Assembly (NCBI RefSeq): GCF_001661595.2
Contig: NZ_LYPF02000002.1
Span: 62,001-126,000, forward strand
Direction of reading: 5' to 3'
Source: Crocinitomix algicola
Lineage (GTDB): Bacteria > Bacteroidota > Bacteroidia > Flavobacteriales_D > Crocinitomicaceae
Length of the DNA: 64,000 nt
The position numbers and the translations under genes are program-made. Under the pieces are notes generated by a model. The model was given only the letters and a program-made list of their open reading frames with translations, did no database searches and had not been told where the DNA came from. Position 1 is the stretch's first letter. Each line of letters begins with the position of its first letter. Positions 1-64,000 of this stretch are shown here, one piece after another.

Positions 1-2
1 CT

Positions 3-506
3 GATGTTTACAGCAAAGTCTATGGTTTAGAAATTATTGGCTTAAGGTATTTTAATGTGTATGGACCAAATCAAGATCCTAATGGTGCATACGCTGCTGT
101 TATTCCTAAATTTGTAAGTCAAATTTTAAAGGGGGAAGCAATAAAAGTGAATGGTGATGGTTTGCAAACGAGAGACTTTACTTTTGTTGAAGATGTTATA
201 CAAGCAAACCTTTTAGCGGCTGGAACACTTAATGAAAAAGCTTTTAATCAGGTTTTTAATATTTCATTTGGCAATAGAATTTCATTAAATGGTTTAATCG
301 AAGAGATGAAATCATCAATTCAAAATGTTTTTGGTGTGACCGAAGAGTTGGAAGTGGTCCATGGTCCTAAAAGAATAGGGGATATCGAGCATTCGTTTGC
401 TTCAATAGAAAAGGCCCAATCAATTTTAGGTTACCAGCCTCAATACTCCTTGCAAAAAGGACTAACCACTTACTTGACGTTTTTAAAAGAACGGTCTGTC
501 ATTTAA
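3..506 (+). CDS. NAD-dependent UDP-sugar epimerase, C-terminal part (5' end outside window)
   Basis: This extended short-chain dehydrogenase is open to the left edge of the window; about 167 residues are visible. It probably interconverts UDP-hexoses (UDP-GlcNAc/UDP-GalNAc or their uronates) for surface polysaccharide. The visible part begins in the helix after the expected catalytic YxxxK and carries the RYFNVYGP block, followed by an Asn/Pro-rich loop and a VIPKF segment typical of WbpP/TviC-type 4-epimerases. The substrate-binding C-terminal lobe is complete. The Rossmann nucleotide site and catalytic Tyr/Lys lie upstream and cannot be checked. The exact substrate is inferred. Confidence 0.85.
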   Translation, partial: DVYSKVYGLEIIGLRYFNVYGPNQDPNGAYAAVIPKFVSQILKGEAIKVNGDGLQTRDFTFVEDVIQANLLAAGTLNEKAFNQVFNISFGNRISLNGLIEEMKSSIQNVFGVTEELEVVHGPKRIGDIEHSFASIEKAQSILGYQPQYSLQKGLTTYLTFLKERSVI

Positions 507-681
507 TTAAATTTAGTGAAAATCTCCTTTTTTACTTGCTTAATCCGAATTGTTGGGTGTTGTGTTTATCATTAATTAACTCACTTTCTATTACCAGTCC
601 ATTCAATTCAATGGCTGAAAAATGCTGACAACAAAATTGAATGCTAATACATTCGTCTTTCTTTTAACTTTACATTCATTC

Positions 682-714
682 AAAAAAAAAACGAGCACCA
701 TAACTGATGCTCGT
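682..714 (-). terminator. Rho-independent terminator of the DUF6089 gene
   Basis: The arms ACGAGCA (691-697) and TGCTCGT (708-714) form a 7-bp stem with a 10-nt loop. On the minus strand the stem is followed by a run of nine T. It sits 20 nt past the stop of the minus-strand gene. The rest of the gap 507-733 shows no gene. Confidence 0.8.
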
Positions 715-733
715 TGTTCGAATGCTTTTTTGA

Positions 734-1639
734 CTAGAACTTCGCTTTTGTTCCGCCCCAACGTTTTCTTTTGCCCCAAAGCCAAGAATAATTTCTGCGA
801 TAGAAACTTCCTTTTGTTCGGATTAAATAACTGTAAGAGACAGAAATTGTCATAAAGTTATCTCTGTCGGTTGGATCTCCTCGAGGACTGTCTGGTCCGT
901 ATTGAACAGCGTCCGGTACATTGCCCACGCCAATATAACGGTTGGCTAAAGCAGGAGCTAATGGATCATCAGACATTTGCGAAGGATCAACATAAACCGT
1001 AGAAATATCATCTAAATAATCTGTGAATGTCCAGTTCCAACCCATTTCTAAACCAAATCGGTGAACTCGGTCATAGGTAAAGAAAAATCCTGCACCAAAT
1101 GGCATTGTTACTGCTACAGGAGAATAAGATACGCCTTCTGTCATTAATTGTCTCAGCTTTACCTTGCTTCCATTGTATTCAGCTTTTGGGTTGTGATAAA
1201 CACCTCCAACACCAGCAAAGAAATATGTTTGATAATCTAATCGATACCTTCCTCTATAACCAACATCTGAAACGGTTAAAACTTGTGGGTAATATTCTAA
1301 CTTAGCACTTAAATGTAATAAGTCATTTTGGAATTGTAAATTTCTTCCACGTCGAGCACTATTGTCAGAGTTTGAATCTTCGCCTTGAATTCGAACCCAA
1401 TCGAAAGATCCTTGAACTGCGAACAAAGGGTGAAAACGGTAACGCGTAAATGTGCCAAACGCCCATCGCGTATCACGGAGCTCCATATTGTAAACAAAAT
1501 TACGGGCTAAATCTCCACTTCCGATGTCTCCTAGAAAATTTGAAACACCAGCTCGTGCACCGAATCCTAAATTGTATTGTTGCGCAAATAGCCCGTTGGA
1601 GGCCACTATTACACAAAGAATTAAGAATATTTTTTTCAT
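734..1639 (-). CDS. DUF6089 family outer-membrane beta-barrel protein
   Basis: 301 aa. The start at 1639 was chosen because the protein then opens with a clean signal peptide (MKKIFLILCVIVASNGLFA, cleavage before QQ); an in-frame ATG eight codons upstream would put a polar extension before it. The rest shows alternating aromatic beta strands, a GFGARAG opening strand, a GAGFFFTY strand and a late FMTISVSYSYL strand, as expected for the DUF6089 barrels common in Bacteroidota. Function is unknown; members sit in the outer membrane. Transcribed alone, with its own terminator. Confidence 0.85.
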   Translation of the reverse strand: MKKIFLILCVIVASNGLFAQQYNLGFGARAGVSNFLGDIGSGDLARNFVYNMELRDTRWAFGTFTRYRFHPLFAVQGSFDWVRIQGEDSNSDNSARRGRNLQFQNDLLHLSAKLEYYPQVLTVSDVGYRGRYRLDYQTYFFAGVGGVYHNPKAEYNGSKVKLRQLMTEGVSYSPVAVTMPFGAGFFFTYDRVHRFGLEMGWNWTFTDYLDDISTVYVDPSQMSDDPLAPALANRYIGVGNVPDAVQYGPDSPRGDPTDRDNFMTISVSYSYLIRTKGSFYRRNYSWLWGKRKRWGGTKAKF

Positions 1640-1778
1640 TTTGGTATAATGCATTTGGCGCAAAATTAATTAATTACGCGTAGGCGAACACTAAATTATA
1701 AAAAAAAAGTCAAACTTTTATTCTTTCACCTTTATTCCTTGATTAAATCATTAATTTCGTAAAGCATAAAATCACAGT

Positions 1779-2735
1779 ATGGAAGGAAATAGAATCACAA
1801 GTCTTTTTAACATCAAATATCCAATAATTCAAGCCGGAATGATTTGGTGTTCTGGATGGGAATTAGCTGCGGCAGTAAGCAATGCTGGAGGTTTAGGTAT
1901 CATAGGTTCGGGATCGATGTACCCTGAAATTTTGGACGAACACATAAAAAAATGCAAGGAAGCGACTGATAAACCATTCGCGGTAAATTTGCCAATGTTG
2001 TATCCTTCAATTGAGGAGCATATTCAAACAATTATTAGGCATAAAGTACCAATCGTATTCACCTCTGCTGGAAATCCAAAAACATGGACGAGCAAGCTAA
2101 AAGAGCATGGTATAACAGTTGTTCACGTCGTATCAAGTTTGAAATTTGCTTTAAAATCACAGGCTGCAGGGGTAGATGCCGTTGTTGTAGAAGGTTTTGA
2201 AGCAGGTGGTCATAACGGTTTGGATGAAACGACGACCCTGACATTAGTTCCAACAGTTAAACAGGAATTAGAAATTCCGCTTATCGCAGCTGGAGGAATC
2301 GCAACCGGTCGAGCAATGCTAGCAGCTTTGGCGCTCGGTGCGGACGCTGTGCAAATTGGAAGTCGTTTTGTGGCGTCCATCGAGTCTTCTGCCCATCAAA
2401 ATTTTAAGAATAAAGTGTTGGAGACAGGTGATGGAGGAACAAAATTAACGTTGAAAGAATTGACCCCCGTTCGATTAATAAAGAATGAATTCTATCAGGC
2501 TGTCGAAGCCGCATATTTGCGCGAAGCAAGTGTGGAGGAATTAAAAGAATTACTTGGCAGAGGAAGAGCCAAAAAAGGGATGTTTGAAGGGGACTTGGCG
2601 GAGGGAGAGCTGGAAATTGGGCAAGTAGCAAGTTTGATTAAAGAAATAAAACCGGCAGGTGAAATAGTAAATGAAATACTTGCTGAATACCGTGAGGCTC
2701 GAACAGAATTACAGACGCAAAAATTTGAATTTTAA
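1779..2735 (+). CDS. nitronate monooxygenase / FabK-like FMN oxidoreductase
   Basis: 318 aa TIM-barrel flavoprotein. Seen: an N-terminal PIIQAGM strand, the GGLGIIGSGS phosphate-binding turn, AVNLP, the GGHNG loop typical of the 2-nitropropane dioxygenase family, and an AAGGIATG plus ALGADAVQIGSRF FMN-phosphate block near residues 170-200. Family members oxidise alkyl nitronates or, for FabK, reduce enoyl-ACP; the sequence alone does not separate these. Length is normal. The stop overlaps the start of the next gene by one base (TAATG), so it is translationally coupled to an M16 peptidase pair. Confidence 0.85.
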   Translation: MEGNRITSLFNIKYPIIQAGMIWCSGWELAAAVSNAGGLGIIGSGSMYPEILDEHIKKCKEATDKPFAVNLPMLYPSIEEHIQTIIRHKVPIVFTSAGNPKTWTSKLKEHGITVVHVVSSLKFALKSQAAGVDAVVVEGFEAGGHNGLDETTTLTLVPTVKQELEIPLIAAGGIATGRAMLAALALGADAVQIGSRFVASIESSAHQNFKNKVLETGDGGTKLTLKELTPVRLIKNEFYQAVEAAYLREASVEELKELLGRGRAKKGMFEGDLAEGELEIGQVASLIKEIKPAGEIVNEILAEYREARTELQTQKFEF

Positions 2736-3973
2736 TGATTGATTTTAAAACGTTTCAGCTCGATAATGGTTTGAAAGTCATTTTTCATCAAGATAAAAAT
2801 ACACCGTTAGCTGTAGTAAATTTATTGTATGATGTTGGAGCTAAAGATGAAGATGAAAATCGAACTGGTTTTGCCCACCTATTCGAACATTTAATGTTTG
2901 GTGGGTCAAAGAATATTCCCAATTTCGATACTCCTTTACAACGAGCAGGGGGAGAATGCAATGCTTTTACAAGTAATGATATCACCAATTATTACAATGT
3001 TTTGCCTGCGGAAAATGTCGAGATGGCATTTTGGTTGGAAAGTGACCGGATGAATGAGCTGGCCTTTACTGAAAAAAGTCTTGAAGTTCAGAGGGGGGTA
3101 GTCATTGAAGAATTTAAACAACGTTATCTCAATCAACCTTACGGCGATGTTTGGCTCCAATTAAGGCCACTCATTTATAAAAAACATCCTTATCAATGGG
3201 CTACAATCGGAAAATCAATTGAGCATATTGAAGAGGCGAAAATGGAGGATGTAAAGTCTTTTTTCTACAAACATTATTCTCCTCAAAATGCAACCTTAGT
3301 AGTGGGCGGTAATCTCGAGTTGGAGGAAGTTAAAAAATTGTCAGAAAAGTATTTCAGCCCTATACCAAAACGTGAAAAGTATCTCCGTAAAATTCAGCCC
3401 GAACCACCTCAAAACGAAGAACGAAGGTTGACAATTGAAAGAGATGTTCCTTCTAATGCACTTTACATGGCTTTTAGAATGGGAGGTAGATTGTCTTACG
3501 ATCATTATTATGGGGATTTAACTTCCGATATTTTAGCGGGTAATAAATCATCTCGCCTGTATAATGAATTGGTTGTAAAGACTAAGCTGATGTCTAGTGT
3601 TTCTGCTTATATCACAGGTGGAGTAGAGGATGGGCTTTTTCTTATTTCTGGACATCTTAATCCCGAAGCAAGTTTTGAGCAAGTTGAACGTGTAATATGG
3701 GATGTTCTATCAGATTTGATGGAGAAGAATATTCAACCGCAAGAACTAATTAAGGTTAAAAATAAATTGAAAACGAGGAAGGTTTTTGGTGAAAAGTCGC
3801 TGCTAAACCGAGTGATGAATATTGCCTTTTATGAAAATTTAGGTCAACTCGATGAAATCAATGCAGATCTTTCTAAATATGATCAAATTATGGCAGAGGA
3901 TATCACGCAATTTGCCCAAAGAACATTTTCACGGTTAAATTCCTCAACCTTATTAATCCAAACAAAAAAATAA
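2735..3973 (+). CDS. M16 family zinc metallopeptidase, catalytic subunit
   Basis: 412 aa. The inverted zinc motif HxxEH is present as HLFEH at residues 48-52, with a downstream Glu (E125/E126) at the spacing expected for the third ligand. No signal peptide is visible, so it may be cytoplasmic or exported by an unrecognised route. The second M16 lobe (about residues 180-410) lacks a zinc motif. The next gene encodes the partner carrying the Arg/Tyr pair, so the two probably form the heterodimer known for bacterial M16B enzymes. Its start overlaps the previous stop by one base, and its own stop overlaps the next start by one base. Confidence 0.9.
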   Translation: MIDFKTFQLDNGLKVIFHQDKNTPLAVVNLLYDVGAKDEDENRTGFAHLFEHLMFGGSKNIPNFDTPLQRAGGECNAFTSNDITNYYNVLPAENVEMAFWLESDRMNELAFTEKSLEVQRGVVIEEFKQRYLNQPYGDVWLQLRPLIYKKHPYQWATIGKSIEHIEEAKMEDVKSFFYKHYSPQNATLVVGGNLELEEVKKLSEKYFSPIPKREKYLRKIQPEPPQNEERRLTIERDVPSNALYMAFRMGGRLSYDHYYGDLTSDILAGNKSSRLYNELVVKTKLMSSVSAYITGGVEDGLFLISGHLNPEASFEQVERVIWDVLSDLMEKNIQPQELIKVKNKLKTRKVFGEKSLLNRVMNIAFYENLGQLDEINADLSKYDQIMAEDITQFAQRTFSRLNSSTLLIQTKK

Positions 3974-5232
3974 TGGAATTTAATCAACCTTCATATAGCC
4001 TGCCAACATCTTTACCACTCCAGTTTCCTGAATTAATTGAATTGGAGAACGGAATTGAACTCTATGTCTTAAAAGATGACAATGATGATGCGGTAAAACT
4101 GGACATTGAATGGAGCGCAGGTTCTAAATATCAGTCCAAAAATTTAATCGCAAGTTTCACCAATAAACTTTTGCTGTCTGGCGATGATGTTATGAAAGCG
4201 AGTGAAATTGCTGAGAAATTAGATTTTTACGGCGGTTACTTTCAGCACGAAATTGATCGAGATCACGCCGGAATAGCATTGTTTGGACTCAAGGAAAATA
4301 TGAGTAAAATTTTTGAGATTTTTACTCAAGCCTTTATGAATTGTACGTTTCCAGCTGATCAACTTGAAAAAGAACGTGCTGTTGCCTTAAGTAAATTTCA
4401 AATCGCCAATAAAAAAGTGAAGCACCAATGCGTAAAAGCATTTAATCAAGGTGTTTACGGTGAAAAAAATCCGTATGGACGGGCGGCGACTGAAGCTGAT
4501 TTTGGTCGAATAGAAAGGGAAGATTTACTAGCGTTTTACAAACAGTTTTACTTAAACGGTAAACCCACCTTGTTCCTCGTTGGAAACGTGGATGATGATT
4601 TTATACGCCAGCTCAGAGATTGGTCTTCCTTAATGGTTTCTAAACCGGTGAATTATGAATTAGAGCCGTTAGAACAAAAAACCGGCCATGATCATGTAAT
4701 CGTGCCAGGTGCAGTACAAACAGCTGTACGAATTGGTCGCTTATTTATTGATAAAAAACACCCTGATTATTTTCAGGTGCAACTGTTAAACACATTGCTA
4801 GGCGGTTATTTTGGCAGTCGTTTAATGTCCAACATTCGCGAAGATAAAGGGTATACCTATGGAATTGGTTCGGCCATTACGGTAATGGAAGATGCCGCAT
4901 GTTTTTTTATAACTACCGAGGTCGGATCAGAAGTGGTGAAGGATGCTATTCAGGAGGTGAAAAATGAACTGTCGAAATTGATTAATATTGAAATTCCAGA
5001 GGATGAATTAACAGTAGTTAAAAATTATATGGCAGGGGAGTTTTTAAGAAATGCCGATGGAGCAATAGCACAAATGGAGAATTTTAAAAATATTCATTTT
5101 AATCAATTGCCCCAATCATACTATTCGGATTACCTCGAAGCAATAAATACAGCGCAGCCTTCAGACCTGAAAAAACTGGCCGAAAAATATTTTCAGTTCG
5201 ATGATATGCTAGTCGTAACAGCAGGAGCATAA
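3973..5232 (+). CDS. M16 family peptidase, non-catalytic partner subunit
   Basis: 419 aa, same fold as the preceding protein but with no HxxEH at the equivalent place (the strand reads AGSKYQSKNLIASFTNKLL). It does carry the NIREDKGYTYG segment near residue 290, which supplies the Arg/Tyr substrate-carboxylate contacts in M16B pairs. Catalysis therefore needs both subunits: one gives zinc, the other substrate binding. It closes a three-gene run of overlapping reading frames beginning with the nitronate monooxygenase. Confidence 0.88.
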   Translation: MEFNQPSYSLPTSLPLQFPELIELENGIELYVLKDDNDDAVKLDIEWSAGSKYQSKNLIASFTNKLLLSGDDVMKASEIAEKLDFYGGYFQHEIDRDHAGIALFGLKENMSKIFEIFTQAFMNCTFPADQLEKERAVALSKFQIANKKVKHQCVKAFNQGVYGEKNPYGRAATEADFGRIEREDLLAFYKQFYLNGKPTLFLVGNVDDDFIRQLRDWSSLMVSKPVNYELEPLEQKTGHDHVIVPGAVQTAVRIGRLFIDKKHPDYFQVQLLNTLLGGYFGSRLMSNIREDKGYTYGIGSAITVMEDAACFFITTEVGSEVVKDAIQEVKNELSKLINIEIPEDELTVVKNYMAGEFLRNADGAIAQMENFKNIHFNQLPQSYYSDYLEAINTAQPSDLKKLAEKYFQFDDMLVVTAGA

Positions 5233-5241
5233 GCGTATTTT

Positions 5242-5357
5242 GGGCGTTCCCGCAAAACACCGATGTGTTCTGCGGTCGGGCTTTACGCACTCGCTTCCGA
5301 CCTTCCGTCTCAGACGGATAGTCGGCGAGCTCAAACAATTGCTCCAATCCCTAACGC
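5242..5357. repeat. flavobacterial-type GGGCGTTCC...CCCTAACGC intergenic repeat
   Basis: Starts with GGGCGTTCCCGC ten bases after the M16 stop and ends with TCCCTAACGC. It is GC-richer than its surroundings and strongly folded: CCGCA/TGCGG around AACAC/GTGTT, the short near-palindrome TCCGTCT-C-AGACGGA, and an outer CCGAC/GTCGG with CTCG/CGAG. From memory, sequences with the same opening and closing words are found after many flavobacterial genes; this cannot be checked here. The remaining gap to 5650 is AT-rich with no recognised gene. Confidence 0.6.
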
Positions 5358-5650
5358 AGGTTGTGAAGTACCTGTTCTCATTTCTCTAACTGAGTAGTGA
5401 CCACAAAATTGTGGCATCCAAAAACAACAAAATTTCATGTTTTTTAAAAGAAGTTATTAATTGGTCGTCTTCATAACCCTATAAGAATTATGATTACTTA
5501 AATAACTGACTGAGTAGGAAAGGTTCAGCTACATTGTAGTTAAATACCACATCTATACCGATGAAAAATCGTATAATAAACTAGCTTTTAATAATTCACA
5601 CGGTTGTAGGTGTACTTCATCCCGAATAAAACCATGGATGTACGGCAGAA

Positions 5651-7837
5651 TTAATTCGCCATTTCACTCATGAATTTGATGCGCATTAATCGCAATTGTT
5701 CTTCTTCATAATCGCCATCAAATTCTTGGTAAGCTTCGTCTAAACTATCTGTTTCAGCTTCTAAAAAGTAATCGTAAATATCTTCTTGATCCTCGTCATC
5801 CAATTGATCATTAATATAATAATCAATGTTCATTTTAGTTCCAGAACCCACAATACCTTCTATTTCAGTAATGATCTCATCCACTGTTTTACCATTTGAA
5901 GAGGCAATATCTTCTAAAGGCATTTTACGATCAACATTTTGAATGATATGAACTTTTAATACAGATTTATTAACCACAGATTTAACCACAAAATCCTGAG
6001 AACGTTCAATTTCATATTCTTCAACATACTGTGAAATCATGTCAATAAAAGGACGCCCATATCGTTTTGCTTTACCAATTCCTACGCCAACAATATTCGC
6101 CAATTCCTCCATCGTAATAGGATATTGAACGGTCATGTCATGCAGAGAAGGTTCTTGGAAAATCACAAAAGGCGGAACGTTTTTCTCCTTTGAAAGTTTC
6201 TTTCTTAAATCAACTAACATTTTAAAAAGACGGTCATCAGTGGCGTTTCCTCCACGCTGCGCTATTGGTGTCTCCGCTTCTTCAGAGGAATAATCATGTT
6301 CCTTCAATAATTTAAACGAAACAGGGTTCTCGATGAATTCTTTTCCTTCTTCCGTTAATTTTAAAGTACCGTATGATTCGATTTCTTTATATAAAAACCC
6401 GTGAACTAAACATTGCCGAGATACGGCATTCCAAAAAATATGGTCTTGGTCTTTTCCTTTGCCAAATGTCGGTAATTGGTCATGTCGGTATGATTTGGAC
6501 TCTTGCGTAGCATTACCAATTAAATACTGGCAAATATACTTCGCTTTTTGTGTCTCTTTTAAGTCGACAACCGCCTCCAAAAACAATTTAACTTCATTTT
6601 TACCTTCAAACTGTTCCCTCGGATTTTTGCAATTGTCACACATTTCTCCACACGTATCCTCATCAAACTTTTCTCCAAAATAATGCAGAATATACTTTCT
6701 TCGGCAAACCGATGTTTCGGCGTAAGAAACAATTTCATGCAATAATTGTCGACCAACTTCTTGCTCGGCTATTGGTTTTCCATGAAGGAATTTTTCTAGC
6801 TTTTCAATGTCTTTATAACTGTAAAAAGTCAAACAATGCCCCTCGCCACCATCACGACCGGCTCGTCCTGTTTCTTGGTAATAACTTTCCAAACTTTTAG
6901 GAATATCGTGGTGAATAACAAATCGAACGTCTGGTTTGTCAATCCCCATACCAAAAGCAATTGTTGCGACAATTACATCAGCATCTTCCATCAAAAACAT
7001 ATCTTGGTGCTTGGCGCGCACACTCGAATCTAAACCTGCGTGGTACGGCAGTGCATTGATGCCATTTATTTGTAAAATTTCAGCAATTTCTTCCACCTTT
7101 TTTCTACTCAAGCAGTATATAATTCCTGATTTAACCGAGCGTTCCTTGATGAACCGAATAATGTTTTTCTCCACATCCTTCTTCGGTCGAACCTCGTAAA
7201 AAAGGTTGTCCCTGTTGAAGGACATCTTAAAAATGGTCGCATCCAACATGTGCAAATTCTTTTGAATGTCATGCTGAACTTTAGGAGTTGCTGTTGCTGT
7301 CAACGCTACAATAGGTACATCACTAATTTCTTGAAAAATTTCTCGAAGTCTCCGATATTCTGGCCTAAAATCATGCCCCCACTCAGAAATACAATGGGCT
7401 TCATCTATGGCAAAAAAAGAAATTTTGACCCCCGTTAAAAAAGCAATATTCTCTTTTTTAGTTAAGGACTCTGGTGCAACATACAATAATTTTGTTTTGC
7501 CCGATGTAATGTCATCTTTAACCTTTTTAACTTCTGTTTTAGTTAATGATGAATTTAAAAAGTGAGCCACCGAATCAGATTCACTGATATGTCGAATGGC
7601 ATCTACCTGATTTTTCATTAAAGCTATTAGCGGAGAAACCACAATCGCTGTACCTTCAGACAGTAAAGCCGGAAGTTGGTAACAGAGTGATTTACCACCG
7701 CCTGTAGGCATTATTACAAAAGTGTTTTTGCCGGAAAGTATGTTTTTGATAATAGGCTCTTGCTTTCCCTTAAACTCGTTAAAACCAAAATATTTTTTTA
7801 ATGAGTTTTTTAAGTCTGTTGTATCTACTTCAATCAT
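5651..7837 (-). CDS. recQ: ATP-dependent DNA helicase RecQ
   Basis: 728 aa 3'-5' SF2 helicase of recombination and fork repair. Seen in order: Walker A PTGGGKS (44-50), DEAH box at 145-148 inside AIDEAHCISEWGHDFRPEYR, motif III ALTATATP, motif VI with GRAGRDG, the Cys cluster of the RecQ zinc domain (CRRKYILHYFGE...C..C..C, about 370-410), a winged-helix RQC domain, and an HRDC domain (VPPFVIF onward, about 540-610). An acidic tail of roughly 100 residues makes it longer than E. coli RecQ (about 610 aa); long tailed forms are usual in Bacteroidota. Confidence 0.96.
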   Translation of the reverse strand: MIEVDTTDLKNSLKKYFGFNEFKGKQEPIIKNILSGKNTFVIMPTGGGKSLCYQLPALLSEGTAIVVSPLIALMKNQVDAIRHISESDSVAHFLNSSLTKTEVKKVKDDITSGKTKLLYVAPESLTKKENIAFLTGVKISFFAIDEAHCISEWGHDFRPEYRRLREIFQEISDVPIVALTATATPKVQHDIQKNLHMLDATIFKMSFNRDNLFYEVRPKKDVEKNIIRFIKERSVKSGIIYCLSRKKVEEIAEILQINGINALPYHAGLDSSVRAKHQDMFLMEDADVIVATIAFGMGIDKPDVRFVIHHDIPKSLESYYQETGRAGRDGGEGHCLTFYSYKDIEKLEKFLHGKPIAEQEVGRQLLHEIVSYAETSVCRRKYILHYFGEKFDEDTCGEMCDNCKNPREQFEGKNEVKLFLEAVVDLKETQKAKYICQYLIGNATQESKSYRHDQLPTFGKGKDQDHIFWNAVSRQCLVHGFLYKEIESYGTLKLTEEGKEFIENPVSFKLLKEHDYSSEEAETPIAQRGGNATDDRLFKMLVDLRKKLSKEKNVPPFVIFQEPSLHDMTVQYPITMEELANIVGVGIGKAKRYGRPFIDMISQYVEEYEIERSQDFVVKSVVNKSVLKVHIIQNVDRKMPLEDIASSNGKTVDEIITEIEGIVGSGTKMNIDYYINDQLDDEDQEDIYDYFLEAETDSLDEAYQEFDGDYEEEQLRLMRIKFMSEMAN

Positions 7838-8136
7838 TTACAATAAGTTCACTTCTAATTTCGTTCTCCACAATGTCGCTATTGAGAGCTATTTTTTCCT
7901 TTTACCTATATAAAGATAGAATAAAAGAATTTTACAAACCTATTTTTTGAATCAAAAGTTTTAACACAATTTGAACAAATAAGTTTGACCTCAAGTTAAA
8001 AAAAATATGTCAAAATTAAAATTCCCTGACTTGTTGAGACTTATAGTGATTGAGTGGCGAGTTGCCGTGTTTTATAATTAAAAAAAGCTTTTGTTAATGT
8101 TCTGTTAAACTTTTACTTAGTTTTCTTAAGCTTTTT

Positions 8137-8144
8137 TATATTTG
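8137..8144 (+). promoter_or_regulatory. Bacteroidota -7 box ahead of the DUF1573 operon
   Basis: TATATTTG fits the Bacteroidota -7 consensus TAnnTTTG exactly and lies 28 nt before the first DUF1573 start. The -33 element is weak (only TTA at about the right spacing). The remainder of the gap 7838-8172 is AT-rich and shows nothing else recognisable. Confidence 0.45.
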
Positions 8145-8172
8145 AGGAAATAAGTTTATTAAAGAATCAAAA

Positions 8173-8661
8173 ATGAATAATATGAAAAACTTTGTACTTA
8201 GCCTAAGTCTACTAATTATGGCAGTTGTTGGAGTAAATGGAGTCTATGCTCAAACAACATCAAAAATCACAGTTGAAGAAACAAAAGAGGTGCCTAAAGA
8301 TGGTCCAAAAATAACTGTGGATAAAGAAGTGCACGATTACGGAACAATTGAGCAAGGTGCAAATGGTGTATGCGTATTTACAGTAACAAATACTGGAAAT
8401 GCTCCACTTATTATTTCAACTTGTAAAGGTTCTTGTGGGTGTACTGTTCCTCAATGTTCCAAAGAGCCAATCGCTCCAGGAGCAACGACTGAAATTTCTG
8501 TGAAATATGACACAAAAAGAGTTGGTCCAATTAGCAAGAATGTGAAGATTAATTCAAATGCTGTTAACGAACCGGTTAAAGTAATTAGAATTAAAGGAAA
8601 AGTTAACGCTAAACCAACGGGTGGCGCTCCAACTTCTACAGGAGGACCAACAGTAAACTAG
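8173..8661 (+). CDS. DUF1573 (ASH-like) exported protein, first of three
   Basis: 162 aa with an N-terminal signal peptide ending near VYA-Q. The single immunoglobulin-like DUF1573 domain shows the hallmark EVHDYGTIEQG start, VTNTGNAPLIIS, the Cys-rich turn CKGSCGCTVPQC and IAPGATTEISVKYDT. The Pro/Gly/Thr tail is low complexity. Function is unknown; the domain resembles ASPM/SPD-2/Hydin modules and is usually periplasmic or surface-exposed. A second in-frame ATG three codons later is an equally possible start. It is 25 nt ahead of its paralogue. Confidence 0.88.
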   Translation: MNNMKNFVLSLSLLIMAVVGVNGVYAQTTSKITVEETKEVPKDGPKITVDKEVHDYGTIEQGANGVCVFTVTNTGNAPLIISTCKGSCGCTVPQCSKEPIAPGATTEISVKYDTKRVGPISKNVKINSNAVNEPVKVIRIKGKVNAKPTGGAPTSTGGPTVN

Positions 8662-8686
8662 TTTAAAATAAGTAAAATAGAACGAT

Positions 8687-9133
8687 ATGAAAAAGGCAGT
8701 ATTAACATTAAGTTTCTTTTTAGTAGCGATGCTTGGATTTACAGCATTTGCTCAGGAAGGACAACCAGTACCAGGTACGGAAGACGGACCAGTAATTAAA
8801 ATAGATAAAGAAGTTCATGATTACGGAACTATCGATTATAAAGCGGATGGAAAGTGTGTTTTTACAATTACAAACACAGGTAACCAACCGCTAATTATAT
8901 CAAAATGTAAAGGTTCTTGTGGGTGTACTGTTCCTCAGTGTACTGAAGCTCCAATAGCACCAGGTGCAAGCTCAAAAATTACGGTTGAATATGATACGGG
9001 AAGAACAGGACCTTTTCATAAGTCGGTAACCGTTACATCAAATGCAGTAAATGCGCCTACAAAAGTTGTAAAAATTAAAGGAACGGTTAAGCCAAATCCT
9101 GAAAAGGCTACTACTGCTCCAGCAGTGAATTAA
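8687..9133 (+). CDS. DUF1573 (ASH-like) exported protein, second of three
   Basis: 148 aa, signal peptide to about AFA-Q, then a DUF1573 domain very close to the upstream protein (KEVHDYGTI, TITNTGNQPLIIS, CKGSCGCTVPQC, APIAPGAS). A 32-nt stretch over the Cys-rich turn (8906-8937) is identical to 8422-8453 although flanking codons differ, which suggests a fairly recent duplication or gene conversion. The stop overlaps the start of the third copy by one base. Confidence 0.88.
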   Translation: MKKAVLTLSFFLVAMLGFTAFAQEGQPVPGTEDGPVIKIDKEVHDYGTIDYKADGKCVFTITNTGNQPLIISKCKGSCGCTVPQCTEAPIAPGASSKITVEYDTGRTGPFHKSVTVTSNAVNAPTKVVKIKGTVKPNPEKATTAPAVN

Positions 9134-9501
9134 TGAGGCTATTTTTTGCGATCATAATAGCGTTGAGTTCCGCATTCACTTTAAAAAGTGGTGCGGAATT
9201 CTCTTTTAGTCACAAAAATCATGACTTTGTAGATACGAAAGAAGGGATTGTTTTATCCCATGATTATCACTTTGTCAATACGGGTTCAACGCCATTAATC
9301 ATTAGTGGATACGAAGTGGAGTGTTCCTGTACAAAAATAACCTTCCCAAAACAACCCGTTCTGCCGGGTGAAAAAGGGGTGATAAAGTTGACTTTTGATA
9401 CGGAGGGTAAATACGGTTTTCAAAGTCGCCAAATTCAAATTATTTCTAACGCGAAAAAACGTACCAAATTAAGCTTTCGAGTTTATGTAGTTAGAGCATA
9501 A
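9133..9501 (+). CDS. DUF1573 protein, third and divergent member
   Basis: 122 aa, probable signal peptide (first about 20 residues), then a minimal DUF1573 domain: FSHKNHDF, YHFVNTGSTPLIIS, ECSCTKITFPKQPVLPGE and a GxxSRQIQIISNA strand. Only two of the Cys of the turn are kept. It ends nine nt before the convergent folP stop and is coupled to the second copy through TAATG. Confidence 0.85.
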   Translation: MRLFFAIIIALSSAFTLKSGAEFSFSHKNHDFVDTKEGIVLSHDYHFVNTGSTPLIISGYEVECSCTKITFPKQPVLPGEKGVIKLTFDTEGKYGFQSRQIQIISNAKKRTKLSFRVYVVRA

Positions 9502-9509
9502 CGTCTTTT

Positions 9510-10355
9510 CTATCGAATAGCAGAAACCAGTTCTACAGCTTCGAAGGCTGGCTTAACATCATGAACCCTTAAAATATGTGCTCCTTTCATAAGGGCTATA
9601 GTGTTCAAAATGCTTGTTCCATTTAAAGCCTCTTCTGTTGAAACATTGAGTTTTTTACGAATCATGGATTTTCTCGATACACCTACTAAGATTGGTAAGT
9701 TAAGCTCTTGAAAAGCTTCTAATTTAGCCATCAATTCATAGTTGGATTCAGTCGTTTTACTAAATCCAAATCCGGGGTCAATAATAAAATCAGAAACACC
9801 TGCATGCTGCGCTTTATCAATTTGATTCTTGAAAAAATGATTTAATTCTTCGATTAAATTAATGTAATTGGTGTTATTCATCATTGATTGAGGTGTGCCC
9901 CGCATGTGCATTAGGATATAAGGACATTGATTTTTGCCCGCAACTTCAAAAAGTCGTGTGTCGAGTTGCCCTCCTGAAATGTCGTTAACAATATTTGCTC
10001 CGGCATCTATAGCTGCTGCAGCTACTTCACTTCTAAATGTGTCTATTGATATAAGAATGGAAGGGTATTGATCTCTAATTTTCCTTATTAATGGTACAAC
10101 CCTTAAGATCTCTTCATTAACGGATATATCTGCAGCTCCTGGTCGTGACGAATAGCCTCCTATATCAAGGATTTTTGCGCCTTCTTCAATCATTTTTTCC
10201 GCTTGTTCAAGTCCCTTATTTTCAAGTAATCTACTTTTTGCATAAAAACTATCAGGTGTAGCATTTATAATTCCCATTACAATTGGTTTATCAAACTCAT
10301 GCAAAATACCTTGACATTTAAACTTTAAGTTTGAGGAAAAAAACGTATCTTTCAC
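9510..10355 (-). CDS. folP: dihydropteroate synthase
   Basis: 281 aa. It condenses p-aminobenzoate with the pterin pyrophosphate in folate synthesis. Seen: the MGIINATPDSF block, ILDIGGYSSRPGA, a SIDTFRSEVAAAAIDAGANIVNDISGG segment split over strands 3-4, ILMHMRGTP, FIIDPGFGFSKT and a LVGVSRKS loop with the pterin-site Lys/Ser. Length is usual. It is divergent from the DUF1599 gene with only 23 nt between starts, so both promoters must overlap. Confidence 0.95.
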   Translation of the reverse strand: MKDTFFSSNLKFKCQGILHEFDKPIVMGIINATPDSFYAKSRLLENKGLEQAEKMIEEGAKILDIGGYSSRPGAADISVNEEILRVVPLIRKIRDQYPSILISIDTFRSEVAAAAIDAGANIVNDISGGQLDTRLFEVAGKNQCPYILMHMRGTPQSMMNNTNYINLIEELNHFFKNQIDKAQHAGVSDFIIDPGFGFSKTTESNYELMAKLEAFQELNLPILVGVSRKSMIRKKLNVSTEEALNGTSILNTIALMKGAHILRVHDVKPAFEAVELVSAIR

Positions 10356-10378
10356 AGCTAAAATTAGATTTTAATTGA

Positions 10379-10918
10379 ATGCATAAAACAGCGAGCCAAT
10401 ATAAAAAAGTAATTGAGAACTGTCGAACCATTTTTGAAAAAAAAGGAAAGGATTATGGGACGGCTTGGAGAATTTTGAGAGTGAGCTCTTTAACTGATCA
10501 GCTGTTTATTAAAGCCCAAAGAATTCGGACCATACAAGAAACAGGAATTAATAAGGTTGGGGAAAATGTAGAGGACGAATTTATCGCGATAGTCAACTAT
10601 TGTGTGATGGGATTATTACAACTCGATTTAGGGCCCAAAGCAGAAGAGTTGGCAGTTGAAAAGGCAGTTGAATTGTACGACTCTAAAACTCAAATGGCAT
10701 TTGAATTAATGGAGAAAAAAAATCATGATTACGGAGAAGCTTGGCGTGATATGCGCATTAGTTCACTCACAGATTTAATCATGATGAAGATTTTAAGAAC
10801 GAAACAAATTGAAGATAATCAAGGGGAAACATTGATTTCTGAAGGGATCGATGCGAATTATTTAGATATGCTCAATTATGCAGTTTTTGCTTTGATTAAA
10901 ATGAATGAGCAAGAATAA
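10379..10918 (+). CDS. DUF1599 protein (nucleotide-modification-associated domain 1), internally duplicated
   Basis: 179 aa made of two related halves: KGKDYGTAWRILRVSSLTDQ (about 22-41) followed by KAQRIRTIQE, and KNHDYGEAWRDMRISSLTDL (about 117-136) followed by KILRTKQIE. The family is all-helical and loosely associated with nucleotide metabolism; its biochemical role is not established. In Bacteroidota this gene is commonly next to folP, a DoxX/BT_3928 protein and tpiA, the arrangement found here. Confidence 0.8.
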   Translation: MHKTASQYKKVIENCRTIFEKKGKDYGTAWRILRVSSLTDQLFIKAQRIRTIQETGINKVGENVEDEFIAIVNYCVMGLLQLDLGPKAEELAVEKAVELYDSKTQMAFELMEKKNHDYGEAWRDMRISSLTDLIMMKILRTKQIEDNQGETLISEGIDANYLDMLNYAVFALIKMNEQE

Positions 10919-10992
10919 ATTTGTTATCAATCTGTTAAGTAGAATTTTGAACCCGCAAAAAGGAATATATTTAGACAAAAAACACCTAATTC

Positions 10993-12765
10993 ATGAATGA
11001 AATGAGATTGAGAAATTCAAAATTAGACGTCACTGGTCGGTCGCTAATTTTGAATATTGTCGCTATTGTAATTAACTTAATTGGACTTGTATTAATTGTA
11101 AAGGGCTTTCACGAAAGTACAGTAAACGGACAGTTTTCACTGAGATTAGTTGGAGGCTTGTTAATGACGGTTGGTATAATACTGATGGTGCTCTTAAAAG
11201 GGATGTTTTTATTTTCATACGTTGCCAGAGCTATAGTAGGGGGCTTATTTATTGTTTCTGGGCTAGTTAAAGCAAACGATCCATGGGGATTTGCATTTAA
11301 GTTGGACGAATATTTTGAACCTGGAGGGTTAACTTATGACTTTCCGTTTTTTGAGCATTTTACAGAATTTACACTTGAGTTGTCCATTATTATAAGTGTT
11401 GTAGAAATTGTTCTTGGAGCAGCAGTTATTCTTGGAGGAAAAATTAAATTGACATCGTGGTTGTTAGTCTTAATGATGCTCTTTTTTACCGGTTTAACTT
11501 GGTATACGCATTGGTGCAGTGTGACAGAATTATTGGCACTAGAAACTGGGGAAGAGTTTTCAAGACAATGCGTAACAGACTGCGGTTGTTTTGGTGACGC
11601 CCTGCGGGGATCCGTTGGACGTTCACTAACACCTTTCGAGTCGTTTTGGAAAGATTTAGTGCTGTTTTACTTTTGTTTAATCATCTTCATTAATCAATGG
11701 AAGATAAAACTAAACACTGTTAAAGAGAATTGGTTAATGGTGCCAGCTTCTATCCTTGTAATCGTATTTTTCTCATGGGTTTTTGGATGGTTTTTTCCTG
11801 TTTTATTCGCATTAATTGCTTTGTTAGGCGCATTTGTGGTCGGAAATCTAAGCCTTGGAAAATTAGGGAAAGCATGGAAAATGGCAATTTACGTATGTGC
11901 GGTTTCATTACTCTTTTCGCTTTATACAGCAAACTATCTTCCTATAAAAGATTATAGACCTTATGCCATTGGTAATAATTTAAAAGATCAAATGACCAAT
12001 GGAATACCAGAGGAGGCAGAATTTCTCTTAGAGTATGAAAACCTTCAGACCGGTGAAATAGAGAAATTTGAATTGGACCAGTGGGAAGTTTATGGAGATA
12101 CGAGTAAATATAAGTATCATGATCGGGTAAAGAATGTAATAGTTGCTGGAAGACCAGCTTCAATTAGTGATTTCACTGCACGAATCAATTACGAAGATCT
12201 TTCAGAAGAGGATATGCAAAATCCGTATATAGATTCTTTAGTTACGGCTGAATATTATGCTTATTATGAAGAAAAAGTAGAGTTAGAATCAGTATACGGA
12301 ATTGAGGTAATTCCTGCAATGGAATATGATACGATTTATTACCCAGACACAACGTATAAAAAATTAAGAACATTTGTTGATTTAATTGAACCAACAAATC
12401 CTTTTGGAATTGATTTGACTGATTATATCTTAAGAGAAGATTTTGTTTTCTTGATGACAATACGAGATATCAATTCGATTAACGAAAAAAGTATAGCAGA
12501 CTTTATTGAGGTTTATGAAGGAGCCAAAACAAACAATATTCCTTTCTTCATCTTATCGCCAGCAACAAATGATGAAATTGCGGCCTTTAGAGAGAAGTTT
12601 AATTTGAATGCAACCTTCTTGGGAATTGATGGTGTAGAGGTGAAGATTTTGGTTCGTTCAAATCCAGGTTTATTATTGTTGAAAAAAGCTGTAGTGCTTG
12701 ACAAATGGCCAAGCAGAAGTGTACAAGACTTTGACGATATCTATAACGATTATATAAAAAACTAA
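10993..12765 (+). CDS. BT_3928-type DoxX-like membrane protein
   Basis: 590 aa. Several hydrophobic helices fill the first about 320 residues, including a DoxX/MauE-like bundle with the DCGCFG motif, near 198-203, that follows a WYTHWCS helix. The C-terminal part (about 330-590) is soluble; its last 140 residues read like a thioredoxin-fold strand order (VFLMTIRDI, IPFFILSPAT) but have no CxxC. A role in membrane redox or thiol homeostasis is inference. It precedes tpiA by 10 nt. Confidence 0.75.
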   Translation: MNEMRLRNSKLDVTGRSLILNIVAIVINLIGLVLIVKGFHESTVNGQFSLRLVGGLLMTVGIILMVLLKGMFLFSYVARAIVGGLFIVSGLVKANDPWGFAFKLDEYFEPGGLTYDFPFFEHFTEFTLELSIIISVVEIVLGAAVILGGKIKLTSWLLVLMMLFFTGLTWYTHWCSVTELLALETGEEFSRQCVTDCGCFGDALRGSVGRSLTPFESFWKDLVLFYFCLIIFINQWKIKLNTVKENWLMVPASILVIVFFSWVFGWFFPVLFALIALLGAFVVGNLSLGKLGKAWKMAIYVCAVSLLFSLYTANYLPIKDYRPYAIGNNLKDQMTNGIPEEAEFLLEYENLQTGEIEKFELDQWEVYGDTSKYKYHDRVKNVIVAGRPASISDFTARINYEDLSEEDMQNPYIDSLVTAEYYAYYEEKVELESVYGIEVIPAMEYDTIYYPDTTYKKLRTFVDLIEPTNPFGIDLTDYILREDFVFLMTIRDINSINEKSIADFIEVYEGAKTNNIPFFILSPATNDEIAAFREKFNLNATFLGIDGVEVKILVRSNPGLLLLKKAVVLDKWPSRSVQDFDDIYNDYIKN

Positions 12766-12775
12766 ATAGAATTAA

Positions 12776-13534
12776 ATGACACGTAAAATTGTTGCCGGCA
12801 ACTGGAAAATGAATTTGGATTATGATGAGGCAAAATTATTATTAAAAAACCTTATCGCAAGTAAAGATCAATTCCCCTCGGATGTTGAGGTTGTGATTTG
12901 TCCATCAGCACCATATATTAGTGCATTTGCTGAAGTGCTAAGGGATCAAGACTGGATTAGCTTAGGTTCGCAAAACAACTATTTTATTGACGAAGGAGCT
13001 TTTACAGGAGAGATTTCGCCTAAACAGTTAAAGAGTTTGGGGGTAAAGTTCGGTATCGTTGGTCACTCAGAAAGACGCGATAACTTTGATGAAGACTATT
13101 CAATGTTGTCTAAAAAGGTAAAAGCCCTTTTAAAACATAATGTACGACCTATATTTTGTTGTGGCGAGCAGTTGCAGGTCAGGGATAGCAATGTTTACAA
13201 AGAATTCGTTATGAAACAGATTCAAGATAGTCTATTTAAATTAAAACCAGAAGAGCTTGCCCAGTTAGTTATTGCTTATGAGCCAATTTGGGCTATCGGA
13301 ACGGGGAAAACGGCTACAGCTGATCAAGCGCAAGAAATCCACCATTTAATTCGTTCCCGAATAGCAAGCGAGTACAATGATAAAATAGCAAATCAAGTGG
13401 GAATTATCTATGGAGGAAGTTGTAATGCCGATAATGCAAAAGAGCTTTTTTCTCAAAAAGATATTGATGGGGGATTAATTGGTGGAGCATCTCTAAAAAC
13501 GGAAAGTTTCACTGCAATCGCTAATTCTTTTTAA
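12776..13534 (+). CDS. tpiA: triosephosphate isomerase
   Basis: 252 aa, the standard length. It interconverts dihydroxyacetone phosphate and glyceraldehyde-3-phosphate in glycolysis. Seen: AGNWKMN with catalytic Lys, GIVGHSERR with catalytic His, AYEPIWAIGTGKTA with catalytic Glu and the flexible loop, and IIYGGSCNADNA plus GGLIGGASL phosphate-binding turns. The stop overlaps the prmA start by one base. Confidence 0.97.
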   Translation: MTRKIVAGNWKMNLDYDEAKLLLKNLIASKDQFPSDVEVVICPSAPYISAFAEVLRDQDWISLGSQNNYFIDEGAFTGEISPKQLKSLGVKFGIVGHSERRDNFDEDYSMLSKKVKALLKHNVRPIFCCGEQLQVRDSNVYKEFVMKQIQDSLFKLKPEELAQLVIAYEPIWAIGTGKTATADQAQEIHHLIRSRIASEYNDKIANQVGIIYGGSCNADNAKELFSQKDIDGGLIGGASLKTESFTAIANSF

Positions 13535-14364
13535 TGAATTATACTGAATTAAATATAGAACTCAAAACAATCGAACCTTGGCGAGATATACTGGTTTCAG
13601 TACTGGCTGAGCGTGGATATGAAAGTTTTGTTGAAACCAAATCAGGTTTACAGAGTTATATTCCCGAACAAAATTTTAATATTGACATTTTAGCGGAGTT
13701 GGATAAATATGAGGCCATCGAAGCTATAAATCATCGAGTGATTGAGGATGAAAACTGGAATGCAGCGTGGGAGGAAAATTTTGATCCTGTTTTTGTAGAG
13801 GATAAATTAGCGATTTTGGCGCCTTTTCACAATCAGGATGTGACCCAAAAAATGGTCATCCAAATTCAACCGCAGATGTCGTTTGGAACAGGTCATCATC
13901 AAACAACATGGTTGGCTTCAAAACGGTTGTTTGAATTAAATTTGGAAGGGAAAGATGTTTTAGATATGGGCACTGGAACCGGAATATTGGCCATATTATC
14001 GGAGAAATTAGGCGCTCGGTCGATTTATGCACCAGATATTGATACTTGGTCGTATGAAAATGCTAAAGAAAATGTTACCTTAAACAATTGTAAGCGAATT
14101 GAGGTAGCCTTAGGGGATGATCAGCTACTTACTGGAAAATCCTTTGACTTAATTATCGCAAACATCAATAAAAACATCTTAATACAACATTTTAAACAAT
14201 ATGCTGCTGTTCTAAGAAACAAAGGTAATCTGCTAATTAGTGGTTTTTTTGAAACAGATCAATTGGATTTGAAAGAAGAGGCCCAAAAGTATGGCTTCGT
14301 TTTTGAAAGAATAGATACCAAAGATGAGTGGGCTTTAATGCAGTTTATTAAAAACGAAACTTAA
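13534..14364 (+). CDS. prmA: ribosomal protein L11 methyltransferase
   Basis: 276 aa SAM-dependent methyltransferase acting on L11 Lys/N-terminal amines. Seen: an N-terminal substrate-recognition domain, MSFGTGHHQTT, motif I VLDMGTGTGILAIL, an acidic Asp-Ile-Asp at the end of strand 2, and the IIANINKNIL catalytic loop (normally NxxxN). It is translationally coupled to tpiA and is followed 21 nt later by a large exported protein. Confidence 0.93.
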   Translation: MNYTELNIELKTIEPWRDILVSVLAERGYESFVETKSGLQSYIPEQNFNIDILAELDKYEAIEAINHRVIEDENWNAAWEENFDPVFVEDKLAILAPFHNQDVTQKMVIQIQPQMSFGTGHHQTTWLASKRLFELNLEGKDVLDMGTGTGILAILSEKLGARSIYAPDIDTWSYENAKENVTLNNCKRIEVALGDDQLLTGKSFDLIIANINKNILIQHFKQYAAVLRNKGNLLISGFFETDQLDLKEEAQKYGFVFERIDTKDEWALMQFIKNET

Positions 14365-14385
14365 AAATTAAAAAGGTACATTGAC

Positions 14386-17300
14386 ATGAAAGGAATTTTT
14401 CTAGGTTTGATTTTAGCACTAACATTTAATGCAAATGCCCAATTTTCTTCCGATCCCGAACAGTTTCTAAAAGATGTCAGTAAGTATCTCGGAAGTACCA
14501 ATAAAAGTAAAACGAAAGATTTCATGGAAGTCTTTGAACCTAATTGGTTGACAAACTTTTCGAGTGAATATCAAAATAAAGTCGTTGCTACCAGTAACTT
14601 AATCGTCTCCAAACGACTACCACCATTTCCTGAATTGTATGGGTATCTCCTCTCAGCGCATTCTTTTGTAGAAACGAATCAGCCTCAAGCTAGTTTTGAT
14701 TCATGGCACGCAACAATCGATGCCTTGCTTCAAAGTAAAAAAGTCAAAAAATTTCGCGATTTTATTGAAGTATGTGCCGATTTCTTTACAAATGGAACAA
14801 TCTATTTTTCAAATAAGCACATTTGGCAAATAACTGGCGGGTCCTATATTTTTGAATTTGATAAAAATAGTCCTAACATCCGCTTTAGTGATGTTGATTT
14901 AAGATGTTATATCGTAAATAATAGTGCGTCTAAAAAAGAAGATCCTTATTATGATAGTACAATTGTTCGAAAAACATCTGGTTTATATGAACCATTAATT
15001 ACCAAATGGACTGGCCGTGGAGGAACTGTAGATTGGCAAAAAGTAGGGATGGATAAAAAGACCAACTTTGCTGAAATTACAGACTATATGATGTCTTTAA
15101 AGAGTACCAAGATTGAAAGTGACTCGGTGCTCATGCACACGGATTATTATCCTGAACCACTTTATGGCTCGTTTAGTGATTTTGCAAAAAAAATCATTCG
15201 AGAGAGTGATCGTGTCTATCCCCAATTCATTTCTTTTAATAAAAAAATTGTCAAAAAGGATATTCTTCCAGAAGTTGATTATGTAGGAGGTTTTGCACTA
15301 GAAGGAGAAGATTTTAGTGGTGTCGGTTATGAGTCTGAACCTGCAACCGTTGTGTTTTACAAAGATGGAAAACCATTTATAAAGGCTAGTGCGCTTAGGG
15401 TAAAGTCAAATAAATCAGGGCTAACAGCATCCGAAAGTGAAATGGTGATGTACTTATCTGACACTGACTCGATATATCATCAAGGTTTAAATGTTAAATA
15501 TGATCTACAAACCCTTGAGTTGGCAAGAGGAAAAGAAGGAATCGCTCAAGCTCCGTTTAAAGATTCTTACCATAAATTAGATATGTATGTCGACCGAATA
15601 ATTTGGACAAAATCTGACCCTAACTTGAGTTTTATGTGGCATCCCTTGAGTTCACGTAAAATTGCAAAATTTGAATCACAGGATTATTTTAACGAGAAGG
15701 TCTACAATGAAATTCAAGGCATGAACCAAGTAAATCCTCTGGTGGCTATTTATAAATATGCTTATAAATATGATCTCGATGTAGTTCCTGTAGGCAAAGT
15801 GTCTGGAGCAATGGGGTATACTAATGAACAGGCAATCCCTATTTTATTAGATCTAGCAAATCGAGGTTTTATTAATTACAATAAAAATAAGCAAACGCTG
15901 ACCATTCAACCTAAATTGAAAAAATATATTGATGCCCGTGCCGGACGAACAGATTACGATAATGTTTTGTTCGTGTCAAATTTGTTAGAAATGAAAAAGC
16001 AGCCGGAGATGAATCCAGACGGTAGTCCTAATAAAAGAGCCGCTGCTTATAATGTTAGAGTAGATTCATTAAATGCAAGAAAAAAAGGGGTAAATAGCTT
16101 TGGCTCCATGAACCTTGTTTCACTCGATTTTTCATTAAATGAAGTTGATCCAATTGAAGTTTCTCCAGCTCAAAATGTCGTGATTTTTCCAGATGCTGGA
16201 GAGGTTCTTGTCAAAAAGAATCGTGACTTTTTATTCAAGGGGGCTACAATGGCAGGGAAAATGGAAATTTACTTGCAAGACGGCGCTTTTGACTATGAAA
16301 ATTTTAAAATTCATTTAAATGAAGTGGAAGCAGCTTTGTTTAGGGTTAACCCGATGTACGGAGAAGGGCAGTTGGTGCCAATGTATTCGCATATGACACA
16401 ATTGGTGGGTTCTATCGAGATTGATCATGTGACTAATCGATCAGGTAAGGATAAAAAGAATTTTACGCGATATCCAATTCTTAACTCCAATAAAGACTGT
16501 TATGTGTTCTATAATCACAAAGCAATTTATAATGGTGTATACGATAGTACCGATTTCTATTTTAAAGTTGATCCGTTTAAATTTGACAGTCTGGATAATT
16601 TTGCTGAATCTACCGTGCGGTTCAAAGGGGAAATGCGTTCTGCAGGAATATTCCCGGTGTTCGAGGAAGAGATTGTAATTCAGCCGGATTATTCATTCGG
16701 GTTTACAACCCAAGCACCAGAATCTGGTTTTGATTTCTACGGTGAGGGAGCGAAATTTGATAACGAAATTAGATTAAGTAATAAAGGACTTAGAGGAGCA
16801 GGTGAAATTAATTTCGTAACCTCAAATTCAAAAAGTGAGGATTTTATCTTTTTTCCAGATTCCACGATGGGAGTCGCGCAATACGTAAACCGTCCGCAAA
16901 CTAAAGATCAAGGAATTTCAGTGCCGGATGTTACAGGGGATGAAGCAATCGTGATTTATGTGCCTGAAGAGCGTGTGTTAAAAGTTCGTACAGATAAGAA
17001 ACCGCTCGTAATGTACAATAAAGAGGCGGTTATGAAAGGGACAACACGCCTAACTGAAGAAGGAATGACCGGTGCAGGTTTGGTGTACTTTAAAGATGCC
17101 GAATTAGGCTCCAAAGATTTTGATTTTACCAATATGAACATTGATGCAGATACCGCTGATTTTAACTTATTGGCAAAGAAAACGGAAGGCGAAGAAGGTG
17201 TTCAAAATCCTCTTTCATTTGACTCTCGAAATCTAAAGGCTAATATCGATTTTGAAGAACGAAAAGGGGAGTTCTTGTCAAACAATGGACAACAAATCGT

Positions 17301-18999
17301 GACTTTCCCTCAAAATCAATACATCTGCTATATTGATATGTTTACTTGGATGATGGACAAGGACGAAATGGAACTTTCAACAAATGAAGGTTCAGCACAA
17401 TCAGACGTTTCCATCGAATCGGATTTGGATTTAGCAGGATCAAATTTCTACTCGATTCATCCCGAACAAGATTCCCTGAACTTTAAAGCTCCAAAAGCTA
17501 AGTTTTATGTGGATAAGGCTGTTATTGATTGTGAAAAGGTTGCTTATCTTGATGTAGCGGATGCACGTATTTTCCCACCTGAAGAAAAAGTAACTATTCG
17601 TAAGAAGGCTAAAATGGATCCATTTGAAGGAGCGGAAATCGTGGCAAACTTTGTGACAAAATACCATAAAATTACAGAGGCTGACGTGCAGGTAAAAGCT
17701 CGAAGAGATTATTCGGCAAGTGGAAAATACCCTTATGTGGATAGTGATGAAAATGTTCAAATCATCTACTTCGAAAATATAACACTAGATACCGCCTACC
17801 AAACAGTGGCTAAAGGTCAAATCACTGAAGACGCTAACTTTTCTTTAAGTGATAAGTTCGATTTTTATGGCGGGGTCGAATTATACGCGTCGGAACAGTT
17901 TTTAACTTTTGATGGAGCGACACGAATTAATCATGAATGTAATCAATTCGCAAGAAACTGGTTAAAGTTTAGAACTGATGTTGATCCAAATAATATTCAA
18001 ATTCCAGTTTCAGGAGATTTAAAAGATCTTGAAGGAAATGGAGTGGCAATTGGTTTAGTCCGCCGAAACACGGATAATTCGGATAGCTTAAAGATTTATC
18101 CAGCCTTTTTATCGGCACTTGAAAATGAAGATGACCATATATTGTTCACATCGTCAGGCGTTTTAAACTATAACGAAGCAGCCAGAGAGTTTAGAATTGC
18201 CAGTCCTGAAAAACTTGTCAATAGAAATGAAGCAGGAAACTACATCAGTTTACACATTGAAAGCTGCTCAATGGAAGGTGATGGTTTGGTCGATTTAGGT
18301 GTTGATATTCCTGGTGTTGAAATGAATACCTACGGAACAGTAAACTATAATATGGCGACTAAATTGACGAGCATGAACATTTCAGGAGGACTGAATTTCT
18401 TCTTTGATAAAAAAGCAATGGAATTTGTAACTAATGGAATTAAAAAATCTGAAGGCATTAGCGGAATTGATGTTGGACGAACCACTTTTGAACAGGCAGT
18501 TACTGAAATTATTTCAAAAGAAGAAGCTGAAAACATTGTCGCAGATTACGCCTTGGATGGCGAAGTTAAGAAGCTCCCAAAAGAACTGTCTCAAACGGCA
18601 TTTTTAACAAATCTAAAATTTGAATGGAGCGACCGCGCCATTGGATTTGTATCTAAACCAATTACGGGTATTATTGGATTAGATGGTGAACCTCTTTTTA
18701 AAGATTTTACAGTGAGATTAGCCCTGGAATATGTTGTAGAGGGAGCGGATCGAGGAAATAAACTCGGATTTTTAATAGAACTTCCTGGCGGTGAAAAACC
18801 GGGTGATTATTATTATTTCCGTATGGAACGAATTAAAAAGAATACCGAGATGAGCGTCATTACAAGCGACAAAGCAATGCAAAACTATATACTCGAATTA
18901 AAAGATGATAAACTAAAAGATAAAAATTTCTCATATGAATTAAAATCTAAACAAGCAGCTAGGTATTTAAGCGCTTTTAGAACATTCTGGGGAGAATAA
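14386..18999 (+). CDS. 1537-aa exported protein of unknown function
   Basis: Not recognised. A signal peptide is clear (MKGIFLGLILALTFNANA-QF). The body is rich in short beta strands with many recurrences of D/E-rich turns (such as VIFPDAGEV, FFPDSTMGV, VIYVPEERV, IIYFENIT), suggesting an extended beta-repeat or solenoid fold in the periplasm or on the outer membrane. It has no transmembrane helix after the signal and no T9SS tail. It follows prmA by 21 nt and ends at its own terminator. Proteins of this size next to prmA may be lineage-specific; function cannot be inferred. Confidence 0.75.
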   Translation: MKGIFLGLILALTFNANAQFSSDPEQFLKDVSKYLGSTNKSKTKDFMEVFEPNWLTNFSSEYQNKVVATSNLIVSKRLPPFPELYGYLLSAHSFVETNQPQASFDSWHATIDALLQSKKVKKFRDFIEVCADFFTNGTIYFSNKHIWQITGGSYIFEFDKNSPNIRFSDVDLRCYIVNNSASKKEDPYYDSTIVRKTSGLYEPLITKWTGRGGTVDWQKVGMDKKTNFAEITDYMMSLKSTKIESDSVLMHTDYYPEPLYGSFSDFAKKIIRESDRVYPQFISFNKKIVKKDILPEVDYVGGFALEGEDFSGVGYESEPATVVFYKDGKPFIKASALRVKSNKSGLTASESEMVMYLSDTDSIYHQGLNVKYDLQTLELARGKEGIAQAPFKDSYHKLDMYVDRIIWTKSDPNLSFMWHPLSSRKIAKFESQDYFNEKVYNEIQGMNQVNPLVAIYKYAYKYDLDVVPVGKVSGAMGYTNEQAIPILLDLANRGFINYNKNKQTLTIQPKLKKYIDARAGRTDYDNVLFVSNLLEMKKQPEMNPDGSPNKRAAAYNVRVDSLNARKKGVNSFGSMNLVSLDFSLNEVDPIEVSPAQNVVIFPDAGEVLVKKNRDFLFKGATMAGKMEIYLQDGAFDYENFKIHLNEVEAALFRVNPMYGEGQLVPMYSHMTQLVGSIEIDHVTNRSGKDKKNFTRYPILNSNKDCYVFYNHKAIYNGVYDSTDFYFKVDPFKFDSLDNFAESTVRFKGEMRSAGIFPVFEEEIVIQPDYSFGFTTQAPESGFDFYGEGAKFDNEIRLSNKGLRGAGEINFVTSNSKSEDFIFFPDSTMGVAQYVNRPQTKDQGISVPDVTGDEAIVIYVPEERVLKVRTDKKPLVMYNKEAVMKGTTRLTEEGMTGAGLVYFKDAELGSKDFDFTNMNIDADTADFNLLAKKTEGEEGVQNPLSFDSRNLKANIDFEERKGEFLSNNGQQIVTFPQNQYICYIDMFTWMMDKDEMELSTNEGSAQSDVSIESDLDLAGSNFYSIHPEQDSLNFKAPKAKFYVDKAVIDCEKVAYLDVADARIFPPEEKVTIRKKAKMDPFEGAEIVANFVTKYHKITEADVQVKARRDYSASGKYPYVDSDENVQIIYFENITLDTAYQTVAKGQITEDANFSLSDKFDFYGGVELYASEQFLTFDGATRINHECNQFARNWLKFRTDVDPNNIQIPVSGDLKDLEGNGVAIGLVRRNTDNSDSLKIYPAFLSALENEDDHILFTSSGVLNYNEAAREFRIASPEKLVNRNEAGNYISLHIESCSMEGDGLVDLGVDIPGVEMNTYGTVNYNMATKLTSMNISGGLNFFFDKKAMEFVTNGIKKSEGISGIDVGRTTFEQAVTEIISKEEAENIVADYALDGEVKKLPKELSQTAFLTNLKFEWSDRAIGFVSKPITGIIGLDGEPLFKDFTVRLALEYVVEGADRGNKLGFLIELPGGEKPGDYYYFRMERIKKNTEMSVITSDKAMQNYILELKDDKLKDKNFSYELKSKQAARYLSAFRTFWGE

Positions 19000-19019
19000 T
19001 CAACTGAATTTAAATATTA

Positions 19020-19052
19020 TGCTACTTCAAAGTAATTTGGAGTGGCATTTTT
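19020..19052 (+). terminator. terminator after the 1537-aa protein gene
   Basis: Twelve-bp stem TGCTACTTCAAA (19020-19031) with TTTGGAGTGGCA (19036-19047), including two G-T pairs, a 4-nt loop and five T. Confidence 0.75.
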
Positions 19053-19145
19053 GTATTTTTACCTCCGTTTTTAGTCGAACCTTTTTACGTATTCGTCGTA
19101 TTAAAGCCCAAGGATACATGATAGATATGTATTCGATTTATAAAA

Positions 19146-22100
19146 ATGAAGCATAATTTATTCGTCATACTTGCCATACTTGTGTGCTGGACCTCAGATT
19201 CTTTGGTGTCGGCTCAAGAAACTATTGACGAAAAAAGAAAACGAGCAGACGAACTTTTTGAGGAGCAAAAATGGGGGGAAGCACAAGCGCTTTATAATAG
19301 TATCATAACGTCCGCACCCAGAGATCATGATTTAAATTTTAGATATGGAACCTCAATTTTAAATGGATCCAAAGATCAAGAAGAAGCAATTCGCTTTCTG
19401 AAATATTCAATTACCGGTGCTGCGATTGATAAACGCGCCTATTACTACCTAGGCAAAGCATATCACCTGAATTATCAATTCAATGATGCGATAAAGTACT
19501 ATTCTAAATTCCAAGAGTTAGCAAGTCCAAATGACTTAAAGGCTATTAATGTTTCTTCAGACCTCAAGGCTTGTGCCTTCGGAAAAAAATTACTCTCCAA
19601 CATTACGGATATGATTGTCATAAAGAAAGACGAGCTACCTGCGGAGGATTTTTATGATATTTATGATTTAAGTGATATCGGAGGCCAGTTAATTGTCACG
19701 GATCTTTTTCAATCCAAAATTGATAAAAAGAAAAATCATCGACCTATCATTCATTTTCCAGTAAACTCACCCTATATCTATTACTCGAGTTACGGAGATA
19801 ACGAAGATTCAGGGTTGGATATTTACGTAAAGAAAAAATTACCTGATGGTGAATGGTCGCTAGCACAGAAGGTTGTTGGTGGTGTAAATACAGAATTAGA
19901 TGAAGATTTTGCTTATATGCATCCAAATGGAGAGTATTTGTATTTTAGTTCAAAAGGTCATAACTCTATGGGAGGGTATGACGTTTTTAGATGTCGATAC
20001 AACGTAAATTCTCAAAGCTTTGGCCCACCTGAAAATATGGATTTTGCCATTAGCTCTCCTGATGATGATATCTTTTTTGTTGTAGATAGTTTGGATCAAA
20101 ATGCATACTTCGCTTCTGCGCGTGAGAGCGCACAAGGTAAAATGTCAGTGTATAAAGTCCGTGTAGATAGAATACCTATGCAAATGGCGGTGATTAAGGG
20201 TAACTTCTTGAATACAATTAATGAAGGAGCGAAAGAAGTCGAAGTTGTTGTTACCGATTTTTCCACAGGTGAATTAATCGGTAAATTCAATTCTAAAAAA
20301 ACAAATGGAGACTATTTATTAACTTTTCCTAAAAGTGGTAAGTATGACTTTGCCATCACTGTCAAAGGAAGTATGGATACCTATGGCTATCGCGTAAACA
20401 TTCCTTACAGTAAAGATTTTAAACCGCTTGGTCAGCAAATGACGCTGATTGAAAATAATGGTGAAGAACAAATAACAGTAAAAGATTTGTTCGACAAGGA
20501 ATTTGATGATCCTGCCGGCATACTGGCTGAAGTTTATCGTGAAATGTCCAAATTACCTCCCAACGCGGATGATTTTAATTTGGATTCACTCGATGCTTTA
20601 AAACAAACAGACAAAATTTTAGTGGATGCAGGATTAGATCCCTATCTGACGAAAAATGGCTTAAAAGCTATTTTAAAGGATAATATTGAGGATTTAACTA
20701 TTGCGAAAGATCAAGAACAGAAGCAAGCAAATATCGCCTATAATGTTGGGCTTAAGAAAAGTATCGAAGCCAATGAAAGAATGGTTGCTTTAAATGAGCA
20801 AATTAAACTCGCGGAAGCAACCGACGATCCAATAGAAAAAAATAGGATATTATCAGATGTAAAGAAAGAAAAGGCTGAAATACAATCATTAAATAATGAA
20901 GCTCAAGTGCTAATTGATCTTGCATCTTCAATTGAACGTTCAGTAAAGGAAAAACAAGTACGCATTGATGAAGGTAATAGGGTTTATGAGCAGGCAATAG
21001 GAATGGAAGATGAAAATCGCGAAGCACTGTTGGATTTGGTGAAGAGTAATCAGGTCTATTTTGAAACTAATATTAAGGGTAATCCGCCAATCGAAAATGC
21101 TGCAAATAACGCTTTGTCAAAAGGGGCCGATGAACAAAAAAGAATTCAAGCACTGAGCGAAGAAATATCACAAATTAATACCGAAAAAATAGAGCTTGTC
21201 GCTCAAAATAAACGATTGACTGACCAATTAGAAGGGGCTAAAAAGAAAGATAAGGAGCTGCTTCAGCAACGAATTAATAGTAATAACTCGGATATTGCAC
21301 TGTTAGAATCGACATTGGAGGAAAAAAACAAGGCTTTTAATCAAGCAATTGAAGAGAATAATGTCGTACGTGAAGGACTAGCGGCTTCCATTGTCTTAAA
21401 AGAGAATTATAAAGGAACGAAGTACGAAAATGCTTTGTCTAATGAGGATAAAGAAACCATTATTAGTCAAATAAAATCGAATGATTTAGAGGAAAGTCTT
21501 GTAATGATTGACCAAGTGTTAGAAGAGAATGATGTCTCAGCGTTTAATATTGATTTATATGCCAATGATGATACGCGAGCAAATTATTCTATTGAAGATT
21601 GGGAAGATGAAATAAACAAAGAACAGGAGCGATTAAGACAAGAAAAATTGACTGCATCAGCCGAGAGACAAGCGCAAATTCAGGCAGAAATCGATAAATT
21701 GGAAAAATTGCGTCAAGAAAAGTTAGATCAATATGAAATTATAGAAGAAGACCCTGAATCAATAGAAGCCGATGTCAGACAAGAAGAGATCCTTCCTTCA
21801 TATGAGCAACGAAAAACGAGTATTGGTACCATTGTTACAGAAGTAGATCGACGAAACGCTAATCGAGAATTAAACTATGAATTGGTCGAAGAAATTCAGC
21901 GAGAACGAGAAAAATTAGAAGTTCTTTTAGCTAAAAATCCAAAAGCTAAAAATATTAAGGAACGATTGGAGAATCTTGAAGAATTAGAAAGGGTAATTCA
22001 AGAAGAAATAAAGGCAGATGAAGAGTGGATTGTAGCGAATGAGTTGGCTGACCCTCTGAATAAAGAAGAAGTATTATATACTATCGCTCCTGATTATAAG

Positions 22101-25100
22101 GAAAAATCGAAAAAAGCATACGAAATAGTAGAAGATGAGCCACGTAAAAAGGCAATTTATGAACTTAATCAATCGGTAATAAGCAAAGCAAATGAACGCT
22201 TACAAGAAGTGGATGCTATTCTAGTTGAAAAACCTAATGATCAAAAATTGAAGCAAGAAAAAGTCGGACTAGAAGAGTTGATAGTCCTGTTAAATGAAGA
22301 TTTGAATAAGCCGCTTTATGAAGTTATAGAAGACACTTCAGCAGAACCGTCTGAAACCGTTACTATTGCCGATTTAGTTCCAGATTTTGATGATCGAGAA
22401 GAAGTAATTCTCAACATGGAGAACAGTTCCAAAAGTCGTTTGGCAGAGAATGATTTATATAAAGAAATAATAGTTGCTGCCGAAGAAGAAGAAAATAAAA
22501 TTAATAATTTGTTAGCGGATGATCCCGAAAATTCTGCCCTGAAAGTGCGTAAATCTGCTGTGGTAGAAATCAAAAATGAATACACTTCTAAATTAGCAGA
22601 AAATGATGAATGGCTAGCCAATAATCCTACTGAAGTTCCAGATGAAATTCAACGCCTAAACCTCAATCCTCAGCCAAATACCTTAATGAAGGATTATGAT
22701 GATCGAATGGTAAAAATAGAGTCGTCAAACCAATCAGAAATCGAAAAAGAATCGAATAAAAAAAGTGTGAATCAAGACTTAATAGCACTTATTGATAAAG
22801 AAACCGATGAAGCGAATAACTTATTGAACAAATACCCGGAACAAGCTGAACGAATTAATCAACGTAAAGTTAACTTGGATGCTCTGAAAACTGAGGTGAA
22901 TAATAAAATTGATGCTAATGATGCAAAAATAGCAAGCCTCAGTAATGAAAATAATACGGAACAGTTAACCAATAATGAAAATCAAAATGGAGATGATGAC
23001 ACCAACAATGGTGATAATCAAACCGCAAACAATAATCAAAATAATGATTCAAATCCAGCGAATAGTGATGAAGACAATCAAAATGAAGGCGCTGCTCAGC
23101 AAAATGATCCTGACGGAAATAGCAATGATGTTGATGGTAACACGAAATCGCGTGAGCAAATTACCGTAATGTCATTAATGCCTAATTTTGTGGCAGAAAT
23201 TACAGATATTAACAATTCAAATGCCCCGGAATTGGAAAAATTGGATCAATCAATTGCGCTTCATAAGGTGTTAATTGATAAATCGAATGAGAAAATTGGA
23301 GATTTGGAGGTTGAAAAGGAGCAAAATCCTGAGGCTGCATCGGCCATAGATAAAGATATAGCAGAAGTAAAAAATATTCAAAGGGATGCACAGAATGCCA
23401 TCAATATTAACCTTGAAAATATATCCAAACTTAAATCTGATAACTTAAATCGTCCTGATATTACTGTAGAGGAGATACTACCTGGTTTTGAATCGGAGAT
23501 GGCAAGTATAATTAATGGTGATGGAGAAGAGGTGGATAAACTCAAGGCGAAAAATGAGTTGAATAATCGACTATTAAAGGCTATCGAAATAAAGAGTGAA
23601 TCGATTCAAAGTGAAAAAGAAAATGATCCAGATCATGCTGAAATATATGAGGAAGAATTGGATAAATTATCAGAATTAAAAGAAGCGAAACGTAGTGAAG
23701 TTGCTCAGAACAACGAAGAGATTTCGGCCTTAGAGGCTGAAGATATAAATTTGGCAGATTTGAGTCCTCAAGACTTTAGTTCGGAACAAGGAACAGAAAC
23801 TGTAGCAGAGTTTGATAAAGAAATTGACGAATTAAATGAGATAAATTTAGCAATTGAGGGATTGAATAATGAATTGAATTCATCAACTAATGAAAAGGAG
23901 CAAGCAAAGATTCAGAAAAAGATTGAAAAAGAAACGACGAAAAAAGCGACCATAGAAAATGAGTTAATTGAGGCCTTGGAAACGGTAAATGATCAAGAAG
24001 TAAATGATTTAAAAGAGGAGTTAGATTTGGATCAGAAAATCGCTGAAAAATCAAGTGCGATTGTAGAGAATGGAATGGGTGATGTTGTTGCAGAGGCCAA
24101 TAATGATTTGATTTTAGCTAATGGAAAAATGGCTGAGGCACAGCGATTAAGAGATGAAGCTCAGGAGATTAAAGATCCAATAGCAACTAATGAAAAATTG
24201 AAAGAGGCGTATCAACTTGAAAGTCAGGCAAAGGAAATGATTAAAGGTGCCAATAGAAGATTTAAAATGGCCATTTCGTTAAATGATGAGGCGGATGAAG
24301 AAAATATCATCACAGCCGTTGATGAAAATGAAGAAAATAGGACCTCTACGCTGAAGGAACAGGAAGCGGCGGACCTTAGAGCTTTGGCAAATAATTATTA
24401 CTTACGTTCAACTGAGTTAGCAGATCAAAGTGAAAATGCTAAGAAAAAAGATCGTCCAGCATTAATAGCCGAATCTGAAAAAATAGCGAATGAGGCAAGT
24501 CGTTTGGAGCGTCAAGCTGATTTGTTGGAAGAAGAGGCTGAGGAATTGAAAGTGCAAGAAGAAGAATTACTTGAACGAACATTAAAACCTGTTGACATTA
24601 CTGTTGATGATGAAACATCAGAAGAAATTGCCACTTCTGAAGGGTACGAAAATTTTTATACCAAAAAGCAAGAAGGTGATGCTAAAATGTCAAAAATTGC
24701 CGATTTATCAGCTGAAATCGATAGCTTAAAATCTAAACGTGCTAGAAGATTTAAAATGGCAATTTCATTGAACGATGACCAGGATGAAGTAAGTCCTGAT
24801 GTAAAGAATGAAATAGAAGATATTCAAGTTCAAATTAATCAGTTAACCGCGCTTAAAAAACAACTTAAGGAAGAGGCTTTGACGGCATTTGATGAGGCCA
24901 ATGACATTTTAAATACCCAGGTAAATGAAAGCCATCATGATGCTGCTTTGGCCATGGCTGAACAAAATTTTCAACCGCGAGAAAAGCTCATTCCAGAAGT
25001 TGCTGATTTCGAGGTTCCGGATGAAATTACCGAAGATATCTTTAGAAAAACTGCGGGAGCTGTGTATTCAGAAGATACCCCAATCCCAATGAATACAAAA

Positions 25101-26612
25101 ATTACAGGAGGATTGGTGTATAAAGTTCAAGTAGGGGCATTTAGAAACCCTTTACCTCAAGATCACTTTAAAGAATTTGCGCCGATATCTGGGGAGAAAC
25201 TTAACAATGGAATTACCCGTTACATGGTGGGGTACTTTAAGAAATTTGTTCCCGCAAATGAGGCAAAAACAGAAGTTAATGGGATAGGGTATAGCGATGC
25301 TTTTGTTGTGGCGTATTGCAATGGTGTTAGAATTACTATTGAACAAGCTTTGCAAATCGAAGAGGGGGTAGTTGATTGTGAACCGCAAGAGAATTATGTC
25401 GATAATACCATCCTTGATCAATCATTTAATCAAGCCGCTGATGACCAAATTGAAAACAATAATTCTAACGTAGAAATAGCAGAAACGAATGAACCGCCTC
25501 AAAATGTTGATTTTTCCAATGATAATAAAGATAGAAGTGATTTGGTAGATAATAAACCTAAAAATGAGCAGGAAAGAACTGCAACCAGTTATTATAGAAA
25601 CGCTACCAATCCTGCAAAAGCAAAGCAAATAGAATTGATTGATGGGTTGTTTTATACGGTTCAAATTGGTGTTTTCTCACAACCGGTTGAAAAAGATGGT
25701 TTATTCGGTATCCAACCTTTAAATACTCAACGAACAGCAAACGGCTTTATTCGTTATTCTACTGGAATTTTTACATCCGTTGAAGATGCTGTAAAACGTA
25801 AAAATGAAGTCGTGCAAATTGGTGTTCCAGATGCATTTGTTACTGCTTATTTTGATGGAGAGAGAATTACTATTGATGAAGCTTTAGCCGTTCTGCAAAG
25901 AGAAGGTGCTGAAGCGTTTGTAGGACATGCCTCACGCTTGAATAATCAAAATAATGATATACCTGAGGAGGTTGTTTATTATAAGGAGGGATTATTCTAT
26001 AAAATATTAATAGGAAAATATAAAGATGCCATTCCAGGAGAGTATGCTACGTTATTGTTAAGAGGCGATGACATCTTTGAAACAGAAGTAGATTTGGAGG
26101 GACGCACAGTATTGATGTCTACGAAAATTGAGTCGTATGAAGAACTAATGAGTCGTTTGAAAGAGTTTTCTGATTTAGGAATCGAAAAAATGAATATTGT
26201 TACCTATTATAAATATGATGTAATTCCGTTTGAACAGGGACAAAAAATTAGAAACGATGAAAAATTTGACGAATTGACACCTTATGATGATATTGAAGGA
26301 ATTGACGCTTCTCCATATATTTATGATAAAGAAGCAGTTTATTTTAAAGTTAAATTAGGAGAGTTTGAGGATAAAGTTTCCCCAGAATTTACAAACTTAT
26401 TACTTTTGCATGAAGCAGAAGAAGGAATTTTAAGAGAGGAAAAGCTTGACGGGATTACTGAATTTTATACCGAAAGTATATCAACCTACGACAATGCTAT
26501 AACCAAAAAGAACGTATTGGTTGAAAAAGGCTTTTCTCAGGCAAAACTTGTTGCCTATCATAAATACGATGAAATTTCAGTAGAAACTGCGAAAGATATT
26601 TTACAAGAATAA
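19146..26612 (+). CDS. giant exported TPR / PD40 / coiled-coil repeat / SPOR-like protein
   Basis: 2488 aa. Visible order: signal peptide (1-23); TPR-like helices (about 25-140); PD40/beta-propeller strands (about 200-330, GGYDVF and YLYFSS); a carboxypeptidase-regulatory-like strand set; then a very acidic coiled coil. In it, seven ~97-residue units each carry an L-x-P-x-[FY/D] core, near residues 882, 981, 1077, 1174, 1343, 1444 and 1539. An Asn/Gln/Asp-rich spacer (about 1272-1332) explains the one long gap. RRFKMAISLND occurs twice. The C-terminus holds four SPOR-like modules opening YKVQVGAF, YTVQIGVF, YKILIGKY and FKVKLGEF (about 1992, 2169, 2284, 2399). A long cell-envelope tether or scaffold is inferred. 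clpS follows by 10 nt. Confidence 0.8.
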   Translation: MKHNLFVILAILVCWTSDSLVSAQETIDEKRKRADELFEEQKWGEAQALYNSIITSAPRDHDLNFRYGTSILNGSKDQEEAIRFLKYSITGAAIDKRAYYYLGKAYHLNYQFNDAIKYYSKFQELASPNDLKAINVSSDLKACAFGKKLLSNITDMIVIKKDELPAEDFYDIYDLSDIGGQLIVTDLFQSKIDKKKNHRPIIHFPVNSPYIYYSSYGDNEDSGLDIYVKKKLPDGEWSLAQKVVGGVNTELDEDFAYMHPNGEYLYFSSKGHNSMGGYDVFRCRYNVNSQSFGPPENMDFAISSPDDDIFFVVDSLDQNAYFASARESAQGKMSVYKVRVDRIPMQMAVIKGNFLNTINEGAKEVEVVVTDFSTGELIGKFNSKKTNGDYLLTFPKSGKYDFAITVKGSMDTYGYRVNIPYSKDFKPLGQQMTLIENNGEEQITVKDLFDKEFDDPAGILAEVYREMSKLPPNADDFNLDSLDALKQTDKILVDAGLDPYLTKNGLKAILKDNIEDLTIAKDQEQKQANIAYNVGLKKSIEANERMVALNEQIKLAEATDDPIEKNRILSDVKKEKAEIQSLNNEAQVLIDLASSIERSVKEKQVRIDEGNRVYEQAIGMEDENREALLDLVKSNQVYFETNIKGNPPIENAANNALSKGADEQKRIQALSEEISQINTEKIELVAQNKRLTDQLEGAKKKDKELLQQRINSNNSDIALLESTLEEKNKAFNQAIEENNVVREGLAASIVLKENYKGTKYENALSNEDKETIISQIKSNDLEESLVMIDQVLEENDVSAFNIDLYANDDTRANYSIEDWEDEINKEQERLRQEKLTASAERQAQIQAEIDKLEKLRQEKLDQYEIIEEDPESIEADVRQEEILPSYEQRKTSIGTIVTEVDRRNANRELNYELVEEIQREREKLEVLLAKNPKAKNIKERLENLEELERVIQEEIKADEEWIVANELADPLNKEEVLYTIAPDYKEKSKKAYEIVEDEPRKKAIYELNQSVISKANERLQEVDAILVEKPNDQKLKQEKVGLEELIVLLNEDLNKPLYEVIEDTSAEPSETVTIADLVPDFDDREEVILNMENSSKSRLAENDLYKEIIVAAEEEENKINNLLADDPENSALKVRKSAVVEIKNEYTSKLAENDEWLANNPTEVPDEIQRLNLNPQPNTLMKDYDDRMVKIESSNQSEIEKESNKKSVNQDLIALIDKETDEANNLLNKYPEQAERINQRKVNLDALKTEVNNKIDANDAKIASLSNENNTEQLTNNENQNGDDDTNNGDNQTANNNQNNDSNPANSDEDNQNEGAAQQNDPDGNSNDVDGNTKSREQITVMSLMPNFVAEITDINNSNAPELEKLDQSIALHKVLIDKSNEKIGDLEVEKEQNPEAASAIDKDIAEVKNIQRDAQNAININLENISKLKSDNLNRPDITVEEILPGFESEMASIINGDGEEVDKLKAKNELNNRLLKAIEIKSESIQSEKENDPDHAEIYEEELDKLSELKEAKRSEVAQNNEEISALEAEDINLADLSPQDFSSEQGTETVAEFDKEIDELNEINLAIEGLNNELNSSTNEKEQAKIQKKIEKETTKKATIENELIEALETVNDQEVNDLKEELDLDQKIAEKSSAIVENGMGDVVAEANNDLILANGKMAEAQRLRDEAQEIKDPIATNEKLKEAYQLESQAKEMIKGANRRFKMAISLNDEADEENIITAVDENEENRTSTLKEQEAADLRALANNYYLRSTELADQSENAKKKDRPALIAESEKIANEASRLERQADLLEEEAEELKVQEEELLERTLKPVDITVDDETSEEIATSEGYENFYTKKQEGDAKMSKIADLSAEIDSLKSKRARRFKMAISLNDDQDEVSPDVKNEIEDIQVQINQLTALKKQLKEEALTAFDEANDILNTQVNESHHDAALAMAEQNFQPREKLIPEVADFEVPDEITEDIFRKTAGAVYSEDTPIPMNTKITGGLVYKVQVGAFRNPLPQDHFKEFAPISGEKLNNGITRYMVGYFKKFVPANEAKTEVNGIGYSDAFVVAYCNGVRITIEQALQIEEGVVDCEPQENYVDNTILDQSFNQAADDQIENNNSNVEIAETNEPPQNVDFSNDNKDRSDLVDNKPKNEQERTATSYYRNATNPAKAKQIELIDGLFYTVQIGVFSQPVEKDGLFGIQPLNTQRTANGFIRYSTGIFTSVEDAVKRKNEVVQIGVPDAFVTAYFDGERITIDEALAVLQREGAEAFVGHASRLNNQNNDIPEEVVYYKEGLFYKILIGKYKDAIPGEYATLLLRGDDIFETEVDLEGRTVLMSTKIESYEELMSRLKEFSDLGIEKMNIVTYYKYDVIPFEQGQKIRNDEKFDELTPYDDIEGIDASPYIYDKEAVYFKVKLGEFEDKVSPEFTNLLLLHEAEEGILREEKLDGITEFYTESISTYDNAITKKNVLVEKGFSQAKLVAYHKYDEISVETAKDILQE

Positions 26613-26622
26613 TTAAATAAAA

Positions 26623-26898
26623 ATGAGTACAGAAGTAGAATTTGAAGAAGAGATTGCGGTAGACTCAAAAACCGCTGGCGGTAAAAATTTGGTGATTTAT
26701 AATGATGATTTCAATACATTTGATCATGTGATTGATTCTTTAGTAAAGGTTTGTAAACATGAATTGGTTCAGGCTGAACAATGTACTTGGATAATTCATT
26801 ACAACGGTAAATGCGCAGTAAAAGAGGGAGATATGGATCAATTGTTGCCAATGCGCCGAGCCCTTAGTGAACGTGGAATTGATGCTAAAATTCATTAA
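26623..26898 (+). CDS. clpS: ATP-dependent Clp protease adaptor ClpS
   Basis: 91 aa. It delivers N-degron substrates to ClpAP/ClpCP. Seen: LVIYNDDFNTFDHVIDSL (the ClpS NDxxNT signature), the His of the KVCKH helix, WIIHYNGKCAV and the C-terminal RRALSERGIDAKI strand. The N-terminal extension is short and acidic. It lies immediately downstream of the 2488-aa protein gene and may be cotranscribed with it. Confidence 0.93.
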   Translation: MSTEVEFEEEIAVDSKTAGGKNLVIYNDDFNTFDHVIDSLVKVCKHELVQAEQCTWIIHYNGKCAVKEGDMDQLLPMRRALSERGIDAKIH

Positions 26899-26943
26899 TC
26901 ACGATTTCTCCAATTTTTTAACGGAGGAATGAAAAAAAAGTAT

Positions 26944-26951
26944 TACTTTTG
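26944..26951 (+). promoter_or_regulatory. -7 box of the tRNA-Arg promoter
   Basis: TACTTTTG fits TAnnTTTG, is followed by GCACC, and lies 47 nt ahead of the tRNA. A good -33 TTG at standard spacing is not seen. Confidence 0.45.
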
Positions 26952-26998
26952 CACCGGATTTAATCAAATAAGTGATTTTATCGGCAAAATAAAATACT

Positions 26999-27072
26999 GG
27001 CCTCGTAGTTCAACTGAATAGAATACCTGATTACGGCTCAGGCGGTTGCAGGTTTGAATCCTGCCGAGGTCA
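26999..27072 (+). tRNA. tRNA-Arg (anticodon ACG)
   Basis: All four arms fold: acceptor GGCCTCG/CGAGGTC (one G-T pair), D stem GTTC/GAAT, anticodon stem CCTGA/TCAGG with loop TTACGGC giving ACG at positions 27033-27035, and T stem GCAGG/CCTGC with loop TTTGAAT (the usual C is T). The discriminator is A; CCA is not encoded. A34 is expected to be deaminated to inosine to read CGN codons. It marks the left edge of the accessory island. Confidence 0.93.
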
Positions 27073-27080
27073 CTAAGAGT

Positions 27081-27111
27081 AAAAAGCTCTCTGCATTGCA
27101 GAGGGCTTTTT
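27081..27111 (+). terminator. terminator of tRNA-Arg
   Basis: AAAAAGCTCTCTGCA pairs with TGCAGAGGGCTTTTT (one G-T pair), ending in five T, eight nt after the tRNA. Confidence 0.85.
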
Positions 27112-27158
27112 GTGTTTTTAGACTGAATGAAGCTCGCTTCAATGAAGGATATAAATAC

Positions 27159-27193
27159 AAAAAGCCAAACCAATCTCTGATTGGTAGCTTTTT
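27159..27193. terminator. second hairpin with A/T flanks, likely bidirectional terminator
   Basis: AAAAAGC + ACCAATC pair with GATTGGT + GCTTTTT around a TCT loop. It may stop residual read-through from the tRNA or transcription entering from the island. From here to about 27254 nothing else is recognised. Confidence 0.6.
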
Positions 27194-27254
27194 AATCGGA
27201 ATTCGGAGCTCAAAGGAACGCGCAGCAATCCTTGGGTGAGAAAACCTTGTTCTT

Positions 27255-27344
27255 TAATATCGACTTTCGAACAATTGGAGTTAAGATCAATTTTGAAAAA
27301 TTGAGAGAAGATGCGCCCTTACCATGTATTGTGCATTGAATCAA
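27255..27344 (+). pseudogene. relic of the C39 peptidase domain of a bacteriocin-type ABC exporter (copy 0)
   Basis: Translated, it gives IDFRTIGVKINFEKL then DAPLPCIVH, matching residues about 57-85 of the intact exporter at 35474. The Trp codon after CIVH is TGA, a stop. Everything before is missing and the homology ends at the codon for Gln after HWN, exactly where copy 1 (30045) also ends. It is therefore the tail of a third, otherwise lost copy of the exporter gene. Confidence 0.75.
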
Positions 27345-27495
27345 TTGTTGATAGACAATATTTTCGTTAAGCCACTCATCAAACTCTTCAAGAAAAGTTC
27401 TTCCAAAGTCATTTCAAAAGCTTTAATAATTTTAATCCCGCATGAAAAGCGCAAATCTTCTTCACGCCTTAATCGATTATATTGCGGTAGAGTAT
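27345..27495 (-). pseudogene. relic of an XRE-family helix-turn-helix regulator (copy A)
   Basis: Read on the minus strand this gives RREEDLRFS followed by IKIIKAFEMTLEELF, the second half of a Cro/C1-type HTH domain (x-DLRFSTxIKIIxAFxMTLEEFF). The N-terminal recognition helices and a start codon are absent. The same relic, about 90% identical by eye, occurs at 30046-30200, in both cases fused to the truncated C39 sequence. Confidence 0.55.
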
Positions 27496-27506
27496 TTGGT
27501 ACAGAA

Positions 27507-27881
27507 ATGGTGTTGCTTACATTTATAACGGATGTAATACAGATTCTAAAATTATTCATGCATTTTGGTGTACTGGCTAATATCAGTTTTTTCTTAATCT
27601 GGTTTTCATATTATACTTTACTTCTAGTTCAAGCTAAAAATGAAAGGGAATTAAATGATTGTAAAGTGAATACGGCGGATAAAAACTGTATTTCAGAAAT
27701 AGGACTAACACCTCGTGAATTGGAAGTAGCAGCATATATTCTTAAAGGTGAAACCTATAACGACCTTGCAGAAAGAATGTATATAAGCCATAAAACAGTA
27801 TCAAAACACGCCTCTAATATTTTTAAAAAAGCTGAATGTTGTAACCGAGAGGAATTTTTGTTGAAATACTTGAAAGTATGA
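27507..27881 (+). CDS. shortened membrane LuxR-type regulator (internal deletion)
   Basis: 124 aa from the ATG at 27507. It equals the intact regulator at 31341 minus 172 internal residues: FGVLV..NISFF becomes FGVLANISFF. The intact gene has ACTGGTT at both deletion ends (31433-31439 and 31949-31955), 516 nt apart, so slippage or recombination between short repeats removed five of seven membrane helices in frame. The LuxR HTH domain (LTPRELEVAAYILKGETYND, then HKTVSKHASNIFKK) is complete and nearly identical to the intact copy. The original start region is replaced by the XRE relic. It may still bind DNA or may be dead. Confidence 0.6.
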   Translation: MVLLTFITDVIQILKLFMHFGVLANISFFLIWFSYYTLLLVQAKNERELNDCKVNTADKNCISEIGLTPRELEVAAYILKGETYNDLAERMYISHKTVSKHASNIFKKAECCNREEFLLKYLKV

Positions 27882-27902
27882 TTTTTAAAGAGACGAAAGC
27901 GT

Positions 27903-27943
27903 AAGTATGTAATTACGTATTTGAAAATACGTATAAAATACGT
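27903..27943. promoter_or_regulatory. ACGT-palindrome cluster before the orphan precursor (candidate LuxR operator)
   Basis: Same array as at 32283-32321 (AATTACGTA, ATACGTAT, AATACGTT) but with the first half-site altered from TACGTAATTACGTA to TATGTAATTACGTA. It sits between the regulator and the precursor gene. Confidence 0.4.
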
Positions 27944-28074
27944 TCACTTATTGAAGTGTTTTTGTTCAGACACATCATCTTTACCATGTTTGGTATTTGT
28001 TGCAACATTTTTTGAATACTGGGGATGCCGAAAACCACTATTTTAGAGTAGGCAATATTAAAATTTATTTAAAA

Positions 28075-28347
28075 ATGAAAAGTTTAAAAAGTGATTTATT
28101 CAAAAAATTTGAAGATTCCAATTTAACCAAAGAATCATTACAAATTGTTGAAGGAGGTGGAGGCCCAGGATCAAATAGTACTGGTGACCATGATTGTACG
28201 AGCAGTCAAGGCTCAGACTGTGGCGATTTAGAGACAGATGCAATTTTTGATACAGATCAGACTCTAAAAGGTCAAGATGGCTGTGGTGTAGCATCATCAT
28301 CTGATTATTCTACTGGTTCTGCATCTTACTCATATTTTTCAAAATAG
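28075..28347 (+). CDS. putative RiPP precursor with double-Gly leader (orphan copy)
   Basis: 90 aa. The start at 28075 was chosen because it matches the start of the second precursor (MKSLKSDLF against MKSIKNFEG) and follows the same conserved leader RNA; a longer frame back to 27997 would translate that leader. Residues 1-28 form the leader (LTKESLQIVEGG). The core of about 62 residues is rich in Ser, Gly and Asp with four Cys (HDC, SDC, DGC spacing) and ends SYSYFSK. The acidic and hydroxyl residues suit ester/amide cross-linking by an ATP-grasp ligase. Its own maturase genes downstream are broken. Product name is inferred from context. Confidence 0.7.
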   Translation: MKSLKSDLFKKFEDSNLTKESLQIVEGGGGPGSNSTGDHDCTSSQGSDCGDLETDAIFDTDQTLKGQDGCGVASSSDYSTGSASYSYFSK

Positions 28348-28358
28348 ATCTTAAAGTT

Positions 28359-28395
28359 AAAACGGGAGTAAAAGACAAATTTACTTCCGTTTTTT
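28359..28395 (+). terminator. terminator after the orphan precursor
   Basis: AAAACGGGAGTAAA pairs with TTTACTTCCGTTTT (one G-T pair), followed by T residues. Like the hairpin at 32679 it lies between the precursor and maturation genes. Confidence 0.75.
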
Positions 28396-28436
28396 ATAGA
28401 GTATTCCCTAATATATATAGAGTATTCCCAAATATA
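28395..28436. repeat. two tandem 21-nt repeats
   Basis: TATAGAGTATTCCCTAATATA is followed directly by the same word with one change (T to A after CCC). It begins at the terminator T-run and precedes the next gene by 63 nt. The next 60 nt hold nothing else. Confidence 0.7.
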
Positions 28437-28499
28437 TTTTTAGATGTTATTAGCACCTAGCAAATTTTCAATAATTTTTAATACTAAACAGGTTTAAAT

Positions 28500-29375
28500 A
28501 TGATAAAAGTTTTTCTGAAGATAGTTTTTATCCTATTTTCACTTTATTCTTACACTCAAAACCAAAGTTATAAAATCATTTATGAAGAAATATACCCTAA
28601 GCTTAACTCTGACTATCAATCAGCAAAAGAGGAATGGTTAAAGATGGAAGCTCAATACGACAGTATTGATCCAGCGGAGCAAGTATTGATGTCGGGATAT
28701 GCCTTAATGAATAATGATATAACGTTTTTCAAGAGGAGAATTATTCCATTAATGAAGTATTATGGTTGGAATTACTCGCAGGAGCTAGATACAATGTATT
28801 CGGTTGTTGAAAGAAGCATGCTAAAGAGAATGATACAGGAAAAAAATCTGATTACTTGGGTTTCCAAGAAATCAAATAAGCATTATTCAAAATGGAAAAC
28901 TAATGCCCCTCTATACTCATTATATCGTAACAAAGTAGACCAAATAGTATTTTCTGATCAAGAAGTTATTAGGTTGTTTAATGAGGATACTACTCTGACA
29001 GATAACTGCGTATTTTTGGACAGTCTTATTTCAACAGTTCATTTTTATCACATAGAAGAAATTATCAAACTATGTAAGTTGAATAACGGTTTATTATTAA
29101 ACAATTTTGACAATGGAATAGGAATATATAATAAATTGAGTTTCATTATTTGGCACAATCTTAAAATTGAAGTGAATTTTCAAAAAACTTGGGATGCGTT
29201 GTTACCTTTTATCGAAAAAGCTTACTTTCAAAATAAAATAAGTTATACATTATTTATGGCCTATGATAAATGGAGTTTATATCATTATGGTAATCAATAT
29301 TATGGAACTATAAATGGGAAAGATATAAGGGAAGAAGTAACTTTTCCTGAGCGGAAAAAAAAGTATAGATTATGA
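28500..29375 (+). CDS. exported protein of the decayed RiPP unit, unknown function
   Basis: 291 aa with a signal peptide (hydrophobic 5-20, YSYTQ). The C-terminal third has a W-H-N helix followed by a QNKISYTLFMAYDKW helix and the ending QYYGT, which weakly resembles DUF6624 proteins; this is a tentative reading. It occupies the same place as the 163-aa protein at 32724 in the intact unit. The stop overlaps the broken gwsG start (ATGA). The frame is undamaged, so it may still be made. Confidence 0.6.
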   Translation: MIKVFLKIVFILFSLYSYTQNQSYKIIYEEIYPKLNSDYQSAKEEWLKMEAQYDSIDPAEQVLMSGYALMNNDITFFKRRIIPLMKYYGWNYSQELDTMYSVVERSMLKRMIQEKNLITWVSKKSNKHYSKWKTNAPLYSLYRNKVDQIVFSDQEVIRLFNEDTTLTDNCVFLDSLISTVHFYHIEEIIKLCKLNNGLLLNNFDNGIGIYNKLSFIIWHNLKIEVNFQKTWDALLPFIEKAYFQNKISYTLFMAYDKWSLYHYGNQYYGTINGKDIREEVTFPERKKKYRL

Positions 29376-29677
29376 TTTTAATAATTTCTAGCAAAGATGA
29401 TAGGACAACCAATGATGTCATTGATTGGCTCAGGTTTTTTTAAGTTATCTTTTTTGAGAGTTTCTTCTGAAGATATAGTCGACATCATAAATGTTTTTAT
29501 CGGAGAGAAAATCAATGATATAGAATTTGTAGTACGAAAAAAGAAGTATAAATTAAGTGAGTTTACTTCTGTTTGGTATAGAAGAAACTGGTTAAAGATA
29601 AATGGATATTTATATCAAAATGAGGATCAAGAATTAACAGGTGAGATCAACAAGCAATTATTAACTGAGAATGGAAA
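29372..29677 (+). pseudogene. gwsG: N-terminal stump of a grasp-with-spasm ATP-grasp maturase, frameshifted
   Basis: From the ATG at 29372 the frame reads MILIISSKDDRTTNDVIDWL, like MVIIISS at 33216, and then meets TAA inside a run of seven T; one T fewer restores the frame, which continues through VWYRRNWLKINGY (matching FWYRKARLKMF). The ATP-binding core and the whole C-terminus are missing: the sequence passes straight into the end of gwsS. It is clearly diverged from the intact gwsG, so it was a paralogue rather than a recent copy. Confidence 0.8.
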
Positions 29678-29791
29678 GGAGAGGAAGGATATAAAACTCT
29701 AGAAGAATGCGGGGTAATTTCAAATGAAAAGGGGTTTAAAATTGACCATGAAAAAATCTCTCTAATTAATGAGGAACTATGGGGAGAATAA
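29678..29791 (+). pseudogene. gwsS: C-terminal end of a SPASM-domain maturase
   Basis: Only the last 37 codons remain: GEEGYKTLEECGVISNEKG and the DHEKISLINEELW ending, almost identical to the end of the intact gene at 35486. It is joined in a different frame to the gwsG stump, which places the deletion breakpoint at about 29677. Confidence 0.85.
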
Positions 29792-30045
29792 ACTTTCCAT
29801 TCCAAAGCAACCCAACCAAATGAATTGCGGTCCAACTTGCTTACGCATGATTGCGAAGCATTATGGTCGTAGTATATCGTTGGAAAAACTGAGAAAACTT
29901 TCTGAAACAACTCGTGAAGGACCTTCCCTTAAAAACATTGCAGATACAGCTGAAAATATCGGTTTTCGTACCTTTTGAGTTAAAATCAATTTTGAAAAAT
30001 TGAGAGAAGATGCACCCTTACCATGTATTGTGCATTGGAATCAAT
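29779..30045 (+). pseudogene. truncated, frameshifted C39 peptidase domain of an ABC exporter (copy 1)
   Basis: It matches the first about 90 codons of the exporter at 35474: the catalytic-Cys segment NCGPTCLRMIAKHYGR is intact, but one base is lost between the ATG and this motif, and GGA is changed to TGA after FRT. Homology stops after CIVHWNQ, where the XRE relic begins. The catalytic His/Asp, membrane and ATPase domains are all gone, so no export function remains. Confidence 0.85.
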
Positions 30046-30200
30046 TGTTGATAGACAAAATTTTCGTTAAGCCACTCATCAAACTCTTCAAGAAAAATTC
30101 TTCCAAAGTCATTTCAAATGCATTAATAATTTTAATCACACATGAAAAACGCAAATCTTCTTCACGTCTTAATCGATTATATTGCGCTAGGGTATTTGAT
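30046..30200 (-). pseudogene. relic of an XRE-family helix-turn-helix regulator (copy B)
   Basis: On the minus strand: RREEDLRFSC then IKIINAFEMTLEEFF, the same HTH fragment as copy A and slightly better preserved. The stretch from here to about 30756 holds no gene or repeat that I recognise; it is AT-rich and probably contains the promoter of the GNAT gene. Confidence 0.55.
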
Positions 30201-30756
30201 GTAGATAGACGGAATATTCATATTTGGTATAACCCTTTCCTATTCGTGTGACTTTAATGTAACTACCCGATACATGCGCTTCATTTGACTTTTGTTTTTC
30301 AACCTTGATACTTTCTTAGGTTTTCTTTTTGTATTTAAGTTTTTAAGAGATAAATCCGGTTGTGCGTTAGTTTTTTTCGTTTATTCATTTTTCTTCATCG
30401 GGTTAAAAATGAATGTATTCATAACATGTGTTACCGTTTATTAAATCAACTAAAGTAGATGCTATCTTTTTAGTTGTAAAACCTTGTAAACTGACTTTAA
30501 AAATAATATAAACGCGTTTTAAGAAATAGCAACTGTGCTTACGGTAAAATATTTTTTTGCCCTCCTATTGAAATGTCTTTGATTTTGTTCTATTTTTACG
30601 TGGTTACTTTTTGTAATCAAAACATTAACCCAAACAGCCACTTTCTATCGTAATTAACGAGACTAACGGTTAGATATTGCAAAATACTGAAGGTTCCATG
30701 ACAGGAGAGTACATTCTTTATAATGCTTGTTGTGCTGGGATTATAATAGGAGCAGA

Positions 30757-31344
30757 ATGGTTTTTATTTCAATTAAAAGAATGGAAAAACACAAAAAAGA
30801 AAGAGTAATCAAGATTCTAACAGAATCATTTAAAGACAACAAATCAACAACTCTTGTAGCAAAGCAAGATAAAAAAAAAGATAAAAGGTTAAAAAAACTG
30901 ATACAATATTCGATTTTTTATGGAGAAAGCTTTGGTGAAGTTTTTTTAACAGAAGATAAGAATGCTTGTTACATTATCATAGATACGGAAAAAAAGAAGA
31001 CAACTTGGAGAAGTATAATTTGGGACGTGAGACTGATGTTTCAATGCATTGGTATTAAAAACGTTAGAAAAGTAATGAAACGCGAGGCACTAATTAAGTC
31101 AAATCATCCTAAAGGGAGTTTTATTCATTTGTGGTATATAGGAGTTATCCCAACAAAGCAAAGTTTAGGGATTGGGACAAGATTGATGAAAAAAATAGTT
31201 AAATCTGCTCAAGCTCAAAATAGAAAGATTTACCTCGAGACTTCTACTGAAAGAAATTTCAAATTTTACGAACAACTTGGATTTAAAGAAGAATTAACAC
31301 TTAACCAATTAGGCTATTCACTAAAAATGTATTCTTTAAAATGA
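30757..31344 (+). CDS. GNAT family N-acetyltransferase
   Basis: 195 aa from ATG 30757, chosen because AGGAG lies just upstream; an extension to a TTG at 30727 is possible. The acetyl-CoA site is visible: LWYIGVIPTKQSLGIGTRLM (about 127-146, Q-x-x-G-x-G), and the terminal NFKFYEQLGF strand-turn. The N-terminal half is Lys-rich. The stop overlaps the LuxR start by four bases (ATGA), so the two are cotranslated. An immunity or tailoring role in the peptide system is only suggested by position. Confidence 0.8.
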   Translation: MVFISIKRMEKHKKERVIKILTESFKDNKSTTLVAKQDKKKDKRLKKLIQYSIFYGESFGEVFLTEDKNACYIIIDTEKKKTTWRSIIWDVRLMFQCIGIKNVRKVMKREALIKSNHPKGSFIHLWYIGVIPTKQSLGIGTRLMKKIVKSAQAQNRKIYLETSTERNFKFYEQLGFKEELTLNQLGYSLKMYSLK

Positions 31345-32258
31345 ATCAGAGTGTATTTGGTACTGAAATGGTATTGCTTACATTTATAACGGGTGTAATA
31401 CAGATTCTAGCATTATTCATCCATTTTGGTGTACTGGTTTCTAAACCATATAGTAGAGCCAATTGGAGGTTTTTATTTTTAATATCATTATTTGTATGCT
31501 ACAATATATTTAGTGGACTGTTTCCAGATCGAAATATTCATTCGATTAACCTTTTCATACAAAATGTTCTTGCATTTGGAAGTGGTATTATTCTAGCTTG
31601 CTATTACTTTTATTTTCTTGTAAAGGAACTTGAAATAAACCAAAGAAGTTTTTTTAACATAAAGTTTCTATTCTTATCATTAGTATCATCCTTTTTGTTG
31701 CTTTTTGTTTTAACCTATTTTTTATACGGTGATTTTAAAATTGCGAGGAAGGTTTTTATAGTTCCGCCTGTAGTTATTGCCTTATATTTTTGTTTCAATA
31801 CGATTAGAGAGATTCGTATAAAATCCGCGCAAACTTCGATTCAGGGATTGTATCGGAGCTTAAACATTGCTGGAAAATTTGGGATTATGTTCATGGCAAC
31901 TATGCCTATAATAGTTTCAATCGGAGATTATCAACTTATTAATAATGGACTGGTTAATATCAGTTTTTTCTTAATCTGGTTTTCATATTATACTTTACTT
32001 CTAATTCAAGCTAAAAATGAAAGGGAATTAAATGATTGTAAAGTGAATACGGCGGATAAAAACTGTATTTCAGAAATAGGACTAACACCTCGTGAATTGG
32101 AAGTAGCAGCATATATTCTTAAAGGTGAAACCTATAACGATCTTGCAGAAAGAATGTATATAAGTCATAAAACAGTATCAAAACACGCCTCTAATATTTT
32201 TAAAAAAGCTGAATGTTGTAACCGAGAGGAATTTTTGTTGAAATACTTGAAAGTATGA
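31341..32258 (+). CDS. membrane-bound LuxR-type transcriptional regulator (intact copy)
   Basis: 305 aa. About seven hydrophobic helices (roughly 9-32, 43-60, 70-93, 105-127, 135-152, 175-190, 203-220) are followed by a linker and a C-terminal LuxR HTH (about 245-305: LTPRELEVAAYILKGETYND and SHKTVSKHASNIFKKAECCN). The architecture suggests a sensor that binds a ligand in the membrane and DNA in the cytoplasm without a kinase. Its position before the precursor, and the duplication of both together, point to control of the RiPP operon, possibly by the exported peptide. Confidence 0.8.
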   Translation: MNQSVFGTEMVLLTFITGVIQILALFIHFGVLVSKPYSRANWRFLFLISLFVCYNIFSGLFPDRNIHSINLFIQNVLAFGSGIILACYYFYFLVKELEINQRSFFNIKFLFLSLVSSFLLLFVLTYFLYGDFKIARKVFIVPPVVIALYFCFNTIREIRIKSAQTSIQGLYRSLNIAGKFGIMFMATMPIIVSIGDYQLINNGLVNISFFLIWFSYYTLLLIQAKNERELNDCKVNTADKNCISEIGLTPRELEVAAYILKGETYNDLAERMYISHKTVSKHASNIFKKAECCNREEFLLKYLKV

Positions 32259-32282
32259 TTTTTAAAGAGACGAAAGCGTAAG

Positions 32283-32321
32283 TACGTAATTACGTATTTG
32301 AAAATACGTATAAAATACGTT
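32283..32321. promoter_or_regulatory. ACGT-palindrome cluster before the intact precursor (candidate LuxR operator)
   Basis: TACGTAATTACGTA (32283-32296) is a perfect 14-nt palindrome. ATACGTAT (32304-32311) is an 8-nt palindrome and AATACGTT follows at 32314. Four ACGT cores lie in 37 nt. The array recurs at 27903 in the decayed unit, in the same place between regulator and precursor. Confidence 0.45.
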
Positions 32322-32400
32322 CACTTATTGAAGTGTTTTTGTTCAGGTACATCATCTTTACCATGTTTGGTATTTGTTGCAGCATATTTTAACCAGAGTT

Positions 32401-32431
32401 TTGCTTGCTCTCTTATTGAAAAAGCAAGCAA
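32401..32431 (+). promoter_or_regulatory. leader-RNA hairpin before the precursor
   Basis: TTGCTTGC pairs with GCAAGCAA across a 15-nt loop, 54 nt before the precursor ATG, with no T-run. The surrounding leader (GGGGATGCCGAAAACC onward) is nearly identical before the orphan precursor, but there the hairpin is deleted. Confidence 0.4.
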
Positions 32432-32485
32432 TGGGGATGCCGAAAACCACTATTTTAGAGTAGGCAATATCAAAATTTATTTAAA

Positions 32486-32665
32486 ATGAAATCAATTAAG
32501 AATTTCGAAGGAAAAAAGTTGGTTAACGAAGGTATTAACCAAGTAAAAGGAGGAGAAAGAACTCCAACAGCGAACAATGACCTCGTTATAGTGCGTGGAG
32601 ATAAAGTTAAGTATAAAACGAATCATGACTTGAATCCATTCAATAATGATGGTTGGTCGAATTAA
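32486..32665 (+). CDS. gwsA: putative RiPP precursor peptide with KGG leader
   Basis: 59 aa. The leader MKSIKNFEGKK...INQVKGG (1-23) has the Bacteroidota double-glycine pattern cut by C39 exporters. The core of 36 residues (ERTPTANNDLVIV, then KVKYKTNHDLNPFNNDGWSN) is rich in Asn, Asp, Lys and Thr, with no Cys. Carboxylates next to Lys/Thr are what ATP-grasp maturases join into amide or ester rings. It stands directly before a terminator-like hairpin and the maturation genes. The gene symbol follows the grasp-with-spasm naming and rests on context. Confidence 0.75.
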   Translation: MKSIKNFEGKKLVNEGINQVKGGERTPTANNDLVIVRGDKVKYKTNHDLNPFNNDGWSN

Positions 32666-32678
32666 ACCTTAAACTAAC

Positions 32679-32709
32679 AGCTGCGGTATGATAAATACCG
32701 CAGCTTTTT
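32679..32709 (+). terminator. strong hairpin between precursor and maturation genes
   Basis: Perfect 11-bp stem AGCTGCGGTAT/ATACCGCAGCT with a 5-nt loop and five T. It probably lets most transcripts stop after the precursor, so the peptide outnumbers its enzymes. Confidence 0.85.
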
Positions 32710-32723
32710 AATGCATTCAATAC

Positions 32724-33215
32724 ATGAAATATTCATTTTTACTCATATCACTTAATTTCGTATTCTATACATATAGTCAAGATTCACTTCAAATCCGTAA
32801 ATGCGAGATAGTTGAAATATTTAAACGAATAAACAAAACTGACAAGTCAAACATAAAAGATACAACGATCAGATATCAATCATTTCAAGATAATTTTAAT
32901 CAGATTGTAAGTTTAATTGAGTCTGGCGGACTTATTGATGCAAGCAGTTTTAGTAAAAAGGAGCGAAAAATAATATCTCAGGGAATAACAAGAACTTTTA
33001 TTCATATTTTTCAAATTAATGCTGATCTAATTTTGAATGAACACTTTATTCATCTGATAGCAAATGAGTTAAAAGCCGGAAGGTTTAGTAGGGAGTATCT
33101 AGTTGTTCCGCTATCAATTTATGTTTATGATAATAACATCAAAAGTCCATTTACAGGAGTTCTAAAAGAAGCTTTGATCAAATGGGAGATAAGCGATAAA
33201 GAAATTCTAAGATAA
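32724..33215 (+). CDS. small exported protein of the grasp-with-spasm operon
   Basis: 163 aa with a signal peptide (MKYSFLLISLNFVFYTYS-Q). The rest is helical, with a HIFQINADLILNEHFIHLI - ELKAGRFSREYLVVPLSIYV pattern that faintly resembles DUF6624. It is the positional counterpart of the 291-aa protein at 28500. Function is not recognised; accessory or immunity roles are possible. Its stop directly abuts the gwsG start codon. Confidence 0.65.
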   Translation: MKYSFLLISLNFVFYTYSQDSLQIRKCEIVEIFKRINKTDKSNIKDTTIRYQSFQDNFNQIVSLIESGGLIDASSFSKKERKIISQGITRTFIHIFQINADLILNEHFIHLIANELKAGRFSREYLVVPLSIYVYDNNIKSPFTGVLKEALIKWEISDKEILR

Positions 33216-34205
33216 ATGGTTATAATAATATCAAGTGATTTTGATGAATCGACAGATAAAGTGATGAAATGGCTTTTACGATTCAAAAAAGACATCATAA
33301 GAACTGGAAATTTTAATTATTTATCAGGTATTACAATTTCAAATGAGGAAAGTAAATTTAAGATATTTCTTGAATTAAGTTCGGGTATTAGTTTTGACCT
33401 TGATAAAGTTGAATCATTTTGGTATCGCAAAGCTAGACTTAAAATGTTTGAAAATCTTACTTTAACCTTACCGAATGATTTAGCTCAGATTAATGAAGAA
33501 TACAAGGAGTATATTTTAGGCGAAGAATTACAATCTTTGGAAACATTTCTGTTAAGAACTCTTGAAAAAAAAGCTCACATCGGAAATTATTTCGAAAAAA
33601 ATGGGAATAAACTTTTTTATTTTCAAGAAGCAATTAGTGCTAAAATGAATGTCCCTCAATTTATCGTCTCGACTGATACCAAAAAACTTTCCAAAAAATT
33701 ATTGAATGGATCGAAAATGATTAAACCTTTACAAGATTTGTTTTATTCTATTAATGAAAAAGAAACGATTAAAAACTATTATTCAGTTGAATTTAACATG
33801 AATGAATTATCTCTTTTTGCTAAGGAAACATTTCCGTCAATGCTTCAGAATTATGTCGATAAGAAGTTCGAGATTAGAACCTTTTTCCTGAAAGGAGAAT
33901 TATATTCAATGGCTATTTTTTCTCAAAATGATGAAAAAACTAAGATTGACTTTAGAAATTATAACGATAATCATCCCAATCGAATGATTCCCTATCAAAT
34001 GCCTGATCATATGAAATATAAGATTTGTTCTTTTATGAAATCTATAAACCTTAATACGGGATCATTGGACTTTATCATGACTAAACAAGAAGAATATGTA
34101 TTCCTTGAGGTTAATCCAGCTGGTCAATATGGGATGGTTGAAGCCAACTGCTTTTATTCTTTAGATGAGAAAATTGCTAATTATTTAAATAAATACAATG
34201 ACTAA
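33216..34205 (+). CDS. gwsG: grasp-with-spasm system ATP-grasp peptide maturase
   Basis: 329 aa ATP-grasp ligase of the RiPP (graspetide-like) type. Seen: an N-terminal pre-ATP domain (MVIIISSDFDESTDKVMKWL, SFWYRKARLK), the mid-domain strand KMIKPLQDLF with the ATP Lys, the EIRTFFLKGELYSMAI strands, and the C-terminal GSLDFIMT...FLEVNPAGQYGMVE block whose Glu and Asn bind Mg-ATP. Such enzymes activate Asp/Glu side chains in the precursor and join them to Lys/Ser/Thr. Adjacent to the SPASM maturase and precursor, it fits the described grasp-with-spasm gene set. Confidence 0.88.
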   Translation: MVIIISSDFDESTDKVMKWLLRFKKDIIRTGNFNYLSGITISNEESKFKIFLELSSGISFDLDKVESFWYRKARLKMFENLTLTLPNDLAQINEEYKEYILGEELQSLETFLLRTLEKKAHIGNYFEKNGNKLFYFQEAISAKMNVPQFIVSTDTKKLSKKLLNGSKMIKPLQDLFYSINEKETIKNYYSVEFNMNELSLFAKETFPSMLQNYVDKKFEIRTFFLKGELYSMAIFSQNDEKTKIDFRNYNDNHPNRMIPYQMPDHMKYKICSFMKSINLNTGSLDFIMTKQEEYVFLEVNPAGQYGMVEANCFYSLDEKIANYLNKYND

Positions 34206-34371
34206 AAAAAAACTTACTTCACCTTTAATCTCTGTAAAAATAAAGAAAATTGATCACTCAAACAATTTGCGTTCTCACAGTAAGTCAGTTAAATGTAGAT
34301 CTCTTCAAACTAGTTCAATGGTGCCTGATAAATATTATAAACCTATTTCCTCTCTATGTATTACCCATTAA
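34198..34371 (+). CDS. 57-aa small ORF between the two maturases
   Basis: Not called by length filters. The ATG lies in ATGACTAA at the gwsG stop (8-nt overlap) and the stop TAA lies 16 nt inside gwsS, so the frame exactly bridges the 150-nt gap. The product (MTKKKLTSPLISVKIKK..., ending YYKPISSLCITH) is basic, with a Ser/His/Asn-rich middle, two Cys and no membrane helix or GG leader. It may be a second substrate, a small maturase subunit, or chance; the decayed unit has lost this segment, so no comparison is possible. Confidence 0.5.
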   Translation: MTKKKLTSPLISVKIKKIDHSNNLRSHSKSVKCRSLQTSSMVPDKYYKPISSLCITH

Positions 34372-35486
34372 ATGAGTATTTCAAATTATTTAGTGACTGC
34401 TCAATTGTTACTGGATACAGAAACGCGATACTTTTAGATTTTACCAGACCAAACAAGTCTAATTTTGTTCCTAAAGAACTTCTTTCGTTTCTCAATTCTT
34501 GTGCCAATAAAACTGTTGAAGATGTATTAAATCACTATAACAATGAAGATAAGCAAGTTGCAATTGAGTATTTAGATTTTATGGTGGAGAATGAATTTGG
34601 TTTTTTCGTTTCTGATAAACTAAAGAATAATTTTCCTACAATAAATACAAACTTAAAAAAGTCTCCAGAAATTATTGATAATGTAGTATTAGAAATTGAT
34701 GGTAACAATCTTAAGCATTTAAAATCTATTCATTCACTCATAGAAAAGTGCCTTGTTGCAAGTTTAGAGATCAGGTGTTTGAGCTTGACAAATCAAGAAC
34801 TGGAGCAACTTATCCTCTCATTTTCAGCTTCTATTGTTCAATCGATTAATATATATCTTAAGTATATTCCCAATAGTATGCAATTAGATGATTTAGAAAA
34901 AATAGCAACGTTAAACTCTCGAATAAAGAAATTCATTGCATACGGAGGAGATTACAATGCTACTTCAACAATAAATAGGGACATACAAATAACCTCAAAA
35001 AAGTTCAATGAAAATAAAATTGTCCGAGCAAATATTATTAACCTTTCTTACCACATTGAATCATTAAATGTATGTACTTATAGATATAAAAAACTTTATA
35101 TCTCTCTTAATGGAGATTTAAAGAATCATCTATCCTGTGATAAGGTAATAGGCAATATAAGAACTGATAAAACTGAAAAGCTCATAGAATTCTTCATAGA
35201 AGAACACAGTAAAAATGAAAATTGGTTTATAAAAAAAAGCAACATTGACGTATGCAGAGATTGTGAATTTAGAACCGTTTGTTTTACGAATAATCTTCCA
35301 CTGAAAAACAATCAAGGAGGTCTATATTTAGAAACCGAATGTACTTATAATCCTTATATCGGGAAAGCGGTAGGTGAAGAAGGCTATAAAACTCTGGAAG
35401 ATTGTGGCGTAATTTCAAATGAAAAAGGCTTTAAAATTGATCATGAAAAAATAACTCTAATTAATAAAGAGTTATGGGAAGAGTGA
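34356..35486 (+). CDS. gwsS: grasp-with-spasm system SPASM-domain peptide maturase
   Basis: 376 aa. The C-terminal SPASM cysteines are visible: NVCTYRYKKLYISLNG with LSC, then CRDCEFRTVC (about 301-310) and a final TECTYNPYIGK (about 329). No CxxxCxxC radical-SAM motif is present in the N-terminal two thirds, so it probably binds auxiliary Fe-S clusters and recognises the peptide rather than doing SAM radical chemistry by the usual route. It starts inside the 57-aa ORF and overlaps the exporter gene by 13 nt. Confidence 0.87.
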   Translation: MYYPLNEYFKLFSDCSIVTGYRNAILLDFTRPNKSNFVPKELLSFLNSCANKTVEDVLNHYNNEDKQVAIEYLDFMVENEFGFFVSDKLKNNFPTINTNLKKSPEIIDNVVLEIDGNNLKHLKSIHSLIEKCLVASLEIRCLSLTNQELEQLILSFSASIVQSINIYLKYIPNSMQLDDLEKIATLNSRIKKFIAYGGDYNATSTINRDIQITSKKFNENKIVRANIINLSYHIESLNVCTYRYKKLYISLNGDLKNHLSCDKVIGNIRTDKTEKLIEFFIEEHSKNENWFIKKSNIDVCRDCEFRTVCFTNNLPLKNNQGGLYLETECTYNPYIGKAVGEEGYKTLEDCGVISNEKGFKIDHEKITLINKELWEE

Positions 35487-37687
35487 ACTTTTCATTCTAT
35501 AACCAACCCGACCAAATGGATTGCGGACCAACTTGCTTGCGCATGATTGCGAAGCATTATGGTCGTGGTATTTCGTTGGAAAAACTGAGGAAACTTTCTG
35601 AAACAACTCGTGAAGGATCTTCCTTAAAGAACATAGCTGATACTGCGGAGAATATTGGTTTTCGAACGATTGGAGTTAAAGTTAGTTTTGAAAAATTAGA
35701 AAAAGATGCACCATTACCATGCATTGTTCATTGGAATCAATATCACTTCATTGTTGTATATAAGATTAAGAAAGGCATTGTTTATGTTGCTGACCCTGCT
35801 CATGGATTATTAAAGTACTCGAAAGAAGATTTTGTTAAAAACTGGATTGGAAATGGAGCCGACAGTAAAACGGAAGAAGGTATAGCTCTACTCATGGAGC
35901 CAACTCCACGATTAAAAGGGATTGAGGCAGACGATAAAGAAGCCCGAAAAGGCTTTTCTTTTTTATATCAATACCTATTTCGGTATAAAAAATTCATGTT
36001 TCAGTTGTTTCTGGGACTTTTAGCAGGAAGTCTTTTACAACTGATTTTTCCCTTTTTGACGCAAAGTGTTGTTGATGTTGGTATTCAAAATCAGGACATT
36101 AATTTCATTTATCTCATTTTAATTGCTCAACTCTTCTTATTTCTTGGAAGAACGGCAATAGAAATAATTAGAGGTTGGATATTGTTACACCTGAGTACCC
36201 GCATCAACATATCCTTGATTTCTGATTTTTTCATTAAGCTTATGAATCTACCAATTGCTTATTTTGATGTGAAAATGACGGGCGATATTATGCAACGGAT
36301 CAACGATCATAATCGCATTGAAAATTTATTGACCTCGCAATCATTAAACGTGCTTTTTTCATTGTTTAATTTGGTTGTTTTTGGAGGAGTGTTAGCATGG
36401 TATGACCTTAAAATTTTTGGAATTTTTCTTGTTGGTAGTTTGCTGTATTTTATATGGGTGATACTGTTCTTAAAGCGAAGAAAAGACCTAGATTATAAAC
36501 GATTTTCACAGATGAGTGATGAACAAAGTAAAGTCATGGAGCTCATTAATGGAATGCAAGAAATAAAACTCCATAACGCTGAAAAACAAAAGCGTTGGAA
36601 TTGGGAATTTTTGCAAGCTCGTTTGTTTAAAATTTCCATGAAAAGTTTGGCATTAGAACAAACACAGACGATTGGTTCCAACTTCATTAACGAGATCAAG
36701 AATCTTCTCATAAGCATCTTTTCAGCAAAGCTCGTTATAGATGGACAAATTACCCTTGGGATGATGATGTCCATTTCCTACATAATTGGTCAATTGAACA
36801 GTCCTATCCAGCAATTAATTGGTTTTGTTTATTCCGTTCAAGATGCCAAGATTGCATTAGAGCGATTATCAGAAATTCATCATAGAGAGGATGAAGAACC
36901 ATTGGATCAAGAAAAATCTTCTCACATTCCTGAAAGTAGTGATTTGAATATTGACAATATAAGTTTCAGATATATTGGTGCTTCAGAAGAAGTAATTAAA
37001 AATCTCAGTTTAACGATACCTGAAAATAAAATTACGGCTATTGTTGGAGCAAGTGGTAGTGGGAAAACGACACTAATGAAAATTTTACTCAAATTCTATG
37101 AGCCAAGCGAGGGAGTTATCAATTTTGGAACAGTTAACCTTAACAATATCTCACAAAAGGTTTGGAGGGAGAAGTGTGGTGTTGTTATGCAAGAAGGATA
37201 TATTTTCAATGACTCAATAGCCAATAATATTGCAATAGGAGAAGATTTTATAGATCAAGAAAAATTAACAGAAGCTGTTGAAGTAGCTAACATTAAGGAT
37301 TTTGTAGAGTCTTTACCGTTAGGGGTCAACACCAAAATAGGAATGGATGGAGTGGGGATGAGTACAGGACAAAAACAACGGTTACTCATAGCAAGGGCGG
37401 TATATAAGAATCCTGATATTATTTGTTTTGATGAAGCTACCAGTGCGCTAGATGCAAAGAATGAGCGCATTATAATGGAAAACCTGAACCGCTTTTTTAA
37501 AGATCGAACGGCAATTGTTATTGCTCACAGATTAAGCACGGTAAAAAATGCAGACCAAATAGTCGTATTAGATGAAGGTAAGATTATCGAAAAAGGTACA
37601 CACGCTGAATTAGTAGCAAAAAAAGGTAGTTATTATACCTTGGTTAAAAATCAATTGGAATTAGAAAAGTTAAACAATGCCAAATAA
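35474..37687 (+). CDS. C39-peptidase ABC exporter for the RiPP
   Basis: 737 aa, one polypeptide with three parts. Peptidase C39 (1-140): catalytic Cys in MDCGPTCLRMIAKHYGR, His in NQYHFIVV, Asp in VADPAHG. Membrane domain (about 160-450). ATPase (about 490-737): Walker A GASGSGKT, Q-loop VMQEGYIF, signature MSTGQKQR (instead of LSGGQ), Walker B IICFDEATSALD, H-loop IAHRLST. It removes double-Gly leaders while exporting the core. Both precursors in the island carry such leaders. Confidence 0.95.
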   Translation: MGRVNFSFYNQPDQMDCGPTCLRMIAKHYGRGISLEKLRKLSETTREGSSLKNIADTAENIGFRTIGVKVSFEKLEKDAPLPCIVHWNQYHFIVVYKIKKGIVYVADPAHGLLKYSKEDFVKNWIGNGADSKTEEGIALLMEPTPRLKGIEADDKEARKGFSFLYQYLFRYKKFMFQLFLGLLAGSLLQLIFPFLTQSVVDVGIQNQDINFIYLILIAQLFLFLGRTAIEIIRGWILLHLSTRINISLISDFFIKLMNLPIAYFDVKMTGDIMQRINDHNRIENLLTSQSLNVLFSLFNLVVFGGVLAWYDLKIFGIFLVGSLLYFIWVILFLKRRKDLDYKRFSQMSDEQSKVMELINGMQEIKLHNAEKQKRWNWEFLQARLFKISMKSLALEQTQTIGSNFINEIKNLLISIFSAKLVIDGQITLGMMMSISYIIGQLNSPIQQLIGFVYSVQDAKIALERLSEIHHREDEEPLDQEKSSHIPESSDLNIDNISFRYIGASEEVIKNLSLTIPENKITAIVGASGSGKTTLMKILLKFYEPSEGVINFGTVNLNNISQKVWREKCGVVMQEGYIFNDSIANNIAIGEDFIDQEKLTEAVEVANIKDFVESLPLGVNTKIGMDGVGMSTGQKQRLLIARAVYKNPDIICFDEATSALDAKNERIIMENLNRFFKDRTAIVIAHRLSTVKNADQIVVLDEGKIIEKGTHAELVAKKGSYYTLVKNQLELEKLNNAK

Positions 37688-38957
37688 TCAAGGAAACATA
37701 AGAAGTGATGAAGTGCAGGAAATCATGTCTCATGTTCCTCACTGGATGATAAGATGGGGAATTACTGTGATCTTTTTATTGATTGCTTTATTAATCTTCA
37801 TTTCATGGTTTATCAAGTATCCTGATGTAATTCAGGGAGGAGTTACCATTACAACAAAAGTACCACCAGTCAAATTGGTTACAAAATCTTCAGGGGAAAT
37901 TAAAGAACTTTATTTTGAGGATAATAGTGAAGTTAAAAAAGGTCAAATCATTGCAGTTATTGATGATAATTTCTCAAGATCTTCAAAAAATTATTTATCA
38001 GAAGTGATTGTAAATGTTGAATCTAATTTGAATAAGGAAATGTCTGATATTCAATTGAGTGATGATTCTTTGGTTTTTGGTTCAATGCAGGCGAATTATT
38101 CAGAATTGAAAAAGGCAGTTCAAGACTATCAATATTTTTTAGCTCATGACCCTACTAATTTTGAGATTGAAAATATTGAAGAGCAAATTCAGAATCATAC
38201 AATCCTAAGATCTGTGAGCTACCAGCAGTTAAACACTGCGAAGAAAGAATTGGAAAATGCTCAATCTAAATATGAGTCTGACAAAGTATTATTTGATAAA
38301 CAAGTCATCTCAAAAGTACAGCTCTATGAAGAAGAACAAAAACTGATACAAGCAGAAAATAATGTGGGCAATTATAAAAAGTCAGCCGTCCAAAGTTCCA
38401 TAACGATTACAGATTTAAAAAAACAGTTAAATGCCTTAAAGAATGAAAAAGCAAAGAAAAGAGAGCAATTTTTGCAAAACATCAATTTTAGTTTATCTAA
38501 CCTAAAAAATGATCTAACCACATGGGGGCAAAATTACCAATTGATCGCCCCTTTTGATGGTAAAATAAGTTACCTAACAAGGGTTACTAAAAACGAGTAT
38601 GTTTCTCAGGAGACAAGCCTTTTTGCCGTTATCCCTGAAAACCAAAACTATATTGGATATATTGATGTCTCAAAATCGGGCTACGGTAAAATCAAAAAAG
38701 GGCAAAAGGTCAAAGTACAAATTGATAATTATCCTTATCATGAATTTGGGCAGTTAATAGGAGAAGTAAGTAGTATTGCCTTGCTTCCAGATAAGGATAA
38801 TTATAGAGTTGAATTTCTTCTTGAAAAGGGGATGAAATCCACCTACGGCAAAACGTTCGATTACACGCCTGAAATGTCAGGAACTGCGGATATAATTACA
38901 GAAGACATTCGATTGCTAACACGGATATTTAACAAATTCAGAAAAGCATTTGATTAA
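37677..38957 (+). CDS. HlyD-family periplasmic adaptor subunit
   Basis: 426 aa. One N-terminal membrane helix (about 28-47), a KLVTKSSGEIKELYFEDNSEVKKGQIIAVI lipoyl half split over two strands, a long coiled-coil hairpin (about 160-270), the second lipoyl half (LIAPFDGKISYL) and a beta-barrel domain. It links the ABC exporter to the outer-membrane channel. It overlaps the exporter gene by 11 nt. Confidence 0.92.
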   Translation: MPNNQGNIRSDEVQEIMSHVPHWMIRWGITVIFLLIALLIFISWFIKYPDVIQGGVTITTKVPPVKLVTKSSGEIKELYFEDNSEVKKGQIIAVIDDNFSRSSKNYLSEVIVNVESNLNKEMSDIQLSDDSLVFGSMQANYSELKKAVQDYQYFLAHDPTNFEIENIEEQIQNHTILRSVSYQQLNTAKKELENAQSKYESDKVLFDKQVISKVQLYEEEQKLIQAENNVGNYKKSAVQSSITITDLKKQLNALKNEKAKKREQFLQNINFSLSNLKNDLTTWGQNYQLIAPFDGKISYLTRVTKNEYVSQETSLFAVIPENQNYIGYIDVSKSGYGKIKKGQKVKVQIDNYPYHEFGQLIGEVSSIALLPDKDNYRVEFLLEKGMKSTYGKTFDYTPEMSGTADIITEDIRLLTRIFNKFRKAFD

Positions 38958-40231
38958 TGAGATTATGTTTTACTATATTATCAATCATTTTTCTCTCAAC
39001 ATCATTTGGACAGGGTGAATGGACGTTAGAACAGTGCATAGATTCAGCTATGGCAAATAACAACGGTATCCGTTTATCAGAACTTGACTTGGGCATATCA
39101 GAAGTAAATATGAGAGCTACAAATTTGAACTACATGCCTAGTGTTAATGCAAATGCTACGCACGGATATAATTGGGGACAAACAATTGATCCTTTTACTA
39201 ACCAGTTTGCAGCTAATCGAGTTCAATACAACAACTTTTATCTGTCTAGCAGTTTAACTTTGTTTTCAGGTCTAACGAATCATTATAGCCGAAAAATAGA
39301 AACCATTGATTACAGAATAAGCGGGGAGAACTTAAAGCGAAAAAAAAGGAGTATAACACTTGACATTATTACAGCTTATTTACAAGTTAAACTCAATAGC
39401 GAGCTTGTTAAGCTTCGTGAAAAGCATATCTCCTATATCAAGGAAACGATAGAACGAGATATAATTTTAGAAGAGTTGGACTACCAAACCAAGAAAGACA
39501 GATTAGAATCTGAAGCTCAAAAATCGAAAGAAGAGTATCAAATGATATTGGCATTAAACGATTTAAGAAAAGCTTCATTTTTACTGCAAACCTTGATTGG
39601 GATAACTCCTGATTCAACATTTCAGCTTTCTGATAGCATTTCGCTTGAAATGAGTTTTAACATTGATGAAAATCTTTTGCAAACCCTGAATACGAAAAGA
39701 ATACTTTATGAAAATAAGCAATTGAAGGGCAGGTTACTTCCAACGATAAGTATTAATGGTTCGCTAGGAAGTGGGTATTCGGAGAATAATAAATTTCTTA
39801 CACCTAATGGCGAGTTAGCTCCAAAACCTTTCGATGACCAATTAAGTGAAAACTTTTATCAATCACTATCGGCAACAATCAGTATTCCTATTTTTAGCGG
39901 TGCAAATTCCTATTCCCAGATCAAAATAAATCAATTAGAATACCAACAGCAACTCATACGTAATGAACAACACTCCATTCGTCGCAAAAATCAATTATTG
40001 GAGTATCACCTGGATATAGAAAATCAAAAAGCTGCATTGGAGTCAGCTAGAAAGTCTTTTGATGCATACACAAAACTTTATGAAGATTCAAAAATTCAGT
40101 TTGAAAATGGGGTGATTGATTATTACACTTTTATTCAAGTTAAAGATGATTTCTTCAATGCTGAATCTGAGTTAGTACAATCAAAATATAGGCTGTTATT
40201 TGCAGAGTTTATTTACATGGTTTACCTCTAA
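38957..40231 (+). CDS. TolC-like outer-membrane efflux protein
   Basis: 424 aa with a signal peptide ending near SFG-Q. Two repeated OEP halves: WTLEQCIDSAMANN at the start, long amphipathic helices, LLPTISINGSLGSGY, SATISIPIFSGANSY and a FENGVIDYYTFIQVKDDFFNAES helix. It completes a type I secretion path (ABC, HlyD, TolC) for the modified peptide. It overlaps the HlyD gene by one base. Confidence 0.92.
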   Translation: MRLCFTILSIIFLSTSFGQGEWTLEQCIDSAMANNNGIRLSELDLGISEVNMRATNLNYMPSVNANATHGYNWGQTIDPFTNQFAANRVQYNNFYLSSSLTLFSGLTNHYSRKIETIDYRISGENLKRKKRSITLDIITAYLQVKLNSELVKLREKHISYIKETIERDIILEELDYQTKKDRLESEAQKSKEEYQMILALNDLRKASFLLQTLIGITPDSTFQLSDSISLEMSFNIDENLLQTLNTKRILYENKQLKGRLLPTISINGSLGSGYSENNKFLTPNGELAPKPFDDQLSENFYQSLSATISIPIFSGANSYSQIKINQLEYQQQLIRNEQHSIRRKNQLLEYHLDIENQKAALESARKSFDAYTKLYEDSKIQFENGVIDYYTFIQVKDDFFNAESELVQSKYRLLFAEFIYMVYL

Positions 40232-40276
40232 ATTTGAGCTTGCTATAACTCTTTCAGCTTCCCACATATCCGTAAG

Positions 40277-40315
40277 AAAAAACCAAAAAATTCAAGCATT
40301 GATTTTGGTTTTTTA
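40277..40315 (+). terminator. terminator of the RiPP operon
   Basis: AAAAAACCAAAA pairs with TTTTGGTTTTTT, with an inner TCAA/TTGA helix and GCA loop, 45 nt after the TolC stop. The rest of the gap to 40568 shows no gene, no copy of the tRNA 3' end, and no clear promoter. Confidence 0.75.
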
Positions 40316-40568
40316 AAAAATGTGGCGGTTTATAGTGTAAATCAATGCCTTCCCCTTTTTTGGTTAAATTATGAAATTTGTTAGCATTGCTATTTACTAA
40401 TAGGTACTGCAACGTTTAACCTTTTGGTTTTGCTTAAGAGGCTGATGGTTGATAATGATTGATTTGTGACACTAGGGCATTGCTATGATGGACTACCACT
40501 TTAAGAAAATGTTAACTTTCAAAGCAACCTTTTTCTCAAAATTTTAGTATTGGTATCAAACTTTATTC

Positions 40569-42896
40569 ATGAATCATATTTTAACCCTACTATTTATGAT
40601 TACGGCCAGTTTAGGCTGGACACAAATTGTCTTTAATGAGTTTATGTCGAACAATGAATCATCAATTTTTGATGAGGACGGGGAGTTTACGGACTGGGTT
40701 GAAATTTACAATCTGGGCCCGACATCCATAAACCTAAATGGATATGGTTTATCGGACAAAGAGGACAACCCCTATAAATGGGTTTTTCCAAACAAAATAA
40801 TAGATCCAGGTGATTTTCTTATCATTTTTGCATCGGAGAAGGATCGATACGGTGGAGAATTGCATACTAATTTTAAAATTTCAAGTGATGGCGAAGGTTT
40901 ATACCTTTTTCATCCTGATGATGGATTGTTGGACTATGTTCCGCCAACTCCTTTGTCTGAAGATATTTCTTTTGGACGGATGCCAAATGGAACGGGGAAA
41001 TGGGAACGTATTTTTCAACCTAATCCAGGTCATTCTAATCATTTGGCGTCGGCCATTCAGTTTGATTACCATTCCGGATTTTATGCTGAGCCTATTACAA
41101 TGGGCCTTGTATCAACCAATGGGCATCAAATTAAATATACGCTTGATGGGAGTGAACCTAATGAAAGTTCTTCCTTATTTGTAGCAGCGATTACTTTTGG
41201 AGAATTGGCAATGACACCTGATGATATTTCCTTTATTCCCACTAGTCCGCATTGGGCCACTCCTGCAGAAGATAATTATAAAGCACACATTCTAAGAGCT
41301 GCAACTTTTGATGGTGGGGTCAGAACATCAAAGATATACACAAAAGTCATTTTTATTCAGCCTGATTTAAATGAACGATATGCAGAATACGACCTTGTTT
41401 CTATTGTCGCATCACCGGGTAGTTTGTTTGATGAGGATACAGGAATTTATGTTCCAGGAGTTCATTTTAATCCAATGAGTCCAACTTGGTCGGGTAATTA
41501 TTTTAAACGAGGAGAAGCGTGGGAAAGACATGCTAATTTACAGTACTTTACATCGGACGGCAATTTGGCTTTTGAACAAGAAATTGGAATTCGAACACAT
41601 GGAGGTAAGGGAAGAAATTTCCCTCAAAAATCGCTAAGGTTTTATTCAAGGGGTGAGCGTGGAGCACCCAAATTGAATTACCCATTTTTTGAGCACTTGG
41701 GAGAAGAGAAAAGGGTTTACGATAAAGTTGTATTAAGAAATAGTTTAACTTGTTGGAATAATTCGATGATTAAAGATGAGGTTACTGCTCAGGTTTGTGA
41801 TGGATTAAAAATCGAGACGCAACACGCCAAACCTGTCGTTGTTTTTGTAAATGGTGAATATTGGGGGCTTCAAAGCATTCGAGAATATTATGATCAAAAG
41901 TACTTTTCTGAACGGTATAATGTGGATGAAGATTCTGTGAATATAGTTTTACATGGATCAAGCAACCATCCAGATTTTGGAGATGATTGGGGAATAGTAG
42001 AAGGCTCAAACGATGGACACATAACTTTATATGACTTTTTAAATGAAAATAATTTAGATGTCCCGGAGAATTATGAGTTCGTTAAAAACCTGTTGGATAT
42101 CGAGAGTATAATTGATTATTACTGCACTGAAATCTATTTCAACAACAAAGATTGGCCTACAAATAATAATAAACTTTGGAGCGAAGGTAGTTTTGGTAAA
42201 TGGCGCCAAATGCTTTACGATATCGATGGGGGATGGAAATATTTAGGCACGGGATATAATCAACTTGCACGCGCGCTTTCCCCTTCTGGTTCGGGTCAAA
42301 ATGCACCTTATGCAACTTTATTGCTACGAAAACTTTTTCAATCAGATGAGTTTAAAACTGCTTTTTTAGAGCGAATGGCCTGTTTAATGAAAACAAATTT
42401 TGACGCCGAAAATGTCGTTAACATTATTAATTACTATAGAGGTCTGTACGAACCGGGAGTATACGAGCATATTGATCGATGGAAAAAACCTTCTTCATAT
42501 AGTTCATGGAATTCTGGGGTAAATGGATTAATTGATTTTGCAAATGGCCGAAAAGCTCATGTTATTAACCATATACAAGAAGAGTTTGGTATTACTTTTG
42601 ATCCCGATGAATATATCTGTCCAGTAATAATAGATGATGCCACTATTGAAGAGAATTCTCAAGATTTAATCATAAATGTTTATCCTAATCCTACTTCCTC
42701 AAATAGCGTTTTTGTCGATTTCGAAACACCTACAACTGAGTTCGAATATCAGTTGTTCAGTTTATCGGGTAGATTGTTGCAGTCTGGCATACTCCAAAAA
42801 AATGAAGCTCTTGATCTAAATTTTGCTTCAGGAACTTACTTGTTATCAATTGTTACTGACGGCAATCAACACACAAAAAGGGTAATAGTCCTTTAA
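40569..42896 (+). CDS. CotH-kinase family protein with lamin-tail and T9SS sorting domains
   Basis: 775 aa. Order: signal peptide; lamin-tail domain (about 20-150: NEFMSNNESS, WVEIYNLG, LNGYGLSD, DFLIIFAS); a chitobiase/Ig-like region (KYTLDGSEPN); a CotH kinase domain (about 330-610: GIRTHGGKGRNFPQKSLRFY, NGEYWGLQSIREYYD, and YDIDGGW as the metal-binding site); and a C-terminal T9SS type A tail (VYPNPTSSN ... GTYLLSI). CotH kinases phosphorylate surface proteins; this one is probably secreted and attached to the cell surface. Confidence 0.88.
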   Translation: MNHILTLLFMITASLGWTQIVFNEFMSNNESSIFDEDGEFTDWVEIYNLGPTSINLNGYGLSDKEDNPYKWVFPNKIIDPGDFLIIFASEKDRYGGELHTNFKISSDGEGLYLFHPDDGLLDYVPPTPLSEDISFGRMPNGTGKWERIFQPNPGHSNHLASAIQFDYHSGFYAEPITMGLVSTNGHQIKYTLDGSEPNESSSLFVAAITFGELAMTPDDISFIPTSPHWATPAEDNYKAHILRAATFDGGVRTSKIYTKVIFIQPDLNERYAEYDLVSIVASPGSLFDEDTGIYVPGVHFNPMSPTWSGNYFKRGEAWERHANLQYFTSDGNLAFEQEIGIRTHGGKGRNFPQKSLRFYSRGERGAPKLNYPFFEHLGEEKRVYDKVVLRNSLTCWNNSMIKDEVTAQVCDGLKIETQHAKPVVVFVNGEYWGLQSIREYYDQKYFSERYNVDEDSVNIVLHGSSNHPDFGDDWGIVEGSNDGHITLYDFLNENNLDVPENYEFVKNLLDIESIIDYYCTEIYFNNKDWPTNNNKLWSEGSFGKWRQMLYDIDGGWKYLGTGYNQLARALSPSGSGQNAPYATLLLRKLFQSDEFKTAFLERMACLMKTNFDAENVVNIINYYRGLYEPGVYEHIDRWKKPSSYSSWNSGVNGLIDFANGRKAHVINHIQEEFGITFDPDEYICPVIIDDATIEENSQDLIINVYPNPTSSNSVFVDFETPTTEFEYQLFSLSGRLLQSGILQKNEALDLNFASGTYLLSIVTDGNQHTKRVIVL

Positions 42897-43047
42897 ACGA
42901 ACATAAGTTATCGGTTAAAAATTGAATGCAATTCTGCAAATGTGTTAAACTCCGGGTCAACTTTTGAAGTTAATCTTGTAGAACTATTGAGATTTTCATA
43001 ACTTCTTGAAAATAGGTGGCTTGAACCACCGGTAAAACCTAAAAGTT

Positions 43048-45045
43048 ATGATAAAAATCTACGATTTAAAATTAAAAATTGCTTTATTTTGCCTTCCAAT
43101 CTGGGGCATTTCATTTGGCCAAATTGAAGCTTTTGAGTACACTGGGGCTTTGCAAACGTACTCGGTTCCTTTAGACGTCAGTTCAATAAGAATTACAGCT
43201 ATTGGAGCTGCAGGTGGAGAAGGTGGGCTTGGAGAAGGTGGACACGGAGCTCAAATTTCAGGAACATTTAGTGTTACTCCCGGAGAAGAGTTAACAATTT
43301 TGGTTGGTGGTGTTGGACAGTCGGCTTCTTACGTTGGAGGTGGAGGAGGAGGTACCTTTGTTTGGAATGCAGATGATGAATTATTGATAGCGGCTGGCGG
43401 TGGCGGCGGTGCCGGTCATACTGATGCAGGTGAAGTTTTTTATGATGGAATAGATGCTTCAGTTGACGAAAGTGGAACGGTTGGAAATGGTATACCGGAT
43501 GGCGCAGGTGCTGAAGGGTTAGGAGGAACACCTCCATCAGTGGAAAACTATGCTGGTGGTGGAGCAGGTTGGTTGTCGGATGGGAATGATGGTACTGAGC
43601 ATTTTTGTGAATCAAGTTGTACAGGTGGAATTCGACCATTAGACGGCGGTGCTGGTGGCACTGGAGGTGGCTCTGGTGTTAATATAGCTGCTGGAGGCTA
43701 CGGCGGTGGCGGCGGAGGTAATGCTCGCTGTGGAGCAGTTGGCGGCGGCGGCGGCGGTGGCTACTCTGGTGGTGGAGCCGGTGGAGAATTGATACTTGGT
43801 CGTTACGATGGCGGCGGTGGAGGAGGGTCCTATAATGGAGGAATCGATCAAGAAAATCTGGCTGGAATAGGTATTGAGAATGGACAGGTTACCATTGAAG
43901 TGATGTGTACAGCTCTAGAAATTGTTGAAGATTATGAAGATGTTTGTTTAGGAGATGAAATTACTTTAGATGGATCATCAATCACGGGAGGAACAGTTTT
44001 ATGGAGTGATGGAATTGAAAATGGAGTGCCGTTTACATTGGATGAAATAGGTGAATTTACTTTTATAGCAACAAGTACTTCAGATACTGATTGTGGTTTT
44101 GTCGTAGAACTTGAAGTTCATGATCTACCTGAAATTATTGCTAATGCCGAACCTGAAACAGTTTGCTCAGGACAGGAATTAACGCTATTTGGGTCGGGGG
44201 GAGCATCCTATACATGGACACCTGGAGATATTGAAGATGATGAGCCCTTCTATCCTGCTATTGGAGAACATACATATACTGTCACAGGTGAAGATTGGTA
44301 TGGTTGTATCAATACAGATGAAATAACAGTGACGGTTGTTGAATCACCTACTATTGTGGCAACTGCTTCCTCTGAAGAGGTCTGCTTGGGAGAGTCCGTA
44401 ACCTTTGAAGGAAGCGGAGGTTTGATTTATGAATGGGACCCGGCAATTGAAGATGGAGAAACGGTATTGATGGATGAAGTAGGTACTTTTATTTATCACC
44501 TTACAGGATGGGATGAATTAGGTGGTTGTGCTAATGAGGATGAAGTCGCGATAACCGTATATGATGTACCTTCAATTGATTCATATACAACTGAAGATGA
44601 GGTTTTAGGGGGAGATGGAAGCATCGATATCACCGTTTCAGGTGGAGCTCCTGATTATAGTTTTGATTGGGATAATGATGGTGTGGGAGATTTTGATGAT
44701 TCTGAGGATTTAATAGAGGTTGAAGGAGGTGTTTATACTGTTGTCGTACAGGATTTAAATGGCTGTCAGACAAGCATAGAAGCAACAGTAAATTCTCAGG
44801 TTGGAATTGATCACGCTTCTTTACCGCGTTTAAATGTTTACCCCAACCCAGTTTTTGATTATTTAAATATTGAATGGGTGGGTGTTTTTGATTATGAAAT
44901 AACTTCTGTGACAGGAAAAATAGTAGCGAAAGGTCAAGTCAAAGATCTAGTTAAAATAAACTTTGCTCAAGAGTCAAAAGGTGTTTATTTCATAATGTTG
45001 AATAATAAAGCGACTTCTACAACCATCAAATTGATACATCAGTAA
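43048..45045 (+). CDS. glycine-rich T9SS-secreted surface protein
   Basis: 665 aa. The start opens MIKIYDLKLKIALFCLPIWG followed by SFG-Q, a signal peptide. Residues about 50-285 are a Gly-rich domain (GGGGGG tracts, GGAGG) ending in a GQVTIEV strand. Then come three Ig/PKD-like units, each opening with a conserved Cys (VCLGDEITLDG, VCSGQELTLFG, VCLGESVTFEG), a SprB-like GSIDITVSGGAPDYSFDW repeat, and a T9SS type A tail (LNVYPNPVFDYLNIEW ... GVYFIML). An adhesin or matrix protein is likely. The 5' leader has a short GGTGG/CCACC hairpin 17 nt before the start. Confidence 0.85.
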   Translation: MIKIYDLKLKIALFCLPIWGISFGQIEAFEYTGALQTYSVPLDVSSIRITAIGAAGGEGGLGEGGHGAQISGTFSVTPGEELTILVGGVGQSASYVGGGGGGTFVWNADDELLIAAGGGGGAGHTDAGEVFYDGIDASVDESGTVGNGIPDGAGAEGLGGTPPSVENYAGGGAGWLSDGNDGTEHFCESSCTGGIRPLDGGAGGTGGGSGVNIAAGGYGGGGGGNARCGAVGGGGGGGYSGGGAGGELILGRYDGGGGGGSYNGGIDQENLAGIGIENGQVTIEVMCTALEIVEDYEDVCLGDEITLDGSSITGGTVLWSDGIENGVPFTLDEIGEFTFIATSTSDTDCGFVVELEVHDLPEIIANAEPETVCSGQELTLFGSGGASYTWTPGDIEDDEPFYPAIGEHTYTVTGEDWYGCINTDEITVTVVESPTIVATASSEEVCLGESVTFEGSGGLIYEWDPAIEDGETVLMDEVGTFIYHLTGWDELGGCANEDEVAITVYDVPSIDSYTTEDEVLGGDGSIDITVSGGAPDYSFDWDNDGVGDFDDSEDLIEVEGGVYTVVVQDLNGCQTSIEATVNSQVGIDHASLPRLNVYPNPVFDYLNIEWVGVFDYEITSVTGKIVAKGQVKDLVKINFAQESKGVYFIMLNNKATSTTIKLIHQ

Positions 45046-45149
45046 TGGATTGCTTTAATCCTATTGACAGCGTATGCTTTTAACAGTAACAAGCAATAAA
45101 ATGTTTTTTTTCAAGTTATTGATTTAAAATTTATTAAAACTTGTTTTAA

Positions 45150-45323
45150 ATGAAAAAGTGTTTGATATTGTGTTTAGTAGGAGGTTTCTTTATGGCTTGT
45201 TCGAAACAAGGTTGTATCGGAAGAGCGGAAGATGGCACAGAATTATTTGAGGTCAAATCAAGTGCCAAATGCGAAGCTCAAATTAATGCCGAAAATGGCG
45301 AATATTGCATTTGTGGTAAATAA
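45150..45323 (+). CDS. small Cys-rich lipoprotein, 57 aa
   Basis: Too short for many callers. It opens MKKCLILCLVGGFFMAC with a lipobox FMAC, so the mature lipoprotein begins CSKQGC. The mature part of 41 residues keeps five Cys after the lipid-bearing one or among its neighbours (QGC, AKC, EYCIC) and ends ICGK. No known family. It ends two nt before a bidirectional terminator. Confidence 0.65.
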   Translation: MKKCLILCLVGGFFMACSKQGCIGRAEDGTELFEVKSSAKCEAQINAENGEYCICGK

Positions 45324-45325
45324 TA

Positions 45326-45360
45326 AAAACTCCTAGAGCGTTTTTGCTTTAGGAGTTTTT
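45326..45360. terminator. bidirectional terminator
   Basis: AAAACTCCTA-g-AGC pairs with GCT-t-TAGGAGTTTT. It lies between the convergent lipoprotein and beta-barrel genes and serves both strands. Confidence 0.85.
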
Positions 45361-45363
45361 TAA

Positions 45364-46107
45364 TTAAAATAACTTGAAAGATGCGCCTACTTTGATTTGT
45401 GTATTTCTCATTAAACGAGGCTCTTCTATTATGCTTTCAATATTCATCACATCGAATTTAAGACCTCGATCTGCGTTGTTTCCAATATCCATCAATCCAT
45501 TGTACATCCCTACAAATAAATTGAGTCTATCATGAACTTGGTAACCAATTTGACTTAAAATTCCAAAATCAAATTTGTTCAGATTATTTCCTGTTGAATT
45601 TACAGCTGCAGAAAGTCCATATCCAATCGTGCCATTAGCTTCCTCTGTATAATATTTGGACCAAGCACTGTTTGTAATGCGGTAGCCAATTTGCGCGCCT
45701 AAACCAAAATTAAAATCACTAACAACATATTCAAAGTTGATGGGTAACCTCAGGTAATGTGCAGCGAATCGTTTCTCAGCTATAACTCTCACATCTTTAC
45801 CTGTATGTAAGTCTTGTGCTTTTACACTTTCTTTTTGATTCGATTCTATAAAGTCGTATGTTAAACCAGATTTAATTCGAAATTTACCAACTTTAAGTTT
45901 TTCAATTTTTAACGGAATTAGAAATTCTATACCACCGCCATAAGTAGGTGAGTAAGTTGTTTTAAATTCAGTGTCATAGTTAAACCATTCTTTTTCATAG
46001 GAGTTTTTCATTTTTCCAATCCCGGAAAAAAAAGTTGCATGCATTGAAATCTGCGTAAAACTGCTCGATGTAATCAGGATAGTTACGAAACCGAAAATTG
46101 TTTTCAT
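45364..46107 (-). CDS. outer-membrane beta-barrel protein
   Basis: 247 aa, signal peptide to about SSFTQ, then alternating strands (GGGIEFLIPLKI, FRIKSGLTYDF, YLRLPINFEYV, FGLGAQIGYRI, FGILSQIGYQV, LFVGMYNGL) and a terminal KVGASFKLF strand with the C-terminal Phe typical of outer-membrane insertion. PorT/OMP_b-brl-like; function unknown. Confidence 0.8.
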   Translation of the reverse strand: MKTIFGFVTILITSSSFTQISMHATFFSGIGKMKNSYEKEWFNYDTEFKTTYSPTYGGGIEFLIPLKIEKLKVGKFRIKSGLTYDFIESNQKESVKAQDLHTGKDVRVIAEKRFAAHYLRLPINFEYVVSDFNFGLGAQIGYRITNSAWSKYYTEEANGTIGYGLSAAVNSTGNNLNKFDFGILSQIGYQVHDRLNLFVGMYNGLMDIGNNADRGLKFDVMNIESIIEEPRLMRNTQIKVGASFKLF

Positions 46108-46225
46108 TTGGATTTGTTTTATTGATTAGGTCGAGTTGCATCATAAATTTTGGTTGAAAATTTAATTAATAACGCTTGTAAATCAAGTTTATTTTAAATC
46201 CGGAAATAACTTCAAGAAAACGGGG

Positions 46226-46732
46226 TTAATACTTGATAACATCTACCCAAGAAGAATCAATAGAGATGGATAATTTGAAGATATTATCATATTCATGTGT
46301 ACCTAAACTCGGTTGCGGTCTCCTCGCTTTCAAATAGTCCATCATTTCTAATAAATTGTCACCATGACCACCAATTAAATAATTTTTTTGATAGGTGATT
46401 TTTAAAGAATCTAAAAGTTCATGCCATTGGTAATAAGGGTAATGATTTATTTCAAGGTTTTGTTTTTTAGCAAGGGGTAGTACTGTATTTTCAGTCCGTT
46501 GCAAATTAGTGCTATACACACCATCAAAAGTAATGTCTTTTAATTCAAGGGCTAATCGCTCAGCGCGTTCATAACCTATAGCCGTTAATGGAGGGTTGTT
46601 AGTGGTGTCATTCAAATCTTTTTCAGCATGTCTTACAAGGTACAGTGTGGTAACCTCTTTTTCTTTATCTCCACACGAATTTAGACATAGAACGAAAACC
46701 AATCCTAACATTAAACGAGTTCGAAACTTCAT
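46226..46732 (-). CDS. histidine phosphatase family lipoprotein
   Basis: 168 aa. A lipobox-like LNSC ends a short signal. The phosphatase RHG-type motif is LVRHAEK (about 31-37), with catalytic His, and the second catalytic His lies in GGHGDN (about 119-124). It is closer to SixA-sized enzymes than to phosphoglycerate mutase. Substrate unknown; periplasmic by its lipobox. Confidence 0.82.
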   Translation of the reverse strand: MKFRTRLMLGLVFVLCLNSCGDKEKEVTTLYLVRHAEKDLNDTTNNPPLTAIGYERAERLALELKDITFDGVYSTNLQRTENTVLPLAKKQNLEINHYPYYQWHELLDSLKITYQKNYLIGGHGDNLLEMMDYLKARRPQPSLGTHEYDNIFKLSISIDSSWVDVIKY

Positions 46733-46823
46733 AGATGACTTTTTTACGAATTTAAGGATTGTTGATAGATCAATCTTGTAGTTTTTGAATTATTCCTATC
46801 TTCAAGTATAGAATTAACAAATT

Positions 46824-47363
46824 ATGAATGTAATTGCATTTGCCGGAAGTTCAAGTAAAAATTCGATTAATAAAAAACTGGCTGCTTTTGCCATGTCTTT
46901 TTTTGATGAAGAAAATTGCGAATTATTGGATTTGAACGATTTTGAAGTTCCGATATACAGTATTGATAGAGAGAAGGAAATTGGAATACCTGAAAAAATT
47001 ACAACATTTTCCCATAAAATTGATAATGCAGACCTTGTATTGATTTCAGTCGCTGAGCATAATGGGAATTATCCGGCTGCTTTTAAAAGTTTGTATGATT
47101 GGATTTCTAGAATTCCAGATCGAAAAGTATTTAATGGTACACCTGTTTTCTTGATGACTACTTCTCCAGGAGCTAGAGGGGGAGCAAGTTCGATGGAGAT
47201 TGCGTCTAAGCGATTTCCACGCGATGGAGCCAAATTAATCTCAACCTACTCACTGCCTAATTTCTTTGATAATTTTAAAGAAGGTAAAATTATTTCTAGT
47301 GATTTTATGGAGGGTTTTGAACAAGAAATTTCTAAAGTTAAAAATTACTTTCTTGACAAATGA
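46824..47363 (+). CDS. NADPH-dependent FMN reductase family protein
   Basis: 179 aa flavodoxin-fold reductase. Seen: the phosphate loop IAFAGSSSKNSINKKL, the VLISVAEHNGNYPAAFKSLYDWISR block that holds the flavin ring (usual P-E-Y/H-N), and the MTTSPGARGGA loop. No signal peptide. It probably reduces quinones or other electrophiles, or FMN. Confidence 0.88.
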   Translation: MNVIAFAGSSSKNSINKKLAAFAMSFFDEENCELLDLNDFEVPIYSIDREKEIGIPEKITTFSHKIDNADLVLISVAEHNGNYPAAFKSLYDWISRIPDRKVFNGTPVFLMTTSPGARGGASSMEIASKRFPRDGAKLISTYSLPNFFDNFKEGKIISSDFMEGFEQEISKVKNYFLDK

Positions 47364-47407
47364 AGTTACTTCTATGCGATTTAAACATCTAATAGAAAAG
47401 CTAGAGG

Positions 47408-49168
47408 ATGTATAAATTTAAGGAAGTTACTAATCATTTTTTACTAAAAATTGGACTTGTTTTAGTTCTGGGATTATCACATTCTTATGGACAAAGTCAT
47501 CGCGCTGTTTATTTTGAAACAGATCAATGTCAATTAAAAAATACGGAGTATAATCGTCTTGCTGTTTTTTTTCAAACCGAATTAAAAAATGCGGAGTTCA
47601 TTTATTTGAGTGGTCATACCGATAATGACGGCAACTTGGATTACAATAAAAATTTATCAGAATGTCGTGTAAAAACGGTTTTTAATGTTTTGGTTGAATT
47701 AGGGTATCCAAAAACTAAAATTTCAACGCGTTTTTATGGTGAAGAAAGGCCTTTGAATGAAAATCAAACAGTTAACGAAAAAGCTATAAATCGAAGAGTT
47801 GAGATTGAATGGACAAATCTCGAATTGGATCAAGTTGATTCGGAGGAGGGTAGGATTCAAGATTTGTATGCAATGATTGAGTCGGAAAGTCAGCATTTTT
47901 GTATTTGGCCAGACCGTGATACAATGTTGTATTTGAAAGAAGGAACCATAATTAACATTCCAGCAAATACTTTTCCCAAAAAAAGTGAGTCTTGTATTCG
48001 TTTTAATGCGAAAGAATTTTACACATTAGGAGCTATGCTAATTGAAAACTTAAGCACCAGTTCTAACGGACAAATGTTGGAGACAGGAGGTATGGTGTAT
48101 ACAGAAGCGATAGACGATGAAGGTAATAATCTCACAATAAATCCAGGAAAATCAATCACCATCATGATGCCAACGGATACCTTGCGTCCAGACATGCTTT
48201 TATTTCAGGGAAATAGAGATTATCGCGATGCCATGAATTGGGATTTACCAAATGGGCAACGAATTCCGCTTGGACATTTTAATTATCGAAATTGCTGGCA
48301 ATGGGATTCTCTAAGACCTTCGTGTGAGCCTTGTCGTTTTTTTCTCTGTCGAGTTGGTCGTCTGGGTAAGTCGATGAAAGGAATGGTTGATTCAGTACAA
48401 CGTGCAGAAAATCGGGAGTTTCGAGAATGTCAACGCCAGTTGGGACCTTTTAGAAAAAGAAGACTGCGTCGTCGATTAAGTTCTGGTGCGCTGCTCCCTA
48501 ATTGTGAAGAGATGATGGCACAGTATGGTGTGAATAACTATGCAGCCCTAATGGATACCATTGCAAAAATTGAAGCAGCTAGAATGAAGGCAGAATTTGA
48601 TCTGTACGGCGTTGATAATTATAAAGATTACGTTATCGAAATTGAAAAAAAGAACCAAGAATTAAAAGCTATACGCATGCAGGAGTTAGGCGTAACGACA
48701 GAGCAAGAATATCAAGATACTTTACGGAAAATACAACAGTTAAAACAATTACAAGAATTTGACCAAAAAGTAGATCAATTAGGAAATGGTTCAACCCTTA
48801 AGGACCTTAAGTTTTATATCGCCAATGTTAATCAATTGGGATGGATTAATTGCGATGCATTTTCAAATTTAAAAGGCAAAGAATTACGCACAATAAAGAC
48901 TAGTTTACCGGCAAAGCCTTATTTGGATTGTAAAATTATATTTAAAGATCGTAAATCCATTATGCCACCTACAGAGCTTGATGGGAAATTTGTATTCCAA
49001 AATCTTCCAAAGGATTCGCCAATTACATTTCTAGCATTAAAATTTGTTCAAAATCAACCCTATATTTATTTGGTAGACGGAACTACAAATGACGATTTTA
49101 AGAAAATTGATTTTGAACCCGTTTCAAAAGAAGAATTGATCAAAATATTGTCGCGTTTAAAATTTTAA
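47408..49168 (+). CDS. exported protein with N-terminal OmpA-like domain
   Basis: 586 aa, signal peptide to about SYG-Q. The OmpA-like peptidoglycan-binding fold is at the N-terminus (about 30-140: YLSGHTDNDGNLDYNKNLSECR, RFYGEERPLN, INRRVEIEW), the reverse of the usual C-terminal placement. The middle has a ZU5-like strand set (GTIINIPANTF, MVYTEAI), a Cys/Arg-rich patch (CEPCRFFLCRVG) and a coiled coil; the last about 120 residues are unassigned. It converges with the SGNH gene, with a four-base overlap of stops. Confidence 0.75.
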   Translation: MYKFKEVTNHFLLKIGLVLVLGLSHSYGQSHRAVYFETDQCQLKNTEYNRLAVFFQTELKNAEFIYLSGHTDNDGNLDYNKNLSECRVKTVFNVLVELGYPKTKISTRFYGEERPLNENQTVNEKAINRRVEIEWTNLELDQVDSEEGRIQDLYAMIESESQHFCIWPDRDTMLYLKEGTIINIPANTFPKKSESCIRFNAKEFYTLGAMLIENLSTSSNGQMLETGGMVYTEAIDDEGNNLTINPGKSITIMMPTDTLRPDMLLFQGNRDYRDAMNWDLPNGQRIPLGHFNYRNCWQWDSLRPSCEPCRFFLCRVGRLGKSMKGMVDSVQRAENREFRECQRQLGPFRKRRLRRRLSSGALLPNCEEMMAQYGVNNYAALMDTIAKIEAARMKAEFDLYGVDNYKDYVIEIEKKNQELKAIRMQELGVTTEQEYQDTLRKIQQLKQLQEFDQKVDQLGNGSTLKDLKFYIANVNQLGWINCDAFSNLKGKELRTIKTSLPAKPYLDCKIIFKDRKSIMPPTELDGKFVFQNLPKDSPITFLALKFVQNQPYIYLVDGTTNDDFKKIDFEPVSKEELIKILSRLKF

Positions 49169-49866
49169 AGTTGCTTGATTTGAGCAATAACGTCAAATAA
49201 TATAGAATTCGACCAAATTTTATGTTGTATCGCTGAAGGATGTAAATTGTCGGCAGCTACAAAGGTTGGATCTTCCAATCCTTTTCTTGAGATAGCGGTT
49301 ATATTATAGAAAGGGACACCTTCACGTTTTGAAATTCGCTCACAAATGGCGTTATATTCATCTATCCGGTCGCTAATTTCAGCGCTGCCTTTTCCATATG
49401 GAGTATAAGCATAGTCAGGGATGCTTAAAACAAAAACACCTTTCTTACCTTGAATAGAATGTTCAATTGCAAAATCTAAACAATTGGTGAATTCTTTTTC
49501 AAATGATTCTGGACTTTTACCTTGAAATTCATTATTTACTCCAATTAAAAGTGAAACTAAATCGTATTGTTGTTTTTTGACTTCTTTTTTACTTTTCTTT
49601 AGTAGTTCATCTGTTCTCCACCCAGTTTTAGCAACCAGTTTAAAGTCACTAACAGCTATTGCATTATTCTTTAGTCCTTCTTGTAAAATGTATGGCCAAG
49701 ATTCTTTTTCACCAACGGCCTCGCCTACTGTATAGGAATCACCAAGAGCAAGATAACTTATAGTTTTAATAGGCTGCTTGTAGGTAGGTGTATTCGATTC
49801 TTGAACACTCCATACTGTACCAGCAATAATGATGAGAAGGTATAGTACAAAATGATGAGCTTTCAT
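49165..49866 (-). CDS. SGNH/GDSL hydrolase, exported
   Basis: 233 aa from ATG 49866, chosen because MKAHHFVLYLLIIIAGTVW is then the signal peptide; a 13-codon longer frame exists. Catalytic blocks: LALGDSYTVGEAV (Ser), the Gly of TGWRTDELL, the Asn of LIGVNNEFQG, and DNLHPSA (Asp, His). Lipase/esterase or acetylesterase activity is likely; substrate unknown. Confidence 0.87.
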   Translation of the reverse strand: MKAHHFVLYLLIIIAGTVWSVQESNTPTYKQPIKTISYLALGDSYTVGEAVGEKESWPYILQEGLKNNAIAVSDFKLVAKTGWRTDELLKKSKKEVKKQQYDLVSLLIGVNNEFQGKSPESFEKEFTNCLDFAIEHSIQGKKGVFVLSIPDYAYTPYGKGSAEISDRIDEYNAICERISKREGVPFYNITAISRKGLEDPTFVAADNLHPSAIQHKIWSNSILFDVIAQIKQL

Positions 49867-49940
49867 AACATTAATTTTTTGAGGATGTACGTTAAAAACC
49901 ACCACTAGGTTTTACTTTTTTTATTTAAAAGGCAAAGAAC

Positions 49941-49977
49941 AAAAATCCCGCCAGAAAATTAATTCCGACAGGATTTT
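49941..49977 (-). terminator. terminator of the AraC-pirin-YceI operon
   Basis: AAAATCC (49942-49948) pairs with GGATTTT (49971-49977), with an inner GAA/TTC; a T-run follows on the minus strand. Confidence 0.55.
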
Positions 49978-49998
49978 GTATTCAATTGTTAATTAAGC

Positions 49999-50517
49999 TT
50001 ATTGTTTGATGAATTGAGCGTCAATCATTAATTTTATTTTGTCTGATACTACGATATTTCCAGCTTCTGTTACTGCGCTCCAAGTTAAACCAAAGTCTTT
50101 TCTGTTTATTTCTCCTGATAATTCAAATCCCGCTTTAGTTTGACCATATGGATCTACAGCAATACCATTAAAATCTGCGTCCAAAACGACTTCTTTGGTT
50201 GTTTCTCTAATCGATAGTTCACCTTTCAGTTTATCCCCATCAAAACCGTTTGCTTTAAATGTCATTTTTGGAAAAGTCTCCGCATTGAAAAAATCATCAG
50301 ATTTTAAATGGTTGTCGCGATCTTCGTTTTTTGTACTTATTGATGCAACGTCAATAGCAACATCAATTTTAGCGTCTTTAAAATCGTCAGAACTTGATTC
50401 AACGGTTGCGTCAAAAGATTCAAATTGACCAGTAACACTTGAAATCATCATGTGTTTAACTTTAAATTTTACGTCTGAGTGTGCCGGGTCAATAACCCAT
50501 TTTGTTTGTGTGCTCAT
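49999..50517 (-). CDS. YceI family protein
   Basis: 172 aa lipocalin-like barrel. Seen: WVIDPAHSDVKFKVKHMMIS, GQFESFDATV, IDVASISTKNEDRDNHLKSDDFF and the LKGELSIRETTKEV strand, all family hallmarks. No signal peptide, so probably cytoplasmic. YceI proteins bind long isoprenoid quinones or amphiphilic molecules and respond to stress. It is the last gene of an AraC - pirin - YceI operon. Confidence 0.92.
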   Translation of the reverse strand: MSTQTKWVIDPAHSDVKFKVKHMMISSVTGQFESFDATVESSSDDFKDAKIDVAIDVASISTKNEDRDNHLKSDDFFNAETFPKMTFKANGFDGDKLKGELSIRETTKEVVLDADFNGIAVDPYGQTKAGFELSGEINRKDFGLTWSAVTEAGNIVVSDKIKLMIDAQFIKQ

Positions 50518-50533
50518 TTTTTTATTTTTTAGT

Positions 50534-51412
50534 TTAGATATTCATTGGTACATCCATCAACAAAATTTTACTGTTTGCTGATGCTGTTATTTTTACGTTA
50601 TTTGTGTTCCAAATTCCAAGCCCGTCTCTACGATTTAATACTTGGTTTTCGACAGTTGCATCTCCCTCAATCATGAATACATATAATCCGTTTTCAGGAG
50701 ATTTTAGTTGATAATGCGTTGTTTTTTCTCTCTCAAAATCGCCTAAATGAAACCAAGCGTTTTGATGAATCCAAACCCCTTGATCATCTTTTGAAGGAGA
50801 AAGTACTTGATAAAAATCATTCTTTAATGAAATTGATTTAATGGATATCTGATCATAACGTGGTTTAACATTTTTACGATTTGGAAACAGCCAAATTTGG
50901 AGAAATTTTACAGCTTTATCGCTGTTTGCGTTATATTCACTGTGAAACAAGCCTGTTCCAGCACTCATAACCTGTACTTCCCCATTTTTTATAACTGAAG
51001 AGTTACCCATGCTATCTTGATGGGCTAAATCTCCGCTTAGTGGAATGGTAACAATCTCCATATTATCGTGCGGGTGCTTACCAAATCCTTTTCCTCCAAT
51101 GACTGAGTCGTCATTTAAAACACGTAAAACCCCAAAATGCATACGTTCAGGATTGTAATAATTCGCAAAACTAAACGTATGGTTTGTGTCTAACCATCCA
51201 TGGTTGGCATGGCCTCTTGTACTTGCTTTGTGCAATACCGTATTCATTGTTTGTTCCTCCTTATTAGGTAAGTGATTAAATCCAACTTGCTTTAACAACT
51301 GATCATAGGTCGAAGATTTTTCACTCGCTTGTTTTGCGTTTAGAACAGTTGATGCACTGGCGCCAAATGCTACTGTTAATATTGTGTTTTTCAAAAAATC
51401 TTTTCGTTCCAT
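50534..51412 (-). CDS. pirin family protein (YhhW-like) with N-terminal signal
   Basis: 292 aa. A short N-terminal hydrophobic segment follows MERKDFLKN (exported or membrane-tethered form). The double-cupin core shows HPHDNMEIVTIPLSGDLAHQD, and MSAGTGLFHSEYN with the His/Glu metal ligands. YhhW-type pirins can act as quercetin dioxygenases. It is cotranscribed with the AraC regulator upstream and YceI downstream. Confidence 0.85.
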   Translation of the reverse strand: MERKDFLKNTILTVAFGASASTVLNAKQASEKSSTYDQLLKQVGFNHLPNKEEQTMNTVLHKASTRGHANHGWLDTNHTFSFANYYNPERMHFGVLRVLNDDSVIGGKGFGKHPHDNMEIVTIPLSGDLAHQDSMGNSSVIKNGEVQVMSAGTGLFHSEYNANSDKAVKFLQIWLFPNRKNVKPRYDQISIKSISLKNDFYQVLSPSKDDQGVWIHQNAWFHLGDFEREKTTHYQLKSPENGLYVFMIEGDATVENQVLNRRDGLGIWNTNNVKITASANSKILLMDVPMNI

Positions 51413-51501
51413 GCTCTTTGTTTTTTGTTAATACAAAGTTCGGAAGGTTAAAGCGAAAGGAGAATATTAAAACACGGTACGGACTTATGAAAATCCGATA
51501 T

Positions 51502-52368
51502 CTAGTTTTTTTCTTTGAATTTAGAGGGAGAAATTCCTGTACATTTCTTAAAAAAAGCACTAAAATTGGCAGGTTCACTAAAACCTAGCTCAAATCCAAT
51601 TTCTTTGTTTGAAAGAGAGGTGAAGTAAATTAGTCGTTTGGCAGCTGTAACAATTCTACTTTGAATGTGTTCTTTTGCTGTTTTACCAGTAAGCGATTTT
51701 ACCACACGATTAAGATGGTCTGGAGTAATGTTTAGGGCGTCTGCGTACTCTTTTGTACCGTGCCAATTTGCATATTTTTGATTGATGAGATTCTTAAACT
51801 TGCGTAATACGGTATTGCCTGTTTCAATATGAGCCAGATCAACTCTTTTAACACTACATAGGTTATTGGACCGTATTAATAAAAGTTTAACTAATGAACC
51901 AATGGCATCATATTTTAAAAGTACATCTGATTGGTTTAAGGAGATCATTTCTTCTGCATACTCCGTAAGTTTAGCGATTTCTTCATCTCCCAGTGGAATA
52001 GGTGGTGTCTCACCAAAATCGTTAAAGAGATTCAAATTATCAATAAAACTGATAGGAATATTATTTTGGGCCAAAAATTGATGGGAAAAAACAATCGAAT
52101 AACCGAATGATTTTTCCGCTTCAATAACTTGATGAACCTGACCGGGACTTAGAAAGAAAATCGTGTTAGGACCAAGCTCATACGAATTAAAATCTATTTT
52201 ATGTTCGCCTCGAGCATGTTTAATGAGCAATATAGTAAAGAAGTTATGGCGATGAGGGTCATCTGTTTTTCCATTTAATTTTTCATGTACATCTTCCATT
52301 CTTGAAATACCAAACGATAAACTTTCATTTTCTCGATTAACATTCTCGTATGTTTTTACATTACTCAT
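51502..52368 (-). CDS. AraC family transcriptional regulator
   Basis: 288 aa. N-terminal cupin-like sensor (PHRHNFFTILLI, LSPGQVHQV) and a C-terminal double HTH (about 190-288: YADALNITPDHLNRVVKSLTG, and NKEIGFELGFSEPANFSAFFKK). It probably controls its own operon with pirin and YceI; the inducer is unknown. Confidence 0.92.
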   Translation of the reverse strand: MSNVKTYENVNRENESLSFGISRMEDVHEKLNGKTDDPHRHNFFTILLIKHARGEHKIDFNSYELGPNTIFFLSPGQVHQVIEAEKSFGYSIVFSHQFLAQNNIPISFIDNLNLFNDFGETPPIPLGDEEIAKLTEYAEEMISLNQSDVLLKYDAIGSLVKLLLIRSNNLCSVKRVDLAHIETGNTVLRKFKNLINQKYANWHGTKEYADALNITPDHLNRVVKSLTGKTAKEHIQSRIVTAAKRLIYFTSLSNKEIGFELGFSEPANFSAFFKKCTGISPSKFKEKN

Positions 52369-52430
52369 AGTACCCAGTAAATATAATCCATTTAAACTTC
52401 AAAGACTTCATGGTGTTTTATGAATTTCAT

Positions 52431-52460
52431 AAAAAAAGCCTCACTTAGATAAATGAGGCT
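52431..52460 (-). terminator. terminator of the 360-aa protein gene
   Basis: AGCCTCA/TGAGGCT stem (52437-52443, 52454-52460) with seven A on the plus strand, read as T on the minus strand. Confidence 0.8.
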
Positions 52461-52485
52461 AATACTGTATAATTATTGAGACAAC

Positions 52486-53568
52486 TTAAAAAGTTCGGAA
52501 GGGCCTAATGTTAAAAGTTGCGGCTTTGTTTGTATTTAAATTCGTTGAACCATCGGGAGTCATAACCTTTGCTTGTGCATCTGTTTCAACACCTACAGAT
52601 TCGGTTGAACTCCAATAAGGACTGAAAACAATCGCCGTTCCTCCATTGGCTGTGGCAGTTGCATCAATCAACTCCCTGTTGACAGATATTAATTCTAATT
52701 CTTCCATACTTGGTAAATACCAATCAGCATACGAAATTCCGTCTTCAGTTTTAACGAGTTCGTTACATAAAGCAGCCGCATAATCTCCACCATCATCGCC
52801 ATAAATCAATAGACCTGAAATAATTAAACTGGTATTCATTTTTCCTGCCAATGGACCATTTCCATCCGCTCTAGTTCTTCCGTAACTACCAGAGAACCAC
52901 CGATAGGTGCCGACAATGTCATTTTTCGCGCATACAATTCCATGTTGGCCAGTTTCATCTACCCAAACAACGACTCCACCTTGAGCAAAATCGCCAATTT
53001 CATATGTCCGTCCAACAGTTTCAGTAATGAAACCCATGTCAGCAATGTCTGTTGAATCAACTTTATCATTCCAATACATCGTGTCTGATTCTGTAATACC
53101 AGCAGCCAAAGATGCGTCAAATATAGGGTCGCTTTCTTCATAAACTATTCCTCCAGCTATACTATCGGCTACAGTTGAATAAAATGAATACGGTACTGAC
53201 ATTAACTCACTAACACCAGAAATAGAATAATCCATTCCTCCAGTAGGATCAGTTTCAGCTTGAATAAAGTATGGCCCTTCGCTCCAGTCAATAGTGCTTA
53301 TTTCACCCGTCACAATAGCACCGGTTCCAATTTCAAGACTGATTAAACCATTAGGGTTTGTGGTTGGAGAATGCGTTTCTTGGTAAATTATTGTCCCATC
53401 TGGTGAACCTTGTATAATACTGATTTGTGTGCCAACAGTCTCATTATTAACCAAGTTGTTGTCTGCGTTACGAATAACCGCTTGATAACTTAACTTGTTT
53501 GGACTTTGAGCAAATAACAGTTGCGAAAATGATAGAATAGTTAGTAGTGTATAAAGTATTTTTTTCAT
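52486..53568 (-). CDS. exported protein with DUF1566/Lcl-like C-terminal domain
   Basis: 360 aa. The signal peptide ends LLFA-Q. The N-terminal half (KLSYQAVIRNADNNLVNNETV, ISLEIGTG) is a module common at the start of Bacteroidota surface proteins; the C-terminal half (about 195-360) has GGVVVWVDETGQHGIV, DWYLPSMEELELI and YWSSTE, the Lcl/DUF1566 core. It follows the T9SS protein gene by four nt and is probably displayed or secreted. Confidence 0.8.
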   Translation of the reverse strand: MKKILYTLLTILSFSQLLFAQSPNKLSYQAVIRNADNNLVNNETVGTQISIIQGSPDGTIIYQETHSPTTNPNGLISLEIGTGAIVTGEISTIDWSEGPYFIQAETDPTGGMDYSISGVSELMSVPYSFYSTVADSIAGGIVYEESDPIFDASLAAGITESDTMYWNDKVDSTDIADMGFITETVGRTYEIGDFAQGGVVVWVDETGQHGIVCAKNDIVGTYRWFSGSYGRTRADGNGPLAGKMNTSLIISGLLIYGDDGGDYAAALCNELVKTEDGISYADWYLPSMEELELISVNRELIDATATANGGTAIVFSPYWSSTESVGVETDAQAKVMTPDGSTNLNTNKAATFNIRPFRTF

Positions 53569-53572
53569 TTTT

Positions 53573-54049
53573 TTAGTTTTTTAAGATTTTGATGGATTCA
53601 ATGATTTGTTTTTGATTTAAAATGTTGATAAAGTATGGGGCTGGAGGAAATTCGACAAAATTTAATTCTGTAGTAGAGTTTTGAATTTCCTGCTCCACCA
53701 AAATTTGCCCTGAGAGCGTTGTGATTTGGTAACTTAAACCCGTTAAGTCGGTATCACCGATTTTGAGCACTACATTTTTCACAGCAGGGTTTGGGTAAAC
53801 CTCTAGTTTTGCAATTTTAGAAGGTGTGATAGCTAAATCGGAAATGATATAAGCTTGTTGTACACCTTCGGAGCTATTTCCATTGTCACCTGAAAAATAG
53901 GAGTAAGCACATTGTCCAATTGTGTAACTAAAAGAACCTGATACACTCTCGACATTTTTACCCGAAGCACTAAAGGCGTCTTGCGCCATTAATGACCCGG
54001 CACTGAATAAAAGTCCAGTTGTTAATAAGTAGAAGCGTTTTTTCCGCAT
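53573..54049 (-). CDS. small T9SS type A sorting-domain protein
   Basis: 158 aa. Signal peptide to about SLMA-Q, a short beta region (SGSFSYTIGQCAYSYF, EGVQQAY) and a full T9SS tail (LEVYPNPAVKNVVLKIG, SYQITTLSGQIL, YFINIL). It is the first gene of a pair with the Lcl-like protein. Confidence 0.87.
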   Translation of the reverse strand: MRKKRFYLLTTGLLFSAGSLMAQDAFSASGKNVESVSGSFSYTIGQCAYSYFSGDNGNSSEGVQQAYIISDLAITPSKIAKLEVYPNPAVKNVVLKIGDTDLTGLSYQITTLSGQILVEQEIQNSTTELNFVEFPPAPYFINILNQKQIIESIKILKN

Positions 54050-54130
54050 AAGTAGTATTTAAAGTTTTGTTTATGTAATTGTTAGGAAACGAATTAAATA
54101 CGACTAAGGTTGCTTATACGCTACAAATTT

Positions 54131-55000
54131 TTAACTCGGGTATGGAATATAGGTCGAATCATTTGTCATCATTGGGAATGTTTTGGCCTTCCATGCTTCT
54201 TTTGCCCGATTTAGAATATTTTGATCACTCGCAACAAAATTCCAATCGATTATTCGAGGTTCGTTAAAGGGTTGCCCACCTAAAATGAATATTCTACTCC
54301 CCGCGTTTATTTGAATAGCACACTGATCGGTTGATTTAGCATACATTAAGTTTCCTGCTTCAATTTTTTCATCACACGCTTCAACGCTGCCTCGACTAAC
54401 CAAAATTCCAATTTCCCCATGAAGTGCTTCAGCAAGATTAATTTGTTGTTTTGCTTCTGCCACAATTTCTACTAAAAACAATGGAGAATAAACTTTCAAA
54501 GGAGATGTTCTGCCAAAAGCTTGGCCAGCCAGGAGACGAAAAGTACTTTTCTCATCGGTCCAAGTAGGAATTTCATTTGATTTAAGGTGGTGAAATTCGG
54601 GTTCCATTTGTTCTTTCTCTTTAGGTAATGCAACCCAAATTTGATAACCATTCATTGTGTATGTCTGATTATGTAGATGTTCAGGTGTTCGCTCTGTATG
54701 CGTAACTCCACGACCGGCAACCATCCAATTGATGGCTCCTGGTTTAATAATTTGTGATGTTCCAATGCTATCTTCATGATGAACTTCGCCTTCTAATAAA
54801 TAGGTTAGTGTTGCCAGTCCAATATGAGGGTGTTGATTTACTGACATTTCCTTATCACCTGACAAAGTTGTCGGTCCCATATGGTCTAAGAAGATGAATG
54901 GTCCTATCATTCGCTGTTTTCTAAAGGGTAGTAGTCTTCCCACTAAAAAATCTCCAATATCTCTCGTTCTTTCAGGAATTATTAAGGATTCATTTGACAT
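54131..55000 (-). CDS. pirin family protein
   Basis: 289 aa double-cupin. The metal site is complete: HPHIGLATLTYLLEGEVHHED and VAGRGVTHTE. Upstream, GPFIFLDHMGP and, downstream, YQIWVALP are pirin signatures. No signal peptide. It is a second pirin within 4 kb of the YhhW-like one but belongs to the classical branch. Confidence 0.93.
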   Translation of the reverse strand: MSNESLIIPERTRDIGDFLVGRLLPFRKQRMIGPFIFLDHMGPTTLSGDKEMSVNQHPHIGLATLTYLLEGEVHHEDSIGTSQIIKPGAINWMVAGRGVTHTERTPEHLHNQTYTMNGYQIWVALPKEKEQMEPEFHHLKSNEIPTWTDEKSTFRLLAGQAFGRTSPLKVYSPLFLVEIVAEAKQQINLAEALHGEIGILVSRGSVEACDEKIEAGNLMYAKSTDQCAIQINAGSRIFILGGQPFNEPRIIDWNFVASDQNILNRAKEAWKAKTFPMMTNDSTYIPYPS

Positions 55001-55099
55001 CTTCGCTCATATTATATTCAAGTTAAAGTTATGAATTTCTTGGCTAAATTATCAAACCAAAACTTGTTGAACGACGTTAATCTTGAAAGAACAATTATT

Positions 55100-55792
55100 A
55101 TGAGCAATATGCGAATCGTTGGAATTCTAGTCTTAACACTGGTTTTAATTTCTTGTAAAAAGAAGAATATCAAGGAGAACGAAACAATCGTGCCTTTCGA
55201 CTTTTTATCAGGACAAACCTATAAGTCATTGACCATAGATTTGGTTTTTGTAGAAGGATTTGAACCAAATTCAACCGCTATTGCAAATCTTGAAGTTTTT
55301 TTAGAACAACGATTAAATAAGCCGGAGGGAATTTCTATTATTCAACGAGGAATCACATCCCCTGAAGAAGAAACTTATTCAGTTCAGGAAATAGAAGCTA
55401 TTGAGAAAGACAAGCGAAAAAACTATACGAAAAAAGAAGAGTTGGCTGCGTTTATATTTTATGCTGATGCTGATTATGTGGAGAGTGGGGAGGATAGCAA
55501 AGTATTGGGGATAAAGTATGGACCAAGTTCTGTCGCATTATTTAAGTCATCAATTGATCAATTTTCGGGTGGGATAGGTCAGGTTTCTGAGGTTAAATTG
55601 GAAACAACCGTTTTAAAACATGAATTTGGACATTTAATGGGGTTAGTCAATATTGGAACGGATTTGGTAAATACTCACGAAGATTCAGATCATTCGGGCC
55701 ATTGTGATAATCCTGACTGTTTGATGTACTACGCTACGGAAAATAGTAGTTTTGCAGAACTTTTATTGGGAGAGGACATTCCTGATTTGGAT
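55100..55792 (+). CDS. zinc metalloprotease-like lipoprotein
   Basis: The start at 55100 (MSNMRIVG) is chosen over 55031 because a lipoprotein signal then stands at the N-terminus (ILVLTLVLISC, lipobox); the frame ends at 55834, giving 244 aa. The motif HEFGHLMGLVN (HExxHxxGxxN) is the metzincin-type zinc site, followed by a His/Cys-rich loop (HEDSDHSGHCDNPDC) and a Met-turn LMYY. Proteases with this pattern are surface or periplasmic. No substrate can be named. Confidence 0.75.
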
Positions 55793-55832
55793 GAACAATG
55801 TATTCAAGATCTTCAAGCAAATGGTGGGAAAT

Positions 55833-55860
55833 AAAAAACGCCTCTGATTTCTCAAAGGCG
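55833..55860 (-). terminator. terminator between convergent genes
   Basis: CGCCTCTGA pairs with TCAAAGGCG around TTTC; the plus-strand A-run gives T on the minus strand for the DUF2911 gene. Confidence 0.75.
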
Positions 55861-55882
55861 CTTCCTATCAACTGTTAACGGC

Positions 55883-56716
55883 TTATTTTGACCATTTATC
55901 TAATGAACCTTGGATATAAGGAATCCATCCACTTTCTTCTTTTTTAGCTAATTCTAAAGCTTTTTCAGCATCTTTAATTGCTTTTGCTTTATCTTCCATT
56001 GCCATGTGAATTTGAGCTCTAAGGAATAATAATTTATAACCTTCGCTTACTTTTAATCCTTTATTTACATGAACCATTGCCTGTTTGTTATCTCCCACAG
56101 ACTTTAAATAATAGTTAGCTGCCTTGTAATAAACTTCATCTAACTTTTCACCTTTTTTAATCGCTTCTTTGATGTTCTTTTCAGCGATTTCAGAGGTAGC
56201 AACACTAAAAGGTATATCAACTCTTACATTTTCCCACGCAATTGTAATGGTTGCACCATTAGCACCAACATTAGAGAATCCCATTGTAAACGTTTCTGTT
56301 GTTGGGTTTTCTACAGCTTTTGCATCCACAGTAGCCACGTTTTTTGAAGCGTCATAATTACCTGTTCCCCATTGTTCAAGTACAGAGTTAAAAACAACTT
56401 TCCAAGCACCAGAAGCTGATGGAGTAGCAAATACAGCATAAGAACCAGCAGGTAAGTTTTGACCACCAATTTTAATGTCAGTTGATACTGTAAATTTTGT
56501 TGCAGCATTTGCTCCTAAACGCCATACTTCGTCATAGGCTACTAAATCACCAAAAATGGTTCTTCCTTTCATGCTTGGTCTAGAGTATTCAATACTTGCA
56601 TTGGTTAATCCAACCACTTGTTCCACTTTAGAAGAAGGACTAGGAGCAGGTAGATCTTGCGCTTGACTCGCACTCACCATAAATCCTGCAGTTAAAAAAA
56701 GCAATAATTTTTTCAT
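55883..56716 (-). CDS. DUF2911 domain protein with TPR tail
   Basis: 277 aa. Signal peptide to SQA-Q, then the DUF2911 signature IEYSRPSMKGRTIFG, YDEVWRLGANAAT and LPAGSYAVFATP, ending with two TPR-like helices (about 205-265). Exported; function unknown, common in Bacteroidota. Confidence 0.88.
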   Translation of the reverse strand: MKKLLLFLTAGFMVSASQAQDLPAPSPSSKVEQVVGLTNASIEYSRPSMKGRTIFGDLVAYDEVWRLGANAATKFTVSTDIKIGGQNLPAGSYAVFATPSASGAWKVVFNSVLEQWGTGNYDASKNVATVDAKAVENPTTETFTMGFSNVGANGATITIAWENVRVDIPFSVATSEIAEKNIKEAIKKGEKLDEVYYKAANYYLKSVGDNKQAMVHVNKGLKVSEGYKLLFLRAQIHMAMEDKAKAIKDAEKALELAKKEESGWIPYIQGSLDKWSK

Positions 56717-56727
56717 TTGATTTGTTT

Positions 56728-58407
56728 TTAATTGTTATTTGATTTTTGAATTGATTGAATCAGGTATGCACTCAGAATGACTAGCGCAGAACCAATCAAG
56801 TTGTAGAGTAAATAGCTGATTTCAATGACTTCATATACATTTAGTAAATGTACGATTAATACGACGATTTCGGCAATAATTGCACCGTAAAAAGTGGGTT
56901 TTCCTCCAATTTTTTTAAAGAAAAAAGCAATGAGAAAAACGCCCAAAATTGTTCCATAGAAAAGACTTCCTAAAATATTGACCAGTTCAATTAGGTTATC
57001 AAAAAGTCCCGCCGTTAGCGCAACGATAATAGCTAATACACCCCATCCAACTGTTAGCAGTTTACTCACCTTAAGATCTTTCTTTTCATCCTCGTCACCT
57101 TTGGACCAGAATTTTTTATAATAATCAATGGTTGTCGTTGAGGCAAGAGCATTTAATTCCCCAGCCGTAGAAGACATAGCTGCTGAAAATATCATCGCTA
57201 ATAATAAACCAATTAGTCCTTTCGGTAAATAATTGAGCACAAAGTTTAGGAAGATATAATCGTGATCGGTTTTTTCGTAAGTTGGTTCAAGGTTTTGAAG
57301 TTTTGTTTTATACTCTTTTCTGAGACTGTCTTGCTCTGCCTGTAAGTGTTGCGCTTGCGTATAATCCGACTTTTCACCTTTGGTGATTGCTTGCAATTCA
57401 ATCTGTTTTAGTTTATGAATAGCATCGTAGTTCGTCTCAATGGCTATCAAGTCTTCATGCTGCACCGCTTTTTCAATCGTTACGGATTCATTGAAAATGA
57501 TTGGCGGTTTATTAAATTGGTAAGAAACGAAGACCATTATCCCTACAAACAAAATAAAGAACTGCATCGGAATTTTGAGAATCCCATTCATCATTAATCC
57601 CATTCGTGAGGCTTTTAAAGATTTGCCCCCCAAGTACCGTTGTACCTGCGATTGGTCTGTTCCAAAATAAGATAAAGAAAGAAAAAGTCCACCAAGTAAA
57701 CCGTACCAAAGTGTATAATTCTCAGATGATTGTACGGATAAGTCAACGATTTCCATTTTGCCCATCTTTCCTGCAATTTCAACACCTTCTGCAATACCAA
57801 CTTCATTTGGTAAAGTGTCTAAAACATAATAAAACGCGACGAACATGCCGAGCATAATTACTGCCATTTGCCATTTCTGGGTGATGGAAACAGCTCTTGA
57901 ACCTCCAGAAACTGTGTAAACAATCACAAGCACCCCAATTACTAAGCAGGTTAACTGTAAATTCCAATCCAAAAGAGTTGACAAAATAATTGCAGGAGCA
58001 AAAATTGTAATTCCAGCAGATAATCCTCTTGAAAGTAAAAATAAGAGGGCTGTTAGTGATCGAACTTTAACGTCGAATCGTTGTTCTAAATATTGGTAGG
58101 CTGTGTAAACTTTTAATCGGTAGTAGATGGGGAGAAAAAAAACGGAAATTATAATCATTGCAAGAGGTAGTCCAAAATAAATTTGAATGAATCCCATTCC
58201 ATCTTCATATGCTTGACCTGGTGTAGACAAAAAGGTAATGGCGCTTGCCTGTGTCGCCATTATGGATAAACCTATAGTTGCCCAATTTTCACTATTGTTC
58301 CCCTTTAAATATCCTTCAAGGTTACTATTTTTTCTCGTTTTCCAAGTTCCGTATAGTACAATACTAAGGAGAGTTAAAACTAAGATAGCCCAATCTATTC
58401 CACTCAT
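56728..58407 (-). CDS. sodium:solute symporter (SSS family)
   Basis: 559 aa with about 13 membrane helices. Seen: WATIGLSIMATQASAITFLSTPGQAYEDG (sodium site 2 region, split over two helices), GLPLAMIIISVF, YQYLEQRF, SGGSRAVSITQKWQ, and FGTDQSQVQRYLGGKSLKAS, all SSS marks. A hydrophilic insert of about 75 residues (about 303-378, helical and charged) splits the usual helix order. The start overlaps the stop of a 36-aa protein (ATGA). Substrate unknown. Confidence 0.9.
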   Translation of the reverse strand: MSGIDWAILVLTLLSIVLYGTWKTRKNSNLEGYLKGNNSENWATIGLSIMATQASAITFLSTPGQAYEDGMGFIQIYFGLPLAMIIISVFFLPIYYRLKVYTAYQYLEQRFDVKVRSLTALLFLLSRGLSAGITIFAPAIILSTLLDWNLQLTCLVIGVLVIVYTVSGGSRAVSITQKWQMAVIMLGMFVAFYYVLDTLPNEVGIAEGVEIAGKMGKMEIVDLSVQSSENYTLWYGLLGGLFLSLSYFGTDQSQVQRYLGGKSLKASRMGLMMNGILKIPMQFFILFVGIMVFVSYQFNKPPIIFNESVTIEKAVQHEDLIAIETNYDAIHKLKQIELQAITKGEKSDYTQAQHLQAEQDSLRKEYKTKLQNLEPTYEKTDHDYIFLNFVLNYLPKGLIGLLLAMIFSAAMSSTAGELNALASTTTIDYYKKFWSKGDEDEKKDLKVSKLLTVGWGVLAIIVALTAGLFDNLIELVNILGSLFYGTILGVFLIAFFFKKIGGKPTFYGAIIAEIVVLIVHLLNVYEVIEISYLLYNLIGSALVILSAYLIQSIQKSNNN

Positions 58408-58514
58408 ATACTATAGGTATTAGAAATTATGATGAAAATGATGATTTGAATGGCAAGAAACATGATTAGTCCCCAATACCAATTTTTCCATTTTGTCGAA
58501 TCTTGCTCTTCCAT
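58404..58514 (-). CDS. 36-aa membrane protein, probable symporter companion
   Basis: Too short for standard calls. It reads MEEQDSTKWKNWYWG then a hydrophobic stretch LIMFLAIQIIIFIII and a short tail. The stop overlaps the symporter ATG by three bases (ATGA) and the start lies one base after the PIG-L stop, so it is in an operon. Similar tiny W-Y-W-G proteins precede SSS symporters in other Bacteroidota (from memory, not verifiable here). Confidence 0.6.
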   Translation of the reverse strand: MEEQDSTKWKNWYWGLIMFLAIQIIIFIIISNTYSI

Positions 58515-58515
58515 C

Positions 58516-60951
58516 TTAATAACTTAAAAGGTTAGCAAATAAACGATACGCACCTTCAACACCATTTGGTAATTCCCTAAAGAACGAAATTCCAGTGTAG
58601 ATAAATCGCCCTTTTCCATGCGCAGTAACAATCAACCCTCCTTCTTGTGGTGTCTCACCCTTGTCGTGCCAAGAAATAAGGGGAGTATAATTTTCTTCGT
58701 AGTTTGAGGCAAAGTATAAACCTCTTTCTTGAACCCAATTCTTAAAATCTTCTGTGGTAATTTTATTCGGTTGATTAAAAATTGGATGTTCTGGAGCTAA
58801 AATATGAACGGCAGCATCTTCCTCTGTAACACGATTACGAGACAATTCAAATGGGGTTGGGCCAAATTTTTCTCCTGTAGGTCGGCGGGAAGCAGTATTG
58901 TATTGCATCACAACATTTCCTCCATTCTCAACATACTCAAATAGTTTTTGATCAAAATTGCGCAGTTCAGGATGCACATTATAAATACGAATACCTAAAA
59001 CAACAGACTGATATTGACTTAAATTTACAGTTGATAAATCGTTGACTTCAAATTGGTCTACTTTAAACCCCAGCTGCTCTATTGCTTGTGCGACACCATC
59101 ACCGGCGCCATTTATATAGGCTATTTTACCATCTTTAATTTTCGCATTTATAGGCACGCAAGTCAATTCCGCAGGTTTAAAAATAACTTGGGTTGGAATG
59201 TGGTCGTATGTAATTTCATTAAAAGTTGACAAAGATTTTCCGTCACTTCCTTTTAATATAAGTTGCCCTTTTTGACTGTTTTGTGTTGGAGTAAGCTTTA
59301 TTTCTTGCCAAATTTCAGCATGTTTTGATGTTGCGTTAAATGAAAAACTCTGCGGCGAGACATTCCAGCCAGCCGGCGCTTCAAGTTTAATTTCATCGTT
59401 TATGCTTTCTTTGAAACTGTGGATCTTAAGTTTTATGGTTTTTGACTGATCTGGCTTTAGAATTATTGATTTTTGATCAAAGTTTACAGTATAATCCGGA
59501 CTTGAGATTACTGGACGTTTTCGTTCTCCAAATGATGGATCACGCCATTTATAGATGACAGGAATATTCAATTTAAGTTCTTCACCATTTACAAAAATGG
59601 AAAGTTCTTCGCAAAAACTTGGGTCATTCTCTGCCTTACCTAAATCTTCTTTATTATCAACCGTAAACAAAGTGTTAAACTCATGTTTTAACCAATATGG
59701 TGTTGAAGCGGGTATGGTGTTTTTGATGGTGACTTGTTTTGTGATGACTTGATTCTCTGGCAGGTCAATAAGGATTTCTTGATTTCGAATTCCATTCAGT
59801 TTTACATCTAAACTACTGCGATTTAAAAGGTTGTAATTTAACACAATCTCTTCTCCATTTGGGTAAGCATAATCTTCTGTTGTTATGTCAATATACAATC
59901 CTAGACAATCGATGATTATTTGATTTAATTCCGCAATTTTACTTTGCTTATGCGCTTCAACTTTAGATGAAGGCAGGTTCAGTAACTCTTTCCTTAGTGC
60001 TAATAATTGCGGCACATTATTTTCGGGTTTTACAAAGTCAAAATTTGCCAATAACGCATTGAACCTATTCGCAAAATCATTAGAAACTAGATCTGACCAA
60101 TTCGCTGTATTATTTTCAAAAAATGATTTTTTTAATTTTTTTCCGCCAAGATGCTCAAAGTACTCAATTAATGAGCCTCTTTCAACAATAGCTCCAAATC
60201 CTTGACATTTATGTTGACTTCTCGCTATTGTACCTATTTCATTATAAGATTGTCCTAATAAAGGATTGTATCCTCCTATTTCCTGCACTAAATAATTCGG
60301 ATTATTCTTCGCCTTCTCACTCAAATCTTGATCCCACCATGTAGAAGAATTCCAGTAAATTGAACCTGTTTTCCAAGCGCCTAATTCAGCAACTTGATTG
60401 GGTATAAAATTAGGGTCTGCAGCTTTGTCAAAGGCCTCAATAGCTAACATTGCTGATGCTGTATGGTGCCCGTGTCCACCTCGCTTATCCGGTGGGAATC
60501 TTGTGATAATTACATCCGGTTTAAACTGGCGAATGACTAAAACTACATCTGATAAAATTTCATCTTTCCCCCATTTTTCAAAAGATTCTTCCGCCGATTT
60601 AGAATAGCCAAAGTCAACTGCACGGGTAAAGTATTGTCTGGCTCCATCCACGGAACGCGCAGCAAGTAGTTCTTGCGTGCGAAGTACTCCAAGGTCTTCG
60701 CTTAATTCATCTCCAATAAGGTTTTGACCTCCATCACCGCGAGTTAACGATAAATAGGCTGTTTCGGCCAATTCTCCATTAGACAAATAGGCTAATGCCC
60801 TTGTGTTTTCGTCATCTGGATGCGCAGCTATATATAATACCCGTTTTAAAGCGTGTACTTTTTGCAAATGATGATAAATCTCCGCAGTTGTTTTTTGAGC
60901 GAATAATGATCCAGTCAGTAAAAGAAAAAAAATAGCTAAACGATAGTTCAT
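58516..60951 (-). CDS. PIG-L family deacetylase, exported
   Basis: 811 aa from ATG 60951 (MNYRLAIFFLLLTGSLFA signal; six codons longer is possible). The LmbE/PIG-L zinc site HPDDE lies at about 43-47, with ITRFPPDKRGGHGHHTAS supplying the last His. The rest (about 350-811) holds beta-sandwich domains and a glutamine-amidotransferase-like fold (VVLGIRIY, GGNVVMQYN). Likely deacetylates N-acetyl sugars in the periplasm. It heads an operon with the 36-aa protein and symporter, suggesting use of the released product. Confidence 0.87.
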   Translation of the reverse strand: MNYRLAIFFLLLTGSLFAQKTTAEIYHHLQKVHALKRVLYIAAHPDDENTRALAYLSNGELAETAYLSLTRGDGGQNLIGDELSEDLGVLRTQELLAARSVDGARQYFTRAVDFGYSKSAEESFEKWGKDEILSDVVLVIRQFKPDVIITRFPPDKRGGHGHHTASAMLAIEAFDKAADPNFIPNQVAELGAWKTGSIYWNSSTWWDQDLSEKAKNNPNYLVQEIGGYNPLLGQSYNEIGTIARSQHKCQGFGAIVERGSLIEYFEHLGGKKLKKSFFENNTANWSDLVSNDFANRFNALLANFDFVKPENNVPQLLALRKELLNLPSSKVEAHKQSKIAELNQIIIDCLGLYIDITTEDYAYPNGEEIVLNYNLLNRSSLDVKLNGIRNQEILIDLPENQVITKQVTIKNTIPASTPYWLKHEFNTLFTVDNKEDLGKAENDPSFCEELSIFVNGEELKLNIPVIYKWRDPSFGERKRPVISSPDYTVNFDQKSIILKPDQSKTIKLKIHSFKESINDEIKLEAPAGWNVSPQSFSFNATSKHAEIWQEIKLTPTQNSQKGQLILKGSDGKSLSTFNEITYDHIPTQVIFKPAELTCVPINAKIKDGKIAYINGAGDGVAQAIEQLGFKVDQFEVNDLSTVNLSQYQSVVLGIRIYNVHPELRNFDQKLFEYVENGGNVVMQYNTASRRPTGEKFGPTPFELSRNRVTEEDAAVHILAPEHPIFNQPNKITTEDFKNWVQERGLYFASNYEENYTPLISWHDKGETPQEGGLIVTAHGKGRFIYTGISFFRELPNGVEGAYRLFANLLSY

Positions 60952-61472
60952 AGTTGTGTGTTGGAACACACAAAAATAGGTAGAATAAAATTTTAAAATG
61001 TTAAATATTTCTTAATAAGTAGTATGTCCTTAAAATGGTAAGTAGACGATAATAATTCGTTCAAAATGAAATTGAATTTTTCAAAATGAAAATATCATGT
61101 AGGTTTGGGAAGGAGCATGTGTTGATTGCAGTAGGTGTTTATGTTGTTGTTTTATAAGGGTTTGAAAGGTTGGTTTTCATCTGTTTCCTAATTGTGGCAC
61201 AAGATTCGTCATACCCCAATCAGATTATAGTTTAGTAGGTTAGGTTTACAACTTTATAAACAAATAGGCTGAGTAAAGTAAAACTTAAGATGATTATAGT
61301 AGTGATTCATCATATAGTAGGTAATAGTTTTACTCCGAAAGCATAGAGTTTATAAAGTGGCAGATGATAGAGCAACTCACTGGTAATTTATCAGGCGATT
61401 AATACCGAAGGAAAGCAAACCAATAAATTGCTGGCTGGGTTCCTCTCATCTTCTGCTGAATTAAAAACAAAA

Positions 61473-61655
61473 ATGAATTTTAGTTCTCAGAACGGTAAAA
61501 AGATAATTCGATTATTAATTGCCTTTGGACTGGTAATAGCGATACTCGCTTTTTATTGGAAAAAAGAACTGATACTGAATTGGAGCTTGTTGATTTTTGT
61601 TTTTCTCTTAACACTAAACTTTATAATTGAATTGAATAAAAACAATAAAAATTAA
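61473..61655 (+). CDS. 60-aa two-helix membrane protein
   Basis: The start at 61473 (MNFSSQNGKKIIRLL) fits better than 61428, where a non-hydrophobic 15-residue extension would precede. Two hydrophobic helices (LLIAFGLVIAILAFYW and NWSLLIFVFLLTLNFII) flank a KKE turn. No family recognised. It precedes the coiled-coil lipoprotein by 12 nt. The gap 60970-61472 (about 500 nt) contains no gene that I can support. Confidence 0.5.
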   Translation: MNFSSQNGKKIIRLLIAFGLVIAILAFYWKKELILNWSLLIFVFLLTLNFIIELNKNNKN

Positions 61656-61667
61656 AATCGTAGAAAA

Positions 61668-62540
61668 ATGAAAAAATTAGGAATAATCGGCGTGTTTGGA
61701 ATAGCTTTATTCACTTTTAGTTGTGCTGAATCTAATGACGATTTAGCGCAAGAATTAACATCCCTTGAACCACAAGAAGAGTTTGATAAAATGGCTTATC
61801 AAGATTCTATTCAACAGTCTTTTTTGGCAGTACTTGATGAAATTGAAACAGATTTGAGTAAAATTCGGTCTAAAGAAGGTGTGATTACAATTGACCCTGA
61901 TAATCCAGACGAATTAAACGTGACTCAGAAAGATCGGATTGTGAGAGAAATTCAAATGATTAACACCTTATTGGAGAATAACCGAGATAAGGTGGGAGAG
62001 CTCGAATCACGATTGAGAAGGTATAAAATTAAGAACAAAGACTTTGAAAAGATGCTCGCTGAAACAAACGAAAAACTGGAGGAGCAATATATGAGCATCG
62101 AGTCGCTAAAGGAAGATCTTGCAGCAAAAGAAATCGATATTATGGACTTAAATGTGCGTTTAACAGAATTACAACTTGATACTGCGATGATGACCGATAA
62201 AATTATTCAATTGACCGAAGAAAATCATACTGCTTACTATGCGATGGGGTCTTACAAAGAGTTAAAAGAAAATAAAGTGGCTGAACGTGAAGGTGGAATT
62301 TTAGGAATTGGTGGAACAAAAAATTTGTCAGATGATGTAAATGAGGATTATTTTACAGCCATCAATATTTTTGAACAAACAACAATCCCTTTACATTCTG
62401 ATAAAGCAACTATCCTTACGGAGCATGCATCAAATTCGTATCAAATAATTGAAGGTGATGATGAAAATAAATTGCTGTCCATTACAAATCCAGATGAATT
62501 TTGGAAAACAAATAAATACCTTGTAGTAGAAACTAGATAG
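61668..62540 (+). CDS. coiled-coil lipoprotein, unknown function
   Basis: 290 aa. Lipobox TFSC after a 18-residue signal; then a long coiled coil (about 50-190, heptads with IRSKE, NNRDKVGELESRLRRYK, ETNEKLEEQYMSIESLKEDL) and a compact C-terminal domain (FEQTTIPLHSDKATILTEHA, YQIIEG, PDEFWKTNKYLVV). It is an envelope lipoprotein of a Bacteroidota-wide type; role unknown. Confidence 0.7.
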   Translation: MKKLGIIGVFGIALFTFSCAESNDDLAQELTSLEPQEEFDKMAYQDSIQQSFLAVLDEIETDLSKIRSKEGVITIDPDNPDELNVTQKDRIVREIQMINTLLENNRDKVGELESRLRRYKIKNKDFEKMLAETNEKLEEQYMSIESLKEDLAAKEIDIMDLNVRLTELQLDTAMMTDKIIQLTEENHTAYYAMGSYKELKENKVAEREGGILGIGGTKNLSDDVNEDYFTAINIFEQTTIPLHSDKATILTEHASNSYQIIEGDDENKLLSITNPDEFWKTNKYLVVETR

Positions 62541-62570
62541 ACGCGTTTCATTACAATTTTCAAAGTAATT

Positions 62571-62604
62571 CGCCCGAATTGATTTTATCAGTTCGGGTGT
62601 TTTA
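62571..62604 (+). terminator. terminator after the coiled-coil lipoprotein gene
   Basis: CGCCCGAATTGAT pairs with ATCAGTTCGGGTG along 13 bp (two G-T pairs), loop TTT, then T-rich. Confidence 0.85.
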
Positions 62605-62765
62605 TTTGCTGTAGTTGGATGCTATTTAATGGTGTTTTTAGTCGATTTTCGTTGAAGTTTCTTCCTTTGTTCATAGAAAAAAAGGGATTCGAACAGTAGA
62701 ATAGAGAGAAATCATAAAAAAGGGGTTAAATTTGCAGCACAGTATAAATCGCTTAAGAAAACCGC

Positions 62766-64000
62766 ATGTATAAAGTGTTGAATAAAGTATTTTCAATGGC
62801 CTTAATGGGGCTATTTTTACTCCTTTTTTTTGGGGCTATAGGTTGGGCAACTTTTGTTGAGAACGATTATGGAACCCCGGTTGCTCAAAAGCTCATCTAT
62901 AAAGCATGGTGGTTCGAAGGTATTCTATGGTATTTATCACTTTCCTTGATTTTTAATATTTATCGCTATAAACTTTTGCAAAAAGCTAAAATAGGATCGT
63001 TAATCTTTCATGTTTCATTTTTGGTAATAATTCTTGGTGCATGGGTAACACGAACGACTGGATTTGAAGGTGCAATGATTATACGAGAGGGTGGTTCTTC
63101 AAATGTATTAATTAGTACTGATACTTATTTGCAGATCAAAGTTCATGACCTGGAAAAGCAATACGTTTATGATGCTCCAGTAATTTTAGATGGATATACA
63201 AAAAATGAGTTCCATCATGAATTCGAATTCCCCGGTCAAAATGAGGAGGTCTCGCTTGAATTGATTGATTTAAAAGAGTCAATTGTAGATACCCTAGTGC
63301 GTGTTGGAAAATCGAAAGGTTCACCATTTTTAGATGTCGTAACTGTTGGGCAAGGTGGGAGACAAGAAAATTACATAAAAGGTGGTGAGTTTATTATCGA
63401 TAATGGTACTAAAATCGCCTTCAATACAGACGAATACTCAGATGCCGTTTCTATTTTCTCAACAGACTCTGGAATGTACGTAAAAACGCCATTTGAGTTA
63501 AACTGGTTTCAAATGAGGGATTCTACAACCGGTATTATTGCCCGAGATTCGGTACAACCGTTTCAGTCAATGCGTCTTTATTCAGTAGGCGCTTCACAGT
63601 TTATGTACCGAAGTTTTTATCCGTCTGCCGCTTTTGAGTACGTTGAAAGTCCTTCAGCTTCAAGGGATATGAAGGCAGTAACCATGAAAGTGAAACAAGG
63701 CAATAAAGAAAAAGAAGTTGTTTTAGTAGGTAGCAAAGGCATGCGACCAGAACATGTTAAGTTTCAATTGGGTGATTTACATTACGAATTAGCTTATGGC
63801 TCTAAATTAATTCAATTGCCATTTTCTGTTTATCTTGAAGATTTTGTGATGGAAAGATACGTAGGAACTGAGAGTCCGTCTTCTTTTTCAAGTCACGTTG
63901 TAGTTGTAGATCTCGAGAACAATGTTGAGATGCCCTATCATATCTACATGAATCATGTACTAGATTATGGAGGTTATCGATTCTTCCAATCGAATTATGA
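62766..64000 (+). CDS. cytochrome c biogenesis protein, ResB-like N-terminal part (3' end outside window)
   Basis: No stop before the right edge; 411 codons visible. Two N-terminal membrane helices (LMGLFLLLFFGAIGWATFVE with ENDYGTPVAQ, and WYLSLSLIFNIYRYKLL), a third helix after KIGSLIFHVSFLVIILGAW, then a long periplasmic ResB-type domain (GAMIIREG, FQLGDLHYELAYGS, YGGYRFFQSNY). In Bacteroidota this is normally fused to CcsA (heme channel) in one protein of about 1000 aa; the CcsA half would lie outside. It serves heme attachment to apocytochromes c. Confidence 0.85.
   Translation, partial: MYKVLNKVFSMALMGLFLLLFFGAIGWATFVENDYGTPVAQKLIYKAWWFEGILWYLSLSLIFNIYRYKLLQKAKIGSLIFHVSFLVIILGAWVTRTTGFEGAMIIREGGSSNVLISTDTYLQIKVHDLEKQYVYDAPVILDGYTKNEFHHEFEFPGQNEEVSLELIDLKESIVDTLVRVGKSKGSPFLDVVTVGQGGRQENYIKGGEFIIDNGTKIAFNTDEYSDAVSIFSTDSGMYVKTPFELNWFQMRDSTTGIIARDSVQPFQSMRLYSVGASQFMYRSFYPSAAFEYVESPSASRDMKAVTMKVKQGNKEKEVVLVGSKGMRPEHVKFQLGDLHYELAYGSKLIQLPFSVYLEDFVMERYVGTESPSSFSSHVVVVDLENNVEMPYHIYMNHVLDYGGYRFFQSNY

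Follow-up and report, generated by a model that had tools for sequence, protein, structure and literature searches.

At 30757-40231 of the Crocinitomix algicola window (the whole 64,000-nucleotide stretch analysed), the analysis confirmed an intact operon that belongs to a known kind, the grasp-with-spasm graspetide clusters. We give a probability of about 0.7 to the whole picture, in which this intact cluster works with a non-radical SPASM partner, an LPL protein acting in trans and layered expression.

Gene set and class of the cluster

The earlier note named nine genes here (GNAT, 7TM-LuxR, KGG precursor, exported protein, ATP-grasp, SPASM, C39-ABC, HlyD and TolC), and all nine lie where it placed them, although its list overlooked the gene at the LPL position, the terminator, the operator, the RNA element and a decayed copy upstream. 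Its reading of the operon as RiPP-encoding, of the graspetide (ATP-grasp) type and with type I export through C39, was borne out, with every frame open. The GNAT gene was found as described, but its start is likelier at 30781 than at 30757, judged by eye from orthologue starts. The features are:

30781..31344, +, GNAT acetyltransferase, first gene of a cassette (PF00583 36.3 bits, above cut-off)
31341..32258, +, 7TM sensor carrying a LuxR helix-turn-helix at its C-terminus (GerE 46.3 bits, above cut-off)
32283..32320, no strand, operator of four ACGT half-sites directly behind the regulator gene (repeat, conservation)
32425..32465, +, DUF805b-type RNA pseudoknot before precursor B (RF02914 34.9 bits, E 3.7e-7)
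32486..32665, +, precursor B of 59 aa with a KGG leader and no Cys in its core (open frame, leader match)
32679..32705, +, intrinsic terminator or attenuator after precursor B (-19.3 kcal/mol, z -6.4)
32724..33215, +, 163-aa protein with signal-peptide-like start, at the place of the cluster-23 gene (position)
33216..34205, +, ATP-grasp graspetide synthetase (TIGR04192 267.9 bits, cut-off 230)
34198..34371, +, small protein of 57 aa at the LPL position, with KYYKPISSL at its C-terminus (position)
34356..35486, +, protein with putative RRE, partial barrel and reduced SPASM domain, radical-SAM motif absent (profile, motif count, fold models)
35474..37687, +, C39 peptidase-ABC exporter (C39 128, ABC_membrane 112 and ABC_tran 101 bits, all above Pfam cut-offs)
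37677..38957, +, HlyD membrane fusion protein (PF13437, HlyD_3, 48.1 bits, above cut-off)
38957..40231, +, TolC-type outer membrane channel (PF02321, OEP, 138.7 bits, above cut-off)

In the available part of Makarova et al. (2022, PMC8939145), grasp-with-spasm (TIGR04192/TIGR04193) is branch 5, to which this cluster belongs: it shares the ATP-grasp, the small gene directly before SPASM, the SPASM, C39-ABC and HlyD genes, as well as genes for a GG precursor and an exported protein ahead of the ligase. It differs in its SPASM protein, which is below cut-off and has one cluster's cysteines, and in its cassette, operator and RNA element, which that part of the paper does not mention. The cluster probably also corresponds to group 14 of Carter et al. 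(2026, PMC13097080), a membership which we infer; in the available part of that paper, a SPASM-domain protein always co-occurs in group 14, an NHLM-type transporter is frequent, and the group lies outside the two that were characterised.

The genome contigs were scanned first with the SPASM protein, which gave no match, and then with the ATP-grasp alignment, which did find relatives. The ligase has 20 invariant columns in alignment with 16 relatives, and it misses the cut-offs of the microviridin models TIGR04185 and TIGR04184 (MvdC/MvdD; 128.6 bits against 425 and 94.5 against 475). Several relatives have ABC, HlyD and TolC genes behind the ligase, small ORF and SPASM gene, and the gap between ligase and SPASM is filled by a small ORF in 86 of 90 adjacent pairs, in this same order. 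The window's small protein qualifies as LPL-type by position, its letters being SPL and not LPL. The 163-aa exported protein could not be linked to the cluster-23 proteins (hmmsearch 2.6 bits, hhalign 5% probability). Precursor B only grazes PF14406 (17.2 bits, cut-off 25) and its best matches, in loci L059 (E 3.3e-4) and L031 (E 4.4e-4), have just the leader and first core residues in common with it, which upholds, as far as compared, the note's view that no characterised product has this core.

A ligase-family relative is encoded in at least 551 of 588 candidate stretches. The family is common, yet to our knowledge no product of a cluster with both ligase and SPASM protein is known. A nearby tRNA-Arg was rejected as an integration mark: of 30 scanned ClpS loci, 20 have a tRNA-Arg(acg) close by, so that its closeness mostly reflects common gene order.

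Upstream, 27256-30198 is a decayed tandem copy that retains a second open, cysteine-bearing precursor:

27256..27498, +, relic, C39 fragment and short sequence (92% DNA identity to 29955-30198)
27489..27881, +, 7TM-LuxR relic that has lost an internal part but retains the HTH end (98% protein identity over 102 residues)
27906..27943, no strand, operator copy A, one half-site changed (repeat comparison)
28013..28053, +, DUF805b-type RNA element before precursor A (RF02914 29.4 bits, E 2.9e-5)
28075..28347, +, precursor A of 90 aa with an EGG leader and 3 Cys in its core (open frame)
28359..28393, +, hairpin and T run after precursor A (-15.7 kcal/mol, z -2.95)
28500..29375, +, open 291-aa protein, signal-peptide-like start (31% over 288 aa to an ORF of locus L045)
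29436..30044, +, relics in one run of the ATP-grasp N-end, SPASM C-end (89% over 37 aa) and C39 N-end (81% over 88 aa) (protein identity)

The 291-aa protein has no Pfam match and, by its resemblance to the ORF of graspetide locus L045, is probably of the cluster-23 type. The relics at 27256-30198, together with a SPASM protein under the TIGR04193 cut-off, could be taken to mean that the whole locus is decaying and product-less, with its tandem copy ruined, its exported protein shortened and its SPASM protein reduced. It seems unlikely, as the downstream frames are all open and mostly overlap or abut, the ligase, C39 and ABC domains are whole, and a reduced SPASM is common to 29 of the 93 SPASM proteins compared.

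The SPASM protein as partner or radical enzyme

The earlier note had named as refuting that neither protein matches the maturase models. Both do match: the ATP-grasp passes the TIGR04192 cut-off, while the SPASM protein matches nearly the full TIGR04193 model and in the right place, though at 145.2 bits against a cut-off of 175. Because of this score we file it as a variant and not as a strict equivalog; the same cut-off was missed by all six tested relatives with the reduced cysteine set and passed by all four with the full set.

That the SPASM protein is a second maturase, a radical one, was not confirmed, since the radical-SAM AdoMet cluster motif CX3CX2C is found in none of the 93 SPASM family proteins, the window protein included. 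Only four cysteines (C300, C303, C309 and C329) are invariant in the alignment of 67 rows. The AlphaFold model of the whole protein (pLDDT 91.2) has four PDB matches at E <= 0.001, all of them chains of SuiB (2.7e-5 to 6e-4). SuiB is a radical SAM/SPASM peptide enzyme with an RRE, and the window protein resembles it in being its best fold match and in the order of RRE, barrel and SPASM, but its barrel looks partial, it lacks the AdoMet cluster motif, and superposition of the entire model on SuiB is poor (TM 0.24-0.32, rmsd 15). When the N-terminal 97 residues were modelled alone (pLDDT 90.9), the ten best PDB rows in Foldseek were lasso B1 proteins, ThcOx, the PbtF RRE and TruD, at E 0.07-0.5 with none <= 0.001 and unrelated proteins from rank 11; against 6jx3 the overlay gave TM 0.64/0.71 and rmsd 2.2. 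Both ThcOx and TruD carry an RRE. From these models the protein reads as a RiPP recognition element, a partial barrel and a one-cluster SPASM domain, and it is probably no radical enzyme but a ligase partner.

In the available part of PMC8939145, the SPASM family is assumed to act as a radical-SAM maturase, which here would add C-C, C-O or thioether links. A SPASM domain is indeed present (weak in the window protein, found in 39 of 67 relatives), the closest structural match is a radical-SAM enzyme, and precursor A contains Cys; however, with CX3CX2C missing in 93 of 93 and precursor B free of Cys, we regard this role as highly improbable. Core Cys was likewise not tied to SPASM cluster content: comparing full with reduced SPASM cysteine sets, and leaving out 30 loci without a called precursor, Cys-bearing loci numbered 25 of 43 vs. 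12 of 17 (Fisher p 0.56). The invariant cysteines point to a metal site, and for this reason a non-radical catalytic role is conceivable. Parsimony puts 14 changes between full and reduced SPASM proteins on the ligase tree, but just one is required by the branches with good support, and therefore we give no count of losses.

A ligase with a separate partner has a precedent in rosaritide, where, in the available part of PMC13097080, the graspetide ligase MirB needs MirC, whose N-domain is weakly RRE-like. The window's SPASM protein would be a similar RRE-like partner, as we propose, but MirC is related to PPIases and chaperones and not to SPASM. That part of the paper does not state an RRE or a missing radical motif for the group 14 SPASM protein, and an earlier mention of the missing motif is possible in Haft & Basu (2011).

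Cassette, operator and RNA element before the precursors

The GNAT and 7TM-LuxR genes are a separable cassette with an ACGT-repeat operator, present in three genera without TIGR04192 genes. Near full-length regulator matches (43-63%) occur in G010, G014, G018 and G034 among 98 other genomes, and a further match in G147 (46%); GNAT orthologues lie directly before the regulator in G010 (63%), G014 (64%), G018 (53%) and G147 (49%), and no TIGR04192 match was found at E 0.001 in G010, G014 or G018. The note's assignment of regulator and GNAT to the system was thus half right: they form their own cassette, adjacent in the window as in those four genomes, and are unusual in graspetide operons, with one GNAT match at E 1e-5 (in L098) and one regulator contig in 100 graspetide loci. 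Microviridin clusters have an N-acetyltransferase, and the GNAT, which opens the same gene run as the graspetide genes, could similarly tailor the peptide; an acetyltransferase is also frequent in group 7 graspetide clusters in the available part of PMC13097080. Three genomes that gave no TIGR04192 match have its orthologue paired with the 7TM regulator, and in graspetide loci it is rare, which makes such tailoring improbable. The operator is conserved, and a search for it in 150 genomes led to a new graspetide cluster.

Both RNA elements match Rfam RF02914 (DUF805b) over its full length and resemble it in pairs and in position before a start codon, but score under its gathering score of 35.6 bits. 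The R1 RNA model gives 37.8 bits before precursor B and 35.8 before precursor A, both being training rows. A DUF805b-type pseudoknot lies about 20 nt upstream of the precursor start codon in 25 of 98 sources, both window precursors included, and covariation is shown for the element. Its free-energy folding is no better than that of shuffles (z 0.7), which a pseudoknot would explain but which lends the element no support. Genome-wide, RF02914 has matches in 63 of 99 genomes, with up to 21 per genome (above gathering in 32 of 99), and also precedes unrelated genes that look like rhodopsins and lipoproteins; one match above gathering (40.0 bits) lies elsewhere in the window's genome, at G000:C4, and no sizeable ORF follows it. 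The element may therefore serve leaders in general and have no particular link with these peptides, a serious possibility although the odds are somewhat against it, as 22 of the 25 model matches in 1.45 Mb of graspetide loci lie 14-31 nt before a GG/GA small ORF. A general role and a peptide tie can be compatible, in one regulon with the peptides among its members. In the literature covered, no paper names the DUF805b family, and we found no earlier link of an operator and RNA pseudoknot before the precursor to graspetide peptides, although a mention of such a peptide link is possible in the family's original description.

Proposed mechanism and its meaning

The chemistry of the rings, the roles of partner and LPL protein, the docking, the direction of regulation and the function of the product are inferred, as follows. 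The ATP-grasp ligase would join core Asp/Glu side chains to Thr/Ser/Lys side chains as ester or amide rings. The SPASM protein would not carry out radical chemistry; with the RiPP recognition element at its N-terminus it may hold the precursor leader, its barrel/SPASM remnant would dock on the ligase, and the LPL-position protein would help in trans. Cleavage behind KGG would be done during export by the C39-ABC/HlyD/TolC exporter. The GNAT-7TM-LuxR cassette may act at the ACGT operator behind it, the pseudoknot in the leader RNA may gate the precursor, and the terminator would leave the precursor in excess over the enzymes.

To hypothesize more broadly, all TIGR04193 proteins could be RRE-bearing pseudo-radical-SAM partners, whose RRE would take leader recognition over from the ligase, with the LPL protein supplying a ligase-activating segment in trans, graspetide precursors belonging to the DUF805b RNA regulon, and the precursors of the window family being wired to a portable GNAT-7TM-LuxR/ACGT-operator cassette; taken jointly, we hold this tentatively, at slightly less than even chances. 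Branch 5 leaders are without the usual ligase-binding motif in the available part of Makarova et al. (2022, PMC8939145).

If the SPASM protein is a partner, expression trials would best combine ligase, SPASM and LPL proteins without radical-SAM conditions, and products with -18 Da losses only would be expected. The operator and the RNA element are handles for precursor discovery and for identifying the inducing signal, and the RNA element connects an Rfam family of unknown role with a class of secreted peptides.

Operon content and family assignment

All nine operon genes were found, with open frames, where the earlier note had placed them, and the C39, ABC, HlyD, TolC, GNAT and GerE domains of their products exceed the Pfam cut-offs. 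The same note had read the maturases as a grasp-with-spasm pair; in the family scan the ATP-grasp ligase passed TIGR04192 (267.9 bits, cut-off 230), while the SPASM protein stayed under the TIGR04193 cut-off (145.2 bits, cut-off 175), and precursor B, for which a search against known precursor families had been proposed, did not reach PF14406 (17.2 bits, cut-off 25). The features used below are as follows.

27256-30198: copy A, decayed tandem unit (precursor A, 28075-28347)
28018-28054: RNA element of copy A, Rfam RF02914, 29.4 bits
30757-40231: copy B, the intact operon (precursor B, 32486-32665)
32283-32320: operator, ACGT half-sites 3' of the regulator gene
32430-32466: RNA element of copy B, Rfam RF02914 (DUF805b, cis-reg), 34.9 bits, E 3.7e-7
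34198-34371: LPL-position gene, overlapping the ligase and SPASM genes, missed by the earlier note

The gene layout is of the kind that the branch 5 passages of Makarova et al. 2022 (PMC8939145) describe, a branch having ATP-grasp, SPASM, a cluster-23 protein and a small LPL protein immediately 5' of SPASM, with GG precursors mostly 5' of the ligase; a passage of Carter et al. 2026 (PMC13097080) lists graspetides with SPASM co-occurrence as group 14. An ORF of 45-111 aa occupies the ligase-SPASM gap in 86 of 90 adjacent pairs (median 183.5 nt). The window's protein ends in KYYKPISSLCITH and is one of 30 gap ORFs among the 86 that fit [KRH]P[ILVM][SAC], the strict pattern for the C-terminus; 62 of the 86 have a hydrophobic-P-hydrophobic step within the first 45 residues, where the window's protein reads SPL. 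The window's genome holds one TIGR04192 and one TIGR04193 match; with this genome counted, TIGR04192 is matched at E 0.001 in 16 of 99 genomes and above cut-off in 10. In named genomes, an alignment-based scan found at least 551 ligase relatives among 588 stretches; the best 80 were retained.

Copy A matches copy B with 91% DNA identity (27569-28080 vs 31946-32491), the match stopping 6 nt inside both precursor genes, with divergence beyond. Still present in it are the regulator's HTH end, the operator (one half-site altered), the RNA element, a 291-aa protein and the 90-aa precursor A with three Cys; its ligase, SPASM and C39 genes are remnants, and an additional C39 piece, at 27256, is a 92% repeat of 29955-30198. 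The enzymes of copy B could act on precursor A. C39 relic fragments end at a similar place, after PLPC...WxQ, in the window (29781-30044) and in locus L245 (7800-8153, 9565-9918), coinciding across two genera as if tandem units shared an exporter-gene breakpoint. A ClpS gene and tRNA-Arg(acg) lie immediately 5' of copy A (26623-27073) and also 5' of the graspetide cluster L048 of genome G037, a common gene order in the family; in L188 (G001:C97) two tRNA-Arg(acg) genes (7893-7969, 14600-14674) stand 6.6 kb apart beside ClpS, possibly around an inserted stretch.

The SPASM protein and proposed maturation

In the branch 5 passages, Makarova et al. 2022 (PMC8939145) count the SPASM protein among the radical SAM enzymes. 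None of the 95 SPASM proteins scanned, all 280 aa or longer (93 once duplicate contigs are removed), contains CX3CX2C anywhere, and only C300, C303, C309 and C329 (window numbering) are invariant cysteines in a 67-row alignment. By regular expression, a further CxxC step is present in 64 of the 93 and absent in 29, including the window's. Bit scores against TIGR04193 were 73-159 for six of these reduced proteins and 185-416 for four full ones, so the cut-off separates these ten by the CxxC trait. Pfam detected the SPASM domain in 39 of the 67 relatives at E 1, and Radical_SAM was without a match among the 25 families listed of 46.

The only PDB matches of the AlphaFold model (pLDDT 91.2) at E <= 0.001 were four SuiB chains (2.7e-5 to 6e-4), with a whole-model overlay of TM 0.24-0.32 and rmsd 15; read by eye, the middle part falls short of a full radical-SAM barrel in its number of strand-helix repeats. 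When residues 1-97 were modelled alone (pLDDT 90.9), the ten best structure matches were lasso-peptide B1 proteins, ThcOx, the PbtF RRE (RiPP recognition element) and TruD (E 0.07-0.5, probability 0.72-1.00), rank 11 being unrelated; the best overlay was 6jx3 (TM 0.64/0.71 at 2.2 A). At residue 15, within this domain, at least 90% of 46 rows have Cys. Given the missing CX3CX2C, the fold matches and the few barrel repeats, the modelled protein reads as an RRE, a partial barrel and SPASM, probably without an AdoMet cluster.

The RRE would recognise the precursor leader, which agrees with a remark in Makarova et al. 2022 (PMC8939145) that branch 5 leaders are without the usual ligase-related motif. 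For a possible role of SPASM as a ligase partner, the MirB/MirC passage of PMC13097080 offers a precedent, a graspetide ligase able to depend on a partner. In the predicted rings of core B, Asp and Glu would be joined with Thr, Ser and Lys, and cleavage is predicted after KGG because the exporter has a C39 domain. An 11-pair hairpin and T run follow precursor B (-19.3 kcal/mol, z -6.4), with a weaker hairpin behind precursor A (-15.7 kcal/mol, z -2.95), which suggests attenuation favouring the precursor. In G037 the C39-ABC exporter reads as two ORFs (L048 11288-13511). Genes for two proteins with Por secretion tails, one of them a CotH-kinase protein, lie 3' of the operon (40569-45045).

Two proposed control layers

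Both RF02914 matches in the window are below the gathering score of 35.6. GAAAA and AGAGTA cores recur in rows taken from graspetide loci and from elsewhere, together with two crossing helices, of which P1 encloses the GAAAA side and P2 closes the element. Among 34 rows, pairing cells reached 93.7% vs 65.2% shuffled and covariation 0.798 vs 0.235 (slid controls <= 0.133), support that is overstated since rows were admitted only if P2 paired and P1 had three pairs or more; by number of further pair types, these rows did not beat shuffled ones (203/500). Two sets were less biased. In the first, nine of 11 model hits outside training (excluding one whose linker is shorter and one that is cut off) paired in 24/27 P1 cells (shuffled 62%, reached by 6/2000 shuffles). 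In the second, the 15 of 30 Rfam-picked loci not in the model (4 without a usable match excluded), P1 paired in 44/45 cells (shuffled 86%, 0/2000) and P2 in 43/45.

Searching 98 sources (1.45 Mb) with R1, the RNA model trained here, gave 25 hits at E <= 0.1; 22 of them, and 8 of the 11 non-training hits, lie 14-31 nt 5' of a small GG/GA ORF. Including long-loop forms found by pattern, the element precedes a precursor in 25 of 98 sources (13/21 of the window's family, window counted, and 12/77 from named genomes). RF02914 has matches at E 0.01 in 63 of the 99 genomes and above the gathering score in 32, with weak hits in 2 of 14 control genomes. The element also precedes genes other than graspetide precursors; with this genome-wide spread, it is a shared leader element, graspetide precursors included. 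A literature search found no paper naming DUF805b RNA. Six similar small GG peptides, mostly ~200 nt apart, stand in a row in L219 (G008:C111:3000-6500), each with its own such element, and by eye one lies immediately 5' of rhodopsin-like genes in L192 and L196.

Near full-length matches to the 7TM regulator (43-63%) occur in G010, G014, G018 and G034 among 98 other genomes, weaker long ones (28-29%) in G044 and G016, and a 46% match in G147. A GNAT gene is immediately 5' of the regulator in G010, G014, G018 and G147, as in the window; a search of G034 yielded no comparable GNAT, and G049, which has the GNAT (69%), gave no regulator match. Profile search gave no TIGR04192 match in G010, G014 and G018, where the genes 3' of the cassette were judged by eye as exported or lipoproteins.

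Similarly spaced ACGT half-sites lie at or behind the regulator end in the window, G014 and G016, less completely in G010 and G018, and were not seen behind the G034 regulator. Four ACGT in 48 nt occurred 11 times in 1,971,155 bases of partly overlapping loci, all 11 being sites of G000 (the window's genome), G014, G016 or G018; the letter-shuffled window gave a mean of 0.02. The pattern ACGTAN1-6ACGTAN5-11ATACGTN5ATACGT, built on the sites of the window, G014 and G016, gave 5 sites in 4 of 150 family genomes (reversed control 0), those in G147 being the only result independent of pattern-making. Both new G147 sites are 5' of GG precursors of a previously unseen graspetide cluster, with the RNA element between. 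The G147 GNAT-7TM pair is on a contig other than the cluster's (L253, G147:C55); near it, at 6406-11372, two small GG peptides, a C39-ABC-like gene and a second LuxR-like gene were recognised by eye.

The operon belongs to a known kind, and the earlier note read it well. The analysis adds a re-reading of the SPASM protein and two proposed control layers, which were not found in print in our literature search.
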